Source: an uncultured Spartobacteria bacterium (GTDB taxonomy: Bacteria > Verrucomicrobiota > Verrucomicrobiia > Chthoniobacterales > Chthoniobacteraceae). Taken from it: DNA of 64,000 nt. The stretch lies in the NCBI GenBank assembly GCA_903919125.1, contig CAIXGS010000014.1, positions 1-64,000 of the forward strand, read 5' to 3'. Positions 1-64,000 of the stretch are shown here, piece by piece; within the stretch, counting starts at the first letter, position 1; each line of letters begins with the position of its first letter. Position numbers and translations under genes: made by a program. Below the pieces are notes generated by a model. That model did no database searches. It worked only from the letters and a program-made list of their open reading frames with translations, and was not told the origin of the DNA.

Positions 1-159
1 CTCAAAAGTGCCCCCTGCCAGCCTATAATGTAAGGCTCGACACATGGGCTTTGTGGGTGGGGAGGTGTTGGGAATTTTGGAAAATGGGGAGTGAAAATGA
101 TGGGGTGTTTAAGAACATCTCACGTTTTTTCGCGCCCTGATGTTGGAGGTTTTAAGGCG
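1..159. repeat. Long direct repeat, copy 1
   Basis: This stretch matches 11446-11603 along almost its whole length, with scattered substitutions and small indels. Shared blocks include CAGCCTATAATGTAAGGCTC, GCTTTGTGGGTGGGGAGG and ATCTCACGTTTTTTCGCGCC. The first block has a short dyad, AGCCT..AGGCT, enclosing TATAAT. Both copies lie upstream of the first gene of a forward-strand set (MoxR gene here, NADAR gene at the other copy), so a shared promoter or leader is plausible but unproven. The left end is cut by the window edge. Confidence 0.75.
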
Positions 160-399
160 AGTAGGAGGAATGGGAATGGGTTGAAGGGTGATGAGGAGAG
201 GGTGGGGCAGTTCGTTCTTTGAAATCCTTAAAAGTTGGCAGTTTTACGGTCCGCTAAATCGAACCGCGATTCGTCGTGCGCTTGCTTCTTAATCAACCGG
301 TAACGGTTGCAGGCAAGTGCGTTAACCAATCCACAAAAACAACTAACATGCGCCGGCAATCTGTCGGCAACTCAGCAGGAAACCAAAACTAAAGACACT

Positions 400-1548
400 A
401 TGACAAACACTGACAAACTGACTGAAAAAGCACTTCGTCCGATCCTTAACTTTGTTTTCACTCAAAACATTGAGGACACCCAAAATGACTCAGCCGTTCT
501 CGGGACGCCCGTGTGTATTTGGGGGCCGCACGGGATCGGTAAGACCGAGATGGTGGCTGACTTGGCCCGTGAGAACGGTTGGCATTTCGCCTATTGTGCG
601 CCGGGGCAGTTTGAAGAGATGGGCGATTTTCACGGCATGCCGGTCATTGAAGAGGGGCAGGATGGAATCAAGCGCACTCGTACCGCTCCGCCCGAATGGG
701 TCCCGACTCAGGAAGGTCCCGGGATTCTGCTGCTGGATGACATCAATCGAGCGGATGATCGAATCCTGCGCGGGATAATGCAGTTGCTCCAAAATCATCA
801 AATGGGGTCGTGGCGCTTACCGAGTCAGTGGCAGATTGTGGCGACCGCCAATCCAGACGGCGGCGGCTATTCGGTCACCTCGATGGATGAGGCGATGCTG
901 ACCCGAATGCTGCATTTCACGATGCAGTTTGATGTCAAGTCGTGGGCGGAATGGGCTACGCAAAAGGGCGTGGATTCCCGTGGGATCGCCTTCGTACTGG
1001 CGTATCCCGAGACTGTGAGTGGAAAACGAACCACGGCCCGCACGTTGACTCAGTTCTTCTCCAAAATCAGAAAAATACGGGATTTGAGAAAGGACATGCA
1101 CCTGGTACGACAGCTCGGCTCGGCCTGTCTTGATGCGGAAACGGTGCGCGCCTTCACAGCCTTCGTCGCCGATGATCTTGAATTGTTGCCAAGTCCAGAG
1201 GAGATCCTGACGGCGAACGAGGAACAACGAAAGCGTTGGAAAGCCAATGTGATTAAGGCGGGCACCGGCAAAGAAGGTGTCAAACGCGTGGATCGATTGT
1301 CGGCGATTGTGTTCCGCGTTTTGCTTTACCTCAACAAGGCAGAATTGGAGACCACGGACACGATGCTCACTAATTTCCTCGAGCTGTTTACGATGCCGGA
1401 AATTCCTCGAGATCTCAGTATTGGCCAAATTCCAGAACTGATGGGAAGCGCGAAGGGTGGGCTGAAGCGTTTCTTGGCTCGCCCGAAAGTGAAGGCGGCT
1501 TTGGGGAACCAGTTTGCGGATGACTTGCTCGCGATTCGGGCCGCTTAA
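400..1548 (+). CDS. MoxR-like AAA+ ATPase
   Basis: This is a 382-residue AAA+ ATPase of the AAA_5/MoxR type, which usually acts as a chaperone that remodels or loads metal into partner proteins together with a vWA-domain protein. From the ATG at 400, the Walker A motif GPHGIGKT is at residues 42-49 and the Walker B stretch ILLLDD at 109-114. It is followed by INRAD and by a sensor-like VATANPD motif, as is typical of the family. An upstream TTG at 307 is in frame, but the extra 31 residues are low in complexity and lack family features, so the ATG is preferred. The vWA gene begins 97 bp downstream on the same strand, which is the classic MoxR-vWA pairing. The substrate is unknown. A role in a conflict or stress system is inferred from the setting. 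Confidence 0.88.
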   Translation: MTNTDKLTEKALRPILNFVFTQNIEDTQNDSAVLGTPVCIWGPHGIGKTEMVADLARENGWHFAYCAPGQFEEMGDFHGMPVIEEGQDGIKRTRTAPPEWVPTQEGPGILLLDDINRADDRILRGIMQLLQNHQMGSWRLPSQWQIVATANPDGGGYSVTSMDEAMLTRMLHFTMQFDVKSWAEWATQKGVDSRGIAFVLAYPETVSGKRTTARTLTQFFSKIRKIRDLRKDMHLVRQLGSACLDAETVRAFTAFVADDLELLPSPEEILTANEEQRKRWKANVIKAGTGKEGVKRVDRLSAIVFRVLLYLNKAELETTDTMLTNFLELFTMPEIPRDLSIGQIPELMGSAKGGLKRFLARPKVKAALGNQFADDLLAIRAA

Positions 1549-1644
1549 GTCGGCGCAAAAGGAATAAAGCCGGGGTGGAGTCGAACTTCGAGGAGATCGG
1601 CTCTGCCCCATTGGCGTCTTTGTCACATCAACAGAAAGGGAAAC

Positions 1645-2970
1645 TTGATAAAATACACACTCGAACGATTGGAACAGGATATTGACAGCCTGCTGATGCA
1701 GGAGCCGTTTTATGGGCACATTTTTCAGGGGACGGGCCGAGTCATCACCCCCGCGTTGGACACTGCCGCCGTGGCGTGGAACGGACAAATGTACGTGTTG
1801 TACGTGAACCCGGAGTTTTTCGGTCAGCTAAAACTCCATGAGAAACTGGCGGTCCTTAAGCACGAGGTGCTGCACATCGTATTTCGCCATCTGACTCGTG
1901 GCAAAACGCGTGATCCCCACGTGTTCAACATTGCTGCAGACCTTGCGATCAACCAACTATGCGCGGGATTGCCCGCAGGTGCCTTGGACATCGCAGATTT
2001 CCAACCCCTCGGAATGGTTCGTAACGGAACTGCCGAGGAGTACTACGACCTCCTGCTAAAGAACCAGCCTCCTCGCGTCAAGAAACGCACTCCGAAGAAG
2101 GGAAAAGACGGCGACAAAGGCGACGGGAAGGATGGAGCTGGAAAGGGAGGGGAAGATAAGCAGGGAGAGGGTGATTCCAATTGGGAAGCCTTCTGGAAGT
2201 CTAAAAGTGGAAAAATCGGCAGCCATCAGAAGTGGGGTGAACAAATGGGGGTTCAGGGCGAAGAAGTGGTGGCGGATTGGAAGGCGGGGGATCTGGCGCT
2301 TCGAGCCCGAGATATGACGGAGGCGCGCCAAGCCGGTTCGTGGGGCAGGATGCCGGCCGCAATCCAATTAGAACTACAGAAGATTGACGAAGAGCGCCGT
2401 CCCCGCGTGGATTGGAAACAAATGTTGCGCACCTTTGTTTCCGGTTCCTCGCATACAAAACTTCGTACGACTATGAGCCGACCAAGCCGTCGGTTTGGAA
2501 CTCACCCGGGAACGCGAATTAAGCGAAACAAACGTTTGTTGGTGGCCGTGGATACGTCGGGTAGTACAGAGGGCTTACGAGAAATGTTTTTCGAAGAACT
2601 CCGGCACATTTGGAAGCAAGGGGTCGAGATTTGGGTCGTAGAATGTGACGCTGATGTGGGGGCACACTACCCGTTTAAAGGCGAAACCCCGAAGACGCTG
2701 ACGGGCGGAGGTGGAACGGCCTTCCAACCGGTGTTCGACTGGATGTTGTCAGGGCAAGCGCGAAGCGCTCCGCACGGAGGCCAGTTTGACGGCTGTGTGT
2801 ATTTCACAGACGGATATGGCCCTACTCCCACTCGGCCGCCGTTGTGTCGGATTATGTGGGTGTTGCCCCCATGGAAATACAATTGGGGAGGGGAGGAGGA
2901 GCCGAGTCAGAGCGTCCAGGAACGCTGGAAGAGGCTCACGCCCGGGACGGTCGTGGAGATGAGCGAGTAG
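1645..2970 (+). CDS. HExxH/vWA protein (DUF2201-like), partner of the MoxR ATPase
   Basis: This 441-residue protein has an N-terminal metallopeptidase-like domain with HEVLH at residues 73-77, a lysine/glycine-rich low-complexity linker at about 145-178, and a C-terminal von Willebrand A domain. The vWA metal site is intact: DTSGS at 303-307, the threonine of GGGGT at 358 and the aspartate of FTDG at 389. The architecture matches the DUF2201 family (putative metallopeptidase plus VWA-like), which is regularly paired with MoxR ATPases. The start is a TTG supported by AAAGGGA seven to eight bases upstream. It probably forms a chaperone module with the preceding ATPase. Whether the HExxH motif is catalytic cannot be told from sequence. 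Confidence 0.85.
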   Translation: MIKYTLERLEQDIDSLLMQEPFYGHIFQGTGRVITPALDTAAVAWNGQMYVLYVNPEFFGQLKLHEKLAVLKHEVLHIVFRHLTRGKTRDPHVFNIAADLAINQLCAGLPAGALDIADFQPLGMVRNGTAEEYYDLLLKNQPPRVKKRTPKKGKDGDKGDGKDGAGKGGEDKQGEGDSNWEAFWKSKSGKIGSHQKWGEQMGVQGEEVVADWKAGDLALRARDMTEARQAGSWGRMPAAIQLELQKIDEERRPRVDWKQMLRTFVSGSSHTKLRTTMSRPSRRFGTHPGTRIKRNKRLLVAVDTSGSTEGLREMFFEELRHIWKQGVEIWVVECDADVGAHYPFKGETPKTLTGGGGTAFQPVFDWMLSGQARSAPHGGQFDGCVYFTDGYGPTPTRPPLCRIMWVLPPWKYNWGGEEEPSQSVQERWKRLTPGTVVEMSE

Positions 2971-3038
2971 CTGAGAGGCGCTCGGTTACATGCGGATTTG
3001 CCCCAATCGGGGCGGTCAGATGGGACGTCCAAACCATG

Positions 3039-3138
3039 GACGTCCATAGCAGAAAAAATGTGGGGCCACTGTGGTGGCCCGTGGGGCGAAGCTTGGCGGC
3101 TTCGTCGTTGTTAAAGTCAAAAACAAAACACAGAAACT
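3039..3138 (+). promoter_or_regulatory. Structured 5' leader, copy 1
   Basis: These 100 bases directly precede the ATG at 3139 and are nearly repeated, at exactly the same distance, before the ATG at 4632. Two hairpins can be drawn: GGGCCAC/GTGGCCC around a TGTG loop and CGAAGC/GCTTCG around six bases. In the second copy the first stem changes on both arms (CGC/GCG), which keeps pairing, and the second stem is unchanged. No Shine-Dalgarno sequence is present; the end is A/C-rich. Confidence 0.5.
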
Positions 3139-4431
3139 ATGTATAAGTTCATTGACGAAAATGTATTAAAGCGAGTCGCGAAAAGAAATGGGTTTGACCC
3201 AGAGTCGCTGCTTCAGGTCATTAAACGTTTCGATGGGTTGAGGTCGGAGCTCAGAGAACAGGCAGTTTCAAGAGCGATCCAGACTGAAAATTGGGGGCAA
3301 CTTGACGCATTTATTTCCTTTGGATTTTGGTCGCTAACAACTGCCCTCCACCCTTTACCGGAACCTCTGATGAAAATTCAGGACGTCGCTGACACTTGGA
3401 GGCTAAATTCCCTAGATTTGCTGCTTGGAGGCGCGAGATGCGGCCGGGATAGCTTGGAAATGATTCATTGGGAGCGACAACCAGCCGAATGGAGGCTGCA
3501 ATGGCTGCCGTCGCTCAGAGCAGAGTGTGCGAAGTGGATGAATTCGGAAATCAATAATACGGAGGACACATTCGAGCGTTTGCCGATCTTATTGCGCAAT
3601 GATCCAGAGTTGCAGTCCACGAGGGTTGCGTTATGGGTTAGACGCCTCGATGCCAACCGCTCGTGGCGAGACTTAAAGCGCGTGCTTAAGCGTGTGCCAC
3701 AGGATGTTCGGGAGCATCCGGCTACTTACCCAAAATTGAGGTCTGCGGCGTTGGGAAGGCTTTGGGCAGTCATGCCGCATGGGTGGACAGATTTTATTGC
3801 GCTAGATCCTAGGCTGCAAAAGGATCCCGTTGTTTTGAAAAAGCGTAAAATGCAATGGCTGGCGTATTTTAAAGCCGGATCGACCAAGTGCTATGTGAGT
3901 CCCAAGGAGGAGTCGGTTCAGGATTTAGAATTGTATTATCTTCCTGGGGGCGTCGATGCCGAAACGGGCGCACCTGATGCTGAATCACTCGCAAATCCCG
4001 AAGTGTACTCAGCTTGGCTAAACGCTTGGTTGAGAGTTTATCGAGCTTACACCGGGCAACCGCCCGTGCCGCCACCGCGCGAATTGCGTGAGAATTCGGA
4101 CGTATACTCGGCTTGGAAACGGGCTTGGGTGAGTTTCTGCGGATTGCCCTGCGACGGCCTTCCCACAATGCCACCGAGCGAACTGCTTGAGAATTCAGAG
4201 GTGTACTCAGCTTGGCGAAAGTCGTGGGTGAGATTTTACCGAGTGCACACTTGGCAACCGCCGGTGCTGCCACCGAGCGAACTGCGCGAGAATTCGGAGG
4301 TGTACTCAGCTTGGCGAAAGTCGTGGGTGAGATTTTACCGAGTCCACCCTTATCAACCGCCGGTGCTGCCACCGAGCGAACTGCGCGAGACAATCCGCCT
4401 GATGCGCTTTTGGGAGATGAGAACGTGGTAG
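3139..4431 (+). CDS. Tryptophan-rich tandem-repeat protein, shortened copy
   Basis: I do not recognise a named family. The 430-residue product is basic and rich in Trp, Arg and Leu. Its first 65 residues match the next gene closely (FIDxNxLxRVAxRNGFDPESL, then AIQTENWGQL). From 3985 to 4380 it has four 33-residue units of the form L-x-E-N-S-E-V-Y-S-A-W-x-x-x-W followed by QPPVLPPSE, probably a pair of helices each. The last two units are almost identical in DNA. A fifth unit begins at 4381 but runs out of frame: the +1 frame reads PPDALLGDENVVGAWRALDR, which fits the repeat, so the reading frame seems to have been broken by a deletion inside the array. The general design resembles DUF4116-type alpha-helical repeats, but this was not tested. 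The tandem position after the MoxR-vWA pair suggests a shared system. Confidence 0.75.
   Translation: MYKFIDENVLKRVAKRNGFDPESLLQVIKRFDGLRSELREQAVSRAIQTENWGQLDAFISFGFWSLTTALHPLPEPLMKIQDVADTWRLNSLDLLLGGARCGRDSLEMIHWERQPAEWRLQWLPSLRAECAKWMNSEINNTEDTFERLPILLRNDPELQSTRVALWVRRLDANRSWRDLKRVLKRVPQDVREHPATYPKLRSAALGRLWAVMPHGWTDFIALDPRLQKDPVVLKKRKMQWLAYFKAGSTKCYVSPKEESVQDLELYYLPGGVDAETGAPDAESLANPEVYSAWLNAWLRVYRAYTGQPPVPPPRELRENSDVYSAWKRAWVSFCGLPCDGLPTMPPSELLENSEVYSAWRKSWVRFYRVHTWQPPVLPPSELRENSEVYSAWRKSWVRFYRVHPYQPPVLPPSELRETIRLMRFWEMRTW
3985..4389 (+). repeat. 99-bp coding tandem repeats
   Basis: Four units start at 3985, 4084, 4183 and 4282, each 99 bp (33 codons). Units three and four differ at only a few positions, which points to recent unequal exchange. 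A partial fifth unit starts at 4381 and changes frame. The array lies inside the tryptophan-rich protein gene. Confidence 0.85.
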
Positions 4432-4531
4432 GAGCCTGGCGAGCTTTGGATAGATAATGAGGTGGCGCTAGGAGCCAGGCGTAGGGTCGCCCATTAGCGA
4501 AGTGCACCCAAAAAAGGACGTTCGAGCGGTG

Positions 4532-4631
4532 AACGTCCACAGCAGAAAAAATGTGGGGCCGCTGTGAGCGCCCGAGGGGCGAAGCTTGTCGGCTTCGTCG
4601 TTGTTGAAGTCAAAAACAGAACACAAAATCT
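4532..4631 (+). promoter_or_regulatory. Structured 5' leader, copy 2
   Basis: This is the second copy of the 100-base leader, ending immediately before the ATG at 4632. It shares GCAGAAAAAATGTGGGGCC with copy 1, keeps the CGAAGC/GCTTCG hairpin exactly and keeps the first hairpin by paired changes. It suggests that gene and leader were duplicated together and that the RNA structure is under selection. Confidence 0.5.
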
Positions 4632-7043
4632 ATGTCTAAATTCATTGATAGAAATCTACTAGAACGTGTCGCAACAAGAAATGGGTTTGACCCAGAATCT
4701 CTGCTTCAGGTGATTCAGCGCTTTGAAAGCATGAGAGCATCCCTAAGAAAACAAGCGATCTTAAGAGCGATCCAGACGGAAAATTGGGGCCAGCTTGAGG
4801 CATTTATTTGTCTGAGTTCGTGGGTCTCGCTCAGAGCGATTCAAACGCTACCGCCTCCTCTGGCAGCGATTCCAGAAGTTGCTGAAATTTGGAAAAACGA
4901 ATCATTGGGTTGGTTGCTAGCTGGGGTGAGAGTCGGGAGCGATCGCTGTAAAAAAATCCCGCTTGAGTGGCAGTCTTCTGAAGCCAAACAACAATGGTTA
5001 CCGGGCTGGAAAAACGCTTGGAGGAAATGGGTTGAATACGAAATCGGGCAGGGGAGGGACACCCTTCATCGGATACCAAAGTCTTTGGGTGAGGAGTTGG
5101 AATTCCAGTCCCAAAGAATTTCGCTTTGGTGCCATCGCTGCATCGGGCGTTCGCACTCGGAATTACGAAGTATGCCTGAGGATGTGCGCCAAAATCCTCA
5201 CGGCTACGCTGCACTGCGAACTGGCGTGGGCCGATTATTCAAGAGCGGAGACCAAACGAAGTTTCTATGTCTTCGAGATTTAGCGAATCTAGAACCCCGA
5301 TTGCAAGCCGACTTGTTTGTTTTGGAGTCACGGAAAGCTGCATGGCTGAAATATTTAATTGCAAGACATACGAATCGGCCGACAACTCCAGAGGCTGATT
5401 TACTTCAAGACTCAGAAGTGCATTCCGCCTGGTTGCGAGGTTGGATAACGTATCTGGAATCAGGTGCCGCACATTATCACTTTTTGTATATTCCAACGGA
5501 ACTCGCGAATGAGAGCTGCATCTTGGACGCTCGCCGGACTGGAGCATTGAAGTGGCTTCGGACGGATCCTTCTCGAGCGGGAACTCCCGAGAAGGATTTA
5601 CTTCAGGACTCCGAAGTGTATGCCGCCTGGGTTCAAGCTTGGATAAAGAACCTGAAAACTAATTTCAGCGTGAACATCCCAACGGAACTCGCGAATGAGA
5701 GCCGCATCTTGGACGCTCGCCGTGCCGGATTGTTGAATTGGATTGCGACGGAACATCCAACGATTGCGGAAGTCGGGGGGCTGAAGCTAGATTTTCTCAG
5801 GACGGATGACCTAGTGCGGCAAGAGTGGGAAGAAGGATTCATCACACGCCACAGAGGAAAGCCGGTCGCGGATTGTGAGGAACTGCTCAAGGAATGGCTT
5901 CTCGCTCAGATGTATTTCGGTAGAAGAGCGGTTCCTGTAACTCGACTCTGGGGCGCTCTTGCAGAGAGAGTCGCTCTGGATCTCAATGTTGCCCCAGTAG
6001 AATGTCGTGGAGATTCAGAATGCCTGCGTTCTTGGTTGATGGGATGGATAGGGTACGTCGCCTCGGCCGATATGGACTCGATTCGAACTCTCTCATCCAT
6101 CCCGCCGACCCTACGGGAACACGAGCGCGTGAAGGCGGCGATAAGGCATCGCTGGCTCCATTACGTCAACCGCTCAAATGCGAAAGCGTTGGATCGCTTT
6201 GCAGAAATTCCCTGCGAATTAGCCGATCATCCGAGTTTCGCGGATCTTAAAAACAGCCTCTGGAATAACGCAGTTTTATCGGGAGAGCGTACCCTATCGG
6301 CGCTGCCCGAAAACGTTACTCCCTCTCCGGAACTAAAGCAGCAGTTTCAGGAATGGAGTCAGATCCCGATCGAGAGGCGATCGGATCCGGATTTTCGGAC
6401 CGCTTGGAAGCGTCTTTTTGCACTCTCCAGGCATTATTGCGCCGCTTTGGATCATCTCGCTCAGTTTCCTGCAGCTGACCGAAAGCTGGTCAGCTTTTGG
6501 CGAAACGCAACGGATCCTCGAAAACGAGACATACACGACGCGCTTCGGACGCTTCGCAGATTTCCGTGGGCCATTGATGATTTGTCAAAGGAGTCCCTCG
6601 CTCATCCACTGATCAGAGAGTCCGCCGAGGAGGGGATGTTGGAGTTAATTCAGAAGCATCGAAGCTACGAGGAGGTGATGCCGGAGTCGCTCGCGCAAAC
6701 GAATCGGATTCAGAGTTTCCTCGAAATGCGGAATGCGGAGGCTGTGAGTAAGCAGATGTCGGAGGGAACCGACGAGAAAGCGAGAGTTCAAAGGGAGTTG
6801 AGACGCTGGGAACGCGAGATTAGGAAAGACGGGGTTAAGTATGCCGTGATGCCTATCCGTTTGAGGGGGGAACCGCGTTTGCTTGCTGCGCTTCGGGAGA
6901 CCATCGGCCCGTTGGTCCGTAAAAATCCGGGGATATGGATGCAACTGCCGGCAATTGTCCGAGAGGACGAATGCCTGCAGCGTGTATTCCGAATAGCAAC
7001 GCGGGGGCCGCTTGCTGGGATGGAAGCGAAGAATGCGGCGTAA
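4632..7043 (+). CDS. Tryptophan-rich tandem-repeat protein, long copy
   Basis: This 803-residue protein is a paralogue of the gene before it, sharing the N-terminal FDPESLLQVI and AIQTENWGQL segments and the helix-pair repeat style. Motifs such as LLQDSEVxxAW and IPTELANESxILDARR recur between residues 250 and 380, and looser W-x(n)-LP-x-L units continue to the C-terminus. I see no catalytic motif, signal peptide or membrane segment, so a scaffold, adaptor or recognition role is more likely than an enzyme. The ATG follows the duplicated structured leader. Context is the MoxR-vWA pair upstream on the same strand. Function is unknown. Divergence of its repeats from those of the shorter copy suggests the two recognise different partners, which is an inference. 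Confidence 0.78.
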   Translation: MSKFIDRNLLERVATRNGFDPESLLQVIQRFESMRASLRKQAILRAIQTENWGQLEAFICLSSWVSLRAIQTLPPPLAAIPEVAEIWKNESLGWLLAGVRVGSDRCKKIPLEWQSSEAKQQWLPGWKNAWRKWVEYEIGQGRDTLHRIPKSLGEELEFQSQRISLWCHRCIGRSHSELRSMPEDVRQNPHGYAALRTGVGRLFKSGDQTKFLCLRDLANLEPRLQADLFVLESRKAAWLKYLIARHTNRPTTPEADLLQDSEVHSAWLRGWITYLESGAAHYHFLYIPTELANESCILDARRTGALKWLRTDPSRAGTPEKDLLQDSEVYAAWVQAWIKNLKTNFSVNIPTELANESRILDARRAGLLNWIATEHPTIAEVGGLKLDFLRTDDLVRQEWEEGFITRHRGKPVADCEELLKEWLLAQMYFGRRAVPVTRLWGALAERVALDLNVAPVECRGDSECLRSWLMGWIGYVASADMDSIRTLSSIPPTLREHERVKAAIRHRWLHYVNRSNAKALDRFAEIPCELADHPSFADLKNSLWNNAVLSGERTLSALPENVTPSPELKQQFQEWSQIPIERRSDPDFRTAWKRLFALSRHYCAALDHLAQFPAADRKLVSFWRNATDPRKRDIHDALRTLRRFPWAIDDLSKESLAHPLIRESAEEGMLELIQKHRSYEEVMPESLAQTNRIQSFLEMRNAEAVSKQMSEGTDEKARVQRELRRWEREIRKDGVKYAVMPIRLRGEPRLLAALRETIGPLVRKNPGIWMQLPAIVREDECLQRVFRIATRGPLAGMEAKNAA

Positions 7044-7124
7044 TGAATCTGATTTGAGAGACAGTCAGGGGCGGACAAGTGGCCGCTCGGAAATCTCTCG
7101 ATTGGGGTGCAGATGACTTATCGC

Positions 7125-7871
7125 TTAAGCGCTGATAATGCGGTCTTTCGCGAATATGACTGGATCAATGACATGCAGGCAGCCGTCCTCATCAATGAGC
7201 ACGTTACCCTCATGCAGGTCCTCAACGGCCAATAATTCAGAGTGGTAGTCGTCAAACCCTTTTCGTGCGTACCCACGTTCGCGCATGAAAGGCTCGACCA
7301 CACTTCTTATGGCACCAGACACCGCGTGCACGTCGGGTTGTGTGAACAGTGGGCACAACCCGGCTTCCGATTCTACAAACCCCTCCAACCGCAGGGGCGC
7401 TTCGGGGAAGTAGAGGTTGTGAGCCAGCATACGCTCGAAAAACTGCCGCCAGGATAAATGCATCACATCGATCCGGTTTCGCTTCCACACCAAACCCGTG
7501 AGCTCATCGTAGATAATGTCGTTTTCGGCACCACCCATCTCCCCTTGCGCCTTCCACTGGAGTTCGAAGTGCGCGCCATCGTGCAGCAATTCCTCCGTGA
7601 TGGCGTGTTGACGCAAAGCGGCCTCTTCCGCGGCCCGAACCGCAGCATTTACCTGTGTCGTGACTTTTGAATTTGGGCGAACTGCTCTTGGAAGGCTTTC
7701 AATGACCTTGGTGGCCGCGAGGTATTTTTCACCGCCAGCCGCCTGGATTGCGCGATCATACGCGCTTCCTTCGCTCTCGGTTTTAGGTGACTTTGGTTCA
7801 GGCTCGCGATGGGCTGAGCGTCGGGATTTGGTTCGGTGTGTGACATCTTTGGAATTTGGTTGTTGGTCCAT
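7125..7871 (-). CDS. Polyvalent-protein-type kinase domain protein
   Basis: This 248-residue protein has a charged, probably disordered N-terminus (about 1-35), an alpha-helical middle and a C-terminal kinase-like domain. The catalytic segment DLHEGNVLIDEDG lies at residues 218-230, with Asp218 and Asn223 in catalytic-loop positions, followed by VIDP with Asp236 in the metal-binding position. This matches the putative polyvalent protein kinase family known from polyvalent proteins of phages and plasmids, where such domains are thought to modify host or rival proteins. A glycine-rich loop is not obvious. The gene heads away from the tandem-repeat genes, and its start lies five bases from the end of the Cys/His miniprotein gene, so the two are probably cotranscribed with the GIY-YIG gene. 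Confidence 0.65.
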   Translation of the reverse strand: MDQQPNSKDVTHRTKSRRSAHREPEPKSPKTESEGSAYDRAIQAAGGEKYLAATKVIESLPRAVRPNSKVTTQVNAAVRAAEEAALRQHAITEELLHDGAHFELQWKAQGEMGGAENDIIYDELTGLVWKRNRIDVMHLSWRQFFERMLAHNLYFPEAPLRLEGFVESEAGLCPLFTQPDVHAVSGAIRSVVEPFMRERGYARKGFDDYHSELLAVEDLHEGNVLIDEDGCLHVIDPVIFAKDRIISA

Positions 7872-7876
7872 AGTGA

Positions 7877-8128
7877 CTATTTCTCGTGCTTGCCGTGTGG
7901 GCTATAGATGCAACCGCTCCCAGTAGACGTGGAGCCGCACCAGATGCAACGGCTTCCCTGGCCGTGGCGATGTTTGCGGGTCGGGCTGTGAATACAACCG
8001 CTCCCGTGCGAGCTTGAACCGCAAAACTCGCAGTGTCCTTCGTCTGATAGATGTTCATGTTTCCCGTGCGGGCTGTGAATGCATCCCGAACCGAACGAAG
8101 TGGAATTACAAAAACGGCATTTGCTCAT
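7877..8128 (-). CDS. Three-repeat Cys/His miniprotein (probable zinc binder)
   Basis: This 83-residue protein is almost entirely three tandem units of 25-29 residues with the pattern C-x2-C-(G/N)-S-(S/T)-S-x-G-S-G-C-I-(H/Y)-S-P-x2-K-H. Each unit therefore offers three cysteines and one or more histidines, enough for a small zinc site. Similar single units occur in small uncharacterised bacterial proteins, from memory; I know of no assigned function. It sits between the polyvalent kinase gene and the GIY-YIG gene on the same strand. A role as nucleic-acid or protein-binding zinc ribbon is an inference. Confidence 0.7.
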   Translation of the reverse strand: MSKCRFCNSTSFGSGCIHSPHGKHEHLSDEGHCEFCGSSSHGSGCIHSPTRKHRHGQGSRCIWCGSTSTGSGCIYSPHGKHEK

Positions 8129-8183
8129 AGATGATTTTGATTTCCTGAGTTGATGATGTGTTTAAAAAAATGAGACCGCCCCT

Positions 8184-8603
8184 TTATTGCTCGTTCTCGT
8201 GATTTGCGGCCGGGGCTTGGACGAAATTGTTCCACTCCGGTTGGTGGCGAGTGATTAACGCCTGCTCAATCGCCTCCACGGCGTTAAGCTCGAGTCCTTC
8301 GTGATGAAGAACCAGGTTGGTTTCTTTGGCGTACACTTCGACCGACATCCCGCTTTTTAGAGAGGTTTGAATTCCGTCCCTCACTGTCTTCATCACGTCG
8401 TTTCTGTGATAATTGAGGGGACGACTATATCCTTGAATGGTCTTTCCAAGGTATTTGCATATTCCGTCGCAAAAAATCCCGTAAACCAGAGGCTTTCTCA
8501 TGGTAACAGTGACTGAAGATGAGCGGTTGACCGTTCCATCAGGCTGGAGGTGGTACGCGCCAATTTTCTGAAACCCGTGCTGTGTTTGGAATGTAGTGAT
8601 CAT
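8184..8603 (-). CDS. GIY-YIG nuclease-like protein
   Basis: This 139-residue protein (from the ATG at 8603; an in-frame ATG at 8624 is possible) has a GIY-YIG-type core. YGIF lies at residues 41-44, YLG at 51-53 and an arginine at 61, with a late glutamate (Glu113) in the segment EAIEQALITRHQPEWN, which is typical of the metal-binding part of the fold. GIY-YIG enzymes cut DNA in homing, repair, restriction and phage defence. Divergence of the first motif (YGIF for GIY) makes activity uncertain. It is the probable first gene of the reverse-strand set that includes the Cys/His miniprotein and the kinase. Confidence 0.6.
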   Translation of the reverse strand: MITTFQTQHGFQKIGAYHLQPDGTVNRSSSVTVTMRKPLVYGIFCDGICKYLGKTIQGYSRPLNYHRNDVMKTVRDGIQTSLKSGMSVEVYAKETNLVLHHEGLELNAVEAIEQALITRHQPEWNNFVQAPAANHENEQ

Positions 8604-8638
8604 TGTTTGTATTGCTCCCTCCATTATTGCTCACGGGG

Positions 8639-8657
8639 CCCTACCTTTCAGGGAGGG
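8639..8657. promoter_or_regulatory. Interrupted dyad of the CCCTCCCT/AGGTAGGG type
   Basis: CCCTACCT and AGGGAGGG are separated by TTC, in the space between two divergent genes (starts at 8603 and 8767). A related dyad occurs at 18891-18910 and a related half at 11439. An operator for a regional regulator is an inference. Confidence 0.35.
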
Positions 8658-8766
8658 GCGTCTGCTTTTTGTTCGTGGCCCTTGGGGGCGGTTTCCTAAC
8701 TAATACGCATCAGCCGTGTTAAGTTTCAATTTGCCTCGAGCTAATTTTTTGATAAGCAAACACATT

Positions 8767-9261
8767 ATGCCTGAGCCCGAAATTCATATTTCTGACCGTT
8801 GCACTGACAATCGCCACCCTAAATTGGTGTTTGAAAATCATGCCCGCGGTTGGAGGAAGTTAATTTTGTGTAAATGGGAATGCCCCGCAATTGAAGGTGA
8901 TCGGCCGCGTAATTTGTGTCTGATCACGACCGAAAATAATAATCAGCAAGATGCTGGCTGGCTCTCATTTACGAATCAAGGAGTGCAATACATGCAGGCT
9001 ATTGGCGTGAAATTTCCTACCGAAAGCTGGACGCCGTGTCCGGTGTACGGGAAGGGGCATCGCGAGCATGGAAACACGATCGGACCAGGGACTGCATATA
9101 ATATTGGCTTCCGGTTTGATACGCCGGAGAGAGCCCTGGAGTGGCTTTTGGATCTGTTTCATCTGAGGGGAAAGACTGTTTGCAAGTGCGTTCACAGCGA
9201 TCCATGGCCGTCAAACTTGGATGCAATTTTGGATTCTAAACGCGTGGGTCAATGCTCTTGA
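8767..9261 (+). CDS. Hypothetical protein
   Basis: This 164-residue protein from the ATG at 8767 belongs to no family that I recognise. It is rich in Cys and Trp (LCKWEC, KCVHSDPW), lacks a signal peptide or membrane segment, and has a central stretch, GNTIGPGTAYNIGF, that may be a structured loop. The start codon follows AAGCAAACACATT without a Shine-Dalgarno sequence, like several other accessory genes here. It is divergent from the GIY-YIG gene and may share its control region. Confidence 0.5.
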   Translation: MPEPEIHISDRCTDNRHPKLVFENHARGWRKLILCKWECPAIEGDRPRNLCLITTENNNQQDAGWLSFTNQGVQYMQAIGVKFPTESWTPCPVYGKGHREHGNTIGPGTAYNIGFRFDTPERALEWLLDLFHLRGKTVCKCVHSDPWPSNLDAILDSKRVGQCS

Positions 9262-9549
9262 GGCCTTGCGCTTTGTTGAGGCGGGAGCCAATGAATTAGT
9301 GCGGCCACTAGCGGAGTATTCCTGCCTGCTGGGGCATCGCCCCGCCTCCAGAGCGCATAATGAAGCGGGTTCAACTTGTCCTTCTCACTGGCGTCTTGAT
9401 AGCGGCTTGCCACGTCTTTGACCATTTTTGCAGTCAAAGCGAATGGCTTCTCATCCTCTGTAATGATGGAAATCTGAGTTTCCGTTTTCTGAACAAAGAA
9501 TACAGACTTTCGGCAAAGGGTATCAATCGTCTTTCATCAGAAAATGCCG
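9262..9549. other. Gap without a supported gene
   Basis: The stretch lies between two converging genes. A 62-codon frame on the reverse strand (9249-9437) contains the protein-like phrase KLNPLHYALWRRG, which may be a gene remnant, but I can neither identify it nor support it as a gene. Confidence 0.4.
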
Positions 9550-10404
9550 CTATTCCATAAATGCCCGCACCGTGTCCAGATGAAGCTCGGCGACTTCCTC
9601 GAGACTCAATGGGTCGGTGTAGCCTCCAGCGGGGGCAAAAATCACTGGCACCTTTTTTTCGGCGCACCATTTGGCAACCATCCGATCCCGCTTGGCCAGC
9701 ATAAGAGCGGTTATGCCCTCGATTCCGCCCGCGCTTTCGTGCGGGTCCATCCCTGCGTAGTAGATGAGAAAATCGACCGGCTCCATTCGTTTTAGGGCCC
9801 GACGAACGGCAGCAAGATAGCGCGACGCATCGGTCACTTCGGCCCGGTGATGTCTACGCGGTTCCGAGGGAATCCAGTCGTCGAGATCCGACACGCTGAC
9901 GTCTGCGAGATGCACGTTCGGGTTTGCTCCCAAAATGGCAAATGTGCCGCCGCCGAAATGAGCGTCTAAATCTAGTATACCCACGGTGCGGACGTGTTCC
10001 AGCGCGACCAGGGCGGCCAAAGCGATGCCGTTGATTGTGCAAAGGGCAAATCCCCTGTTGCGCTTGGCGTGATGCTGGCCGCTCGATAAGCAGCCCGCCT
10101 TTCCAGAACGCAACGCTTCCAAAACCGCGTCTCGCATTGCCCCAGTGGAGAAAAGAATGCTATCCAGCAATTCCGGAGACCAAGGGCCAGCCGCCAGTCG
10201 CCCAATGGAGCCTGAAAGGACGCTCTGAATATAGTCGGGATCGTGAATGCGTAGCAACTCATCGTGGGTCACGGGCGCTGGGGCAACGAGCTCAACTCCG
10301 GGGACGCGGCCCTCTTGGAGGAAGCGGGCGATCACACGCGACTTGCTCACGGTTTCAAGCTCCGAGTCTATCGCAAACTCTTTGCAGTAAAATATCTTCA
10401 TCAA
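9550..10404 (-). CDS. Histone deacetylase / acetylpolyamine amidohydrolase family protein
   Basis: This 284-residue protein is a member of the arginase-fold deacetylase superfamily, which removes acetyl groups from lysine or polyamines using a metal ion. The active-site elements are present: the His pair at 111-112 (SGQHHA), the metal ligands D-x-H at 147-149 (DLDAHFG), a third ligand Asp220 in YYAGMDPHE, and the GGY motif with Tyr262. The N-terminal segment THDELLRIHDPDYI is also typical. Bacterial members act in acetoin use, polyamine deacetylation and secondary metabolism. Here the gene follows the vWA gene on the same strand, with a hairpin between them, so it may be expressed separately. 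The substrate cannot be told. Confidence 0.85.
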   Translation of the reverse strand: MMKIFYCKEFAIDSELETVSKSRVIARFLQEGRVPGVELVAPAPVTHDELLRIHDPDYIQSVLSGSIGRLAAGPWSPELLDSILFSTGAMRDAVLEALRSGKAGCLSSGQHHAKRNRGFALCTINGIALAALVALEHVRTVGILDLDAHFGGGTFAILGANPNVHLADVSVSDLDDWIPSEPRRHHRAEVTDASRYLAAVRRALKRMEPVDFLIYYAGMDPHESAGGIEGITALMLAKRDRMVAKWCAEKKVPVIFAPAGGYTDPLSLEEVAELHLDTVRAFME

Positions 10405-10467
10405 AAATATCCCAAAAATATAGGCGAAGGAGTTGCCTCACCTAGGCATTCCAAACTCAATGACCGA

Positions 10468-10499
10468 CGGCCCCCAGAGCCTGCACCGGCTGGGGGCCG
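10468..10499 (-). terminator. Strong hairpin after the vWA gene
   Basis: A perfect 10-bp stem, CGGCCCCCAG/CTGGGGGCCG, encloses a 12-base loop and starts 18 bases after the vWA stop codon. There is no T-run on the reverse strand, so it may be a factor-dependent terminator or processing site. Confidence 0.5.
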
Positions 10500-10516
10500 A
10501 CGACCATTTCTTCCGC

Positions 10517-11194
10517 CTACAATTCCGTTCTTCTCTTGCGGGCCTCGGTTTCGTCGGCGACGAGCTCACTCATGGAGGCTGCGGCATCGTCCGTCTCGAC
10601 GCCGATTGAACTCATCCGCATTGCTGTCACCTTACGGCTCATGGCTTTTTTGGCGGAGGAAATTCCAACGGCCGAAAATTCCATATTGCTGCTGTTTCGC
10701 GTATCCATCCTCATGTTGGAGGCTGTCGCGATGGCGTCCTGGTTGGCTCCCAAGAAAATGAATTCCCAAGAGTAAACTTTTTGTTGGTGTTGAATGGAGC
10801 TCGAGACGTCTGTCCAGGTGAAATGACGGGACGAGTTTTCCTCGCCGTCGGTGAACACGACCACGATCACTTTACCCGGGCGCGCCTCATCGGGAGTTGC
10901 TGCGAGCTTGCGCCCCAGAGCGTTGATTGTCTCCCCAATGGCGTCGAGAAGGGCGGTTGCTCCCTCGGGAATGTACGTCTGATTGTTGAGTTCAGGCGCC
11001 TCGGAAATTGGGGTAGCGGTTTCTGGAATCGTGCAGTCAGTGGAAAATAAAACCAGCGAGAGGTTGGCCTGCCCGGGTAACGTCTTTTGCTGTTGCAGGA
11101 AGTCGTTATAGCCAGCAATAGCTGCCTGCCGGTGTCTGCCCATTGATCCGGAGCGGTCCAAAATGTAGGCGATTTCTGTCAGTGATTTATTCAT
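10517..11194 (-). CDS. vWA-domain protein
   Basis: This 225-residue protein consists mainly of one von Willebrand A domain. The metal site is complete: DRSGS (Asp13, Ser15, Ser17), Thr80 in GATAL and Asp116 in FTDGEEN. It resembles stand-alone cytosolic vWA proteins of the TerY type that organise protein complexes in stress and conflict systems. The last 45 residues are charged and probably disordered. It is divergent from the NADAR genes, with 523 bp between them that include the long direct repeat. A regulatory or scaffold role is expected; partners are unknown. Confidence 0.85.
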   Translation of the reverse strand: MNKSLTEIAYILDRSGSMGRHRQAAIAGYNDFLQQQKTLPGQANLSLVLFSTDCTIPETATPISEAPELNNQTYIPEGATALLDAIGETINALGRKLAATPDEARPGKVIVVVFTDGEENSSRHFTWTDVSSSIQHQQKVYSWEFIFLGANQDAIATASNMRMDTRNSSNMEFSAVGISSAKKAMSRKVTAMRMSSIGVETDDAAASMSELVADETEARKRRTEL

Positions 11195-11438
11195 GGTCGG
11201 TGGGTTGTGGGTAGGTTGTGAATGGGTCCACAGCCATTATTGCACACTCTTCCGACGCAACTGGGGCAACTCACCATATCCGCATGAGTGCATCCGAAAA
11301 GTCGGCGCCTTGATCGGGCCCAGTGTCACCGCACCGTGGAACCCTCATTCGTCTGCCGCTCGACGTTGCGTCCAAGACCGCGAATTTGCCCTAAGCACTG
11401 GCCACGCTACTACGCATTTAGGGGCTTTTTATGGCAGT

Positions 11439-11460
11439 CCCTCCCCTCAAAAGGAGCCCC
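11439..11460. promoter_or_regulatory. CCCTCCCCTCAAAAGG motif
   Basis: CCCTCCCCT-CAAA-AGGAG lies in the divergent region between the vWA gene and the NADAR genes, at the left edge of long direct repeat copy 2. The same left half occurs inverted at 17426-17438 and nearly intact at 18891-18910. An operator function is inferred only. Confidence 0.35.
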
Positions 11461-11603
11461 CTTCAGCCTATAATGTAAGGCTCAACACATGAGCTTTGTG
11501 GGTGGGGAGGTGTTGTAATGATTTGGAAAAAGGGGAGTGAAAATAAGGGGGTGTCTTATGACATCTCACGTTTTTTCGCGCCTTGATTTAGAGGTTTTAA
11601 GGT
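11446..11603. repeat. Long direct repeat, copy 2
   Basis: This copy matches 1-159 (see there) and ends about 115 bp before the ATG of the first NADAR gene. The remaining part of the 11195-11717 gap holds GGGGAGGTG tandem repeats (about 11610-11640) and no supported gene. Confidence 0.75.
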
Positions 11604-11717
11604 GTGGAGGAGAGGTGGGGAGGTGGGGAGGTGGGGAGGTAAAGATCCAGAGAGTGAGCCCTGAGGGATCAAAAGAGTCAGTTAAGTTGAAACCAAAGAA
11701 TGAAAGGAAACAATAGT

Positions 11718-12251
11718 ATGAAAAATAGACAATTGCATAATGTTCATAGGTTTGTAAACGTGATTGCCTTCACGAAAGTGGGGTTGCCTTATGGCTGGCT
11801 TGGGAACATGGCGGCCTTTCCGCTCGTGCATGACGGGCAAAAGTATCTGACCTCCGAGGCCTTATTTCAGTGTCTGCGTTATGAGGGATTTCCAGAGGTT
11901 CAGAAGCAGATCCGTGACTGCCCTTCGCCGATGGGAGCCAAAATGCAGGCAAAGAAGTACAAGCACCTGATTTCCTCTACCGTGGAAATGATGGGAGAGG
12001 AGGACATCCAACGTATGCTCCTGTGTTTGCGCTTGAAGTTGGTGACTTATCGAAGTTTGCAGGCGGCGCTCATCGCTACGGGAGAGAAGGTGATCATCGA
12101 GGACGTCGGCGCAAGAGCGTCAAAGTCTGGAATGTTTTGGGGAGCCAAGTGGGACGATTCCCTGGGCCAGTGGGTAGGACAAAACGTGCTTGGCTCACTT
12201 TGGATGCAAATCCGTGAAGAGCTAGCGGAGCAAAACCAAGTGGCAGCCTAA
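11718..12251 (+). CDS. NADAR-family protein 1
   Basis: This 177-residue protein has the NADAR/YbiA-like (DUF1768) pattern: a Y-x-W-L-G-N-M start, the FPLVHDGxxYLTSEALFQCLRY segment and a C-terminal FWGAKWD..WVGQNVLGSLWMQIRE block. NADAR proteins bind or hydrolyse NAD-derived and ADP-ribosylated compounds; some reverse guanine ADP-ribosylation of DNA in DarT-type systems, and YbiA acts in riboflavin biosynthesis damage control. The ATG at 11718 is preferred over the one at 11700 because GAAAGGA precedes it at good spacing. The second NADAR gene follows after 94 bp on the same strand, suggesting an operon. The substrate is unknown. Confidence 0.8.
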   Translation: MKNRQLHNVHRFVNVIAFTKVGLPYGWLGNMAAFPLVHDGQKYLTSEALFQCLRYEGFPEVQKQIRDCPSPMGAKMQAKKYKHLISSTVEMMGEEDIQRMLLCLRLKLVTYRSLQAALIATGEKVIIEDVGARASKSGMFWGAKWDDSLGQWVGQNVLGSLWMQIREELAEQNQVAA

Positions 12252-12345
12252 TCTGCCTAGGATTTAGTGTGCATTTGAAGGGGTAGGGTAGGGGAGGAAG
12301 TGGATTTGGTGTTATTAAAAATTAAAAAACAAATAGTATATATTT

Positions 12346-12993
12346 ATGATATCAAAAGTACAGAATGCCGAACTTGATCTGGAAATGTTATTGCGCGAAG
12401 AAGCGGTTCTTAAACAGGATGTGGCATGGTTCGCCACTAATAAAAATCAAAGATGGAGTCTTCACAATTTCGCCGCTGGTTCCATTGAATGGAAAGGTGA
12501 AATATGGAATTCGTCTGAAACCCTTTATCAAGCTTGTAAATATGGAACGCACGTGGAATGCGTTCCCGCTGGCAAAGAGGAGGATCAAGGATATGAGCCA
12601 AATGTCCGAAAGCGTATATTTCAACAGAACGGTGGTAGGCCTGCAAAGTGGACGCAGAAGTGTGCCCAAAAAGCCGGCTTTGTCAGAGAAGACTGGCTGC
12701 GTGACGGGGTATTGATGTGTATTCACGCAATGAATTGGGCGATCGAGATGAAATTCTATTCATCAATGAATCAGGAATCCCAATTCGCAAATGATGTAAT
12801 GAACCCCACCTGGGCGCATTTGCCTTTCTATGAATTTTCCAGTAAGGACGCCTATTGGGGAACCATTCAAAGACCCGATGGAGTCTGGCGAGGCAAAAAT
12901 GTAGTGGGCAAGCTGATCGACGGCGTCAGATCAAGAGCTGACGCTATTATGGAGGGACGTTTTAGTTACCCGGAAGGATTACTGTTGCCGTGA
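12346..12993 (+). CDS. NADAR-family protein 2 (divergent)
   Basis: This 215-residue protein shares the NADAR layout with its upstream neighbour: SLHNFAAG..W.G..W.SSETLYQACKYG near residue 45, and a C-terminal AYWGTIQRPDGVWRGKNVVGKLIDGVR. The family-typical glutamate/glutamine pair (SSETLYQ) is kept. Between these blocks it carries a different insert (residues 70-110) with KEEDQGYEPNVRKRIF, so it is not a simple duplicate. The upstream 40 bases are A/T-rich and lack a Shine-Dalgarno sequence. Two unlike NADAR proteins side by side suggest two substrates or a heteromer, which is an inference. Confidence 0.7.
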   Translation: MISKVQNAELDLEMLLREEAVLKQDVAWFATNKNQRWSLHNFAAGSIEWKGEIWNSSETLYQACKYGTHVECVPAGKEEDQGYEPNVRKRIFQQNGGRPAKWTQKCAQKAGFVREDWLRDGVLMCIHAMNWAIEMKFYSSMNQESQFANDVMNPTWAHLPFYEFSSKDAYWGTIQRPDGVWRGKNVVGKLIDGVRSRADAIMEGRFSYPEGLLLP

Positions 12994-13076
12994 TAGGAAA
13001 CCATTAAACCTTGATGTGAACTTTAAGCGCGACTGACACCAAACCTTCATTCTAAAACCTTACAGATTTTAATGAG

Positions 13077-13232
13077 ATGAATAAGAAATTTTTAAGATGC
13101 CTGAGTAACCCTTTTGAAGTCCATTACGGACCTGAAAATCCCGTAAACTGGCGGATGATGGAATTTTACTCGCAAAACCAAAATCCAGAGCGTTTTTCAG
13201 AAGTGAAATTAGCGCATGAAGATATTGGCTAG
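13077..13232 (+). CDS. Small hypothetical protein
   Basis: A 51-codon frame starts at ATG 13077 in the gap between NADAR 2 and the WYL regulator. It has no homology that I recognise. The predicted product contains SNPFEVHYGPENPVNWRMM and is acidic near its end. It is kept because it fills an otherwise empty same-strand gap, but it could be chance. Confidence 0.3.
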   Translation: MNKKFLRCLSNPFEVHYGPENPVNWRMMEFYSQNQNPERFSEVKLAHEDIG

Positions 13233-13313
13233 CCACATGGCGCAATATTCGGCAAGCTGAAGGTCGCCCCGTTCTGTTAAAATCCAGAGAAAACCCTCTA
13301 CTTTCCTCACCCC

Positions 13314-14333
13314 ATGTCGAGTTACGCGATGCTTGCGAATGCGCTCAAAGTGCATGATTTGATTTTCAATTACAGGCGGGGTAAACTGACGAAGCCTGAT
13401 ATTGCGAAGAAACTCGAAATCTCTGAAAAGCAGGTCACCAAGGCCATCGATTTTCTGAAAGTGATGGGGTATCCGGCCCAGTATGACGAGGCCAACGAGC
13501 GGTGGCATTATGATTGGTCGCCGGAGAAACCGCTTACCATTCTCTCGAATCTTACCGATAAACTTCTTCCTCGTCTTAAGGAGTTTCCCGAATCTGAGTT
13601 TGCGGTTGTTTTAATGCTTCAACATGGGTTGCAGATGCTAAAAGGAACCCGTTTATATGGAGAGGCCAAGCAGTTTATCGATTTGCTGAACGACGATAAG
13701 TTAAGCATGCTCAGGGCTCAAGTAAGCAGCATGTTTACTTATCAAAGGCGGCCCGCACAGTTAATCGATAGTGAATGTTTCGCGGACGTAGCATGCGCTA
13801 TTTATGAGCGACAACAAATCACGTTCATGTACCAGAAGCCCGAGGATAGCAAACCTGCGGCGCGCACCGTTGACCCGCACCACCTCGTTTACAGCGATGA
13901 GATATGGCAATTAATGGGATGGGACCAAATGCGGAACGCCGTACGCACCTTCTCACTCACTCGGATGCAACGGGTGAGGCGGACAGGTGTCCAGTGTAAC
14001 CCAATGCGGATGGGGCGAGCCGTTATCGCCGAACAGTTGGAGCATGCTTTTAAGATGATTGGCAAAGGAGGCAAGGAGCCTCCGCACAAAGTCCGACTGC
14101 GCTTTGATCCTTATGCGTCCGCGATGGTTCGCGAAAAGCTCTGGCATACCTCCCAGGAGATTACCCCGTATCCGGACGGTGGGAGCGAGGTGAGGTTTGA
14201 GGTCGCCTCTCTGACGGAAATGGAACGCTGGGTGATGAGCTGGTGCAACCACTGTGAAGTGCTCGAACCGCCGGAGTTAGTCGAACGGGTACGCCAGAGT
14301 GCGCTTGCTGTTCTGGCAAAATATCAGGCTTAA
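13314..14333 (+). CDS. WYL-domain transcriptional regulator
   Basis: This 339-residue protein has an N-terminal winged helix (about 5-65, KLTKPDIAKKLEISEKQVTKAIDFL) and a central WYL-type ligand-binding domain (about 160-230; AIYERQQITFMYQ, TVDPHHLVYSDEIWQLMGW, FSLTRMQRVRRTG), followed by a WCX-like C-terminal part. WYL regulators bind nucleotides or nucleic acid and often control defence loci such as CBASS, BREX and CRISPR. It follows the NADAR genes on the same strand. A role in controlling the accessory cluster is inferred; its operator may be the repeated CCCTCCC motif, which is untested. Confidence 0.85.
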   Translation: MSSYAMLANALKVHDLIFNYRRGKLTKPDIAKKLEISEKQVTKAIDFLKVMGYPAQYDEANERWHYDWSPEKPLTILSNLTDKLLPRLKEFPESEFAVVLMLQHGLQMLKGTRLYGEAKQFIDLLNDDKLSMLRAQVSSMFTYQRRPAQLIDSECFADVACAIYERQQITFMYQKPEDSKPAARTVDPHHLVYSDEIWQLMGWDQMRNAVRTFSLTRMQRVRRTGVQCNPMRMGRAVIAEQLEHAFKMIGKGGKEPPHKVRLRFDPYASAMVREKLWHTSQEITPYPDGGSEVRFEVASLTEMERWVMSWCNHCEVLEPPELVERVRQSALAVLAKYQA

Positions 14334-14390
14334 CTTTCTGACAACTTGAGAGGTGACTCGCTGCGCAAGTTGGCTGCGCGAGGTGCCCGT

Positions 14391-15479
14391 TTAAAGAGGG
14401 AGCCGGAGTTGCTTCGGTTGCACGTTCTCTACAGGAACTAACATCGATGCGCCGACTCCCAACAAGCGCAACGGCCTAGTGACCAGTCTGTGCGTCGCCA
14501 GTAAGTGACAGGCAAGCCGATAGATGTCGCGCGGTGTGTGGATGGGTTCCTCCAGTTTGATCTGGCGGGTCAATGTTTTGAAGTCGCTGTATCGCACCTT
14601 TACTTGAAGGGTCAAAGCGCCCGACTTATGCGCTTCCAGACTGTGCGCGACATCCGTCGCCATCTCGGCGAGGGCGCTCCGCAGAATAGGTCGGTCCTCT
14701 GTGTCCACGAGGAATGTGTTCTCAGCGCTGACGCTTTTGCGTTCGCGGGAGGTGTCCACAGGGCGTGCATCAACGCCGAAAGCACGCTGGCGGAGGGTGT
14801 CAGCCCAAGAGCCGACGATGGGTTCCAGAGCGAGCGCGGTGTTTTGGATGTCGCCGATAGTGTGGAGTCCTTTTGCCTCCAAGGCGTCCGCCGTAACGGG
14901 CCCTACGCCGTGAATGCTGCGCACGGAAAGTGGTTTGAGGAATGCGACTTTCTCACTCTCACGGATGAGCGTCAGGCCGTTTGGTTTCTGGAAATCGCTC
15001 CCAAGCTTGGCCAGGAATTTGTTCGCAGCCACCCCGATGCTCGCGCTCAGGCCGCGTTCGGCCAGGATACGGCGCTTGATCTCTCGAGCAAGGGGTAGAG
15101 CGGATTCTAGGGCGGTGTCAGGGGCCGATTTTTCATCAATAATCGCGCTCATATCGAGGTAGGCCTCGTCCACAGAGACGCGTTCCACCTGCGGCGTGAA
15201 TTCCTCGAAAATCCTCATGATTTGCTCGGACTCGGCACGGTACACGTCCATGCGGGGGCGAACGAATATGCCTTGGGGGCAGAGCCGGTGGGCGGTTCGG
15301 GAGGGCATTGCGGAGCGCACCTTGAATTTGCGCGCTTCGTAGCTAGCAGCGCAGACGACGCCTCTCTGATCCGGGGGCGCTCCGACAATGAGCGGCTTGC
15401 CGCGATAGTCCGGACAATCACGCTGCTCAATAGAGGCGAAAAACGCGTCCATATCGACATGGAAAATGGTGCGGAGCAT
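14391..15479 (-). CDS. dinB: DNA polymerase IV
   Basis: This is a complete 362-residue Y-family translesion polymerase that extends mismatched or damaged primer ends. Catalytic acids are visible at Asp9 (HVDMD) and at Asp104-Glu105 (SVDEAYLD). The helix-hairpin-helix segment SIHGVGPVTADALEAKGL sits near residue 190, and the little-finger domain follows. The last residues, QLRLPL, fit the QLxLxL form of the beta-clamp-binding motif. It is convergent with the WYL gene. A 47-bp piece covering its second catalytic motif recurs at 17269-17315. Confidence 0.96.
   Translation of the reverse strand: MLRTIFHVDMDAFFASIEQRDCPDYRGKPLIVGAPPDQRGVVCAASYEARKFKVRSAMPSRTAHRLCPQGIFVRPRMDVYRAESEQIMRIFEEFTPQVERVSVDEAYLDMSAIIDEKSAPDTALESALPLAREIKRRILAERGLSASIGVAANKFLAKLGSDFQKPNGLTLIRESEKVAFLKPLSVRSIHGVGPVTADALEAKGLHTIGDIQNTALALEPIVGSWADTLRQRAFGVDARPVDTSRERKSVSAENTFLVDTEDRPILRSALAEMATDVAHSLEAHKSGALTLQVKVRYSDFKTLTRQIKLEEPIHTPRDIYRLACHLLATHRLVTRPLRLLGVGASMLVPVENVQPKQLRLPL
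15121..15167. repeat. dinB segment duplicated at 17269-17315
   Basis: Of these 47 bp, the last 28 (15140-15167) are identical to 17288-17315 and the rest is similar. The stretch encodes the DEAYLDMSAI catalytic motif of DNA polymerase IV on the reverse strand. Confidence 0.8.
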
Positions 15480-16140
15480 TGGGTGGCTCTTTCAGTCCAA
15501 GGGCAATCCGGCGTTTCGGTGGCTGGAGATTGAAGCGATACCTTTGAAATGAGCTGATGGGCAAGCAAACTCTGTTAATGACCCAGTCGCCTTTACTTTG
15601 AAAATCACAAAACCCTCCTCAAACCATTGGACCGATGGAATAACGTCAGGTCGCCGAGACACCGGTGCTGTCGACGAAGCTTCCGATCATTTATGGGCCG
15701 TCCGCGGCGGGATTTTGCCCAGTCCTCAGGCGACTCCGTTCTGTGTGCTATACTAGTCGCGAGCTTGATCGCCTCGCAGTCTGCCTGGGAGCAATGAGTA
15801 GAATTTACAAGGCGCCTGCGTAACCGAGTCCCTTGTGCTTCCAGAATGGTCGTTTTACTTAGGGCGGTGGCATTCACTTGCTAATGTATCAGCTGAAGAG
15901 AGCGAGCATTGAATGAGAACGGCATTTCCTTTGCGTTAAGCAGGATCGCTCTCGCGTTAAAAACGTAGTCTCGGAAACCGAGAGGAGTAATCCCCATATC
16001 AGGCGTGTGAGGGAGAAGATCAATTGGGTGATCCTTTAGCGAAGAACCGCTAGGAAATGGCTACTCAATGAGCAGTAATGAGTCCCTAGAAGAAATCGAA
16101 TCATAAAAATTTATACAAAAAACAACGAACATCCACAAAT
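15480..16140. other. Gap without a supported gene
   Basis: No convincing coding frame, RNA or terminator is visible in these 661 bases between dinB and the next forward gene. A 90-codon reverse frame (15605-15877) looks like chance. The last 60 bases are A-rich and end in an A/C-rich leader before the ATG at 16141. Confidence 0.5.
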
Positions 16141-16788
16141 ATGTCATACCACAATACGTTCACACACGAAGTGCTTCGGAATACCGCAATGGAATTGAAA
16201 AGTAAAATATTCGGTTATCTTGATGTAAAATGTCTTGAAACGCTTAATTCCAGATTAAATGAATTAATTTCAAACATCTTTACCCGATTTAACAACAGTT
16301 CGGAACTTCGATTTGATTCTGGTGATATTTTAGTCTCTCATCAAACGATTGGCCGCGCCCCATGTGTGATCATCACCATGCCACCGCCGAAGGATATCAC
16401 TGGGGCGTACTTTGTCGCCATAGTCTCCCGAATTCCCGATACGGAGGTCGAATCGCGCGATCGAGTCGAGTCCTTGAGAGAACTCCCCGGATCACCCGTC
16501 GAAGAGTGCCCCATCAACTACTACACTCTGGAGCGAGGGTTAGCGCCTCGGGGCGAGGTCGCGACTAGATTTTGCGAATGGTCTGAAAAGGGCCACTACA
16601 ACTACTGTGAAGGCCCAACGCCAACTTGGGAGTGCTTCCTCCCGTTTCTTGAGGATGTCGTGGTAGCTCGCGCCATCGAGGAGGGCAGAACCGCGGTCGT
16701 GACCGAAAGCCAATTTCAATCTCCACCAAAAATATTAGATGCACAGCCTATGTTCAGAACTTTCTGGTCAGGCGAATTTCTCCAGTAA
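16141..16788 (+). CDS. Hypothetical protein, family A member 1
   Basis: This 215-residue protein has no family that I can name but is clearly homologous to the product of 18953-19519. The shared blocks, in order, are: x-C-V-I-I-T-M-P-P-P followed by AYFVAIVS, RELPG, INYYTLE, G-E-V-A-T-R-F-C, HYNYCEGPTP and FLPFLEDV. The N-terminal 70 residues, which differ more, are helical. Conserved Cys and aromatic residues suggest a compact binding fold. The A/C-rich leader has no Shine-Dalgarno sequence. It lies one gene upstream of a radical SAM gene, with the paralogue just downstream of that gene. Confidence 0.7.
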   Translation: MSYHNTFTHEVLRNTAMELKSKIFGYLDVKCLETLNSRLNELISNIFTRFNNSSELRFDSGDILVSHQTIGRAPCVIITMPPPKDITGAYFVAIVSRIPDTEVESRDRVESLRELPGSPVEECPINYYTLERGLAPRGEVATRFCEWSEKGHYNYCEGPTPTWECFLPFLEDVVVARAIEEGRTAVVTESQFQSPPKILDAQPMFRTFWSGEFLQ

Positions 16789-16807
16789 ACACACAAACCA
16801 AACTCAT

Positions 16808-17170
16808 ATGACATACCTAAACATTACCGACGTAGCTCCGGCGCAAATTTCAGGAACCCTAACAACGGATGACAACCGCTTTTCAATCCCGCTAAAATTA
16901 GCGGGCACAGGACTGGCGCACTTTAGAACAAACAATAGGGACGAGAAACTCCTAGAACTGAGCCCGGATCTCATCCATGTAAGCAAGAATGACACATTAC
17001 TATTTTCAATGACCGAGATTAGAGTAACCACAATGTTTGGAAAGACACTACTGGAAGGCCTCAACACAAAGGATTGGCACTCGCCTGTCGTTGTCGATTT
17101 ATCTAAAATCAAGCAGATGTGGACAGACAGCTACTGTCGCCAGTGCGATGTGTGGCACATTGAAATTTAG
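16808..17170 (+). CDS. Hypothetical protein
   Basis: This 120-residue protein starts at ATG 16808, only 19 bases after the preceding stop, so it is probably cotranscribed with the family A gene. An upstream in-frame extension overlapping that gene is unlikely. The sequence is rich in beta-strand-like segments (SIPLKLAGTGLAHF, DTLLFSMTEIRVTTMF) and ends CRQCDVWHIEI with a C-x2-C pair. I do not recognise the family. Confidence 0.6.
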   Translation: MTYLNITDVAPAQISGTLTTDDNRFSIPLKLAGTGLAHFRTNNRDEKLLELSPDLIHVSKNDTLLFSMTEIRVTTMFGKTLLEGLNTKDWHSPVVVDLSKIKQMWTDSYCRQCDVWHIEI

Positions 17171-17268
17171 AACAGAGCTGGCGTTGACATCTGAGTTGCT
17201 GTGACGACTGGCATTAACGCGAAAAATAGGGAATTGCTTTTCACCCGACGGCACGATGCTTTTCACTG

Positions 17269-17315
17269 GGGAGCGATTTTTAATCGGTAATCGCGCTCAT
17301 ATCGAGGTAGGCCTC
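17269..17315. repeat. Orphan copy of a dinB catalytic-motif segment
   Basis: This intergenic stretch matches 15121-15167 within dinB; 28 bp are identical. Read on the reverse strand it gives EAYLDMSAI and then a stop. The rest of the 17171-17538 gap shows no other dinB sequence and no supported gene. Confidence 0.75.
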
Positions 17316-17425
17316 ATGGCCGCAGGGCCGGCGGCTGCGTTGTAGTTTTTTTGGGTCAGTATTATAGGTCTCGTGGTGTTGGGATCGCCTATGCGATCAT
17401 TTTAATATGAGCAGAATGGCTGACG

Positions 17426-17438
17426 TTTGAGGGGAGGG
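17426..17438. promoter_or_regulatory. Inverted copy of the CCCTCCCCTCAAA motif
   Basis: TTTGAGGGGAGGG is the exact reverse complement of the 13 bases at 11439-11451. It lies about 100 bp upstream of the radical SAM start codon. Confidence 0.3.
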
Positions 17439-17538
17439 CGCGCTTAATTCTGTTTTTTACCCGAAGACGACTTTTGACATTGTGCTACACTTGCAATCAA
17501 GCGAGTTCGCTAAGTTTGATATTCAACATTACATTTAT

Positions 17539-18825
17539 ATGCCGCATACATACGAATATTCACCCAAAGGCGCAGGGAACGGGGTCGGTCGCGTTTCCAA
17601 GGACAAGAATGCAGACGGCGGAATTCGCCACCAGTACAAGATCTTGGATGAGAAAGTTGGTGCGGATGGACAGGCTTCGACCCGGTTACTCCAGCGCACC
17701 AAGGAGGGGGACACTTACCGAGCGCAGACAAAGATTAACGCGTTCAATTTTCCGTTTACCGGGAACAGCGGCGGAGGGTGTTTTTTCCAGTGTGTGTATT
17801 GTTTTTTGCGCCAGCCGTTTTTTCAAATGCATCGTACTCTACCGCACGGTCGGGAGATGGATGTGACCACGAATTTTGCGTCTGCGACGGAGATATTTCT
17901 CAAGAAAAACGCCCACCTGCCCCAGTACATGAAGCGAGTGCAGTGGGGCGTCGCGACGGAAATGTGGCATCCGCGCACTGTGGATTTGGCGAAGCCGTTT
18001 GAGGGACTACGCGCCTTTCAGAAGCATGGTCAAAACTGGATGCTTCATATTGTTACAAAATCACCGAAAATTTTGGATTGGGCCGATCTGCTGGCTGAAA
18101 TGAAGCATCAGGTGCAAGTGGAAGTGAGCTTTGTCACGTTGAACGAGGCAGCTTCGCGTATTTTTGAAACAGGCACTCCGAGTGTGAGCCAACGGTTGCG
18201 GATCGTTGAGGAGCTCGCAAAAAAAGGCGTCTTTGTGCGCGTCATGATGATGCCGTGTATGCGGGAGTATCAGTTAAATACAATAGACGGGACGCGTCAT
18301 ATCGTGTTTCAGCATCGGGAAACTCACGAAAAAGCTGCCGGATTCAAGCGCGTGACCGAGCGTGATGGCAATGCGGAGGGCGACAAGGTCGGCGTCGAGT
18401 TGCACTTAAACGGCCGTTGGAAGAAGCTTTCGTTGGCGGAAAGCGGACTTTGGAAGCCGGTGATCGTCAAAGATTGGTCGGATCTCGCGCAGGCGCAGCA
18501 GAAATGGCAAAACTGGGGTGCTAAGGCTTATAAGCAAAAGGACATGAACTATTTCTATGTGGACGAGTTAATCAGTGCGCATAGCGAAGACCGCGCGCCA
18601 AAAGCGGAACGTGGACGGGTGGAGGATCCGACAGCGGAGTGCATCATCCACTCGGGAGAGAGTGTCCTTGATGAAGCCGGGACGCCTCGTCAAGTCGAGG
18701 TGCGCGCCCATCATAAACCCAAGAAAAATTGGAACGGTGCAAAAACTCCGCCTGCGGTCATGCGCAGCGTGATGGACTTCGGGTACAAACTACATTCGGA
18801 GATTGATTGGGTGGATTGCATTTGA
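17539..18825 (+). CDS. Radical SAM protein, SplB/Rv2578c-like
   Basis: This 428-residue radical SAM enzyme starts at the ATG at 17539. The cluster-binding motif CFFQCVYC gives Cys81, Cys85 and Cys88 in the canonical C-x3-C-x2-C spacing. Downstream, TKSPKILDWADLL, VEVSFVTLNEAASRIFETGTPS and RLRIVEELAKKGVFVRVMMMPCM follow the pattern of spore-photoproduct-lyase-like proteins (COG1533). The N-terminal 75 residues and the charged C-terminal 100 residues are extra to the core. SplB relatives repair DNA lesions or act on unknown substrates. Its position between two family A paralogues suggests a shared pathway; DNA polymerase IV nearby makes nucleic-acid damage an attractive but unproven theme. Confidence 0.85.
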   Translation: MPHTYEYSPKGAGNGVGRVSKDKNADGGIRHQYKILDEKVGADGQASTRLLQRTKEGDTYRAQTKINAFNFPFTGNSGGGCFFQCVYCFLRQPFFQMHRTLPHGREMDVTTNFASATEIFLKKNAHLPQYMKRVQWGVATEMWHPRTVDLAKPFEGLRAFQKHGQNWMLHIVTKSPKILDWADLLAEMKHQVQVEVSFVTLNEAASRIFETGTPSVSQRLRIVEELAKKGVFVRVMMMPCMREYQLNTIDGTRHIVFQHRETHEKAAGFKRVTERDGNAEGDKVGVELHLNGRWKKLSLAESGLWKPVIVKDWSDLAQAQQKWQNWGAKAYKQKDMNYFYVDELISAHSEDRAPKAERGRVEDPTAECIIHSGESVLDEAGTPRQVEVRAHHKPKKNWNGAKTPPAVMRSVMDFGYKLHSEIDWVDCI

Positions 18826-18890
18826 GCGGGCGCGCATTACATCGGCGAACTTGAGAAAAATGCGCCTGCTGTGTGAGTTTGGCAGTAGGG

Positions 18891-18910
18891 CCCTCCCTCA
18901 AAAGGTAGGG
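18891..18910. promoter_or_regulatory. CCCTCCCT-CAAA-AGGTAGGG dyad
   Basis: The two 8-base arms are inverted complements with one mismatch and are separated by CAAA. The site ends 42 bases before the ATG of the second family A gene, a good position for an operator. Related sites are at 8639, 11439 and 17426. Confidence 0.4.
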
Positions 18911-18952
18911 GTCGTGTGGTAAGAAAGGGTTATCCCTATCGACCCCAACTTT

Positions 18953-19519
18953 ATGAAAGCTAAACAGCACGACCCACATTTCGAGCACTCTTCTCACCAT
19001 TATCTGCTGGCACATGACTATTTGCCTGCGGTGGTGTTTAGTTTGCCTGCGCACATCCATTCCTTGTTGGCGTCGCAAGAGAGTCTTCACAAGCTTCTGG
19101 AGAGGCTGATGTCAAACGTGGATAACAGGTCCAATTGTGTTGATAAGCGGATCTTCTCGCCGACTGACATACACGGTTCAGAGCATGCTATCGCCGGGGG
19201 AACGTGTGTTCTTCTACAGATGCCGCTTCCAACGAGTCCCACCGAGGCGTATTTTGTCGCAGTGTTTTCTTCAAAAACCAGTGTGGAATTGGAGGAATTT
19301 CGAAACTTGCCAGGCAATGAGGGGGACAAGAAGGCACTGAGCTCGATCTCTTATTTTACTTTGGAAGCGGCGCATCCTCTGGCGGCGGGGGAAACGGGTA
19401 CCGTTTTTTGTGGACGCACCCCGGACGACAAGCATCATTTTTACGGGAGTGGGCCGCGGCCAGATCCCGATGTTTTTGTGGCATTTCTAAAGAAATTTAT
19501 TGAAGCTAGGAACTTGTAG
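18953..19519 (+). CDS. Hypothetical protein, family A member 2
   Basis: This 188-residue paralogue of the product of 16141-16788 shares CVLLQMPLP, EAYFVAVFSS, FRNLPG, ISYFTLE, G-E-T-G-T-V-F-C and HHFYGSGPRPDPDVFVAFL in the same order. Its N-terminus is His-rich (HFEHSSHHYLLAHDY) and unlike that of member 1. It follows the radical SAM gene with a putative operator in between. No enzyme motif is recognisable; conserved His, Cys and Tyr could bind a metal or ligand. Confidence 0.7.
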   Translation: MKAKQHDPHFEHSSHHYLLAHDYLPAVVFSLPAHIHSLLASQESLHKLLERLMSNVDNRSNCVDKRIFSPTDIHGSEHAIAGGTCVLLQMPLPTSPTEAYFVAVFSSKTSVELEEFRNLPGNEGDKKALSSISYFTLEAAHPLAAGETGTVFCGRTPDDKHHFYGSGPRPDPDVFVAFLKKFIEARNL

Positions 19520-19569
19520 AATCCGTCCTCGTGATACTGAACGAATGTTGTTCGAAAACGCAGTTTCTA

Positions 19570-20952
19570 ATGGAGTCTCCCTTGAACCTGTCTCGTAGCA
19601 GCGTTTCTGGGGGCGCTCCTGTGACCCTATCACCGAGCGCGCTGCATTTCGTCACGCCCGCCTCCGCATCGGTCGCCGAAGATGGTTCTCTAAGCGTGCA
19701 AGGGTTCGGCTACTGTTACCAACCTGCGCTCACTGCACGGTTTCTTGCTGCGCATCAGGGGCCCTTGGAGATTTCCGGCCTGTGGGAGATTTCTCCTGAA
19801 GTCGCCGCCGCTTTCGCCCAGCACTCCGGTGTGCTGACTTTATTCACCACGAAACGCACCCGTCTTTGCGATGCCTCCGCCGAAGCGCTCGGGGAACATG
19901 AGGGGGAGCTTGTTTTGTGTTCCTGCCATGATTTATCGGATCGCGCTTGGGGCGGACTGGCTCGCCACCGTGGGGACATCCGAGTTGCCGGACCTATGGC
20001 TCTGTCGGAGTCTGGGGCGCAGGCGCTCGCAACACACCAGGGCTTTTTGGATTTGCCGTGGATGTGGCGTCTCAGTCCGGCGGCTGCCGAGGCGCTTTCG
20101 AAGCACAAAGGCGGTCTTTCTCTGGGGCTCTCCTGCCGCCAATCCAAAGATTCCACGGGGCGTTCGGCGGCTGTGCGGTCTTTTTTTGGGAAGGCTGAGC
20201 TGAAAACCCTCGGCTACCTCGCTCAAGCCGAAGGATCGCTTTGTTTGGACAATATCGAGCAACTTGAGGTGGAGGCCATCGAAGCGCTTTCCGCCGCCAA
20301 AGGTGCTCTTTCGCTGTTGGGGCTCGACTGGAATTATGCCGCCATGGCCGGGGCACTTGCAAAACACAGGGGCCACCTCTCATTGTCCGTTCCGCAGTCA
20401 CTGTCCTGGGCGAGTGCCAATGCGCTCTCGGCACATGAGGGCGGGCTTTCGCTGTTCTTTGATTTTGTAAAAATCCCCGACCAAGTGGAGGCTCTGATGC
20501 TGGGAGACGATAGCGGATTCTTGCGCCTTTCGGGGTTCAAAAATCTGTCACAACGGCACGCCTGCGTTCTGGCCGCGCGCAACGGTCCGCTCGAATTGCT
20601 GGACTGCTTTTATCTCAGCCAAACAGCCGCCCAGGCATTGGCCAAGCACCGCTTCGCCTTGTCGCTTCATCTCGATCATCTTTCCCCACAGGCGGCGAGG
20701 GAGCTTCTCGCGCACCCCGGCCCTTTGGCGGTGGACATCGACGGTGATTTGTCAGACGTCACGGCGCAAATTCTCTCGCAATTCACGGGACAACTCACGT
20801 GCCCCCACAAAATAATGACGAAGATAAGTAAGTCTTCGGCTGGTGGCAAAGAGCAGGTTGGTAATCGTGTCACGAGGTACCCCGTCGACCACGCCGATTG
20901 CGCTGGTGGCTGCTGTTGCAGGAGTAGGGAGGGGCGCGCAAATAGGTTTTAA
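19570..20952 (+). CDS. Leucine-rich-repeat protein of the PVC type
   Basis: This 460-residue protein is built of about a dozen units of roughly 23-30 residues with the pattern L-S-x2-A-A-x-A-L-A-x-H-x-G-x-L-x-L-x-(G/L). Examples are LSPAAAEALSKHKGGLSL and LSWASANALSAHEGGLSL. Such short LRR-like arrays are common in Planctomycetes and Verrucomicrobia and are expected to fold as a solenoid for protein binding. No signal peptide or catalytic domain is seen. The start at ATG 19570 is preferred over an in-frame GTG at 19531. The last 40 residues, with several cysteines, fall outside the repeats and may reflect a lost end. Confidence 0.8.
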   Translation: MESPLNLSRSSVSGGAPVTLSPSALHFVTPASASVAEDGSLSVQGFGYCYQPALTARFLAAHQGPLEISGLWEISPEVAAAFAQHSGVLTLFTTKRTRLCDASAEALGEHEGELVLCSCHDLSDRAWGGLARHRGDIRVAGPMALSESGAQALATHQGFLDLPWMWRLSPAAAEALSKHKGGLSLGLSCRQSKDSTGRSAAVRSFFGKAELKTLGYLAQAEGSLCLDNIEQLEVEAIEALSAAKGALSLLGLDWNYAAMAGALAKHRGHLSLSVPQSLSWASANALSAHEGGLSLFFDFVKIPDQVEALMLGDDSGFLRLSGFKNLSQRHACVLAARNGPLELLDCFYLSQTAAQALAKHRFALSLHLDHLSPQAARELLAHPGPLAVDIDGDLSDVTAQILSQFTGQLTCPHKIMTKISKSSAGGKEQVGNRVTRYPVDHADCAGGCCCRSREGRANRF

Positions 20953-21040
20953 ATGTTGTTTATAAGGAATCTCAATACAGATTTTCCATTGCGTTGATCT
21001 TCATAAGTTTATCAGTTTTATATGCCTTAAAAAATCTAAT

Positions 21041-21865
21041 ATGATTATGCTATTCCCATCCTCTATTATCCAAAATGTCATCCCAAAAATGATGAGTGAA
21101 TGGCTCATTAAAATGGGGAAGATCTGTGCAAAAGACAAGGTTTTGCCAACTTGGCCAACGGTTGTTTTGAGTGAAGACGATCCCCCTGCTTTTTCGAATC
21201 GAAATTCACCCCCAAACAGGGATGAGCACTATAATAATAATAAATATGATTTTGAGCAATGGTTAGGCTGTTATTGCTGGAAAAATAAACAAATTACTAT
21301 TTGGATAAAGGGGGATCAAGCGGTATCAGAGGATCTAAAACTGCCTTACTTAGATCTTTTTAACTGCGTCCTGATTCATGAACTTGGGCACTGGTTTAAT
21401 CATCTAGCCCCTGTTTCAGATGGAACAGAGTGGCCTGAGGACGCTATCGAATCTTACAATGAATACCCGCGCTACCATGAAGTTTGGGCTCAGCTTTTCT
21501 GCTGGCTTTACGGGCATGACAAAGACAGTGGCGTGCTTGCGGCTTTCGAAACACTCGAACCCCGGCAGTCACCGCAGTACAAAGCTTGGCGAAAATTGGT
21601 TTCCAAAGAAGAAGAACTGCGGGCGCGGAGGTACGAAAAGGATGAGTTGATAGACTTTTTGGGGAAAGCTAAAGATTTTGGCGAAAAGCTCTACTACATT
21701 TTAGAAAGTCTACCGTGGTCCCGCTCTTACGGCAAAAATGCTTGTTTTGACGAAAAAGAAGATGGCGCCATGCTGCTTAATTATCCTCCTTATCTTAGAA
21801 CCAAAGTTATAGTGAGCGTTATAACAGAACAATTTCCACCGGAAATAAATATAATTGGCTGGTGA
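21041..21865 (+). CDS. HExxH protein, putative zinc metallopeptidase
   Basis: This 274-residue protein has an HELGH motif at residues 113-117 in the hydrophobic context CVLIHELGHWFNHL, followed by a conserved-looking YHEVWAQLFCW about 30 residues later that could give the third zinc ligand. This is the layout of gluzincin-like or minimal metallopeptidase domains. There is no signal peptide, so it probably acts in the cytosol. Codon use is A/T-rich compared with the genes after 22841, which suggests acquisition. It is convergent with the next gene, with a long hairpin between them. Confidence 0.6.
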   Translation: MIMLFPSSIIQNVIPKMMSEWLIKMGKICAKDKVLPTWPTVVLSEDDPPAFSNRNSPPNRDEHYNNNKYDFEQWLGCYCWKNKQITIWIKGDQAVSEDLKLPYLDLFNCVLIHELGHWFNHLAPVSDGTEWPEDAIESYNEYPRYHEVWAQLFCWLYGHDKDSGVLAAFETLEPRQSPQYKAWRKLVSKEEELRARRYEKDELIDFLGKAKDFGEKLYYILESLPWSRSYGKNACFDEKEDGAMLLNYPPYLRTKVIVSVITEQFPPEINIIGW

Positions 21866-21957
21866 CAGTGATTTGTACTGCGTTTTTCAAAGCCTGCGCC
21901 AGAAAGGTGCAAAGCACAAATCCCGTCAATATACGGTGAGTCCAAATAAATTTAATA

Positions 21958-22017
21958 GAGTAGGGAGATGAGGACATCGAGTGGTTGTGGCCGCAAACCA
22001 CCCTCGTCTCCCTACTC
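21958..22017. terminator. Bidirectional terminator-like hairpin
   Basis: The 16-base arms GAGTAGGGAGATGAGG and CCTCGTCTCCCTACTC pair except for one G.U, enclosing a loop that itself contains GTGGTT/AACCAC. It lies exactly between two convergent genes. Confidence 0.6.
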
Positions 22018-22029
22018 CATTTAACAGAA

Positions 22030-22452
22030 CTAGTTGGTTTGCTTTTTTGATTTACACCAAAAATCAACAACGTAGAAACGAGCGATTGTATAAATAGGGC
22101 AATCGAATTCAGGTGCATTTAGACGAACGGTGGAGGTTGTCTTCACTCTAAACCCGATCAGTTTTTGGGAGGGAAGTCCGTTATATTCCTCCAGATATTC
22201 CAACAAAATATCGCCCTCTAAATCACCGAGGACCTGCTCCCACATTTCTTCAGGAGCTTCGCTTCGAAGATTGTCCCAGAACTTTTCGAAATGCGGACAC
22301 GCAATTCTCGCATCCGCGAACGCTGGGGGCGGAATATAGGCAACACACGATGGGCCGGTGACACCCACATCGTCCATCTGCAATTCGCCTGTAAATGGAC
22401 AGTAGAAGTCCCCCGAATCTCCTGGTGGCAGGTCAATATCGATGATTTCCAT
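22030..22452 (-). CDS. Hypothetical acidic protein
   Basis: This 140-residue acidic protein has an N-terminal segment, FYCPFTGELQ, and one cysteine-containing hydrophobic patch, PSCVAYIPPPAFADARIACP. A weak C-x2-F start resembles small zinc-ribbon-like proteins, but the pattern is incomplete. It has no signal peptide. I do not recognise the family. It is the last gene of the accessory region before the HD-domain gene. Confidence 0.5.
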   Translation of the reverse strand: MEIIDIDLPPGDSGDFYCPFTGELQMDDVGVTGPSCVAYIPPPAFADARIACPHFEKFWDNLRSEAPEEMWEQVLGDLEGDILLEYLEEYNGLPSQKLIGFRVKTTSTVRLNAPEFDCPIYTIARFYVVDFWCKSKKQTN

Positions 22453-22679
22453 AATAAGAAAAATGCTCCGTAAAGAGAAAATCCGGCTGCCTTGCTTAGG
22501 TAATGCCGGTGGATTCTTATCTTTGAGTGTCGTGCAGGCATCGTCGATTCATTATTCCTGTGCGTCGCTGACCTTACGCCCGCGACGTTCCGCTTCCCCA
22601 CGGATCGATTTCGCGCGCGCCTCGGGAATAGGGCGTACGCGGGAGGTCCAATAAATGAGTTTTATTAAATATCTACAAG

Positions 22680-22757
22680 TTACTGGTGTCCAGAGTTAAA
22701 CAAACTGCCGATTATGCCTAAAATCAGTTTACCAAGCTCGATTGCAAGTTGACTCAT
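22680..22757 (-). CDS. Possible 25-residue hydrophobic peptide
   Basis: A short frame encodes MSQLAIELGKLILGIIGSLF followed by a polar tail and stop. The hydrophobic, glycine-spaced helix would insert in or lie on a membrane and recalls small type I toxins or modulin-like peptides. There is no clear ribosome-binding site. The surrounding gap (22453-22840) has no other supported feature. This may be chance. Confidence 0.22.
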   Translation of the reverse strand: MSQLAIELGKLILGIIGSLFNSGHQ

Positions 22758-22840
22758 AATTTATTGGTTTCTGTTACTAAAAATAGAACATTGAATTTTT
22801 TCAGTGATACGTTTTTGCCGAGACTCTGTGAGCGCTAATA

Positions 22841-23482
22841 CTACCGATCTATTCGTTCGCGGTCGTTTCGGCCGTTGACCAAGTCTCCCAGTCCCCAACG
22901 TGTCAGCACTTCCATCGGTTGGTGGTACATAATGGCCCTCTCGTGCGCCCAGGGCAGCAGAGAGCGCGCGGCGGCGGTGCACAGGCGATGCGGAGCGGGC
23001 GTGATACCCACACGGCCGAGATCGAGCCGGTCCGCATCCCAGCACGCCTGCAACGTGGGGTCCGCATCCGTGTGACCGTCCGTGTGCAACCGGCAGGCCT
23101 CGTAGAACAAGGTGAACTGCGCGTCGTCGAGATGCACGAGCGAACCGCGGAGCGTGCGGGCGAAGTCGCCGCCGCGTTGACCGTGGCCATGGTCGCGGCT
23201 CTCGTTGAGGCGTCGGGCATCGTGGAAGAGTGCGAAGAGCGTGACCACTTCGCGGTCGGCCCCGTTGACGTCGGCCACACGCAGTCCGTTTTCAAGCACC
23301 CGCGCCCAGTGCAGCACGCCGTGATATCCGAGCGGCTCGAGCGCGTAGCTCTCGAGAATGGAGCGGATGATGGCAGCTTCGTCGTGCGCTGGTGCTGCGT
23401 CGGGAGTGGTGGGAGCTGCGATGCGCATGGCGATGGGCATGGGGTTGAGGTTGCGGAATTCGCTTTTTGCGTCTAAGTACAA
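22841..23482 (-). CDS. HD-domain protein
   Basis: This is a 213-residue HD-superfamily protein, probably a metal-dependent phosphohydrolase. The metal-binding residues appear in HGVLHWARVLENG and LFALFHDARR, followed by DHGHGQRGGDFA and HTDGHTDADPTLQACWDADRLDLGR. This pattern is typical of a widespread uncharacterised bacterial group of about 170 residues. In-frame ATGs at 23440 and 23428 may be the true start because the first residues add nothing to the domain. Base composition is more G/C-rich than in the genes to its left, suggesting the start of the core chromosome. Confidence 0.85.
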   Translation of the reverse strand: MYLDAKSEFRNLNPMPIAMRIAAPTTPDAAPAHDEAAIIRSILESYALEPLGYHGVLHWARVLENGLRVADVNGADREVVTLFALFHDARRLNESRDHGHGQRGGDFARTLRGSLVHLDDAQFTLFYEACRLHTDGHTDADPTLQACWDADRLDLGRVGITPAPHRLCTAAARSLLPWAHERAIMYHQPMEVLTRWGLGDLVNGRNDRERIDR

Positions 23483-23898
23483 CTTCTTCAGGATGGATGC
23501 GAAAACATTCTTATAAAGAGAATTGTCCGTACGCGATTCCGAGTGTGGCGTCTAGGCAAAGCCAGCCATTATACAACGGTCGACTTTTATTTTTGCCGAT
23601 GCCGTTAGTCGCTTTCTGAAGTGAGCACATTGTAGCACATCACGGAATATATAGTATCTCCGGAATTCTTCCTATAGTAACGCGCGCGGCCAGATCACGA
23701 TGAAGGACGCTTCGTTCTGGTTCTCCTAAGGCCACCAACCGGCGCATTAGAGGGCGTTCGCCTTCCTATGGGCTTCGCTAAGGGCTGTTCATCCCTTGGA
23801 ATTTGCACTTCATCCCAGATTCAGGTGGATTGCTGTCCAATTCACTAAGTAAATTTAGGCAGGGCGATTGACCCTTATCACTGATAGCTTTGATTTGG
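23483..23898. other. Gap before the efflux operon
   Basis: There is no supported coding frame in these 416 bases. The promoter of the efflux operon must lie here, but no convincing -35/-10 pair or operator stands out. Confidence 0.5.
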
Positions 23899-25218
23899 AT
23901 GAAGAAATTGTTTCTGTGTTTGCTCCTGCTGGCTGGCGGTTTAGCCATCTGGCTTTTTCGTGATAAGGCGCCTGTTTCCCAAGCCTTGGACGGTCTCGTC
24001 GCGCAGTTTAACAGGCTCCGTTCCAGCGCAGCAAACTCTGCTCCCGCCGCCCCAAAGTTTGGTGAAGGGGCGCCGCCCGTTCCCGTGGTTGCAGGCGTGG
24101 TCGAAAGTAAGGACGTTTCCATTTTCCTTAATGGCTTAGGTAATGTGCAGGGCTTCAACACTGTGACGGTTCGTCCTCGGGTGGACGGACAGTTGGATCA
24201 GGTTTATTTTGCCGAAGGGATGGAGGTGCAGGCGGGACAACTGCTCGCACAAATTGATCCGCGTCCTTTGCAGGCGGCTTGGGATCAGGCCGTCGCTCGC
24301 CGCAAGCAGGATGAAGCGCTCTTGAGTAACGCGCAGCGGGATCTGGTGCGAGACCTCGCCCTACTCGCGGATAAGGCGGGGACCGCGCAGAAGGCAGACA
24401 CCCAAAAGGCGCTGGTGGAGCAGTTGGAGGCCACGCTTCGTGCCGATGACGCCGCGATTGAGGCCGCTACCGTTCAGTTAGGCTACGCCTCTGTCCTCTC
24501 GCCCATCAGCGGACGTGCGGGTATTCGCTTGGTCGACGCAGGGAATGTTGTGCGTGCACAAGACACAACAGGTTTGGTTGTCATCACTCAAATGCGCCCC
24601 GTTTCAGTCGTCTTTACCCTGCCCGAACAGAACCTCGAATTGATCCGTAGCGAAGCCGACAAAGCCCCGTTACAGGTCGTGGCCGTGGCGCGGGACAATC
24701 AAACGACACTCGCTGAGGGAAGTCTTGCGGTGATCGACAATCAAATCGACCCGAGCACAGGCACGATCCGACTCAAGGCGACTTTCCCTAACGAAGACCT
24801 CAAACTTTGGCCCGGTCAGTTCGTGAATGTGCGTTTGCGCGTGGCCATCAGGAAGGCTGCCACAGTGGTTCCAGCGCAAGCTGTGCAATACGGTCCGGCT
24901 GGGACTTTTCTGTTTGTGGTCAACGCAGACAGTGAAGCTGAATTACGTTCGTTGAAAGTCGCGCGTATCGAGGGCGGGCTCGCCTTGCTTGAATCCGGCC
25001 TCCAGCCCGGTGAGCGCATCGTGGTAGACGGCCAGTTTCGTCTGCAACCCGGTTCCAAGGTGCGCGTCATAGAGCCCGGCGGAAAAAAGTCCTCGCCGAA
25101 AGACCTCGCTAATAGCACGCCTCGGAATGTGGATTCCAAGCCTCTTGTCGAAGGGCAGGGGAATGCACGAGTCCCAGCGCCTCTCGACTCTGTGGCCCCA
25201 GCATCCTCCAAGAGGTAG
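23899..25218 (+). CDS. RND efflux periplasmic adaptor (MdtA/HlyD family)
   Basis: This 439-residue membrane-fusion protein has an N-terminal membrane anchor (LFLCLLLLAGGLAIWLF), a lipoyl/barrel-sandwich half-motif (VRPRVDGQLDQVYFAEGMEVQAGQLLAQIDPRP), a helical hairpin and the second half-motif with SPISGRAGIRLVDAGNVV. Beta-barrel and membrane-proximal domains follow. It links the inner-membrane RND pumps to an outer-membrane channel. The ATG at 23899 is preferred over an in-frame TTG at 23890. The first permease gene starts two bases after its stop. No TolC-like gene is in the window, so the outer-membrane partner is encoded elsewhere. Confidence 0.93.
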   Translation: MKKLFLCLLLLAGGLAIWLFRDKAPVSQALDGLVAQFNRLRSSAANSAPAAPKFGEGAPPVPVVAGVVESKDVSIFLNGLGNVQGFNTVTVRPRVDGQLDQVYFAEGMEVQAGQLLAQIDPRPLQAAWDQAVARRKQDEALLSNAQRDLVRDLALLADKAGTAQKADTQKALVEQLEATLRADDAAIEAATVQLGYASVLSPISGRAGIRLVDAGNVVRAQDTTGLVVITQMRPVSVVFTLPEQNLELIRSEADKAPLQVVAVARDNQTTLAEGSLAVIDNQIDPSTGTIRLKATFPNEDLKLWPGQFVNVRLRVAIRKAATVVPAQAVQYGPAGTFLFVVNADSEAELRSLKVARIEGGLALLESGLQPGERIVVDGQFRLQPGSKVRVIEPGGKKSSPKDLANSTPRNVDSKPLVEGQGNARVPAPLDSVAPASSKR

Positions 25219-25220
25219 CC

Positions 25221-28200
25221 GTGAACGCCTCTGAAGTATTTATCAGGCGCCCAGTGGCCACCGTCCTGCTGATGGTCGGGATGCTGTTGCTTGGAATGCT
25301 TGGGTACGCGTTTCTGCCGGTATCCGCATTGCCCGCGATTGATTTTCCAACCTTGGAGATTCGAACCGCCTATCCGGGAGCCGCTCCGGAGGTGATGGCC
25401 TCCTCTGTAACCACTCCTTTGGAGCGACAGTTTGGGCAAATCAGCGGCTTGCAGTCGATGACTTCAGTGAGTGCGTTTGGCTACTCTACGATCACGCTTC
25501 AGTTTGGATTGGACCGCGATATCGATGCCGCTTCACAGGACGTCCAAGCCGCGATAAACGTCGCGGGCGGCGTTCTCCCGCGCAACCTTCCCGCCCCGCC
25601 CGTATTCAGCAAGGTCAACCCAGCGGATCCTCCGATTCTCACGCTGGTGGTGTCTTCGGAGGTTCTTCCCTTGGAGCAGGTCAACGACTTCGCTGACACT
25701 GTTCTCGCTCAGAAGCTCAGTCAGGTGAGCGGTGTGGGGTTGGTGACGATTCAAGGTAGCCAAAAGCCTGCGGTGCGCATTCGGCTTAACCCAGCGGCCC
25801 TGGCAAGTGCCGGTCTCAGTCTTGAGGATGTGCGCAACGCAATTCTTTCCTCCAACGTCAACACTCCAAAGGGTGGTTTTGACGGGAAGCGCCAGTCGCT
25901 CGCAATCCAAACCAACGACCAAATTTCGAATGCCGCCGGCTTCCGTCCCATGGTCATCGCCTATCGTAACGGCGCCCCGATTCACATAAGCGACGTCGGG
26001 GACGTGATCGATCACGTGGAAAACAACCGGCAAGGTGCTTGGGTAGGTGCCAAGCCCTCTGTAGTCGTCGATATTTTGCGCCAACCCGGTGCGAACATCA
26101 TCGCCACGGCGGATCGCATTAAAGCGCTCCTCCCTCAGTTGCGCAGCAGTATGCCGCCCTCGGTGCGGGTGGCAGTTCTCAACGACCGCACTGAAACCAT
26201 CCGCGCCTCGGTGCGCGACGTGCAATTCACCTTGGTGCTGGCCTCGGTGCTTGTGGTGGTGGTCATCTTCCTATTCCTGCGCAAGTTCTGGGCGACAGTG
26301 ATTCCTGGAGTCGCGCTGCCTCTAGCCGTGGTGGGGACTTTCGGGATCATGGCGCTTTCCGGCTTTAGTTTGAACAACCTTTCCCTCATGGCGCTGACCA
26401 TCTCCACGGGGTTTGTGGTGGATGATGCAATCGTCATGATCGAGAATATTGTGCGTTACCTAGAGGCAGGGGAATCCCCGTTGGAAGCAGCGCTCAAAGG
26501 GTCCAGGCAAATAGGTTTTACCGTGATTTCGCTGAGCGTCTCGCTGGTGGCGGTCTTCATTCCGTTGCTTTTTATGAGCGGCATGGTGGGGCGTTTGTTC
26601 CGAGAGTTCGCTCTGACGCTCACCGCCGCAGTGGCCGTTTCCGCGGTGGTTTCCTTGACGCTAACCCCGATGATGTGCGCGCGTATGTTGCAGGCCGATC
26701 GACCGCAGGAGCACGGCTTTTGGTACCGGCTTACAGAGCGTTTTTTTGATGCAATTCTCGCCACGTACGAGGCTGGCTTGCGTTGGGTGCTGCGGCATCA
26801 GACCTTCACTTTGTGGGTAACGCTTGCGACCTTCGTTGCCACGATCTTCCTTTACCAAGCAATCCCAAAAGGGCTCCTCCCTCAACAAGACACCGGCCTG
26901 ATTCTCGGAATCACGGAGGCTTCTCCGACGATTTCCTTCAAGGAAATGGTGCATCAACAGGCGCGGGTGGTGGAATTACTGGAGCGGGATCCGGATGTAG
27001 CCAGTGTCGCTTCCCTGGTGGGTGGTGGTCAGGTGAACCCCGCCGGCAACACTGGCAGGCTCTACATAGCGCTCAAACCCAAGCCCCAGCGGCGTGCGAG
27101 TGTGAGCGAAGTGATGACGCGTTTGAGTGGGCTGACTGCCGACTTGCCCGGGATTAGTTTGCTCATGCAGGCGGTGCAGGATCTGCGTCTGGATAGTCGA
27201 GTCAGCCGCACGCAATATCAGTACAGTCTTCAGGCGGTCGACGATGAAGAGCTCGACCAATGGGCGAAGCTCTTGCAACAGGCGCTCCTGAGCCGCAGGG
27301 AGCTCGCGGACGTCTCTTCCGATCAGCAAACCGGTGGTATGCAGGTGCGCATCGACGTCGACCGAGAGAAAGCGCACCGGCTTAACGTACAGACGCAGGC
27401 TATCGACGACACCCTCTACGACGCCTTCGGGCAACGTCAGGTCTCCGTGATTTTCACCCAGCTCAACCAGTACCGCGTCGTGTTGGAAGTGGATCCCGCA
27501 TTTCAAAAAGACGCAGAGGCTTTGGAAAAGATTTTCGTGAAATCCAGTACGGGAAGTCTCGTGCCGCTAAACACTTTTGCCTCCTTAAAAATGGTGCCGG
27601 CTCCGCTTGCGTTGCAACATCAGGGCCAGTTCCCGTCCGTGACGATCTCTTTCAATTTGGCCCCAGGCTTTTCGCTGAGCGACGGAGTGCGCGCCATTGA
27701 AGCGGTGAAGCGCGAGATCGGACTACCGGATGCTATCGCCACGGAGTTCACGGGAAGTGCCGCCGAGTTTCGGGCCTCGCTCTCGAGTACTCCGTGGCTG
27801 TTGGCGGCCTCTGTGGTGGTGATTTATATCGTGCTTGGAGTTTTGTATGAGAGCTACATTCATCCAATTACAATTTTGTCCTCATTACCATCGGCGGGCG
27901 TCGGTGCGCTTTTGGCGTTATTTGCAGCCAGAATGGATTTGGATTTAATTGGGGTAATTGGAATTATTCTGCTGATTGGTATCGTTAAAAAGAATGCGAT
28001 TATGATGATTGATTTCGCTTTGGAGGCGGAGCGCGAGCTCGGGCTTTCTCCAGAGGAATCTATTTTCAAAGCATGTTTACTGCGTTTTCGCCCAATCCTA
28101 ATGACCAGCGCCGCGGCGTTGCTTGGAGCATTACCGTTATTGTTTGAAAACGGTACAGGGGCCGAACTTCGAAAGCCGTTGGGGGTTACGATTGTGGGAG

Positions 28201-28349
28201 GTTTGTTGGTGTCTCAATTCCTCACTCTTTATACGACCCCAGTTATTTATTTGTGGTTAAACCGGCTGTCCCGCCGTGGGGGCTCTAAATCCGTTGCAGC
28301 CGAGGGAATGACACCCGCCTCCTCAGCGCAAACGCTTCTCTCCTCGTGA
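25221..28349 (+). CDS. RND efflux permease (MdtB-like)
   Basis: This 1042-residue pump is of normal length for the hydrophobe/amphiphile exporter RND family. It has 12 predicted membrane helices with two large periplasmic loops. The proton-relay aspartates are in TM4 (FVVDDAIVMIEN) and the conserved GIVKKNAIMMIDFA segment lies near TM10-11. The GTG start follows the adaptor stop by two bases, and the stop overlaps the next GTG, so the three genes are translationally coupled. Two non-identical permeases with one adaptor is the MdtABC layout, in which a heterotrimer exports bile salts, novobiocin and similar compounds. Confidence 0.93.
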   Translation: MNASEVFIRRPVATVLLMVGMLLLGMLGYAFLPVSALPAIDFPTLEIRTAYPGAAPEVMASSVTTPLERQFGQISGLQSMTSVSAFGYSTITLQFGLDRDIDAASQDVQAAINVAGGVLPRNLPAPPVFSKVNPADPPILTLVVSSEVLPLEQVNDFADTVLAQKLSQVSGVGLVTIQGSQKPAVRIRLNPAALASAGLSLEDVRNAILSSNVNTPKGGFDGKRQSLAIQTNDQISNAAGFRPMVIAYRNGAPIHISDVGDVIDHVENNRQGAWVGAKPSVVVDILRQPGANIIATADRIKALLPQLRSSMPPSVRVAVLNDRTETIRASVRDVQFTLVLASVLVVVVIFLFLRKFWATVIPGVALPLAVVGTFGIMALSGFSLNNLSLMALTISTGFVVDDAIVMIENIVRYLEAGESPLEAALKGSRQIGFTVISLSVSLVAVFIPLLFMSGMVGRLFREFALTLTAAVAVSAVVSLTLTPMMCARMLQADRPQEHGFWYRLTERFFDAILATYEAGLRWVLRHQTFTLWVTLATFVATIFLYQAIPKGLLPQQDTGLILGITEASPTISFKEMVHQQARVVELLERDPDVASVASLVGGGQVNPAGNTGRLYIALKPKPQRRASVSEVMTRLSGLTADLPGISLLMQAVQDLRLDSRVSRTQYQYSLQAVDDEELDQWAKLLQQALLSRRELADVSSDQQTGGMQVRIDVDREKAHRLNVQTQAIDDTLYDAFGQRQVSVIFTQLNQYRVVLEVDPAFQKDAEALEKIFVKSSTGSLVPLNTFASLKMVPAPLALQHQGQFPSVTISFNLAPGFSLSDGVRAIEAVKREIGLPDAIATEFTGSAAEFRASLSSTPWLLAASVVVIYIVLGVLYESYIHPITILSSLPSAGVGALLALFAARMDLDLIGVIGIILLIGIVKKNAIMMIDFALEAERELGLSPEESIFKACLLRFRPILMTSAAALLGALPLLFENGTGAELRKPLGVTIVGGLLVSQFLTLYTTPVIYLWLNRLSRRGGSKSVAAEGMTPASSAQTLLSS

Positions 28350-31300
28350 ACCTGTCCGAGCCGTTTATCCGGCGCCCCGTGGGGACGTCTCTGCTGGCGG
28401 TCGGCCTTTTTTTGCTGGGAACGGTGGCCTACCATCTTCTGCCGGTAGCACCTTTGCCGAGGGTGGAGTTCCCCGTCGTGCAGGTGAGCGCGGTGTTGCC
28501 TGGAGGTGATCCCGCGACTATGGCCGCGACAGTGGCTGCGCCGTTGGAGCGGCAACTGGGCCAAATTCCCGGCGTTTCAGAGATGACCTCCGTTAGTACC
28601 GCTGGGGCTGTCAGCGTCTCAGTACAGTTCGAATTGAGTCGCAAAATCGCTGGGGCCCTCAAGGACGTCCGCGCCGCTGTGAGCGCTGCAAGGGCCGATC
28701 TGCCCGGCAATCTGCCTTATCCACCGACGTCGCGCACCGTAAATCCGGCGGATGCGCCGATTCTGATTCTGTCGCTGACCTCGGACTTGTTGCCCTTGAC
28801 CAAGCTGTTCGAGTATGGGGATTCGCTAGTAGGACAGCGGTTGAGTCAGGTGAGTGGAGTGAGCCAGACGAATGTGAGCGGTTCCTCCAAGCCTGCGGTG
28901 CGCATCCGTATCCGTCCGGAAGCCTTGGCGATGAGCGGGCTTGGAATGGAGGATGTGCGCGCCGCGATTTCGCAGTCCACCGCTCGTTTGCCCAAGGGAA
29001 GCCTTGAGGGCGATCTTCTCACGTATTCGCTGGAAAGCGGCGATCAACTCAGCGCCGCCGTGGATTATGGCTCCATCATTGTGGCGCAGCGTGAGGGCGT
29101 GCCGATTCCGCTGCGTAACCTTGGCGACGTTTTAGAGAGCGTTGAAAACACGAAGGTTGCCGGTTGGGCGGGGGGCACGCGGGCGATTCTTATTTCGGTT
29201 TACAAACAGGCGGATGCCAATGTCATCGAGACGGTGGACGGCGTTAAAATGCTGTTACCGCAACTGCAAGGTTGGCTCCCGCCGACGGTCAAATTGCAAA
29301 TTCTGAGTGATCGCACGCAGACGATCCGTGCAGCAGTGGAGGAGGTACAATTCTCCATGCTAATCAGCGTTCTCCTTGTCACTCTGGTGATCTTTTTGTT
29401 TTTGCGCCGCCTGCGTCCCACGCTGATCGCCTCCATCACGGTGCCCCTGTCCCTCGCTGGCACTTTTGGCGGAATGTACCTGCTAGGTTACAGCTTGGAC
29501 AATCTGTCTCTGATGGCGCTGACCATCTCTGTCGGCTTTGTGGTCGATGATGCCATTGTGGTTATCGAAAATATTTACCGCTACTTGGAGGCTGGTGAAG
29601 CGCCTCTGCAAGCCGCATTGAAGGGGGCTCGCCAAATCGGATTTACAGTGGTTTCCATCACGATTTCTTTGATCGCGGTGTTCATTCCTCTGCTCTTTTT
29701 AGGTGGATTGATTGGGCGCTTGTTTCACGAGTTCGCCGTGACATTAAGTATGGCCGTGCTGGTTTCCGCGATTATATCGCTCACTTTGACGCCCTGCTTG
29801 TGCGCGAAGATGCTCGGAGCGCACGCACCGCAGTCCACAGCAAATCGTCTGCAACAGGCGATCGAACGCATCCTTGATGGCGCCGTCTCTTTGTACGGTC
29901 GCTCGCTACGCTGGGTGTTGCGCCATTCGTTACTCATGCTTTTTGTGACCGCCGCTACTATCTTTTCCACGGTCTGGATGTACGGTCGGGTGCCCAAGGG
30001 CTTTTTCCCACAGCAGGATACCGGCATGCTTTCGGGTGTCGTCGAGGGGGCTCAGGATATTTCCTTCGAGGCCATGGCGCGAATTCAAGAAAAGGCGACG
30101 CTCCTCGTCATGGAAGACCCCGCAGTGGACGCCGTCAGCAGCTTTTTAGGCAGTTCGACCATGGGAAGCGCCGGTAACACGGGAAGGCTTTTTGTCGCGT
30201 TGAAACCTTTGGATCAAGGACGCGACGGCGCCGAGGTCGTCATTGCGCGCCTTAGGAAAAAGACCGGCCAAATCAGCGGCGCCCGAGTGTTCATGCAGGC
30301 GATGCAGGACGTCAGGGTTTCGGGCCGCAGTTCAAAAGCGCAGTACCAGTACTCTCTGAGATCCTCAGACCTTGAAGAGCTGAATGCCGCCGCGCCCAAG
30401 GTACTTGCCGCATTGCGTCAACTGCCAGAATTGCGCGATGTCACCAGCGATCAGCAAACCGGCGGACTGCGTGTCTCTGTAAAGGTAGATCGCGCGGCGG
30501 CTGCCCGGGTGGGAGTCAGTATCGCTGAGGTGGATTCAGCGCTATACGACGCCTTCGGACAGCGTCAAATAGCGACCATCTATAACCGTTATAATCAAAA
30601 CAAAGTCGTTTTAGAGTCGGAGGTGGAGGCGCTACAGGATCCTGCGAGCCTCCAAAAAGTGTATGTTCGTTCCCAGAGTGGAAGGCTTATCCAACTTGCG
30701 AGTATTGCGACGTTTGAATTGGGTAGAGCTCAGCTTTCGGTCAACCATCAGGGGCAGTTTCCAGCCGTCACCGTTTCCTTTAATCTCGCACAGGGCGCCT
30801 CATTGGGAGATGCTACGCAGAAGGTCGCGGCGGCTGTGGAGGCGATTGGGTTGCCGGAAGCCGTTCAGGGCAGCTTCCAAGGTACCGCTCAAATGTTCCA
30901 AGCGTCGCTTTCGACTTTGCCGACTCTTACTTTATGGGCGCTGCTCGCCGTCTACCTTGTCCTCGGGATTTTGTATGAGAGCCTGATTCATCCGTTGACC
31001 ATTTTATCCACTTTGCCCTCCGCTGGGCTGGGCGCACTTCTGGCTTTGTCTGCGTGCGGGCAGGATCTTTCGCTAGTCTCTTTCATCGGCATTATTCTGT
31101 TGATGGGTATCGTCAAAAAGAACGGCATCCTGATGGTCGATTTTGCTTTGGAGGCGGTTCGGGAGCGGGGGATACCGCCGGAAGAAGCGATTTATGAGGC
31201 GTGCGTTTCACGTTTCAGGCCGATCACCATGACCACGCTGGCCGCGCTGTTTGGGAGCCTGCCGCTTGCCTTGGCCGGCGGCGTCGGGTCCGAATTGCGA

Positions 31301-31465
31301 CGCCCTCTTGGGATCGCGCTCGTGGGTGGTTTGGCGCTTTCCCAAGTCGTGACCTTGTACACGACCCCCGTGGTGTATCTCGCTTTCGAATGGCTGCGTC
31401 GCTTTGGGCAACGCCTCCGCTTGTTACTGGTTAGCCGTCATCCCAATTTGCCCGAGCCACTCTAA
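28346..31465 (+). CDS. RND efflux permease (MdtC-like)
   Basis: This second permease of 1039 residues is clearly homologous to the preceding one throughout (TM4 FVVDDAIVVIENIYRYLEAG; GIVKKNGILMVDFALEA). Its GTG overlaps the upstream stop by four bases. The last residues, beyond the final helix, form a short basic tail. In MdtBC pumps the two permeases are not equivalent, one mainly moving protons and one binding substrate; which role this copy has cannot be told. The operon appears to end here. Confidence 0.93.
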   Translation: MNLSEPFIRRPVGTSLLAVGLFLLGTVAYHLLPVAPLPRVEFPVVQVSAVLPGGDPATMAATVAAPLERQLGQIPGVSEMTSVSTAGAVSVSVQFELSRKIAGALKDVRAAVSAARADLPGNLPYPPTSRTVNPADAPILILSLTSDLLPLTKLFEYGDSLVGQRLSQVSGVSQTNVSGSSKPAVRIRIRPEALAMSGLGMEDVRAAISQSTARLPKGSLEGDLLTYSLESGDQLSAAVDYGSIIVAQREGVPIPLRNLGDVLESVENTKVAGWAGGTRAILISVYKQADANVIETVDGVKMLLPQLQGWLPPTVKLQILSDRTQTIRAAVEEVQFSMLISVLLVTLVIFLFLRRLRPTLIASITVPLSLAGTFGGMYLLGYSLDNLSLMALTISVGFVVDDAIVVIENIYRYLEAGEAPLQAALKGARQIGFTVVSITISLIAVFIPLLFLGGLIGRLFHEFAVTLSMAVLVSAIISLTLTPCLCAKMLGAHAPQSTANRLQQAIERILDGAVSLYGRSLRWVLRHSLLMLFVTAATIFSTVWMYGRVPKGFFPQQDTGMLSGVVEGAQDISFEAMARIQEKATLLVMEDPAVDAVSSFLGSSTMGSAGNTGRLFVALKPLDQGRDGAEVVIARLRKKTGQISGARVFMQAMQDVRVSGRSSKAQYQYSLRSSDLEELNAAAPKVLAALRQLPELRDVTSDQQTGGLRVSVKVDRAAAARVGVSIAEVDSALYDAFGQRQIATIYNRYNQNKVVLESEVEALQDPASLQKVYVRSQSGRLIQLASIATFELGRAQLSVNHQGQFPAVTVSFNLAQGASLGDATQKVAAAVEAIGLPEAVQGSFQGTAQMFQASLSTLPTLTLWALLAVYLVLGILYESLIHPLTILSTLPSAGLGALLALSACGQDLSLVSFIGIILLMGIVKKNGILMVDFALEAVRERGIPPEEAIYEACVSRFRPITMTTLAALFGSLPLALAGGVGSELRRPLGIALVGGLALSQVVTLYTTPVVYLAFEWLRRFGQRLRLLLVSRHPNLPEPL

Positions 31466-31477
31466 ATACGCGGTCTG

Positions 31478-31633
31478 CTAGTGGTCCCACATCGGCCCTT
31501 TTTCGCCGTTAAGCCCGTGGCCGCCGCCGGGCCAACTCTGGGAGCTTTGAGGCACTTTAGCTGCCTGAAGCGCGGTATAAAAGTGCGCGCTATTCGTCAG
31601 CGGCACCGCTTTGTCGTCTGCTAAGCGACGGCG
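31478..31633 (-). pseudogene. C-terminal fragment of an alpha/beta hydrolase
   Basis: The reverse strand encodes ADDKAVPLTNSAHFYTALQ and later GGGHGLNGEKGPMWDH, then a stop. This is the typical end of dienelactone-hydrolase or esterase-like proteins: the catalytic-acid region, then GGHG with the catalytic histidine. An in-frame stop lies immediately upstream and no nucleophile domain is present, so it is a decayed remnant. Confidence 0.6.
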
Positions 31634-31690
31634 TCATGTCAAAAGGTGACTCCCCGACGTTCGCCGAGTGGTGTACTGCCCCTGATGCGA

Positions 31691-33304
31691 TTAGTGCGAA
31701 CTGGCTGTCTCGGCCCCTAACCCCGTCTGCGCGCGGACCTGAAGCTCTTCAAACTTGGCTTCTGCCTCCGGTTCAGGACGCAATAGCGAGCCCAGAATAG
31801 CCGCCAGAAATCCAATCGGAATGCTCAGGATTCCAGGGTTGGTAAGCGGAAAGATGGCGTTCATCTGAATCAGATGCCGTTTTGCTCCCACAACTTCTGG
31901 TGGATCTATTCCCATAAGGCTGGGACTGATTAAGATGAGAACGATGCTCGCCAGCAAGCCAACCGCCAGACCAGCCACAGCACCCGTCGTGCTGAAGCGC
32001 TTCCAGAAAATCGACAGCACGATCACCGGCAGATTCGCGCTAGCCGCCACGGCAAAGGCCAGCCCGACCAAGAACGCGACATTCACCGTTTGCAACTGAA
32101 TGGCTAGGAATATCGACACCCCGCCCACCACAAACGCTGTAATCCGCGCCACCAGCACTTCGCTGTCGGGATTCGTCTCTTTGCCGTGATGGAGGACGTT
32201 GGAGTAAAAATCGTGCGCAAAAGACGCGCTCGCGCTGATGGTCAGCCCCGCCACCACCGCCAAAATCGTCGCAAACGCTACCGCGCTAATGAATGCGAAA
32301 AATAAGGGTCCCCCCAAGGTTTCAGCCAGTTGTGGCGCCGCCATGTTGTCCGTCACGATGTGATCCGGCCTGATGATGGTTGCGGCACCGAAGCCAAGGA
32401 AGGTCGTCAAAATGTAAAAGCTTCCAATAATGACCATCGCCCAAACGACTGAAACCCGAGCCGTCTTCGCGTCTGGCACCGTGTAAAACCGAACTAAAAT
32501 ATGGGGTAAGCCGGCAGTCCCGAAGAGGAGCGCGATTCCCAAAGACACCAAGTCCCATTTGCCTATACCTGCCGTGGCGGCGTCACCAAACTTCATCCCG
32601 GGATCGAGAAAGTTTCGGGTCACCTCAAGCTTTGTTTTTGAGTCCAAGTAAGTGATGTGAGATGCCGCATCAAAAAACCGCTCAAAGCTGAATCCGTAGT
32701 GTTTCATCACCAAAGCGCTCAGAAAGATGGTTCCCGTCATCAATAAAATCGCTTTGATGATTTGCACCCAAGTGGTCGCCAGCATTCCGCCGAACACCAC
32801 GTACACCACCATCATGACGCCTACCCCGATAATCGCGGTGTTGGTCGTGATCCATGGAATGTCTTTCAAAAGCAATTTAACCAACGCCCCCGCGCCGATC
32901 ATTTGCGCCACCATATAAAACGTCGAAACCGTAATGGTGCTTAGCGAAGCCATAGCGCGTACGGGGCGAGGGCTGAGTCGGTAGGCCAGCAAGTCGGCCA
33001 TCGTGTATTTCCCTGCGTTGCGAAGCGGTTCAGCGACAACCAACAAGACGGTGAGGTAGGCGACCAGCCAGCCGACCGAGTACATGAAGCCGTCGAATCC
33101 GTAGAGGGCGATCATCCCCGAAATGCCGAGGAAGCTTGCCGCGCTCATGTAATCACCGGCGACGGCCAGTCCGTTTTGCCAGCCCGTAATACTACGGCCT
33201 GCGGCGAAATAGGCGCTGGCCCCAGTATTGCGTTTGGCGGCCCAAACAGTGATGCCCAGCGTTGCAACGACGAAGGCGAGAAACATCCAAATGGCAGGAG
33301 TCAT
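31691..33304 (-). CDS. actP: Cation/acetate symporter
   Basis: This 537-residue sodium:solute symporter is of the ActP type, with 13-14 membrane helices. Diagnostic segments are the N-terminal FAAGRSITGWQNGLAVAGDYMSAASF (given here in part as GWQNGLAVAGDYMSAASFLG), RPVRAMASLSTI and GLPHILVRFYTVPDAKTAR. It takes up acetate or related short carboxylates. The partner DUF485 gene lies 70 bp upstream on the same strand, the standard yjcH-actP arrangement. The cytosolic C-terminus is short and charged. Confidence 0.92.
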   Translation of the reverse strand: MTPAIWMFLAFVVATLGITVWAAKRNTGASAYFAAGRSITGWQNGLAVAGDYMSAASFLGISGMIALYGFDGFMYSVGWLVAYLTVLLVVAEPLRNAGKYTMADLLAYRLSPRPVRAMASLSTITVSTFYMVAQMIGAGALVKLLLKDIPWITTNTAIIGVGVMMVVYVVFGGMLATTWVQIIKAILLMTGTIFLSALVMKHYGFSFERFFDAASHITYLDSKTKLEVTRNFLDPGMKFGDAATAGIGKWDLVSLGIALLFGTAGLPHILVRFYTVPDAKTARVSVVWAMVIIGSFYILTTFLGFGAATIIRPDHIVTDNMAAPQLAETLGGPLFFAFISAVAFATILAVVAGLTISASASFAHDFYSNVLHHGKETNPDSEVLVARITAFVVGGVSIFLAIQLQTVNVAFLVGLAFAVAASANLPVIVLSIFWKRFSTTGAVAGLAVGLLASIVLILISPSLMGIDPPEVVGAKRHLIQMNAIFPLTNPGILSIPIGFLAAILGSLLRPEPEAEAKFEELQVRAQTGLGAETASSH

Positions 33305-33374
33305 AGGAGGGGAGGGGGTAAAGAAACGTTAGGAATAGATGAAAATGAGTGGCCGTTTTTGTATCAGTTGGCCG

Positions 33375-33710
33375 TTAGTGATGGGCGGAATCGGAGGACT
33401 CTTTTGCCAAAATTTGACGAGCTTGTTCGTCCCATTTCCCTGCCTTTTGCACGTAAACGTATGCGATCGCCCACGCCATAAAAAACTCAGATAGCGCGAA
33501 CAAATACGCCGCATTTATCGGGCCCAACACCGGCTTTTTCATCAGTTCCGGCCACCAACCCACGAGAATCGGAAGTGCAAAGTAATAGGCCACGAAGAAA
33601 AGGCTCGCAGGCAAAATAAACGCTCTTTTAGAGCGCAGTAACTCCTGATATTGAGGATGCTGTGCGATTCGTGACCAGGGCGTAGAAGCGGAGGTTTGAG
33701 TTTGGTTCAT
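33375..33710 (-). CDS. yjcH: DUF485 membrane protein (YjcH-like)
   Basis: This 111-residue protein has two membrane helices (residues about 34-55 and 75-95) and the DUF485 signature with YQELLRSKRAFILPASLFFV and an FMAWAIAYVYVQKAGKWD end. It normally accompanies ActP and is thought to assist it. The ATG at 33710 is preferred because the extra seven residues from 33731 are outside the domain. Confidence 0.88.
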   Translation of the reverse strand: MNQTQTSASTPWSRIAQHPQYQELLRSKRAFILPASLFFVAYYFALPILVGWWPELMKKPVLGPINAAYLFALSEFFMAWAIAYVYVQKAGKWDEQARQILAKESSDSAHH

Positions 33711-33938
33711 GGGGAAATGACGGACCTTCACGCATTACTAACGCACTATCCTGCTCAAGGGAAGTCGCGAGCGCCGCCAGTGCGATTTGTCACATTCGCG
33801 GAATTTGTTTCTGGGAAAAACAAACGGCACCTTCACTCAAGGTTAAGTCTATCAAACTTACGGATTCGTGGATTTACTTCACATCGTCTGTTAACCCTCA
33901 AAATCATCCCTGTATCAGGCCCTCTCTTTACTCCTAAG

Positions 33939-35249
33939 ATGAACTCTCCAATCTCCCGTCGGAATTTTCTGCAACAAAGCGCCCTTGCCGGAGGTGCCCT
34001 TGCGGCGTCTCTTTCTTCTGTGCGTAACGTCCATGCAGCGAGCGGTGGTGGACCGATTAAGCTGGCCTTGGTGGGCGGTGGCGGGCGTGGAACAGGAGCT
34101 GCAAATCAGGCGCTTAGCACTGGAAAGGATGTTCAGCTTGTGGCCATGGCCGAGCTCTTTCAGGAAAAAGTAGATGGAGCTCTTACGGCGCTCAAGGCCC
34201 AGCATCCTAATGCTGTGAACGTCCCGCCAGATCGCGTTTTCCTCGGGTTCGAGGGCTACAAGCAGGCTATCGCCGCCTGTGATGTCGTGATTTTAGCCTC
34301 TCCCTGCGTGTTCCGCCCGCCCATGTTTGAGGAAGCGGTGCGTCAGGGAAAACACGTTTTCATGGAGAAACCGGTCGCCATTGACGCGCCCGGGATTCGT
34401 CAGGTGCTTGCCGCCGCCGCAGAGGCTAAGCGCAAGAATTTAAAAGTGGGCGTCGGTTTGCAGCGCCGCCACAAATTAGGTTATCGCGAAGCAGTTCGGC
34501 GGATTCAAGACGGTGCCATCGGGCAGTTTACCTATGCGAGAACGTTTTGGAACATGGGCACGGCACGGGCGATGGTTCCCCGCAACCCAGCCTGGAATGA
34601 GTTGGAGTATCAGCTGCACAATCAGTTTTATTTTTCCTGGCAGTGCGGCGACATCCATCTGGACATGGGTCTACACAACATTGACGTGATTAATTGGATC
34701 AAGGATATGTATCCGGTTCGGGCCATGGGTGTTGCTGGCGCTGAGGTGCGCAGGGGAAAGGATTCAGGCAGCTTATTCGATCATTTTGCCATCGAATATG
34801 AGTACGCTGACGGCACCCGACTCTTCGCTCAAAACCGGCAGATCCCGGGCTGTTTTAACTACGTGGCTGAATGCGCCCATGGCACTCAGGGAGCCATTGA
34901 GATGATCAATGAGCGCAACATCTTCTCCATCACGGGTCCCAACGCGTGGAAGTACGAGCCAGAGAAGCCCGTGGTGAATCCGTATCAACTCGAACACGAC
35001 GACTTGTTTAATGCGATTGTCAACGATCAGCCTTACAACGAAGCCGAGCGGGGCGCGCTGAGTTGTATGACAGCGATTATGGGGCGCATGGCGGGCTATT
35101 CGGGCAAGAAAATCGAATGGGATGAGGCGCTCAATTCGACCAAGCTTTTCGTGAAGCCGATCACCTCGCTAAACGACGAGCCGCCGATCTCTCCAGATGC
35201 GGATGGGGCTTATCCGCTTCCTGTTCCGGGGCGTTACGAGGCGATTTAG
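33939..35249 (+). CDS. Tat-exported Gfo/Idh/MocA family oxidoreductase
   Basis: This 436-residue NAD(P)-dependent oxidoreductase carries a twin-arginine signal at its N-terminus (SRRNFLQQSALAGGALAASL, cut after about residue 30). The Rossmann start is LALVGGGGRGTGAANQAL, the nucleotide-binding/catalytic region has EKPVAID (EKP motif) and a later GDIHLDMGLHNIDVINW. Tat-exported members are abundant in Verrucomicrobia and Planctomycetes and probably act on sugars or their derivatives in the periplasm. The ATG at 33939 gives a proper Tat signal; upstream in-frame sequence does not look coding. Positions 33711-33938 hold no other gene. Confidence 0.9.
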   Translation: MNSPISRRNFLQQSALAGGALAASLSSVRNVHAASGGGPIKLALVGGGGRGTGAANQALSTGKDVQLVAMAELFQEKVDGALTALKAQHPNAVNVPPDRVFLGFEGYKQAIAACDVVILASPCVFRPPMFEEAVRQGKHVFMEKPVAIDAPGIRQVLAAAAEAKRKNLKVGVGLQRRHKLGYREAVRRIQDGAIGQFTYARTFWNMGTARAMVPRNPAWNELEYQLHNQFYFSWQCGDIHLDMGLHNIDVINWIKDMYPVRAMGVAGAEVRRGKDSGSLFDHFAIEYEYADGTRLFAQNRQIPGCFNYVAECAHGTQGAIEMINERNIFSITGPNAWKYEPEKPVVNPYQLEHDDLFNAIVNDQPYNEAERGALSCMTAIMGRMAGYSGKKIEWDEALNSTKLFVKPITSLNDEPPISPDADGAYPLPVPGRYEAI

Positions 35250-35407
35250 GGCGTCTCAAAGACTTTTGAAAGAGGCTTAAAGACGGTCGACGTCCGAGAC
35301 TTGGGTCTGTGCTGAGTAGTGTCGTATCGTCGGCTGCTTTTCTGTTTTTTTCACAGAATTGATTGCAACCCCCGCCGGAACGGGATATCAACATAGCCCT
35401 CGCAGTG

Positions 35408-35484
35408 GCACCCGTAGCTCAATTGGATAGAGCATCTGACTACGAATCAGAAGGTTTTAGGTTCAAGTCCTAACGGGTGCACCA
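35408..35484 (+). tRNA. tRNA-Arg (anticodon ACG)
   Basis: The cloverleaf is complete: acceptor GCACCCG/CGGGTGC, D-stem GCTC/GAGC, anticodon stem TCTGA/TCAGA with loop CTACGAA (anticodon ACG), T-arm CCTAA with TTCAAGT, and an encoded CCA end. The 3' part is the integration site of the element that follows, and remains intact. Confidence 0.97.
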
Positions 35485-35486
35485 CT
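35435..35486. other. attL, 52-bp core repeat
   Basis: This is identical to 57735-57786 and covers the anticodon stem to the CCA end of the tRNA-Arg gene. Recombination leaves this tRNA copy intact. Confidence 0.92.
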
Positions 35487-35520
35487 TAGCGAGAAGGGGT
35501 TATGGCAACTCAAGAGTTCC

Positions 35521-35553
35521 CAGCCAGTACTCAGGTACTGGCTAAGTACTGGA
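35521..35553. other. Left integrase arm-site cluster
   Basis: Three copies of a (C)AGTACT/AGTACTGG-like word occur here, including ACTCAGGTACTGGC at 35529-35542, which is repeated exactly at 57630-57643 near the right end. Such paired words near both ends fit arm-type integrase or excisionase binding sites. Confidence 0.5.
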
Positions 35554-35619
35554 TTTCGGGACTACCCCGCTCCAAAAAACGGCTAAAAACCGACGCAATC
35601 TCGCGCTTTTTCGGTGCAT

Positions 35620-36096
35620 CTAATTGCTGCCTTCCTCGTCTCTGGACATCACATCCGGCCTCAACCACTCCCTCGGTGGATTCGGATGGTTTCGATGGTA
35701 CACCTCAAACTCCATTTTGATCTCCGGTTCCTGCACTGCCGCAGTACCGTCAAATTCGCCCGCCATTTTCGCATCGGCCATCAACGCCCCCAGCATATCG
35801 AAGACGGTCTCCACCGTCCCATCCTTGCGCTTGTTGACCTTCGTCGGCAGCGTTCCCTCGATCATCTGCCGGAGTCGGTCCCGCTTCTCGTCGATACCCA
35901 TCAAGGCCCGGCTGTGGACCTCGCACTGAATTTCCGCAATGCGGGACTTTACATCCAGACGGTGGTAGAGTTTGTAGCCCAAGGTCGCTGGGTCGGCCAC
36001 ATGTGGGCAGAGTTTTGAATAGGCAGCCTTGCGGTCCAACCCCTCGGCGATAAGCCAAGCAAAGCGTTCGTGAAGACGGTTCTTGAGGCGGGGCAT
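35620..36096 (-). CDS. Terminase small subunit-like protein
   Basis: This 158-residue protein has a helical N-terminal DNA-binding-like region (LHERFAWLIAEGLDRKAAY, then a Leu-rich helix and VKSRIAEIQCEV) that follows the layout of phage terminase small subunits: a feed of helices with 'A-A-Y' and 'V..RI.E'. The C-terminal half is acidic. Small terminases recognise DNA for packaging. In a satellite they redirect packaging to the satellite genome. It reads toward the left end of the element. The match is by eye and moderate; an HTH protein of another kind remains possible. Confidence 0.5.
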   Translation of the reverse strand: MPRLKNRLHERFAWLIAEGLDRKAAYSKLCPHVADPATLGYKLYHRLDVKSRIAEIQCEVHSRALMGIDEKRDRLRQMIEGTLPTKVNKRKDGTVETVFDMLGALMADAKMAGEFDGTAAVQEPEIKMEFEVYHRNHPNPPREWLRPDVMSRDEEGSN

Positions 36097-36512
36097 AATC
36101 GGTGTGGTTGGATTGCGCCGAGCAAGTGCACTTTACTTACTCTGTAGGCCATTATGCCCATCTACCGCATTTAGCCAAGCGCAAAAGCCTTTAAAATCCT
36201 CAAATGTACCTGCGGTCAATTGAGTTGCGGCGATCTCAAACTTGCGTCCGCCAGCGATCGACCGTTAGTTGCTTGGAATGCTTACTTTTTGACGCCATTA
36301 GCCGCCCAGAGCTGAGTGCTACGTTTCCTTCACAGAAACGTTTGTCGGCTAATGAAATAGCCCCCTTCTCCGGGCACATAACGGCCGTTCCCCGTCTCCT
36401 ATTCGAGGCCGTCCTTAAGCTAAGGTCGGCACATTCACACAGCCCAGTATGACTCGGTAATGGGAAATCGAGGCTTACGTTTCGACTCTTCTGGGTATAC
36501 CCATATTGCTTT
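36097..36512. other. Gap between divergent genes
   Basis: No supported gene lies in these 416 bases between the terminase-like and sigma-like genes. The region must contain promoters for both directions. I see no convincing motif. Confidence 0.45.
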
Positions 36513-37241
36513 ATGGCAGCCGATGATCCCGACGCACTCTTTGCTGCTCATCTGGGCATAGCCACAAAGCTCAGCCAAAGCTTTCCGATTCCCCGCTTCA
36601 GCCCTGAGGAAACCGAGCAGGAAGCCCGAATTGCCCTTTGGCAGGCCGCCTGTAAGTTCGACTCTACCAAGGGTGCCTTCGAGGCCTTTGCGACGATCGT
36701 CATTCGCAATCATCTGCGAAACACTTTCAACAAGGCAAAGCGTGACTCTTCAAGAGCCGACACGCTCGATGTTGCTCTGGTGGCCGACGGCGATGCCCCC
36801 GGCACATTGGCGGCCCCCATGATTGATCCAGCAGCCTCCCCTGCACTCGTGGCGGAACGTGCGGATATTAGCGAGGCCCTGCACAACGAATTAAACGCCC
36901 TCACTCGGCAGCAACAGGACGTACTGAGGCAACATGCTGAGGGCGAGTCGTTCAGCGAAATTGCCAGAGCCAACGGTGTGAGCAAAGCTGCTGTCCGGCA
37001 GATGTCCCTCAGGGCGGTGGAACAAGTCCGCCCGAATCTGGAAGCTAAGGATATTGGTGTGAGATTTCTACCTGCGCAGGATAGCGCTGAGTTCAAACCA
37101 ATGAGTCCGCCATTCCAAAGCCATGAGCGTCATCCAGGAGGTGGGCAGCAGCGCCCCTCTTTTAATGGGCTTGTCGCCCTTTTGCTTCTCTCAGTGCTCG
37201 TTCTCCTAGGCGCATTCGTGAACTGGTTGTTCGGGCGGTAG
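36513..37241 (+). CDS. Sigma-70-like factor with C-terminal membrane anchor
   Basis: This 242-residue protein has a sigma-70 region 2-like segment (PEETEQEARIALWQAACKFD to FATIVIRNHLRN, residues about 30-75) and a region 4-like helix-turn-helix (LTRQQQDVLRQHAEGESFSEI, then GVSKAAVRQMSLRAVEQVR, about 128-172). After a proline-rich linker comes one hydrophobic helix (LVALLLLSVLVLLGAFVNWLF) at the extreme C-terminus. ECF-type factors with a fused membrane segment could be held at the membrane and released by proteolysis. The Sel1-trypsin gene downstream is a candidate in the same element. The match to sigma regions is by pattern only. Confidence 0.7.
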   Translation: MAADDPDALFAAHLGIATKLSQSFPIPRFSPEETEQEARIALWQAACKFDSTKGAFEAFATIVIRNHLRNTFNKAKRDSSRADTLDVALVADGDAPGTLAAPMIDPAASPALVAERADISEALHNELNALTRQQQDVLRQHAEGESFSEIARANGVSKAAVRQMSLRAVEQVRPNLEAKDIGVRFLPAQDSAEFKPMSPPFQSHERHPGGGQQRPSFNGLVALLLLSVLVLLGAFVNWLFGR

Positions 37242-37389
37242 GAAAGTTTCTCGACACTATTTCACAGCAACGGGTTTCCGATTCGTTGTGTCGTTTGTAA
37301 CTGAATAGCTGGCCCGAGTCTGCCCGGATGCAAACGACAAGCGGTCAGCTTTAATAAATCGATCGATCAAGAAAGGAAACGTTTCAGCC

Positions 37390-37635
37390 ATGGACCCATA
37401 CGCCGACTTAGGCATGACCGCACAGCAACAACACGACGAGGCAACCAGACGGAGGATCAGACTAACCCCCAACAGCAGGCAAGTGCTGGAGGGTTTGTTG
37501 GCAAAGAAAGAGAAGCTTTCGTCCAGTCAGTTGCCGTCGGGCAGCCTCGATTCAATCGGTCACAGAGTTAGCCAAGTGGATGGGCTTACGATGGAGGAAG
37601 CGGAAGCGGAGCTAATGGCGATCGGGTTTATGTAG
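37390..37635 (+). CDS. Small hypothetical protein
   Basis: This 81-residue, polar protein starts with MDPYADLGMTAQQQHDEATR and is otherwise helical and charged, with no recognised family. It lies between the sigma-like gene and the lipoprotein gene on the same strand, with an upstream AAGAAAGGAAAC that could serve as a ribosome-binding site. A regulatory or accessory element protein is possible. Confidence 0.5.
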   Translation: MDPYADLGMTAQQQHDEATRRRIRLTPNSRQVLEGLLAKKEKLSSSQLPSGSLDSIGHRVSQVDGLTMEEAEAELMAIGFM

Positions 37636-37765
37636 AGCCTGCAACGGACCTCCCGACTCTATCACTTAATCACAATGGGTTGTGAGGGCCGAAACATGAA
37701 ATAAATCAACGTCAACAGTTTATGGATGATTATCTCTTGAGGCATTCAAAACGCAAAATTAAAGC

Positions 37766-38539
37766 ATGTTACTAAAACTCAGTTCGAGGGCACTTCAACT
37801 CCACTCTCGGTTCTTTATTCTGGCCTTCGTTGTGACTCATTCTGGTTGCGTGTCATCCCCGCAGCCAACGAGAACGCCATACGGATTTCAGCGTGATGCG
37901 TCCGTTCAATTCTTAAAGGGAGGCGGTCTGGTGGATGGAGTTTTAAACAAAGACTTTTTTACCCGAGGCTCTACGTTTGACGAGGTTGCAGTGGTAATGG
38001 GCACTCCGACATCGATTAGTGAGTTCGGATCAGAAACTTGGTGGTACTATGGTTTTTCCAGAGTCGTCTTTTTCAACGGAAGAGTGTCGTCTTGGAATGA
38101 CCGAGACTCTCGCCTCAAAGTACGTTGGACCTCCTCGGCGACTGGTAAGTCAGTAGCATCGGCGACACAGCCTCAATCCTCAAACGTCACGGCTTCCGAA
38201 ATCGATGCTCGAGTTAACTCCATTTTGGCTGGCCGTTACAGCCCGTTGCCTCCAGCGCAACGGGTGCAGTCAAATCCAGCAGCTAGATTTGCGGATGTTG
38301 AGACGCGAAACAATACCAACTACACACTCACAATTTTGTACAGTGGCCCATCGTCTCAACAAATGGTTCTACCGGGAAACTCATCCAAAAGTGTGAGGTT
38401 AGTTCCGGGGAAGTACCGAGTAGCCGCCACTGCGAACTTGCCAACGGTGACACCGTTTGCGGGTGAGGATGAAATGGAGGGCGGTGCTTATTCTAGCGTC
38501 TTTTACATTAAATCGCGGCGCATTCCAGAAGCACAGTAA
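37766..38539 (+). CDS. Putative lipoprotein with a BamE/SmpA-like segment
   Basis: This 257-residue protein has an N-terminal hydrophobic signal ending in HSGC (lipobox-like, Cys at about residue 28). Residues 60-115 (FTRGSTFDEVAVVMGTPTS, then WWYYGFSRVVFFNGRVSSW) follow the pattern of small BamE/SmpA-type folds in which a short G-x-T-x-x-E-V precedes W-x-Y-x-x-S. A second half (about 165-240) looks beta-rich and domain-like. It is probably exported to a membrane surface. Why a mobile element carries it is unclear. Confidence 0.6.
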   Translation: MLLKLSSRALQLHSRFFILAFVVTHSGCVSSPQPTRTPYGFQRDASVQFLKGGGLVDGVLNKDFFTRGSTFDEVAVVMGTPTSISEFGSETWWYYGFSRVVFFNGRVSSWNDRDSRLKVRWTSSATGKSVASATQPQSSNVTASEIDARVNSILAGRYSPLPPAQRVQSNPAARFADVETRNNTNYTLTILYSGPSSQQMVLPGNSSKSVRLVPGKYRVAATANLPTVTPFAGEDEMEGGAYSSVFYIKSRRIPEAQ

Positions 38540-38769
38540 ACTTTCCAAACGCGATGATCGGGAGTGGGACGACCCAACGGGGCGCGACGCCAGCTGGGCC
38601 ATCGTTGGCATCTCTTTGGAAAGGGCCATCGAGATTGGCCGTCACTGGTTTCAGCATGCCATCTTTGAGGTGCTCAACGGCGAGGCGTTCGTCGTTGGAT
38701 AGGCAGTCCATTGTGCGGTTTCAGAAACGCCTAAAAAGCCCACCAAAAGACACAAACCCTCAGAACTTT

Positions 38770-39426
38770 ATGAAACCGAAAAAATATTCAAGGGAAGAGA
38801 CGGACAGACGATTCTCCCGAGTTGGCTCAACGCCACTTCCGGTGGACAGTCCCTATTACAACGAAGTGTCGATAGCCTTCTTATCGACTACGCCAAGGCA
38901 GCAGCAGCGCAAGGCTACATCTTCGACCCATCCTTCTACGCCAAGCGGTACGGATTTGCCACCCGAGACAGAAATTAAGCAGGAACCCCCTGAAACCGTG
39001 TTAGCTACGCCTGTTCCCCCGGGCGAAATTACCTTTGGTTCTTTTGTTCTACCCTTTGCTGTTGACGGCTCAGGGGAGGAGTTGCCCGAGGACAAGTGGG
39101 AGCAACTTGAATTCTTGCAGGATAAAGTCCCGGCTCGGTGCGTCTTCCTCGGGGAGATCAATAGTGAACTTGATCATTCCCCCGGACTGACGTGGGTTAC
39201 CGAAGATTATTACTACCTGTTGCCTTGGGACGGCCCGGAGTATGACTGGGGCTTATTCCGAGTCTCTTGGGACGACAACTGGGGAAAATTCGGGTGGAGT
39301 CCCGACGCTCGGATCAAAGGTATTACCGACCCAAAGGAGGCCGCTCGTCAGTTATTCGGTGCTCTTATGGAACTATGGGGACGTCACGAGAACGCTGCGT
39401 ACAGGGACTTTTTGAGAAGCATCTGA
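38770..39426 (+). CDS. Hypothetical acidic protein
   Basis: The ATG at 38770 gives a 218-residue protein; an in-frame ATG at 38554 overlaps unrelated intergenic sequence and is less likely. The first 80 residues are polar and proline/serine-rich, followed by a compact acidic and aromatic domain (WVTEDYYYLLPWDGPEYDWG, VSWDDNWGKFGW). No family is recognised. The A/C-rich leader lacks a Shine-Dalgarno sequence. Confidence 0.55.
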   Translation: MKPKKYSREETDRRFSRVGSTPLPVDSPYYNEVSIAFLSTTPRQQQRKATSSTHPSTPSGTDLPPETEIKQEPPETVLATPVPPGEITFGSFVLPFAVDGSGEELPEDKWEQLEFLQDKVPARCVFLGEINSELDHSPGLTWVTEDYYYLLPWDGPEYDWGLFRVSWDDNWGKFGWSPDARIKGITDPKEAARQLFGALMELWGRHENAAYRDFLRSI

Positions 39427-39517
39427 ACTCGTTTTGCGGACGCCTTTGTTCTCAAAAAAAAGCACTTCCTCACCGACTGAGGCGATCACTTCCTCAGCAA
39501 AACTTGCACGAAATGTC

Positions 39518-41140
39518 ATGATCTGTTTGCCTCCTAAGGTGAATTTCAGGACGCTCATAGCACTCACCCTAGTTCTGGTGCCGCTGACCATGCGTGCGGA
39601 TAAGGCTTTTGATCCACAGAAAGCGGTTAGCGACGGTGAATTTTCTAAATTGAAAGCTATGGCTGAGAAAGGCAACGCCGATGCTCAGGCCCGCCTTGGG
39701 TTCCTGTACTATACAGGCAATGGCGTGCCAAAGGACTATGTCAAAGCTGCAGAGTGGTGCCGTAAAGCTGCCGAAAAGGGCGATGCCAATGCGCAACACT
39801 TACTTGGGATGATGTACGGCGACGGCGATGGCGTGGAAAAGGACTATACGAAAGCTAGGGGGTGGTTCCTCAAAGCTGCCGAACAGGGTGATGCGGTTTC
39901 GCAGAGCAGGCTCGCTGTCTACTGTGAACTTGGCGTTGGACTGCCAAAAGACTCCTTGCAAGCAGTAAAATGGTACCGCAAAGCAGCGGAACAGGGCGAT
40001 TTAATTTCACAGGTGCGGCTTGGACATATGTACAAAAATGGCGATGGCGTGCCCGAAGATTATGCTGAAGCTGCAGTTTGGTATCGTAAGGCTGCGGAGC
40101 AAGGTGATGCCGAGGATCAATTTATGTTTGGTTATAGGTGTCAGTCCGGGGATGGTGCACCCAAGGACAATGCTGAGGCCGTGAAGTGGTATCGTAAGGC
40201 TGCTGAACAGGGGCACGCAAAAGCACAGAGAGATGTTGGCCTTATGTATTTTACTGGCGGTGTTGGGGTGATCAAAAATTATGTAGAAGCCTACCGATGG
40301 CTCCTGCTAGGCAGTGCGCAAGAATCAGGATGGTTATCCGACGTCTCATCCATACATTCAAAAAACGTAACCCTAAAAACCATTGAAATAATTGAAAGTC
40401 GCATTACAGCCTTGCAAAGAGCCGAAGGTCAGAGGCTCGCACTAGAATTTAAGCCTCGAGCGAGTCATCCTAGCAGCACGGCGAGCCCAGAAGCGGTAAG
40501 TGAGAACGCACGTCCCGAAGTCTCTGGTACTGGTTTTTTTATCACGGACGACGGCTATTTCATAACCAATCAGCACGTGGCTGGCTCTGGCGCAACGGTG
40601 CGTCTGGTCACGGCTTCGGGCCTTATTGCCGCCAAGGTGGTTAAGGTGGATAAGGCGAATGATCTGTCGTTGCTCAAAGCGAATGGAGTGTTTAGTGCGT
40701 TGCCTGTGATCACCAGCTCGCCTGTACGACTCGGGGCCGCAGCCTTCACCGTGGGTTTTCCCAATGTAGAGTTACAAGGCTTCTCTCCAAAGCTGGCCAA
40801 GGGGGAGATTGCTGGTTTAGCCGGGATACAGGATGACGCACGGCATTTTCAGATCAGTGCGCCCATTCAGCCCGGAAACTCTGGGGGGGCGCTAGTCGAT
40901 GAGCGGGGTAATGTCATCGGTGTGGTGGTGGCAAGGCTGAGTCAAAAGGCTGCTCTGGCAACAAGCGGCGTTCTCGCTGAAAATGTTAATTACGCTGTGA
41001 AGAGCAGCTACATCCTGAGTTTTTTAGAGTCTGTACCGGAAGTAGCAGCAAAACTGAAGGCACCGAATACCCGAGCCCGTAAGTTTGAAGACGTGGTCAC
41101 GGCTGCAGAGCAGGCCGCTGTGATGGTGTTGGTCTATTAA
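39518..41140 (+). CDS. Sel1-repeat / trypsin-like serine protease
   Basis: From ATG 39518 this is a 540-residue exported protein. A signal peptide (FRTLIALTLVLVPLTMRA) is followed by about six Sel1-like repeats of 36 residues (A-x-W-Y-R-K-A-A-E-Q-G-D-A motifs) and then a trypsin/HtrA-like domain. The catalytic triad is visible: His in ITNQHVAG, Asp in KANDLSLLK and Ser in PGNSGGALVDERGN. An in-frame GTG at 39539 would give a shorter, equally good signal peptide. No PDZ domain is seen. It could act in the periplasm as a quality-control or signalling protease, possibly on the membrane-anchored sigma-like factor. That link is an inference. Confidence 0.88.
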   Translation: MICLPPKVNFRTLIALTLVLVPLTMRADKAFDPQKAVSDGEFSKLKAMAEKGNADAQARLGFLYYTGNGVPKDYVKAAEWCRKAAEKGDANAQHLLGMMYGDGDGVEKDYTKARGWFLKAAEQGDAVSQSRLAVYCELGVGLPKDSLQAVKWYRKAAEQGDLISQVRLGHMYKNGDGVPEDYAEAAVWYRKAAEQGDAEDQFMFGYRCQSGDGAPKDNAEAVKWYRKAAEQGHAKAQRDVGLMYFTGGVGVIKNYVEAYRWLLLGSAQESGWLSDVSSIHSKNVTLKTIEIIESRITALQRAEGQRLALEFKPRASHPSSTASPEAVSENARPEVSGTGFFITDDGYFITNQHVAGSGATVRLVTASGLIAAKVVKVDKANDLSLLKANGVFSALPVITSSPVRLGAAAFTVGFPNVELQGFSPKLAKGEIAGLAGIQDDARHFQISAPIQPGNSGGALVDERGNVIGVVVARLSQKAALATSGVLAENVNYAVKSSYILSFLESVPEVAAKLKAPNTRARKFEDVVTAAEQAAVMVLVY

Positions 41141-41265
41141 CCAGAAGGTGGCCGGGAACGTGGAGGCCAGCGCAGTGTTCCCGCAAGAAACGTCATTTCT
41201 GACATTTCGCTCTCTGTATTTGCTTGCATCCAAGCTATCCTGCAGGCTTCGGCTCCATCCCCTTT

Positions 41266-44200
41266 ATGCAACTTGCCTCAATCACCTCAGGCTTAAACCT
41301 CGTCGGCGTAGAACCCGGGCTGGTTGTCTCCGTCGTGACGGCAAGTGCCGTGGGGCCGGATTCCTACAAGCTCGTCTATCAACGCCCGGCCGGAGGCTAC
41401 CGGGACCGCCTCATCTGCCAAGCCGATGCCGACGCCTTCTCTGTTGCGGTCGCCGAACGGCCTTGGGCGTTTGATGGCAATGGCGAGGACTTCAAACTCG
41501 CAGTGGAAGCCAAGCGTATCGATCTCGCCTTCCTCTTTGATCCAATGATGGCGGTGCACACCTCCAGCGTGCAGCCGCTCCCGCATCAGATTGCGGCCGT
41601 GTACGAATCGATGCTTCCCCGCCAGCCCCTGCGCTATGTGCTCGCCGACGATCCCGGCGCAGGCAAGACCATCATGGCTGGGCTCTACATTCGGGAACTG
41701 CTCATGCGGGCCGATGCTCGCCGTGTGCTAGTCATTTCCCCGGGCAGCCTGACCGACCAGTGGCGGGACGAACTCTACGAAAAGTTCGGTTTGGAATTCC
41801 AAGTCTTCTCCAAAGAACTGCTGGCCGCCCATCCCAATGGCAACCCTTTCGAGAGCCTCCACCAAGTCATTGTCCGGCTTGACCAGATGAGCCGTAACGA
41901 GGACCTCCAGAACCAGCTATGCGCCGAGTCGTGGGACCTCGTGGTATTCGATGAAGCGCACAAGCTGTCCGCTCATTACGCCGGGTCGGAGATCAAGCGC
42001 ACCGACCGCTACAAGTTTGCGGAACGCATCGGAGCACACACCCGGCACCTGCTGCTGATGACGGCCACGCCCCACAACGGCAAGGAGGAGGATTTCCAGT
42101 TGTTCCTTGCCCTGCTGGATTCCGACCGCTTCTACGGCAAGTTCCGGGATGGTGCCCACAAGGTGGATTGTAGCGACCTCATGCGGCGCATGGTGAAGGA
42201 AGACTTGGTCAAGTTTGACGGCAAACCGCTCTTCCCGGAACGCCGGGCTTACACGGTCAACTACACGCTCTCTCCGCTGGAGGCAGTCCTCTATCACGAC
42301 GTCACCGACTACGTGAAAACTGAAATGGGTAAGGCCGACCAGTTGGATGGCCGCCGCAAAGGCTCAGTCGGCTTCGCCCTCACTGCCCTGCAACGCCGTC
42401 TGGCGTCGTCGCCCGAGGCCATCTTCCAATCGTTGAAACGCCGTAGAGAACGGTTGGAGAAACGCCTTCGAGAAGAACAGCTTGGGCAACGGGGCAAGGC
42501 TTACGCCGAAACCCTGCTGGATGTCCCCGAGGACGAAGATGATCTCAGTGCCGAGGAGCAGGAGAATCTGGAGGAAAACCTCGTAGACACCGCCACCGCC
42601 GCCCAGTCCATTGCGGAGTTGCAGGGGGAAATTCACCTCCTTGGCAAATTGGTGGAACAGGCCAAGACACTCGTCTCCTCCAAGCAGGACAGGAAGTGGG
42701 ACGAACTTTCCAAGATTCTACAGAAAGAAGGTCCAGAGACCCGGGACCGAGACGGCCGCCTGCGCAAGCTCATCGTGTTTACCGAACACAAAGACACGCT
42801 CAATTATCTGCGCCAACAAATTATCGGTGTCTTGGGCAGCGAGGACGCCGTCGTCGTCATCCATGGAGGCACCCACCGGGACGATCGCAAAAAGGCGCAG
42901 GAACTTTTCCGTTCGGACCTCGCCGTGCGGGTGCTGCTGGCCACCGATGCCGCAGGCGAAGGCGTGAACCTCCAGACCGCCAATCTGATGGTTAACTACG
43001 ACCTGCCATGGAACCCCAACCGTCTGGAGCAACGCTTCGGGCGTATCCACCGTATCGGGCAGGTGGAAGTCTGCCACCTCTGGAACCTCGTCGCCAAAGA
43101 AACCCGGGAGGGTGATGTCTATCACCGCCTGCTCAAGAAGCTTGAAGTCGAAGGAATCGCCCTTAAAGGCCGGGTGTTCGATATTCTAGGCGAGGTGTTC
43201 GAGGACATCAGCCTCAAGGATTTGCTAATGGAAGCTGTGCGTTACGGCGACAGTCCTGAGACCCGTGAACGCATGTGGATGCAGAAGGCGGATCGTTTGC
43301 TCGAACACGAAAACCTGCTCAGCGTGATGAACCGCAATGCGCTCGCACAGGAATTCATGTCTCCAGAGCGGATCTTTGCAGTGAAGGAGGAAATGGAGAA
43401 AGCGGAGGCAAGAAAGCTGCAACCGTATTTCATTCGTTCCTATTTCCTGCGGGCTTTTGAGACCTTGGGCGGCTCGATTTACCCCCGTGAACAGGGGCGT
43501 TGGGAAGTCACCTTTGTGCCCGGCGCACTACGTGAACGTGACCGCCTCATCACGGGCCGCAATCGCAGGGAACAGGTGCCCGTCCTCAAACGCTATGAGC
43601 GGGTCTGCTTTTCCAAGGATAGCCTCTCGCCTCCGCAGGCCGGGGGCGCAAGGGCGGTGCTGCTACACCCGGGCCATCCGCTCATGCTGGCTGTTAGCGA
43701 TGTGGTTCTCGAAAAACACGCCAATCTGCTGCGACAGGGCGCAACATTGCTCGATTCGGCGGATGAAGGCACCGAGCCCTCGGTCATCTTCCTGCTTTCA
43801 CACGAAGTTAAATCCGGCGACGACACCGTGCTTTCCAAGCGCATTCAGTTCATCCGAGTGAAACCCGATGGCTCGGCCACTTTCGCAGGCTGGGCACCGC
43901 ACCTCGATTTGGAGCCCGTTGCGGAAGCTGACGCCGCTCATGTCGAAAAGCTACGCCAAGCGGACTGGCTGGCTGGCGACATCGAAAAACAGGCGATCGC
44001 TTTGGCTTCAGCGGCTCTCGTCCCAGACCATTTCAAGGAGGTCTACGAACGCCGCACCTCCCATGTGGACAAGACGCTTGTGGCGGTCCACGAACGGCTC
44101 ACCAAAGAGATCAACTACTGGACCGACCGCCTCGTCAAACTCCGTGACGACCGAGATGCAGGCAAGGATGTACGCCTCAATCTGCAGAACACCGAACGCA

Positions 44201-44766
44201 CCCTGAACGATCTGGAAAGCCGTTTGGAGAACCGCAAAAAGGATCTGGAGTCCATGCGGCATGTGACCAATTCGCCGCCTTTGGTGATTGGTGCAACCTT
44301 CGTGGTGCCCGTGGGAGCCGTGCGCCAGCTGCGGGGCGACACGTTGCCCGCAGCCTTCTGTGCGGATGCCGCTGCCCGTTCCCGCATCGAGTGGCTTGCC
44401 ATGGCTGCCGTGCGCAAAGTGGAGGAAGCCAAGGGACACAGGGTGGTAGATGTCTCCGCCCAGAAATGCGGCTGGGACCTCACTTCGTATCCGCCTGCCA
44501 GTGAGGGCCGACAACCCGAAGCACGCCACATCGAAGTAAAAGGCAGGAGCAAGGGGGCGGACACCATCACAATCACCCGCAACGAGATTCTCTACGCACT
44601 CAACCAAGCCGATAAATTTGTGCTGGCGATTGTGTTGGTCGAGGAAGACGACTCCGTGAACGGACCTCATTACATCCACCGTCCCTTTGATGTGGAACCA
44701 GCCTTCGGAGTGAGTTCGCAGAACTTTGAACTCTCTGCTCTAATGAGGAGAGCCGAACGCCCATGA
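41266..44766 (+). CDS. SNF2-family helicase with DUF3883 domain, defence-associated
   Basis: From ATG 41266 this is a 1166-residue superfamily 2 ATPase. Motif I DDPGAGKT lies at residues 128-135, DEAH at about 229-232, motif III TATPHNG follows, and the second RecA domain ends with EQRFGRIHRIGQ (motif VI). The C-terminal 150 residues carry a DUF3883-type nuclease-like domain (EEAKGHRVVDVSAQKCGWDL and later RHIEVKGRSKGADTITIT). Helicases of this design are core parts of DISARM class 1 (DrmD) and helicase-methylase-ATPase loci. It is the first of six tightly packed genes, and its TGA overlaps the next ATG. Confidence 0.9.
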   Translation: MQLASITSGLNLVGVEPGLVVSVVTASAVGPDSYKLVYQRPAGGYRDRLICQADADAFSVAVAERPWAFDGNGEDFKLAVEAKRIDLAFLFDPMMAVHTSSVQPLPHQIAAVYESMLPRQPLRYVLADDPGAGKTIMAGLYIRELLMRADARRVLVISPGSLTDQWRDELYEKFGLEFQVFSKELLAAHPNGNPFESLHQVIVRLDQMSRNEDLQNQLCAESWDLVVFDEAHKLSAHYAGSEIKRTDRYKFAERIGAHTRHLLLMTATPHNGKEEDFQLFLALLDSDRFYGKFRDGAHKVDCSDLMRRMVKEDLVKFDGKPLFPERRAYTVNYTLSPLEAVLYHDVTDYVKTEMGKADQLDGRRKGSVGFALTALQRRLASSPEAIFQSLKRRRERLEKRLREEQLGQRGKAYAETLLDVPEDEDDLSAEEQENLEENLVDTATAAQSIAELQGEIHLLGKLVEQAKTLVSSKQDRKWDELSKILQKEGPETRDRDGRLRKLIVFTEHKDTLNYLRQQIIGVLGSEDAVVVIHGGTHRDDRKKAQELFRSDLAVRVLLATDAAGEGVNLQTANLMVNYDLPWNPNRLEQRFGRIHRIGQVEVCHLWNLVAKETREGDVYHRLLKKLEVEGIALKGRVFDILGEVFEDISLKDLLMEAVRYGDSPETRERMWMQKADRLLEHENLLSVMNRNALAQEFMSPERIFAVKEEMEKAEARKLQPYFIRSYFLRAFETLGGSIYPREQGRWEVTFVPGALRERDRLITGRNRREQVPVLKRYERVCFSKDSLSPPQAGGARAVLLHPGHPLMLAVSDVVLEKHANLLRQGATLLDSADEGTEPSVIFLLSHEVKSGDDTVLSKRIQFIRVKPDGSATFAGWAPHLDLEPVAEADAAHVEKLRQADWLAGDIEKQAIALASAALVPDHFKEVYERRTSHVDKTLVAVHERLTKEINYWTDRLVKLRDDRDAGKDVRLNLQNTERTLNDLESRLENRKKDLESMRHVTNSPPLVIGATFVVPVGAVRQLRGDTLPAAFCADAAARSRIEWLAMAAVRKVEEAKGHRVVDVSAQKCGWDLTSYPPASEGRQPEARHIEVKGRSKGADTITITRNEILYALNQADKFVLAIVLVEEDDSVNGPHYIHRPFDVEPAFGVSSQNFELSALMRRAERP

Positions 44767-45977
44767 TTACCTCCCTTCACATCAAAAATTTCAAGAGTCT
44801 GCGGGACGTGTCGCTGAAACTCGGGGCGCTCAATTTTTTCATCGGCACTAATGCGAGCGGCAAGTCCAACGTGTTCGATGCGCTTCGGGTGCTTCAAGGG
44901 GTTGGTTATGGCTTCAGCATCGGCGAGGTGTTGGATGGAAAGCCAAAGAGTGCCACCAGCGAAGTCTGGGAGGCCGTTCGAGGCGGCAGCGCAAAGGCCA
45001 CCTTTTCTGGGTCTTCCAGCGAGCCAATTTCCTTTGAAGTAAAACTCGAGGGACCCGACGGAATAGCGGAGTACGGGCTGAGTTTCGACGCAAGCACTCA
45101 ACGCCTAGTGAATGAGTGGTTGACCGTCGGGAAAAAGGAAATTTTCGATTCCAGACCTTTGGTTCAGGACGAGACAACTCCTGTTTTCAATGCCCGGTAT
45201 TACACGGGTAAAAAAGGCCCGCCGTCGATCCTTCCATTTGCAGCGAATCGTCCTGTTCTTGGACAAATCGCCCACGGTAACGGTGGAAAGTTTCTTCCAG
45301 AGCACGTGGGTGCAGCGCAGGCAGTGTCTATCGCCCTTGCAAACATGCAGCAGATAGATCCCTCACCCTCTATTCTGCGCTCCTACTCTCAGGCCCAACA
45401 AATCTCCCGCATGGGCGAAAGGGGCGAAAACTTCGCCGCCCTTGTGCGCACCATCTGCAAAGATCCCAAGCTCAAGGAGGCTTACCTCTCTTGGCTGCGC
45501 CATCTTCGCCCAGACGAAATTCAGGATGTGGGCATCCTAACGGGAGCTGTTGGAGAACCGCTTTTTTCACTTACAGAAACCAGCGGAAGTGTGTTTCCTG
45601 CGCCCGTGCTCAGTGATGGTACGCTGAGGTTTGCGGCGATTGTGGCAGCCTTTCTTCAGCCAGACATGCCGGGGTTGCTTAAAATTGAGGAGATCGAGAA
45701 CGGGATTCACGCCAATCGGATGCGTCTGTTAGTGGAGTTGCTCCGAAGCAGCACTCGCTCGGCGACCACGCAAGTCATCGTCACAACCCATTCTCCCATC
45801 GTCCTTGCGTGGCTACAGGAGTCGGAATACGCCCACACGTTCTTTTGCAAAAGGGATGAGGAAACTGGAGGGTCTCGCATCCTGCCCATCACTGAGATTC
45901 CTCACTTCACGGAGATTGTACAGAGACAGCCTATCGGCGAGCTATTCGCTGAAGGTTGGTTGGAAGCTGCCTTATGA
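44763..45977 (+). CDS. AAA ATPase (AAA_21/OLD-like)
   Basis: This 404-residue ATPase of the SMC/ABC-like AAA_21 group has Walker A GTNASGKS at residues 28-35, an ABC-signature-like LSDGTLRF and a Walker B-type LLKIEEIENGIH, followed by QVIVTTHSPIVL (H-loop). Such ATPases act with a nuclease or TOPRIM partner in OLD, Gabija, AbiL and similar systems. Its ATG overlaps the helicase stop and its stop overlaps the next ATG, both by the ATGA pattern, so the three genes are translationally coupled. This places an OLD-like pair inside the helicase-methylase operon. Confidence 0.88.
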   Translation: MITSLHIKNFKSLRDVSLKLGALNFFIGTNASGKSNVFDALRVLQGVGYGFSIGEVLDGKPKSATSEVWEAVRGGSAKATFSGSSSEPISFEVKLEGPDGIAEYGLSFDASTQRLVNEWLTVGKKEIFDSRPLVQDETTPVFNARYYTGKKGPPSILPFAANRPVLGQIAHGNGGKFLPEHVGAAQAVSIALANMQQIDPSPSILRSYSQAQQISRMGERGENFAALVRTICKDPKLKEAYLSWLRHLRPDEIQDVGILTGAVGEPLFSLTETSGSVFPAPVLSDGTLRFAAIVAAFLQPDMPGLLKIEEIENGIHANRMRLLVELLRSSTRSATTQVIVTTHSPIVLAWLQESEYAHTFFCKRDEETGGSRILPITEIPHFTEIVQRQPIGELFAEGWLEAAL

Positions 45978-46534
45978 GTTTCAAGGTCCTCGTTATTCCC
46001 GAAGACCCTACCTTCAACGGCTACATCCTCAAGCCGTTGGTGGAGGCTGTTCTCGCCGAGGCTGGGAAACCCAAGGCCAAAGTTCACATTCTCTCGAATC
46101 CTGCCGTTAAGGGCTTCGACCAAGCGATGAAGGTCATCAGGCAAACTCTGCCAGACATGTATGGGTACTGGGACCTTTGGCTTTTTATTCCCGATGCCGA
46201 TCGGGCCTCTGCACCAGCCATGCGGGCGTTGGAGGAAGAGATGGACGTAAAAGGAATCCGTTTGCTTTGTTGTCCGGCGCAACCCGAGGTCGAAATTTAC
46301 TGCTGTGTAGGCCATCGCAGCGAACTCCAAGCAGCGTGGGAAAAAGTACGTTCTTCCGCCCGAATGAAGGAGGAATACTTTGAGCCGCTCCTTCAACAAA
46401 ACGGGGAAACAAACACAGCGGGAGGTGGCAGAGAGACGCTTATCGCCACGAGCCTGTCTAAAATGTCAGCTCTTTTTCAGCTGTGCCCGGAACTTGCCGA
46501 CCTGTGCGACCGGGTGCGACAGCTCACCTCGTAG
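45974..46534 (+). CDS. TOPRIM-like protein (DUF4276/AbiLii-like)
   Basis: This 186-residue protein has the layout of a stand-alone TOPRIM-related fold: an early acidic VIPEDPTFNGYILKPL (Glu near residue 10) and a D-x-D motif in LWLFIPDADR (about residues 68-77), with beta-alpha units between. Partners of AAA_21 ATPases in two-gene OLD-like or AbiL-type systems look like this and supply nuclease activity. The ATG overlaps the ATPase stop codon. The C-terminal third is helical. Nuclease activity is inferred only. Confidence 0.65.
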   Translation: MSFKVLVIPEDPTFNGYILKPLVEAVLAEAGKPKAKVHILSNPAVKGFDQAMKVIRQTLPDMYGYWDLWLFIPDADRASAPAMRALEEEMDVKGIRLLCCPAQPEVEIYCCVGHRSELQAAWEKVRSSARMKEEYFEPLLQQNGETNTAGGGRETLIATSLSKMSALFQLCPELADLCDRVRQLTS

Positions 46535-46546
46535 TCACCCCTTCCC

Positions 46547-49486
46547 ATGTCCGACCACCCCGTCATCTCCCCCAAAAAGCTCATCGAGGTCGCCTTGCCG
46601 CTCGATGCCATCAACGCCGCTTGTACCCGGGAGAAATCCATCCGCCACGGGCATCCCAGTACGCTGCACCTCTGGTGGGCACGGCGCCCGCTGGCGGCGG
46701 CCCGTTCGGTCATCTTTGCGCAGTTGGTCAATGATCCGGCCAGTTTGTGGGAAGCCCAGCATCCCGGCGAAAAACCTTCGCCCCAACAACGCTCCGCCTT
46801 CACCAAACGCCGCAAGGAACTCTTCAACCTCATCGAAGAACTTGTCCTTTGGGAAAACACCACCAACGAAGCTGTGCTGGAGCGGGCACGGGCGGAAATC
46901 CGTCGTTCGTGGAAGGAAGTCTGCGCCCTTAACGTCAGCCATCCAGACGCCGCCACCTTGTTCCAGCCCGAAGCTATGCCCGGGTTACACGATCCCTTTG
47001 CCGGAGGTGGGGCCATTCCCTTGGAAGCCCAACGCCTCGGACTGGATGCCTATGCCTCCGATCTGAACCCCGTAGCGGTCTTGATCAACAAGGCGATGAT
47101 CGAGATTCCGCCCAAGTTCGCTGGCAAACCGCCCGTAAGTGCGGCGTTGGCGCAGGGCAAGGCGGGCGATGCCTTCGCCAAAATGCGGGCCACCACCAAG
47201 AATGAGCAAAAATGGACGGGCGCACAGGGGCTCGCCGAAGATGTCCGCCATTACGGGGCGTGGATGCGGGAGCAAGCCCAGCAGCGCATCGGCCACTTGT
47301 ATCCGCAGGTGGAGATCACGCCCGAACTCGCCCAAGACCGACCCGATTTGCAGCCGCTCCTCGGGCAGAAACTTACCGTCATTGCGTGGTTGTGGGCGAG
47401 GACTGTCCACAGTCCCAACCCGGCCTTTTCCCACGTCGCCGTTCCTCTGGCGTCCACCTTTGTGCTCTCCAGCAAGGACAAGAAGGAAGCCTATGTCCAC
47501 CCCGTCGTTGACGGCGACCGTTACCGCTTCACCGTCCGCATGGGCAAACCTCCCGAGGAGGCATTGAGCGGAACCAAGCTGTCCAGAGGTGCAAATTTTC
47601 GGTGCATAGTTTCGGGAGTAAACATTGAGCCGAAATACATCTACGCCGAGGCAAATGCTAAGCGAATGGGCGCACGGCTCATGTCGATTGTCGCTGAGGG
47701 TGAGCGTGGGCGGGTCTACCTTCAGCCCACCTCTGAAATGGAGAAAGTAGCTCTTAAAGCGCAGCCGTCATGGGCGCCCGAATTGGAAATGCCAGACAAT
47801 CCACGCTGGTTTTCGCCGCCCATGTATGGCTTGAAAACTTACGGCGACCTGTTCACTCCCCGGCAGCTGGTGGCGTTGACGACGTTCAGCGATTTGGTGG
47901 GCGAAGTGCGGGGCCAGATTGCAGCGGACGCCCTCGCCTGCGGTTGGTCTGCGGACCCCACGGGGCTCGACGCAGGTGGTTCTGGTGCAAAAGCCTATGC
48001 GGAGGCGGTGAGTGTGTATCTGGCGTTTGGAGTCAATCGTCTCTGTGACCGTTGTTCTTCACTTTGTGGGTGGGACACAGGCTACACAAAAATTCGTAAT
48101 ACTTTTGGAAGACAAGCCCTGCCGATGGTTTGGGACTTTTGTGAGGGTAATCCGTTTTCTGAATCCACGGGAAATTTTGAAGATGCGGTGGGATGGACTG
48201 TAAAGGTCTTGATTCATCTGCCGTCCGGTTCGCCCCTTTACGGCAAAGCAGCCCAAGTCGATGCACAGTCGCAATCGGTGAGCATTAGTAAGTTCATCTC
48301 CACTGACCCGCCTTATTACGACAACATTGGCTACGCCGATTTGTCCGACTTTTTCTATGTCTGGCTGAGGAAGACCTTACGGGAAACCTTCCCACAACTG
48401 CTGGCCACGATGGCGGTGCCAAAGGCGGAGGAACTGGTGGCCACCCCCTATCGCCACGGTAGCAAGGAAAAGGCGGAGAACTTCTTTCTCAATGGCATGA
48501 CCGATGCCATGCGCAGCCTTTCCCGGCAGGCGCACCCCGCCGGACCGATCACTATCTATTACGCCTTCAAACAGTCGGATACGAAGGCAGATTCAGGAAC
48601 CTCCTCCACAGGTTGGGAGACCTTTCTGGAGGCTGTCCACAAAGCCGAATTGCAATTGCTGGGGACATGGCCTTTCCGAACGGAACTCAGCAATCGCATG
48701 ATCGGATCGGGCACAAACGCTCTCGCCTCCAGCGTGGTGCTGGTTTGCCGGAAACGTCCAGCGGATGCGCCCTTCACTTCCCGGCGGGAATTCATCCGTG
48801 AACTCCAAGCGGTGCTGCCCGTTGCCCTCGATGAAATGACCCGGGGTGCCGGAGACGAACAATCCCCGGTGGCCGCCGTGGACCTTTCCCAAGCGATTAT
48901 CGGCCCCGGCATGGCGGTCTTTTCCAAGTACAGCGCAGTGCTCGACGCCGAGGGCACCCCGCTCACCGTCAAACAGGCTCTCCAGCTCATCAACAAATTC
49001 CTCGCAGAAGACGATTTCGATCCCGACTCGCAGTTCTGTCTGCACTGGTTTGACCATTGCGGCTGGGAAGCCGGAGACTTTGGGCTCGCTGACAACCTTT
49101 CTCGCAGCAAGGGCACCAGCGTGGAGGGAGTCAAAGACGCAGGCGTAGTCGAAAGCGGTGGCGGCAAAGTGCGTCTGCTTAAATGGTCGGAATACCCCAA
49201 GGATTACGATCCCGCCCAAGACACCCGCACGCCCGTTTGGGAGACGCTGCATCATCTCATCCGTACGCTCATGCGAGACGGGGGCGAAGCGGCCGCAGGA
49301 GCCATCCTTGCCGCTCATCCGCAACAGGCCACCGGAGTGCGCCAGCTGGCGTATCGTTTGTACACTTTGTGCGAACGTAAAGGCTGGGCGGAAGACGCCC
49401 GTTTCTACAACAGCGTGACCACCAGCTGGGACGCCCTCGCCGAGGCCGCCGCCAACACGGGCAAGGGCCAAGTGGAACTGTTCTAA
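46547..49486 (+). CDS. DUF1156-type DNA adenine/cytosine-N4 methylase
   Basis: This 979-residue protein starts with the DUF1156 signature ([19 protein letters not shown], then [19 protein letters not shown]), has methyltransferase motif I as [14 protein letters not shown] with the following SDLNPVAV, and the catalytic DPPYY near residue 587 followed by [17 protein letters not shown]. It should methylate amino groups in DNA, marking self DNA. A long insert separates the two motifs, as usual for the family. It follows the TOPRIM-like gene by 12 bp and precedes the AlbA_2 gene by 12 bp. DUF1156 and DUF499 proteins are known neighbours in antiphage-associated loci. Confidence 0.9.
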
Positions 49487-49498
49487 CCCAACCCAGCG

Positions 49499-51055
49499 AT
49501 GCCCCTGCCGCTTTCACTCCCAGAACTCCTGCACGGAAACACCGTGGAATGGGAGCGGCTTGAATTCAAAAAAGGCTGGAATCCTGCGGCCGTGGTGCAT
49601 GCGATCTGTGCGTTTGCGAATGATTTCCGCAATCTGGGGGGCGGCTACATCGTGCTCGGCATCGAGGAAGCCAACGGTCAGCCCGTGCTGCCCCCGGCTG
49701 GGCTCGCCCCCGAACAACTCGACGCCATCCAGAAGGAACTGATGGAGCTGGGGTACCATGCGATTGCTCCGTACTACCATCCGCTGGCTGTGCCGTATGA
49801 AGTAGACGGCCGCCTCATTCTGGTGCTCTGGGTGCTGGGCGGACAGACCCGGCCGTACCGCTGCAAAGTGTCGCTGGCCAAGGAAGCGAAGGATTGGGCG
49901 TATTACATTCGCAAAGGCTCCACCACGGTGCGGGCTACGGGAGCCGACGAGACGGAGTTGCTGTCTTTGGCGGCGACGGTGCCTTTTGATGACCGCCTGA
50001 ACATGCAGGCCAGCGTGGCGGACCTTTCCCGGGACCTCATGCTGGCTTATCTGCGCACCGTGGGCAGCGACCTTGCCACCCAAGCCACGGGTTTGTCCAC
50101 GGAGGCGTTGGGGCGGCAGATGGGGGTGGTGGGCGGACTGCCTGAGGCTCCGTTCCCGCTGAATGTGGGGCTCATGATGTTTAACCCCGAGCCGTGGCGG
50201 TATTTCCCGACGATGCAGATTGATGTCGTGTGGTTTTCGGCGGCGGGACCGGGCGGGAGCAAGTTTTCGGAGAAGATTTTCAAAGGACCACTGCCCCAGA
50301 TGCTCCGGGAGAGTCTGGACTATTTGAAGCGCAACTTACTGACCGAAACGGTAATCAAACACTCCGACCGAGCAGAGGCTACACGGGTGGAGAATTTCCC
50401 GTATGACGCCATCGAGGAAGTGGTGGTGAACGCCGTGTATCACCGGGGCTATGACACCCGGGAGCCCGTGGAGATCCGGGTGGAACGGGAGGAAATGGTG
50501 GTGCTGAGCTATCCGGGGCCGGACCGCTCTGTGCGTTTGGAGCAGTTACAGAAGGGTAAAGCGAACGCACGCCGCTATCGGAACAGGCGGATCGGGGAGT
50601 TTTTGAAGGAACTGAAGTTTACGGAGGGACGGTCCACGGGGATTTCCAAGATTCTCGGAGCGATGCGGGAAAACGGCTCGCCCGCTCCAGAGTTTGAGTT
50701 CGACGAGGACCACTCGTATTTTCTGGTCCGTTTGCCTATTCATCCGGCTGCCTTGGAAGTGGTGCAACAAAAGCCCATGCCAGAGCCAAAGGCCGAGTCG
50801 GGGCTAGAGTCGGGGCTAGAGTCGGGGCTAGAGTCAGGGCTAGAGTCAGGGCTAGAGTCAGGGCCGGAGTTTGCCTTGTTGCAAGCTCTCTCAAAAGGCC
50901 CTCTGAGTCGTGCTGAGATTGCCAAAAGCATCGGCCATAAGCGGATTTCAGGTGCCGTTAATCGTCTGATTCGTAGCCTTATACAATCGGGCCGAATCGT
51001 CCGCACCCTTCCCGACAAGCCCAACAGCAGGCTGCAAAAATACCGACTGCCATAA
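49499..51055 (+). CDS. AlbA_2/HATPase_c_4 protein with repeat linker and winged helix
   Basis: This 518-residue protein has an N-terminal AlbA_2 (Schlafen-type) domain (LEFKKGW..AFANDFRNLGGGYIVLGIEE), a central HATPase_c_4-like domain (IEEVVVNAVYHRGYDTREPVEIRV), the common GRSTGISKI segment, then a linker of six ESGL-type units (residues about 433-456) and a C-terminal winged helix (LSRAEIAKSIG). COG2865 proteins of this sort are considered nucleic-acid-binding regulators or toxins, and Schlafen-like AlbA_2 domains can be nucleases. It lies in the middle of the defence operon. Its job as sensor, regulator or effector is open. Confidence 0.85.
   Translation: MPLPLSLPELLHGNTVEWERLEFKKGWNPAAVVHAICAFANDFRNLGGGYIVLGIEEANGQPVLPPAGLAPEQLDAIQKELMELGYHAIAPYYHPLAVPYEVDGRLILVLWVLGGQTRPYRCKVSLAKEAKDWAYYIRKGSTTVRATGADETELLSLAATVPFDDRLNMQASVADLSRDLMLAYLRTVGSDLATQATGLSTEALGRQMGVVGGLPEAPFPLNVGLMMFNPEPWRYFPTMQIDVVWFSAAGPGGSKFSEKIFKGPLPQMLRESLDYLKRNLLTETVIKHSDRAEATRVENFPYDAIEEVVVNAVYHRGYDTREPVEIRVEREEMVVLSYPGPDRSVRLEQLQKGKANARRYRNRRIGEFLKELKFTEGRSTGISKILGAMRENGSPAPEFEFDEDHSYFLVRLPIHPAALEVVQQKPMPEPKAESGLESGLESGLESGLESGLESGPEFALLQALSKGPLSRAEIAKSIGHKRISGAVNRLIRSLIQSGRIVRTLPDKPNSRLQKYRLP
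50794..50865 (+). repeat. 12-bp tandem repeats, six units
   Basis: Six in-frame copies of GAGTCGGGGCTA or GAGTCAGGGCTA encode ESGL (last ESGP). The first three units carry G and the last three A at one position, suggesting block duplication. Copy-number change would alter linker length without shifting the frame. Confidence 0.92.
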
Positions 51056-51091
51056 CCCGCTTTTTCCTCCCTCAACCCTCCTCCTTTACCC

Positions 51092-53953
51092 ATGAAACCT
51101 TGGCGAGAAACCATAGCCCCTCATCCCGACGTCTTGGAAGGCACCTTCCAGCAGTCCGAATTTGCCGCCGACATTTCGGCCGTCAAAAACGGGAAAGCCA
51201 CCCGGGAATACCAAGACGCCACGGCCTTTTACGAGCGGACCTTCATCACCGAGGGGATGCGCCTGCTGCTCCTTTCCGTTGCCAAACGCCTCAATGGGCA
51301 AGGCGGCGATCCCGTCATCCAGCTGCAAACAGCCTTCGGGGGCGGTAAAACGCACACGATGCTGGCGGTCTATCACTTGGCGACCCGGCCAGGGTCCTTG
51401 CAGGATTTGCCGGGCGTGCCTGCGATCTTGGACGAAGCGAAGCTGCTGGATGTCCCAACGGCTAGGGTGGCCGTGCTAGACGGCACGCAGTTTTCGCCCG
51501 GACAGGCATGGAAACATGGGAAGAAAACAATCCACACACTTTGGGGAGAGTTGGCGTGGCAGTTGGGCGGGGAAGACGGCTACGCACTGGTAGCGGAAGC
51601 GGACACCACGGGCACCAGTCCCGGGAAAACGGCTCTGGAGCAGCTTTTGCGCACCCACGGTCCCTGCGTGATTTTGGTGGACGAATTGGTTGCCTACATC
51701 CGGCAGTTCACGGGCGACGAGCGGCTAAGCGGTGGGACCTACGACAGCAACCTGAGCTTCATCCAGTCGCTCACGGAAGCCATCAAACTGGTGCCCAACG
51801 CAATTATGCTGGCGTCGCTGCCGGAATCGGATGTGGAAGCGGGCAGTGGCAAGGGCGTGACGGCGTTGCGGGCGTTGGAGAAGTATTTCGGGCGGGTACA
51901 GGCGTTGTGGAAAACGGTGTCGGTGGAGGAATCTTTTGAGATCGTGCGGCGCAGGCTCTTTGAGACGGTCAAGGACGAGGCCAATCGGGACGCTGTGTGC
52001 CGGGCGTTTGCAGCGACTTATGTGGCGGAAGGTACGAAGTTCCCCGCAGAAACGCAGGAGGCCAAGTATCAGCACCGCCTCACCCAAGCGTATCCCATTC
52101 ACCCGGAGATTTTCGATCGGCTGTTTGAGGACTGGTCCACCATTGACGGGTTCCAGCGCACCCGTGGCGTGCTCAAACTGATGGCGAAGGTGATTTACCG
52201 CCTGTGGAAGGATCAGAATGCGGACCTCTTGATTTTGCCCTCCAGCCTCCCGCTCTACGACGGCGAAACCCGCAACGAACTGGCCTATCATTTGCAGCCC
52301 GGCTGGGACGCCGTGGTGCAGAAGGACATCGACGGGGAGCGGGCAGAAACATGGGAACTAGAGAGCAAGGACACCCGTTTTGGAGCGATACAGGCGGCCC
52401 GCCGGGTGGCTCGGACGCTGTTCTTTGGGACGGCTCCCGGATCGGTCTCTACCCGACAAAGCCTCGCCCGTGGGCTGGAACGGAGCCGGGTGTTGCTGGG
52501 GTGCATGCAGCCGGGACAGACGGCGTCGCTGTTCTCCGACGTGCTCAACCGACTGGTAGACCGTTTGCATTATCTCAACACTTCCGGCGAAAAGTCACAG
52601 GAGGCGACAAGGTTCTGGTTTGATACTCGGGCGAATCTGCGACGGGAGATGGAGGAGCGCAAACGCCGTTTCCACGACACACAGGAAGTGCTGCCCAAGA
52701 TCGTGGAGACGCTGCAAAGGCTGACCAAAGGCTGTGCGCTCTTTGACGGCGTGCATGTGGTGACCTCAACAGGGGACGTTCCCGATGACACGGGGCTGCG
52801 CTTGGTGGTGCTTGATCCGGCACGGTACTACAGCAAGGTGGAGGACCGACTGGCCTTCGAGGCGGTGCGGGAAGTGCTCAAGAACCACGGCAACCAGCCC
52901 CGTTACCGCCAGAACCGTCTGCTGTTTTTGGCGGCCGATGCGGATGCTGTGACCCGGTTGCGGGAGGCGATTCGGTCGTCGTTGGCGTGGAAGTCGATTT
53001 TGGACGACGTGGGCAATGGGAAGCTGAACATCGACCGGGTGCAAGAGGATCAGGCGAAGAAGGAGGCCAAGGCAGTGGACGACGCCATGCCCCGCACGGC
53101 ACGGGAGTGTTACAAGTGGCTGTTATGTCCCGGCAGCAACGATCCGGGGTTAAAGGAAGCCACCATCGAGGCGTTCCAAGTGAACACCGCTGGAGACGAG
53201 TTGGTGACGGAGTTGGCTCGCATCTGCACGGACAACGAACTGGTGATCAGCCGCTGGTCGGCGATGCACCTGCGTTCGCTGCTCAAGGACTACTATTGGA
53301 AAGGCGGCAAACCTGCTGCGGGGGCGCAGACGGTCTGGCAGGACACGCTGAAGTATTTGTACCTGCCTAGGCTGCGTTCGCACGCCGTGTTTGAGCAGGC
53401 GATCCAGCAGGGTGTGGCAAGTGAGGATTTCTTTGGCACGGCGTTGGGCGAAGCAGAAGGCCATTACGAAGGCTTCCAGCTTGGGGTCCCTCACGTGCAA
53501 GTGGACGACAGCCTGCTGCTCTTAGAACCCGGCGTAGCGAAGGCTTACCGGATGTCTCTCGCCCCCACTCCCGTGGTGCAGGAAGCCGCCACGACCCAAG
53601 TTGAGTTGGGAGGCTTGCAGACGACGGCCCAAACAGCCACGCAACCGGGCAGCACCCCCGTGGTCTACTCGGCTACAACGACAGTCACACCCGTTTCGCC
53701 CGTTCCGCCGAGCAGTCCTAAGATGAAGTCGTTCCACGGCACAGTGGAAGTGAATGCGGCGACGGCCCGGGCACGACTGCTGCAAATCGCCGAGGAAGTG
53801 ATCAGCCAGTTGGTGAGCGACCCGATGGCTAAGGTGACCGTGAACGTGGAGATTAGCGCAGAGTTCCCGCAAGGGGCGGCGGAGCAAGTGCGCCGAGCAG
53901 TGAGCGAGAATGCGACGAATCTTAAATTCAAGGTGAGCGAGTGGGAGAAGTAG
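51092..53953 (+). CDS. DUF499 ATP-binding protein, defence-associated
   Basis: This 953-residue protein has the DUF499 start ([20 protein letters not shown]), a P-loop [10 protein letters not shown] at residues 81-90 and a Walker B-like [15 protein letters not shown] at about 190. DUF499 proteins are large P-loop ATPases found beside DUF1156 methylases and helicases in antiphage-associated loci. The last 130 residues carry a Thr/Pro-rich linker and a small C-terminal domain ([22 protein letters not shown] in part). It is the last gene of the operon and converges on the RepA-like gene. Confidence 0.9.
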
Positions 53954-54009
53954 GTGGGGCTGTAAAAACCGTAAGGTAAGAAATCCTGTCTTCGACTCAG
54001 TTTGGAAGT

Positions 54010-54166
54010 CAGTTATCCAATCCAGATTTTCTTTGTTGCCGCCTGTAGTAATCCAGTTATCTCCACTCCCCCCTAAAGGGGAGAGATGGATAACTGGATT
54101 CCTACTATTTGTTCGGGGCAGTTATCCCAGTTGTCCGAGTTGTCTTCGTGGATGGCTGGACAACTG
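54010..54166. repeat. Iteron-like cluster of CAGTTATCC words
   Basis: CAGTT(A/G)TC(C/T) occurs at 54010, 54054, 54119 and 54128, and inverted as GGATAACTG/GGACAACTG at 54088 and 54158. Two of them form a 12-bp perfect inverted repeat (54050-54061 and 54089-54100) with CTCCCC/GGGGAG inside, which could also terminate transcription between the two convergent genes. The cluster touches the 3' end of the RepA-like gene, so a replication origin is possible. Confidence 0.5.
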
Positions 54167-55802
54167 ATGCTGTCGCCCTTCGATACTCTGCCGCTATCGC
54201 AGGAAGAGCGTAACACTTGCCATTCTTTGGTTTCGGGATCAGCTCAAGTTTGCCCGCCTTCACGAGCTTCGTCATTAGGGGTGCGACATCGTTTTTACTG
54301 AGTCCAAGTTCCTTGAATTTCAGTTTCAGGTCTTCGGTTGTCATCAGCCAGAGTTCGGGATTATCCCCCTCAAGTTTGTTCGCGAACAAAGCCAAGATTT
54401 CTTCGTCTGCTGGAATCCGTTTTGCTGTCCCAGATGGCTTCACTTTTGCCTCATTAAGTCTTTCCACATCAACGCAATCTGCAATTTCCCATCGTAAAGG
54501 TGACCGCCTGCTCTTATCGGGTACGCTATGGCGAATGAGTTTTACCGAAGACGCCGCCCCCTCAGCATTGATCCACCCCAGACGGCCCGTTCTTTTTACT
54601 ACACGGAGATTGAACAAGTCGGGAAGATCGGTTGCGTCGATCCAAAGACCGCTTCGCATCCAGTTGGCAATGTCAGCGCCTCCCGCCATCGCGTACTGCA
54701 TATCGCTGGCTTTCCAGCCCTCTCGTTTCTGATTCGTTGTCTTTGAGGTGTGGTGTACCAGCACGCATCCGCACCCAAACTGGCGAAGGAGTTTCGTCAG
54801 CCCGTTACGAAGGAAGGATATCAGTGCTTTGGGTTCGGTTGGGCTATCCCCCAAGTACGCACTTAGACAGTCAATTACGAGCAGGTCGGGGCGTTCTGCC
54901 TCAAGATAATGGCTGACAGCGACCTCAAGGAAATCCGAACCACTGAGGTGGTCGATTGTCACGAATCTAAGCCTCTCAGTGAATGTTGCCTCGTCTCCTT
55001 CCATGAGGTCCCCGATTGCACCCTGTAGCTGCTCGTGAAGGTCGCCGTCATCGTTCTCAGCTTGAATCACGAGGATTTTCAACGGCCCGGAAGGCTTTAT
55101 GTGAAGGTAAGATTCGCCCCGAGCAAAAGCCGCACAAAGCCCGGCAGTGAGGGTGGACTTACCGACTCCAGAGGGACCAACCAGTAGCATTCCACCACCC
55201 CTGCAAAGGAAGCGGTCACCAATTAGTGTCTCGCCCTCGTCAGGCGGAGACGTGAGGATTTCCAACGCCGTTTTGACCGGAGGTAAACGTCTTCGATCGG
55301 GATGTCCATTTTTTACGATTTCGCGCAATTGATCCAAGTGGGAGAGATCAATCTGACCGCTTTCATGCCCTTGTTTTACCAGATCAAAAGCGATTTGTTC
55401 ATTCCGTTTGATTTGAGCATTTTTAACGCTCTTAATCGCATTATCCAGAAAGAGTTGACAGGACTCAGCCTGTATTGCTGCGTGAAAAACGTCCCGACTT
55501 ATTCCTCGCCCCTCCGCCCAAAGCGAAAGCCTTTCATAACTTGCAGGCTGATCTAATTTGATCAGACGGGCTAGTTCGGAAAAAATCAGTGTGTGTTCGG
55601 GATTAAAAAACGAGTGTTCATCAATGCCCGCTGCCTCTAGTTTTTTCAAAACGCCTTTGTCTTGATAGACTGAGGTGATCAGAACTCGTTCCGAAGATGT
55701 TTCACAGAAAGGCTGTCTGGAAAAAGCTCCATGGGCAGCCCCGTCTTGTCTGAGAAAGAAAAGTGGGGACCCACGACGGATGGAATCATGGAAGGTTGCC
55801 AT
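54105..55802 (-). CDS. RepA/DnaB-like replicative ATPase
   Basis: From the ATG at 55802 this is a 565-residue protein with a DnaB-N-like helical domain (about 40-130), a RecA-like AAA_25 domain with Walker A GPSGVGKST at 209-217, a Walker B-like LLVIDCLSAYL and the VLVHHTSK sensor motif, and a C-terminal winged-helix-like region. RepA-like ATPases of this kind replicate plasmids and integrated satellites. The preceding HTH gene ends five bases from this start, so the two are cotranscribed. A longer in-frame start at 55868 would overlap that gene and is less likely. Confidence 0.82.
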   Translation of the reverse strand: MATFHDSIRRGSPLFFLRQDGAAHGAFSRQPFCETSSERVLITSVYQDKGVLKKLEAAGIDEHSFFNPEHTLIFSELARLIKLDQPASYERLSLWAEGRGISRDVFHAAIQAESCQLFLDNAIKSVKNAQIKRNEQIAFDLVKQGHESGQIDLSHLDQLREIVKNGHPDRRRLPPVKTALEILTSPPDEGETLIGDRFLCRGGGMLLVGPSGVGKSTLTAGLCAAFARGESYLHIKPSGPLKILVIQAENDDGDLHEQLQGAIGDLMEGDEATFTERLRFVTIDHLSGSDFLEVAVSHYLEAERPDLLVIDCLSAYLGDSPTEPKALISFLRNGLTKLLRQFGCGCVLVHHTSKTTNQKREGWKASDMQYAMAGGADIANWMRSGLWIDATDLPDLFNLRVVKRTGRLGWINAEGAASSVKLIRHSVPDKSRRSPLRWEIADCVDVERLNEAKVKPSGTAKRIPADEEILALFANKLEGDNPELWLMTTEDLKLKFKELGLSKNDVAPLMTKLVKAGKLELIPKPKNGKCYALPAIAAEYRRATASVVQPSTKTTRTTGITAPNK

Positions 55803-55806
55803 ATTC

Positions 55807-56082
55807 TTAGCGTCCCCCCTTTTCCGTAATTGGCTTTTTCCGATAAGAACGAAGCGCGGCAAGCACATCGTCTAGTTCGTACGCTATCGACCTGTGGCCT
55901 GTTTTGATGAAAGGGATGATACCCCGCGCTCTATAGGTTCTTATGGTGGGAAGGGACGCCCCCAGACAAGAAGCGAGAGCTTGGTCACCATAAATCAAAC
56001 AGCAATTAAAAGCACCTAGTTTGATCTTAGGTGCCCTATCCATCGAACCGCCCTCGGAGAGGGCGTCTACGTTAAATCTCAT
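55807..56082 (-). CDS. Excisionase/AlpA-like HTH protein
   Basis: This 91-residue protein has a MerR/excisionase-type helix-turn-helix (ALASCLGASLPTIRTYRARG, then IPFIKTGHRSIAYELDDVLAAL), the standard pattern of HTH_17 proteins used as excisionases or regulators by integrative elements and phage satellites. It lies between the integrase and the RepA-like gene on the same strand. It may activate excision or control the rep gene. Confidence 0.75.
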   Translation of the reverse strand: MRFNVDALSEGGSMDRAPKIKLGAFNCCLIYGDQALASCLGASLPTIRTYRARGIIPFIKTGHRSIAYELDDVLAALRSYRKKPITEKGGR

Positions 56083-56407
56083 AACAAGGTCTCCTGAAAA
56101 GACCTGCTCAATACTTTTTAACTGACACTGACACTAAAAACTAACGCTAACAACTGAGAGATTTATCGATGGATATATAATTATGATACTTCTTGAGCAG
56201 GTAACAACTATCTTCCGAAAAACCGCGTCATCTTGGGACGCGATCTTATCGGTTCGGTTAACCGCTTTTCACGGCCCATCACTCGATGGGTGGAATCGCA
56301 ATAGAACCGACTTACGAGGATATTAATACTATGGATTCATTTTGCAGACAATCCGATTCATTGAAAAATTATTTAGGCTGATGTCGAGGTGAAAAAGCGA
56401 TCTTCAG
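56083..56407. other. Gap between integrase and HTH gene
   Basis: There is no supported gene in these 325 bases. They carry a short GCGTC/GACGC hairpin near 56225-56245, downstream of the integrase, and must hold the promoter of the HTH-rep operon. Confidence 0.45.
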
Positions 56408-57625
56408 TCAGCCCACATTTAGGCATTCCACTTTCAAGACAGTGCTTGGACGAACCGCCCAGAATGCGTGTGCAGCAACCTCAGTAGTATGCTTCCGGTA
56501 GTGCCTCACTAGCATGTCTTTAGTGCTGTGCCCCATCGCGTCGCGGCAGCGGTCCTCATCCCGGTGGATCGTCATCCAGTATGATGCGTAACTGTGGCGC
56601 ATCACGTCCTGCGGCCAAGGTGTGATGCCAGCCGAACGCTGAACTTTCCTTCGCCGGACCACGTGATTGCGTGGAGGGGTTACTGCCCCAACTTGGGGGG
56701 GCGCGATGTACCGCAACCAATCACTCAAGGTTTCCTCAATCGGAATGTATCGATCCCTGCCCGTTTTCGAGACCTCGACAGGAATGTGGATTTGGCCGCT
56801 GCCCCCTCCGAACACGTGCTGCCATTGCAGTTTTAGAAGTTCATCCGTTGGGCGTATGCCCGCGAAGAGGGCGAGGGCATAATATCCCAACAATTCAGGA
56901 TCAATTTGAATGCATGTTGCCAGAAGGCGTGTGGCCTCATCGGGGGTAAGGATGGCGATCTCGGTGTGCTTGGTGTCGGCAAACATCGTGGATGCCTCAA
57001 TGGGCACCGTATCAAGCAGGGAATTAGGAGGACGCTGGCACCAGTTGAAAAATGCCCGCAGCACCCGCAGAAGCCCATTGCGAGCATGCGCCTTCTCCGG
57101 CTTAACCGTTACGTTAAGAGCGTGCTCCACGTCAGCTGCTGTAATGTCGCAGACCATTCGATCAAACAGCACCTCAAACCGAGGTAGCGTGTATTTGACC
57201 TGTATCGCGTATTTTTCACTGGTCTGCTTCCCTTTGCGGGTCCGACTCAAATTCCATGCCTGCCATTCCTCGAAAGCAGCCTTGAAGGTCTTGCTCCGCC
57301 CCCGGCGGTCTCTGCTTTTGATCAACTCGGTGACGGCCTGCAGCAAAATGGATTCATCTTCGTTTGGGAGATGGTTGCCGATCATCGAGAAAGCCTTGGC
57401 TGCCAGTTCTCTTTGGGTACGGGATAATTCCGCCCCTCCATTGCCATCGTTGTGAATCCGCGTTTCCTCCGCTCGGACGAAGGCTTCGGCCTCGAGCTTG
57501 GTAGCGAAGAACACGGTCTCCGCTTTCCCGCTGAGGCTCAGTGCAGCGGGAGTGGACACCCGCCAACTTTTCGCGCCCTTCGCCTTCTTGTTTTTATCCT
57601 GCCAAATGCTGAACCCGCTCTTCAT
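56408..57625 (-). CDS. Tyrosine-family site-specific integrase
   Basis: This 405-residue recombinase has a SAM-like core-binding domain (about 115-195) and a catalytic domain with the first Arg in LFAGIRPTDELLKLQW, Lys in VSKTGRDRYIP, the Arg-containing DVMRHSYASYW and the final GHSTKDMLVRHYRKH with the nucleophilic Tyr. The usual first His of the HxxR box is replaced by Asp (DVMR). The gene starts about 110 bp from the right attachment repeat and reads inward, the normal place for an integrase, and it should recombine the 52-bp tRNA core. Confidence 0.94.
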   Translation of the reverse strand: MKSGFSIWQDKNKKAKGAKSWRVSTPAALSLSGKAETVFFATKLEAEAFVRAEETRIHNDGNGGAELSRTQRELAAKAFSMIGNHLPNEDESILLQAVTELIKSRDRRGRSKTFKAAFEEWQAWNLSRTRKGKQTSEKYAIQVKYTLPRFEVLFDRMVCDITAADVEHALNVTVKPEKAHARNGLLRVLRAFFNWCQRPPNSLLDTVPIEASTMFADTKHTEIAILTPDEATRLLATCIQIDPELLGYYALALFAGIRPTDELLKLQWQHVFGGGSGQIHIPVEVSKTGRDRYIPIEETLSDWLRYIAPPQVGAVTPPRNHVVRRRKVQRSAGITPWPQDVMRHSYASYWMTIHRDEDRCRDAMGHSTKDMLVRHYRKHTTEVAAHAFWAVRPSTVLKVECLNVG

Positions 57626-57629
57626 GCGT

Positions 57630-57687
57630 ACTCAGGTACTGGCAGGTACTGGAAATTACTAGTACTTTATCTGATTATGAATCAGAA
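57630..57687. other. Right integrase arm sites and degenerate core copy
   Basis: ACTCAGGTACTGGC (57630-57643), exactly as at the left end, is followed by another CAGGTACTGG. At 57670-57687 TCTGATTATGAATCAGAA matches the start of the 52-bp core at 16 of 18 positions, perhaps an older or decoy crossover site. Confidence 0.5.
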
Positions 57688-57734
57688 TTACACAGTATCC
57701 AACAGAAGCAGAGTACGTTACAGAAGGCGTTTAT

Positions 57735-57786
57735 TCTGACTACGAATCAGAAGGTTTTAGGTTCAAGTCCTAACGGGTGCACCACT
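57735..57786. other. attR, 52-bp core repeat
   Basis: This is identical to 35435-35486 and is the displaced 3' part of the tRNA-Arg gene, without its 5' half. Confidence 0.92.
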
Positions 57787-57934
57787 GAGCGACAGGGGGT
57801 TGCGCAAGGTTAAGGGTAAGTCACCATACGGTGATGTATTGCCAGAATACGGTAAAAAATTCCATTTTTTTCGCGTTCACTTCAGGAAGTGAAACGTCAG
57901 TTGTTATCCCCCCTGCAATGGGCTATGGTCAGGA

Positions 57935-58144
57935 ATGCTCCAGACCGTTGAAGCCGAGATCGACGAACACGGACAAATTCGTCTCCTAGAACCGCTCACT
58001 GTGACTCATCCCAGTAGAGTGTTAGTGACGATCCTTCCCTCGCATCCCAAGGAGGAGAACGAAACCGCGTTGCTCAGTGAGGCTTCTCTAGCCGCGGACT
58101 GGAATCGCAAAGAGGAGGACGAGGCATGGGCACACCTTCAGTAG
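57935..58144 (+). CDS. Antitoxin of a MazF-type module
   Basis: This 69-residue protein begins as a beta-rich AbrB/MazE-like strand pair (VEAEIDEHGQIRLLEPL, then RVLVTILP) and ends with the acidic tail LSEASLAADWNRKEEDEAWA that wraps the toxin in known complexes of this group. Its stop overlaps the toxin start by 19 bases, the usual coupling for antitoxin-toxin pairs. It sits just outside the integrated element. Confidence 0.85.
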   Translation: MLQTVEAEIDEHGQIRLLEPLTVTHPSRVLVTILPSHPKEENETALLSEASLAADWNRKEEDEAWAHLQ

Positions 58145-58458
58145 GCTCCGTTGTTCTCGTGCCCTTTCCATTTTCGGACCTTTCAAATTCAAAGAAAAGA
58201 CCAGCAGTCGTAGTTGCCAGTGCTGGTCGGGGAGATTGGATTTTGTGCCAAATCACAAGCAATCCCTACTCAGACTTCAACTCTATACCTCTTGATTCCA
58301 AGGACTTTGTGCAAGGGCGACTTCAAATACGGAGTTACGCAAGACCAGCCAAGCTGTTTACCGCAAACGAGTCTCTCATCATTTCAGCGGCAGGTCAGCT
58401 CACAGCGGATGCGCTTCAATTAATTCGGAATCAGATTATTACACTGCTTTCGGCATAG
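58126..58458 (+). CDS. MazF/PemK-type mRNA interferase toxin
   Basis: This 110-residue toxin has the family opening GSVVLVPFPFSDLSNSKKRPAVVVA and a catalytic-strand pattern with LCQITSNPY and SYARPAKLF. It would cut mRNA at short sequences when released from its antitoxin. The start overlaps the antitoxin's 3' end. Confidence 0.92.
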   Translation: MGTPSVGSVVLVPFPFSDLSNSKKRPAVVVASAGRGDWILCQITSNPYSDFNSIPLDSKDFVQGRLQIRSYARPAKLFTANESLIISAAGQLTADALQLIRNQIITLLSA

Positions 58459-58600
58459 ATCACTACGCGAACATCAGCCGTTAGCTCAAATTTCGCTCAC
58501 CGATAGGGGGGACAACGGAACCAAGGGCCTCTGGCAGGGCAATCAACGCATTCGTCTCTTTCACATTTCTTGCTTCAAAGAAAGGTGCTAGAGTTGGTGC

Positions 58601-58801
58601 ATGGAAAAAGCCGTGATCCAAGCCCAACTGCCTCCAGAACTCATGGCTCGCGCCCTTTCTTTTGTCGAAGAAGGCTGGGCATCCAATCTGGACGAACTCC
58701 TTGTCGAATCTCTGCGGCGCTTTCTGGAATCACACTCTTCTCGAATGACGGAGTCTTTTGTCATGTCAGATGTTCAATGGGGACTGACTGGCAATGACTG
58801 A
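58601..58801 (+). CDS. Orphan antitoxin-like protein
   Basis: This 66-residue protein has a ribbon-helix-helix-like N-terminus (VIQAQLPPELMARALSFVEE, then LDELLVESLRRFLESH), as in antitoxins of VapBC or ParDE modules. The usual adjacent toxin is absent: the next sequence is an IS3 remnant, so the toxin gene may have been lost by IS insertion. The ATG has no close Shine-Dalgarno sequence. Confidence 0.55.
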   Translation: MEKAVIQAQLPPELMARALSFVEEGWASNLDELLVESLRRFLESHSSRMTESFVMSDVQWGLTGND

Positions 58802-58807
58802 AAATGA

Positions 58808-59079
58808 GAGGTGGCACGCTAAAACGGAGCCAGTGAGATCGTCAGCTTGAGGAGGGGCCGCCTTGGGGAGAAAATAAAGAACCCCAATGAAAACAATACG
58901 CAGAGATTACAGTGCCGAGTTTAAGGCGCGAGTGGCCCTCGAGGCCATCAAGGGCCTCAAGACAGTGCAGGAAATCGCCGCCGAAAACCACGTCCATCCT
59001 ACCCAGATCACTGAGGTGGCACGCGAGACGGAGCCAGCGAGATCGTCAGCTTGAGGAGGGACCACCTTCGGGAGAAAAT
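58808..59079. repeat. Direct repeat pair flanking an IS3 remnant
   Basis: The stretches 58808-58875 and 59013-59079 are about 68 bp each and match at most positions (GAGGTGGCACGC, GAGATCGTCAGCTTGAGGAG, GGGAGAAAAT). They flank the 5' part of an IS3 orfA. Recombination between two IS leaders would explain the arrangement. Confidence 0.7.
58887..59054 (+). pseudogene. IS3-family transposase OrfA, truncated
   Basis: A frame of 55 codons starts [20 protein letters not shown] and continues [21 protein letters not shown], the normal N-terminus of IS3-family OrfA with its HTH. After that it runs into the second direct repeat and stops. OrfB and the right end are missing. Confidence 0.8.
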
Positions 59080-59182
59080 GAAGAGCCCGGTCATGCTACC
59101 GAGATTCGCAGCCGCCAGCCCGGGCCGGCCTCCCCGCCAAGAAGGGTTTCCCTGAACCGCCGCTCTGGGTCACAGTCTTGGG

Positions 59183-60676
59183 ATGAATTCGTCCGTTGCC
59201 CCGTTTGCTTTTGAGAACAGCTTCCTGCGAATGCCGGACCATTTCTATGCGCGCATCGCTCCCACGCCCGTGGTCGCTCCCAAACTGCTCGCCCTGAACC
59301 GTCCCCTTTGTGAAGAATTGGGCGTTTCGTACCAAAGCCTTGCTCCAGTTGCCGAAGTGCTTTTCTCCGGCAATCAAATCCCGGAGGGAGCCGCCTCCAT
59401 CGCCCTTGCTTATGCGGGACATCAATTTGGGAACTTTGTGCCTCAACTTGGGGACGGGCGGGCCATCCTCCTTGGAGAAATCCTCACCCCGCGTGGAGAA
59501 CGCAAGGACATCCAACTCAAAGGCGCTGGCCCCACCCCCTTCTCGCGACGCGGCGATGGACGGGCCGCGCTCGGACCGGTGCTCCGAGAGTTTCTGGTAA
59601 GCGAAGCCATGCACGCCCTCGGAATTCCCACTACCCGCGCCCTCGCCGCAGTGGCCACAGGCGAACCCGTCTACCGAGAGGAGACCCTGCCGGGCGCGGT
59701 CCTGACGCGGGTCGCCGCAAGCCATATCCGGGTGGGGACCTTCGAATACTTTGCGGCGCGGGAGGACTACCGAGCAGTGGAAACGCTGGCGCGGCATGTG
59801 ATCGCGCGGCATTACCCCGAGCTTGAGGCGCTGGAGAACCCTTTCCTTCCCTTGCTCGAAGCCGTGGCTCAAAAACAGGCCGCCCTCATCGCCCGCTGGA
59901 TGCTCGTTGGCTTTGTTCACGGCGTAATGAACACCGATAACATGAGCGTCTCGGGCGAAACCATCGACTACGGCCCTTGCGCCTTCCTCGACCCTTACGA
60001 TCCTGCGACCGTGTTCAGCTCCATCGACCGGGGCGGCCGCTACGCCTTCGCCAACCAGCCCGCAATCGCGCAATGGAACCTGGCGCGCCTTGCTGAAACG
60101 CTTGTCCCCTTGATCCATTCCGACACCGAGACTGCCTTGGAAATGGCAACCGCTGCCATCCACAAAATCCCAGAATACTTTGAATCCCACTGGCTCGCAG
60201 GCATGCGCCTCAAGCTTGGCCTCTATTCTGAGGAGCCCGGTGACAAGGAACTCGCTCAGCGGCTGCTCTCCGCCATGCACGATGGGGGAGCGGATTTCAC
60301 CCTGACCTTCCGCCGTCTCAGCCAGCTCTGCGACGCCACGCCCGAAACCGACAAAGGCGACGGACCAGCCGCTCTTTTTTCCAAGCCCGACCTGTTTCAT
60401 GACTGGGCGCAAGATTGGCAGTCCCGTCTGCACAGAGAGCCTCCGCTTCCCAGCGAACGCGCTGTCCGAATGCGGAGCGTCAATCCCGCACTCATTCCGC
60501 GCAACCACAGGGTCGAAGAAGCGCTCGCCGCGGCGGTCCGGCACGGGGATCTGCGCCCATTTGAAACCCTTAGCCGCGCACTGGAAAAGCCGTACTTGGA
60601 CCTACCCGAATTCGCGCACCTCGCGGAGCTACCGCAACTCGGGGCGGGTCCCTACCGGACTTTCTGCGGAACTTGA
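59183..60676 (+). CDS. selO: Protein adenylyltransferase SelO
   Basis: This 497-residue pseudokinase-fold enzyme transfers AMP from ATP to Ser, Thr or Tyr of protein substrates, with a role in oxidative stress. Family landmarks are the YAGHQFGNFVPQLGDGRAILLGE segment (partly: AGHQFGNFVPQLGDGRA), the glycine-rich KGAGPTPFSRRGDGRA, catalytic HGVMNTDN and the metal-binding DYGPCAF. It ends in FCGT, a normal C-terminus. The length fits. It seems to stand alone. Confidence 0.95.
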   Translation: MNSSVAPFAFENSFLRMPDHFYARIAPTPVVAPKLLALNRPLCEELGVSYQSLAPVAEVLFSGNQIPEGAASIALAYAGHQFGNFVPQLGDGRAILLGEILTPRGERKDIQLKGAGPTPFSRRGDGRAALGPVLREFLVSEAMHALGIPTTRALAAVATGEPVYREETLPGAVLTRVAASHIRVGTFEYFAAREDYRAVETLARHVIARHYPELEALENPFLPLLEAVAQKQAALIARWMLVGFVHGVMNTDNMSVSGETIDYGPCAFLDPYDPATVFSSIDRGGRYAFANQPAIAQWNLARLAETLVPLIHSDTETALEMATAAIHKIPEYFESHWLAGMRLKLGLYSEEPGDKELAQRLLSAMHDGGADFTLTFRRLSQLCDATPETDKGDGPAALFSKPDLFHDWAQDWQSRLHREPPLPSERAVRMRSVNPALIPRNHRVEEALAAAVRHGDLRPFETLSRALEKPYLDLPEFAHLAELPQLGAGPYRTFCGT

Positions 60677-61158
60677 GACACCTTTTGGGCGGATAGACGG
60701 TTGCGGATTCGCCGTTTTCACGAAGGGTTGGCTAGTCCTTTTTGTTTGGTTCGCCTTCTTGCGAAATCTGTGTAATACCATCTCTCTTAGGCTTGAGGAG
60801 GGTTCAAAGACCTCAGTACCTGGGCGCGCGGAGCCCTAGCTCCGCAATGACTGTCTGAGTTTATGGAGCGTCTAAGCGGAGCTGGGGCTCCGCGGTCCCG
60901 GGAGAGAAGGACCAGTTTTCTTCAAGATTTGGTGTAATCAGGAAATGGAATCCTGCACCCCAACCAACATTCGCTCACGAATCTTGCCTAAGGAAGTGAA
61001 CACTCAGTCGCGATCAATAGCAATGAAGCGCCGCGTCATGTTCCCAACTGGGCACCTCAAATGGCACTTGCGACACTCTTCTTTGACGTCGTATTCAGCG
61101 AAATCCATTTGTTTAAGCTACCCGCCATCAATGGTGCTACGGACAAATCCCGCCTCGC
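60677..61158. other. Gap with a hairpin repeat
   Basis: No supported gene lies between the converging selO and the next reverse gene. The region holds the hairpin at 60827-60894. Confidence 0.5.
60827..60894. repeat. Imperfect inverted repeat, 19-bp arms
   Basis: CGCGGAGCCCTAGCTCCGC and GCGGAGCTGGGGCTCCGCG pair with one mismatch around a 30-base loop. Outer bases CCTGGGCG/GTCCCGGG extend the stem imperfectly. It may be a REP-like or small mobile hairpin, or a bidirectional terminator after selO. Confidence 0.6.
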
Positions 61159-61860
61159 TTAACTGAGCAACAACAGACGGGGCGGATCCCCAGGCCGCGT
61201 CTCGGGGGCGCGATGGATACACGGCGGTACCGGATTTCCCGAGTACTCCACCCCGATACGCCACAAATTATACAACCCAAACGAATAGGGAGTCGCCCCG
61301 ACCACCGGAGCATAGTGCAGGTCGAAACAGTTCTCGTTAAGAAACTCCTCGAAACCGGCATCGTCCGCGCCCCCATAAAGGGCAAGCAACTGTGCGCGAG
61401 TTTCGGGAATGTCCACCTTACGCAAAGCATCCTCGTTGCGAAGTCCTTCACTCGAGGGGCCAAGGTAGGTGCATAAATAGGTGTCCATCTGCTCGGTCGC
61501 GCTGTCCGCGTGGAAGGAATACACATCCGTTGCGACTGGGCCGTCCTCGGATTCGCGCAGGTACCCGTTGATGCAATCCAGCACAGGAGCCAGATCCATC
61601 TCGCGCAGAAGCCGCTGGTCCTCAAGCAGCACCTCAATTGCAAGCCGCCCGGCATCTCCTGCTTTAATACCTCTGAGTTGTTCGTCCTCAATCGTGTTAA
61701 TTCCAGGTCCCAACGCCAAAAGCCGCGCCACTTCCGCAAAGTCGCCGTGAAGAGTCCGCGTCCAGCAAGCTGCGTTCACGCCACCTTCAAACGGAATACT
61801 CACGAGCTCATCAAAGCTGCTAGCCCTCTTGATCCGAAAATAATCAGGGAACGAAAACAC
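61159..61860 (-). CDS. Conserved protein of unknown function
   Basis: This 233-residue soluble protein has conserved-looking motifs: YSFHADSATEQMDTYLCTYLG in the middle (H-x-D with a later His-rich end), and PPCIHRAPE near the C-terminus before a short basic tail. The H-x-D plus later IHRAP pattern recalls DUF1826 or 2-oxoglutarate oxygenase-like folds, but I am not sure of the family. It precedes nothing on the same strand within 34 bases except the cytochrome-WD40 gene upstream, so the two may be cotranscribed. Confidence 0.6.
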   Translation of the reverse strand: MFSFPDYFRIKRASSFDELVSIPFEGGVNAACWTRTLHGDFAEVARLLALGPGINTIEDEQLRGIKAGDAGRLAIEVLLEDQRLLREMDLAPVLDCINGYLRESEDGPVATDVYSFHADSATEQMDTYLCTYLGPSSEGLRNEDALRKVDIPETRAQLLALYGGADDAGFEEFLNENCFDLHYAPVVGATPYSFGLYNLWRIGVEYSGNPVPPCIHRAPETRPGDPPRLLLLS

Positions 61861-61894
61861 GGCTACAATTTGTTGGCACAGTCCCTCAGACTGT

Positions 61895-63262
61895 CTACTC
61901 GAAAGGCATCAGCTTGCCGTCGGTTCCGTTCCAGATAAAAACTCTTCCGTCTGCAGCGCCCGCCGCGATGCGTGTGCCATCCTTGTTGCAACTCACGCAC
62001 TGGAGGACGGCGTTAACTTTGTCCAACTTTTGGATTTTCGCGGTTTCCGAGGATTGCGCTCCTGTGTGTTTTTGAATCGCGGAAAAAACCGAACCGCCTC
62101 CTCGGTCTGTGACGCTCGCCAAACGGGTTCCGTCTGCGGACCAGTGGAGTGCAGAAGTGACCTGTTTTTTGTCGCCCAACACGGCGTCCTGTTCGCGGCT
62201 GTCTCGATCCCAGATTTTGATTTCACGGTCGGCTCCCGTGGTGGCGACGCGTGGATTGAGCGGGTCGAATACAACGCTCAGAACCTGATTGGTGTGGCCC
62301 TCGTACGTGCCCACAAGTGCGCCTGAGAGCGGTTCCCAGCGGCGCATGAGGCGGTCCGCTCCGGCGCTGGCCAGCCATAGGCCGTCTTTGGAAAGTGCGA
62401 GGCCGTAGATGGAGTCTTCATGGGCCTTCCAGGTCTGGAGAATCTTGCGATTCTCGGCGGCGATCCGGTGGATGAACCCGCCCCTGCTGGCCAGAGAATC
62501 CGCAGCCCAGAGAGTTCCGCCGTTTGTACAGAGCGCTGTAACGTCCCCGCTGAGGCCTTCTGTGATGGCGCCCGTGGTTTTGCCATCGGCGACGTTCCAG
62601 AACCTGATCTGGCGAAAGCCGCCTGTGACGATTGTATTGCCATCGTGGGACCAGAGCAGCGAAGCCACCGTGTCCACCTCCGCCAAGATGGTGCTTTTGA
62701 GGGGGAACCGCTCTGCCATGGCATCGTGCAGTTCGACGTTGCCGCCGCGAGCTACTGCTAGTGTTGACCCGTCTGGAGAAAAGGAGAGAGCAAACACAGG
62801 TTTCACACCCGTAGGCAGCGGCCTGAGCTTCACCGGTTTGACGCGCGGGGGGCGCTCCATGACAGCAGCATCCCACGGCGCCCCCGCTTCCAACCAGGCG
62901 CGTACCGCAGCGATTTGAGGGGCGGTGAGCTGTTTTTTGGGCGGCATGTGTGGGTCACCCTCTTTGGAGAGCACAGAAAAAAGGAGGCTCTCCGTCGCCT
63001 TCCCTGGCATCAGGACGGGGCCGGATTCCCCGCCCGCCTGGATGCCATGTTCCGTCCCAAGTTTGAGCCCGCCCTTGCTCTTGCCAGTCCGGTGGCAGGC
63101 AACACATTCGTCGCGCAGGACCTCCAAGGCAGCGGCCGTGGTGGGATGAGTTTCTGTGACTGCGGGTGCAGGCGTGGGTGCAGGTGTGGGTGCTTGAGCA
63201 AGGACGTCTCCGGGGAAAAAACTCAGGAGCGCTGGGATCAAAAATGAAAGAGGGAGCCGCAT
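61895..63262 (-). CDS. Exported cytochrome c (PSCyt1) - WD40 repeat protein
   Basis: This 455-residue protein has a signal peptide (LSFLIPALLSFFPGDVLA), a Pro/Thr-rich linker and a cytochrome c domain of the planctomycete type with haem motif CVACH and MPPKK as the likely distal methionine. About six WD40 repeats follow (e.g. LWSHDGNTIVTGGFRQIRFW). This architecture is common in Planctomycetes and Verrucomicrobia, and its function there is unknown. It follows a gene for an exported beta-rich protein on the same strand, with a heptanucleotide repeat between them. Confidence 0.9.
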   Translation of the reverse strand: MRLPLSFLIPALLSFFPGDVLAQAPTPAPTPAPAVTETHPTTAAALEVLRDECVACHRTGKSKGGLKLGTEHGIQAGGESGPVLMPGKATESLLFSVLSKEGDPHMPPKKQLTAPQIAAVRAWLEAGAPWDAAVMERPPRVKPVKLRPLPTGVKPVFALSFSPDGSTLAVARGGNVELHDAMAERFPLKSTILAEVDTVASLLWSHDGNTIVTGGFRQIRFWNVADGKTTGAITEGLSGDVTALCTNGGTLWAADSLASRGGFIHRIAAENRKILQTWKAHEDSIYGLALSKDGLWLASAGADRLMRRWEPLSGALVGTYEGHTNQVLSVVFDPLNPRVATTGADREIKIWDRDSREQDAVLGDKKQVTSALHWSADGTRLASVTDRGGGSVFSAIQKHTGAQSSETAKIQKLDKVNAVLQCVSCNKDGTRIAAGAADGRVFIWNGTDGKLMPFE

Positions 63263-63280
63263 GTGGTGCTATTTTCTTAG

Positions 63281-63317
63281 TTCTTGGTTCTTGGTTCTTG
63301 GTTCTTGGTTCTTGGTT
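63281..63317. repeat. TTCTTGG heptanucleotide repeat
   Basis: Five tandem TTCTTGG units (63281-63315), with variant copies at the right edge, lie in the 66-bp space between two reverse-strand genes, right upstream of the cytochrome-WD40 start. Confidence 0.9.
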
Positions 63318-63328
63318 CCTTGTTCGGT

Positions 63329-64000
63329 CTATTTCTTTGTGGCCGGTGGCGGGGTAGCTGCGGTTGGACCGACTGTCACCCAAAGGTCGTGCGCTATGTC
63401 TGACGCCGAATCCCAGCGTTTGAGATCGGCGCGTAGGGAGTAGGCCATCCCCACAAAAATCGGTGGTGATGCCTTGGTCCATACCGATAGGCTCGCCTGA
63501 GCGGTTGCGGAAGGCGCGTTGGATGCGGAATGGAGCGTCACTTCAAAATCACCGCCTTTTTCTGGAACGGCAACTTCCGGCGCGAACACCCCTTCCGGTA
63601 AACCGCTGACGCGCACGATAAGCGGCTCCTTCCAGTTGTTTGTGAACGTAGATTTTAGCTTGAGCGCCAAGGTTTTCCCGGCATCCACGCGGACGGGTTT
63701 GCCCTCCGTGAGCTCCACCGTAAACGCCGGTGCCGGTGCCGCGATCTCCACCACAAATTCACACCCAGCGCCGCCGTGTTGGAAAAGATCCCGCACCAAA
63801 AGCGTGTAGTCACCATCCACCGCCGCCGTCCAAGTGACATTCGGCTCCGTGGTGATGTCGGACGGATTTGCGCTCGCCGCGACCTGCTGCGCTGTCGGAC
63901 CCTGCACCACCAAATCCCCTTCGATGCCCAAGCCTAGACTGCGGGACCAGAACCGAGCCGTCAGACGCTCGCCCTTTTTCATGGCAACCTTGTACGCTGA
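63329..64000 (-). CDS. Exported beta-rich protein, C-terminal part (runs off the window)
   Basis: The frame stays open to the window edge, so only the last 223 codons are seen. The sequence has pre-peptidase C-terminal (PPC)-like features (WTAAVDGDYTLLVRDLFQHG) followed by an Ig-like beta domain and a Pro/Ala-rich end. Such domains occur in large secreted PVC proteins, often beside cytochrome-WD40 genes as here. Confidence 0.75.
   Translation of the reverse strand, partial: SAYKVAMKKGERLTARFWSRSLGLGIEGDLVVQGPTAQQVAASANPSDITTEPNVTWTAAVDGDYTLLVRDLFQHGGAGCEFVVEIAAPAPAFTVELTEGKPVRVDAGKTLALKLKSTFTNNWKEPLIVRVSGLPEGVFAPEVAVPEKGGDFEVTLHSASNAPSATAQASLSVWTKASPPIFVGMAYSLRADLKRWDSASDIAHDLWVTVGPTAATPPPATKK

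What the first reader, a model, noticed from the sequence alone, without database searches (positions are those of the whole stretch)
400..7043. MoxR-vWA pair with two tandem Trp-rich repeat proteins: candidate uncharacterised system
A MoxR AAA+ ATPase and HExxH/vWA partner are followed on the same strand by two large paralogous proteins of helical-pair repeats with no enzyme motif. MoxR-vWA pairs are known cores of several conflict and stress systems; I do not know of one with these repeat proteins as third components. They would be the natural clients or sensors of the chaperone pair.
Basis: partly seen in the sequence, partly recalled or inferred. Interest (0 to 1): 0.7.

Follow-up and report, generated by a model that had tools for sequence, protein, structure and literature searches.

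The report
MoxR chaperone operon with solenoid proteins
A bacterial operon pairs an ATP-driven chaperone and its partner with fast-evolving spring-shaped repeat proteins; relatives of the same chaperone pair in many bacterial phyla stand beside other repeat proteins, mostly leucine-rich ones, which points to a little-noticed recognition machine that may serve in conflict with invaders.

Summary
At 400-1548 lies a MoxR AAA+ ATPase, at 1645-2970 a DUF2201 protein (HExxH zincin-like domain plus vWA-like domain with intact MIDAS), then two paralogous Trp-rich helical-repeat proteins (3139-4431, 4632-7043) without any Pfam, NCBIfam or PADLOC hit. A congener (G007, Chth-196) has the same operon, with a third repeat protein upstream and unrelated flanks, so the module is real. 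The repeat family (33-residue unit, predicted alpha-solenoid) is confined to one genus: 8 of 12 congeners, 0 of 201 other genomes of the order. Of 17 family genes, 12 lie away from MoxR, but the window's subfamily is 4 of 4 beside it. New here: this MoxR subfamily (about 50% identity) is scattered over many phyla, and in 41 of 63 informative loci its gene run holds a large repeat protein, mostly leucine-rich; LRR-pattern genes: adjacent 17/149, distal 1/311. Some more distant MoxR-DUF2201 pairs sit beside LRV/HEAT or other Trp-rich repeats. The window thus looks like a variant of a broader MoxR-DUF2201-solenoid arrangement that I did not find described. Most likely mechanism: solenoids recognise a target, the MoxR-vWA(-peptidase) pair remodels or cleaves. 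A conflict role is inferred, not shown.

The parts
400..1548 (+). MoxR-family AAA+ ATPase (382 aa); Walker A GPHGIGKT 523-546, Walker B LLLDD about 727-741
   Evidence: AAA_5 E 8.5e-8; Walker, sensor and arginine residues 90-100% conserved in 75 relatives; 86% identical orthologue in L048
1645..2970 (+). vWA co-chaperone with N-terminal zincin-like domain (DUF2201_N + DUF2201, 441 aa, TTG start); HExxH 1861-1875, MIDAS DTSGS 2551-2565
   Evidence: Pfam E 1.6e-29 and 4.9e-8; H73, H77, H82, D99, D303, T304, S305, S307 100%, E74 93% in 55 relatives
3021..3138 (+). structured 5' leader of the first repeat gene (three predicted hairpins)
   Evidence: 85% identical to the second leader, no other good copy in the genome; MFE -47.4, z -5.0
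3139..4431 (+). W-rich helical-repeat protein 1 (P0003, 430 aa); C-terminal repeats in a 99-bp tandem DNA array at 4003-4390; probable frameshift near 4390
   Evidence: ORF, repeat units, TRF, homologues in L048
4514..4631 (+). structured 5' leader of the second repeat gene
   Evidence: MFE -40.7, z -2.4; the third hairpin, near the start codon, is also seen ahead of a repeat gene in L048 with base changes that keep pairing
4632..7043 (+). W-rich helical-repeat protein 2 (P0004, 803 aa); residues 437-795 predicted as a regular alpha-solenoid; conserved C-terminal cap with GP..R.NP and QRV..I.TR motifs
   Evidence: pLDDT 84.8 for residues 437-803

Best explanation
An accessory operon encodes an ATP-driven remodelling machine with exchangeable solenoid recognition subunits. 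Shown by sequence: an intact MoxR ATPase, a vWA partner with intact MIDAS and a conserved HExxH zincin-like domain, and two paralogous alpha-solenoid repeat proteins kept as one module in two species. Shown by comparison: relatives of the same MoxR-vWA pair across phyla stand next to large solenoid proteins of other kinds (LRR in most; LRV/HEAT or other Trp-rich repeats beside some more distant MoxR-DUF2201 pairs). Inferred: the solenoids bind a target (protein or nucleoprotein), the vWA domain captures an acidic or extended peptide of solenoid or target, and the MoxR hexamer pulls on it, releasing a remodelled complex or feeding the zincin domain for cleavage. Inferred with less confidence: it acts in biological conflict, as the rapid change of the repeat subunit, patchy distribution and neighbouring TIR, DUF4062-AAA and RT genes of relatives suggest.
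For: Module kept with different flanks in G007. Chaperone parts evolve slowly (86%, 69%) and repeat parts fast (39-49%). 41 of 63 loci outside the genus have a C/D/E repeat protein in the same-strand run; LRR-pattern proteins adjacent 17/149 versus distal 1/311, Fisher p 3e-8; Pfam LRR in up to 30/33 of cluster C and 17/29 of D/E, while no LRR family reaches two of 40 control genes. LRV/HEAT next to L063, L065, L060; Trp-rich 22-residue repeats next to L183 and L206. Catalytic and MIDAS residues almost invariant. TIR (L096, L101, L108) and DUF4062-AAA (L096) beside the verrucomicrobial relatives; RT and a helicase/MZB pair beside L061. Patchy: MoxR subfamily in 1 of 289 phylum genomes, yet about 50% identical in Bacteroidota, Myxococcota, Proteobacteria, cyanobacterial and actinobacterial records.
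Against: No experiment; no defence-library hit for any of the four proteins. 22 of 63 informative loci show no repeat neighbour by these criteria, and only about 5 of some 27 distant MoxR-DUF2201 pairs looked at do. 12 of 17 W-repeat genes lie away from MoxR. The window's own neighbours include no TIR, STAND or RT gene.
Confidence: 0.5

Rival explanations
1. The repeat proteins are not sensors but clients: scaffold proteins that the MoxR-vWA pair folds, loads or matures, as NorQD, CbbQO and RavA-ViaA do for their targets.
For: That is the established work of characterised MoxR-vWA pairs (PMC7159879 section 8; abstracts of PMC9976466 and PMC13036017). Several paralogous clients behind one pair is natural.
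Against: Clients of known pairs are enzymes or metal sites; here several unrelated solenoid types fill the same place, which looks like a recognition slot.
Confidence: 0.25
2. The pair and the W-repeat genes are neighbours by chance within a shuffled accessory pool of this genus, without joint function.
For: The repeat family occurs mostly elsewhere (12 of 17 genes); kinase, NADAR and radical-SAM genes of the same region are shuffled among congeners.
Against: Four of four subfamily members directly follow the pair on the same strand in two species with different flanks; repeat proteins of other kinds recur at the same place in other phyla.
Confidence: 0.12
3. The operon is part of a wider NAD/ADP-ribose or DNA-damage island with the NADAR, HDAC-like, vWA and radical-SAM genes of 7-19 kb.
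For: Two NADAR genes, a deacetylase fold and a second vWA protein at 9.5-13 kb; WGR, BRCT and DNA-ligase genes near relatives.
Against: Those genes are on mixed strands and do not follow the operon in G007, while they occur without it in G001.
Confidence: 0.13

Closest known systems
MoxR-vWA ternary conflict systems (VMAP, iSTAND, FtsH, beta-propeller), Kaur et al. 2020, PMC7159879
   Same: MoxR ATPase plus vWA protein plus a third, variable component; superstructure-forming repeats are frequent there
   Different: The vWA partner here is DUF2201 with an HExxH domain; the third component is a free-standing solenoid; P-loop GPHGIGKT, not GXXXTAKS; no VMAP, STAND or FtsH domain found. DUF2201 does not occur in the paper's text and LRR only once, not among its named third components in the passages read
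NorQ-NorD, CbbQ-CbbO, RavA-ViaA, CoxD-CoxE chaperone pairs
   Same: MoxR hexamer plus MIDAS-bearing vWA adaptor
   Different: Their vWA partners carry no zincin domain that I know of (own knowledge), and their clients are enzymes, not solenoids
MoxR and DUF2201 proteins of phages
   Same: Same two domain families (phage hits at 24-33% identity)
   Different: Distant sequence; no relation to the repeat family
DUF4116 and LRV/HEAT-type alpha-solenoids
   Same: Short helical repeats; all-alpha solenoid
   Different: Only sub-threshold signals: DUF4116 E 0.29 on one homologue, a DUF4116 viral model at E 0.15

Membership tests
MoxR-vWA chaperone pairs | MoxR-clade AAA+ with intact Walker A/B next to a vWA protein | tested here: met
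   pair on the same strand in the window and in 48 of 78 other loci
MoxR-vWA chaperone pairs | vWA domain with MIDAS residues | tested here: met
   DTSGS and T388/D389 98-100% conserved in 55 sequences
VMAP / iSTAND / FtsH ternary systems | VMAP-C, inactive STAND or FtsH domain in the third component | tested here: not met
   no Pfam match at E <= 1 in either repeat protein
Beta-propeller ternary system | beta-propeller C-terminal to vWA; P-loop variant GXXXTAKS often | tested here: not met
   vWA protein ends with the vWA-like domain, no propeller; P-loop GPHGIGKT; bpMoxR only E 0.084, below cut-off
MoxR-DUF2201-LRR arrangement (described here) | MoxR of the QFEEMGD subfamily | tested here: met
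MoxR-DUF2201-LRR arrangement (described here) | LRR third component | tested here: not met
   no LRR in P0003/P0004; a different, alpha-helical repeat stands there
Metallopeptidase activity of DUF2201_N | HExxH plus third ligand, active enzyme | tested here: inconclusive
   motif and H82/D99 conserved; activity not testable by sequence
Anti-phage defence system | match to known defence models or shown protection | tested here: inconclusive
   no PADLOC match; protection not testable here
DUF4116 or other solved alpha-solenoid family | significant profile or fold match | tested here: inconclusive
   Foldseek best E 0.26, VIA best Z 5.2 over 106 residues at 5.1 A for residues 437-803

The most novel reading that the evidence does not exclude
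A fifth, cross-phylum class of MoxR-vWA ternary system, defined by a zincin-vWA (DUF2201) adaptor and a swappable solenoid recognition subunit (LRR, LRV/HEAT, or Trp-rich helical repeats), in which the window's genus replaced the LRR by its own repeat family; an ATP-driven recognise-and-cleave immune machine.
Probability: 0.4. Interest if true: 0.75.

Novelty: new variant of a known kind. Interest (0 to 1): 0.52.

Why it matters
If the solenoid is the recognition part, this is a bacterial analogue of pairing LRR or other solenoid sensors with an ATPase switch, built on a chaperone family whose clients are mostly unknown. The LRR versions lie in cultured bacteria (for example Cellulophaga baltica DSM 24729, Chitinophaga, Flammeovirga, Saprospira), so the idea can be tested directly. 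The swap of repeat type at a fixed chaperone pair would also be a clean case of modular exchange in a multi-protein machine.

Tried and rejected
Sequence look-ups that found nothing for the repeat family: genome contigs and viral contigs with P0004 or A1, plasmids, PDB sequences, Pfam/NCBIfam/PADLOC. A plasmid or phage origin of the MoxR was looked for and not supported (one viral contig, L174, holds a relative). My self-alignment repeat detector by blastp returned zero for every protein, known repeats included, and was discarded; the counts that remain rest on the LRR pattern, sequence clusters and Pfam. The first fold of P0004 as a whole was poor in residues 59-235, so that part has no tested fold. 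No Rfam family in 1-24000. DUF4116 kinship considered and left open.

Full report
Observation. The window is the start of contig C14 of a 4.34 Mb genome in 87 contigs. Its first 7 kb hold four genes on one strand. P0001 (400-1548) is a MoxR-type AAA+ ATPase (AAA_5, E 8.5e-8). P0002 (1645-2970) matches DUF2201_N, a putative metallopeptidase domain, and DUF2201, a vWA-like domain. P0003 (3139-4431) and P0004 (4632-7043) have no Pfam, NCBIfam or PADLOC match. All stated coordinates are right. MoxR starts at ATG 400, as its orthologue shows; the vWA gene starts with TTG.

The repeat proteins. A profile built from their own units has the consensus LREDPEVLEAWRRGWLAALRSSPESARKIP, with copies about 32-33 residues apart. 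In P0003 the last four copies are also a DNA tandem array of 99 bp (4003-4390), so the array has grown or been homogenised recently; after about 4390 the repeat goes on in another frame (LLGDENVVGAWRALDR), which points to a frameshift that trimmed the protein (read from the sequence). AlphaFold2 gives P0004 residues 437-803 at mean pLDDT 84.8 as a row of units of a long helix and two short ones; no PDB fold stands out (best Foldseek E 0.26; best VIA Z 5.2 over 106 residues at 5.1 A). The N-terminal third was not modelled with confidence.

Who has them. Within 57 relatives the family is in 8 of the 12 genomes of the genus and nowhere else; a profile of ten members finds nothing in 201 further genomes of the order or in 387 of the phylum. 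Counting gene by gene there are 17 family genes: a syntenic or lone long form in most congeners (L049, L051-L056), forms with other N-termini in accessory regions (L050, L057, L093), and the five genes that flank MoxR in the window and in G007. But the subfamily with the window's N-terminus has four members, and all four directly follow a MoxR-vWA pair. In G007 (public record QQND01000040, isolate Chth-196) the order is repeat (1037 aa), MoxR, vWA, repeat, repeat; the window's flanking genes have no counterpart there. The stretch ahead of the window's MoxR resembles that between the 1037-aa gene and MoxR in G007, so an upstream repeat gene may be hidden beyond the contig end; the N-terminal part of that gene was not found elsewhere in the window's genome. 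Identity falls from 86% (MoxR) and 69% (vWA) to 39-49% (repeat proteins).

The chaperone pair elsewhere. A profile of the MoxR found 201 relatives in named genomes; the best 80, at about 46-57% identity apart from the orthologue, come from Bacteroidota, Verrucomicrobiota, Myxococcota, Proteobacteria, a cyanobacterium and an actinobacterium by their record titles. In the phylum of the window it is rare: 1 of 289 genomes. In 75 MoxR sequences Walker A and B and the sensor region are nearly invariant; in 55 vWA sequences HExxH, a third histidine, an aspartate 22 residues on, and the MIDAS residues are 93-100% conserved. So the partner is a likely active, or at least strictly kept, zincin-vWA protein.

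What stands next to it. Neighbours were clustered. Besides MoxR and vWA the three largest recurrent clusters (C, D, E) are large proteins. C is LRR (LRR_14 in 30 of 33 members). D and E together give LRR_4 or LRR_EndoS in 17 of 29; most E members have an LRR-like unit (GLTSLSDAAAEALSKHKG) that Pfam does not name. In 63 informative loci outside the window's genus, 41 have such a protein in the same-strand run. By a plain LRR pattern, 17 of 149 adjacent genes against 1 of 311 other genes of the same loci are positive (Fisher p 3e-8); among 40 control genes no LRR family reaches two members (only the first 25 of 114 families are listed, so single weak hits cannot be excluded). Two congeners of the window carry a MoxR about 55% identical: G004 with vWA, an LRR-like WGR protein, a TIR-WGR protein and a TrkA-RyR protein, and G006 on a short contig. 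So within one genus the same kind of chaperone pair occurs with two different repeat partners.

More distant MoxR-DUF2201 pairs (about 30% identity) show the same trend in part. L063 and L065 have LRV or HEAT-type proteins on the same strand, L060 on the other. L183 has three tandem paralogues of a 22-residue Trp-rich repeat (QPQFADQCDWSKLNGxDWSxLLQE) directly behind the pair, and L206 one related protein directly beside it; this repeat occurs in 17 of 195 genomes sampled. L061 and L064 instead have a reverse transcriptase, L061 with a helicase and an MZB protein close by. In 20 further loci of the phylum most neighbours are of other kinds, so the trend is strong only in the window's own MoxR subfamily.

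The leaders. Both repeat genes are preceded by the same leader of about 120 bases, 85% identical, although the proteins are only 37% identical; it has no other good copy in nine genomes. It folds into three hairpins (z -5.0 and -2.4). The hairpin next to the start codon occurs again ahead of a repeat gene in G007 with paired base changes (CGAAGC/GCTTCG to CGATGC/GCATCG). With so few sequences this is a lead, not proof of an RNA element.

Mechanism. Known MoxR-vWA pairs capture a peptide of a partner by the vWA domain and use ATP to change or release it (PMC7159879 section 8). I propose that the solenoid recognises a target, and that the pair remodels the solenoid-target complex or feeds it to the zincin domain. 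Intact parts and the recurrent place of solenoids are shown; binding, remodelling and cleavage are inferred. A conflict role is suggested by fast change of the solenoid, patchy distribution, and TIR, DUF4062-AAA and RT genes near relatives; it is not shown, and the client reading (solenoids matured by the chaperone) remains a serious rival.

Literature. The library held no paper joining MoxR with LRR third components or with DUF2201. Kaur et al. 2020 describe four MoxR-vWA ternary systems; the operon fails the defining third-component features of each as far as tested. Subscription papers were not searched, so novelty is relative to that library.

Limits. MAG data, contig ends, mechanical ORF calling; homologous loci are not independent counts; only the 80 best MoxR relatives were examined.

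Noticed in passing
window 44763-53953: Hma-type defence genes (HmaB 1639 bits, HmaC 1401 bits in PADLOC), with an AAA ATPase and a Schlafen/AlbA_2-Fic-like protein between or beside them.
   Followed up: partly
window 54105-57625: AAA_25 ATPase and a phage-type tyrosine integrase next to the Hma genes, suggesting that the defence genes ride on an integrated element.
   Followed up: partly
window 11700-12993: Two NADAR genes in tandem, near a histone-deacetylase-like gene and a second vWA protein on the other strand.
   Followed up: no
window 7125-22452 with L050 and L057: Accessory genes (polyvalent-protein kinase, NADAR, WYL regulator, radical SAM protein, others) shared at 53-92% identity with two congeners in different orders; W-repeat proteins of other subfamilies lie in the same pools.
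   Followed up: partly
window 3021-3138 and 4514-4631: Highly structured 5' leader shared by the two repeat genes, more conserved than the proteins.
   Followed up: partly
L061:5391-11561 and L064:8322-14227: Reverse transcriptase protein (993 and 912 aa), a 305-319 aa protein, MoxR and DUF2201 vWA in one same-strand run; in L061 a helicase and an MZB protein, possibly DISARM-like, follow.
   Followed up: partly
L183:4302-10639: Three tandem paralogues of a near-perfect 22-residue Trp-rich repeat directly behind a MoxR-DUF2201 pair, with an FGE-sulfatase-domain protein on the other side.
   Followed up: partly
L206:6848-9504, L106, L148: A DNA-ligase-like protein and a protein of about 200 aa recur near MoxR-DUF2201 pairs in distant phyla.
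   Followed up: no
L174 (IMG/VR contig) 9001-10080: A viral-collection contig carries the MoxR-vWA pair with a 1367-aa LRR-cluster protein, in the same order as a bacterial MAG (L110); virus or misassigned host DNA not decided.
   Followed up: no
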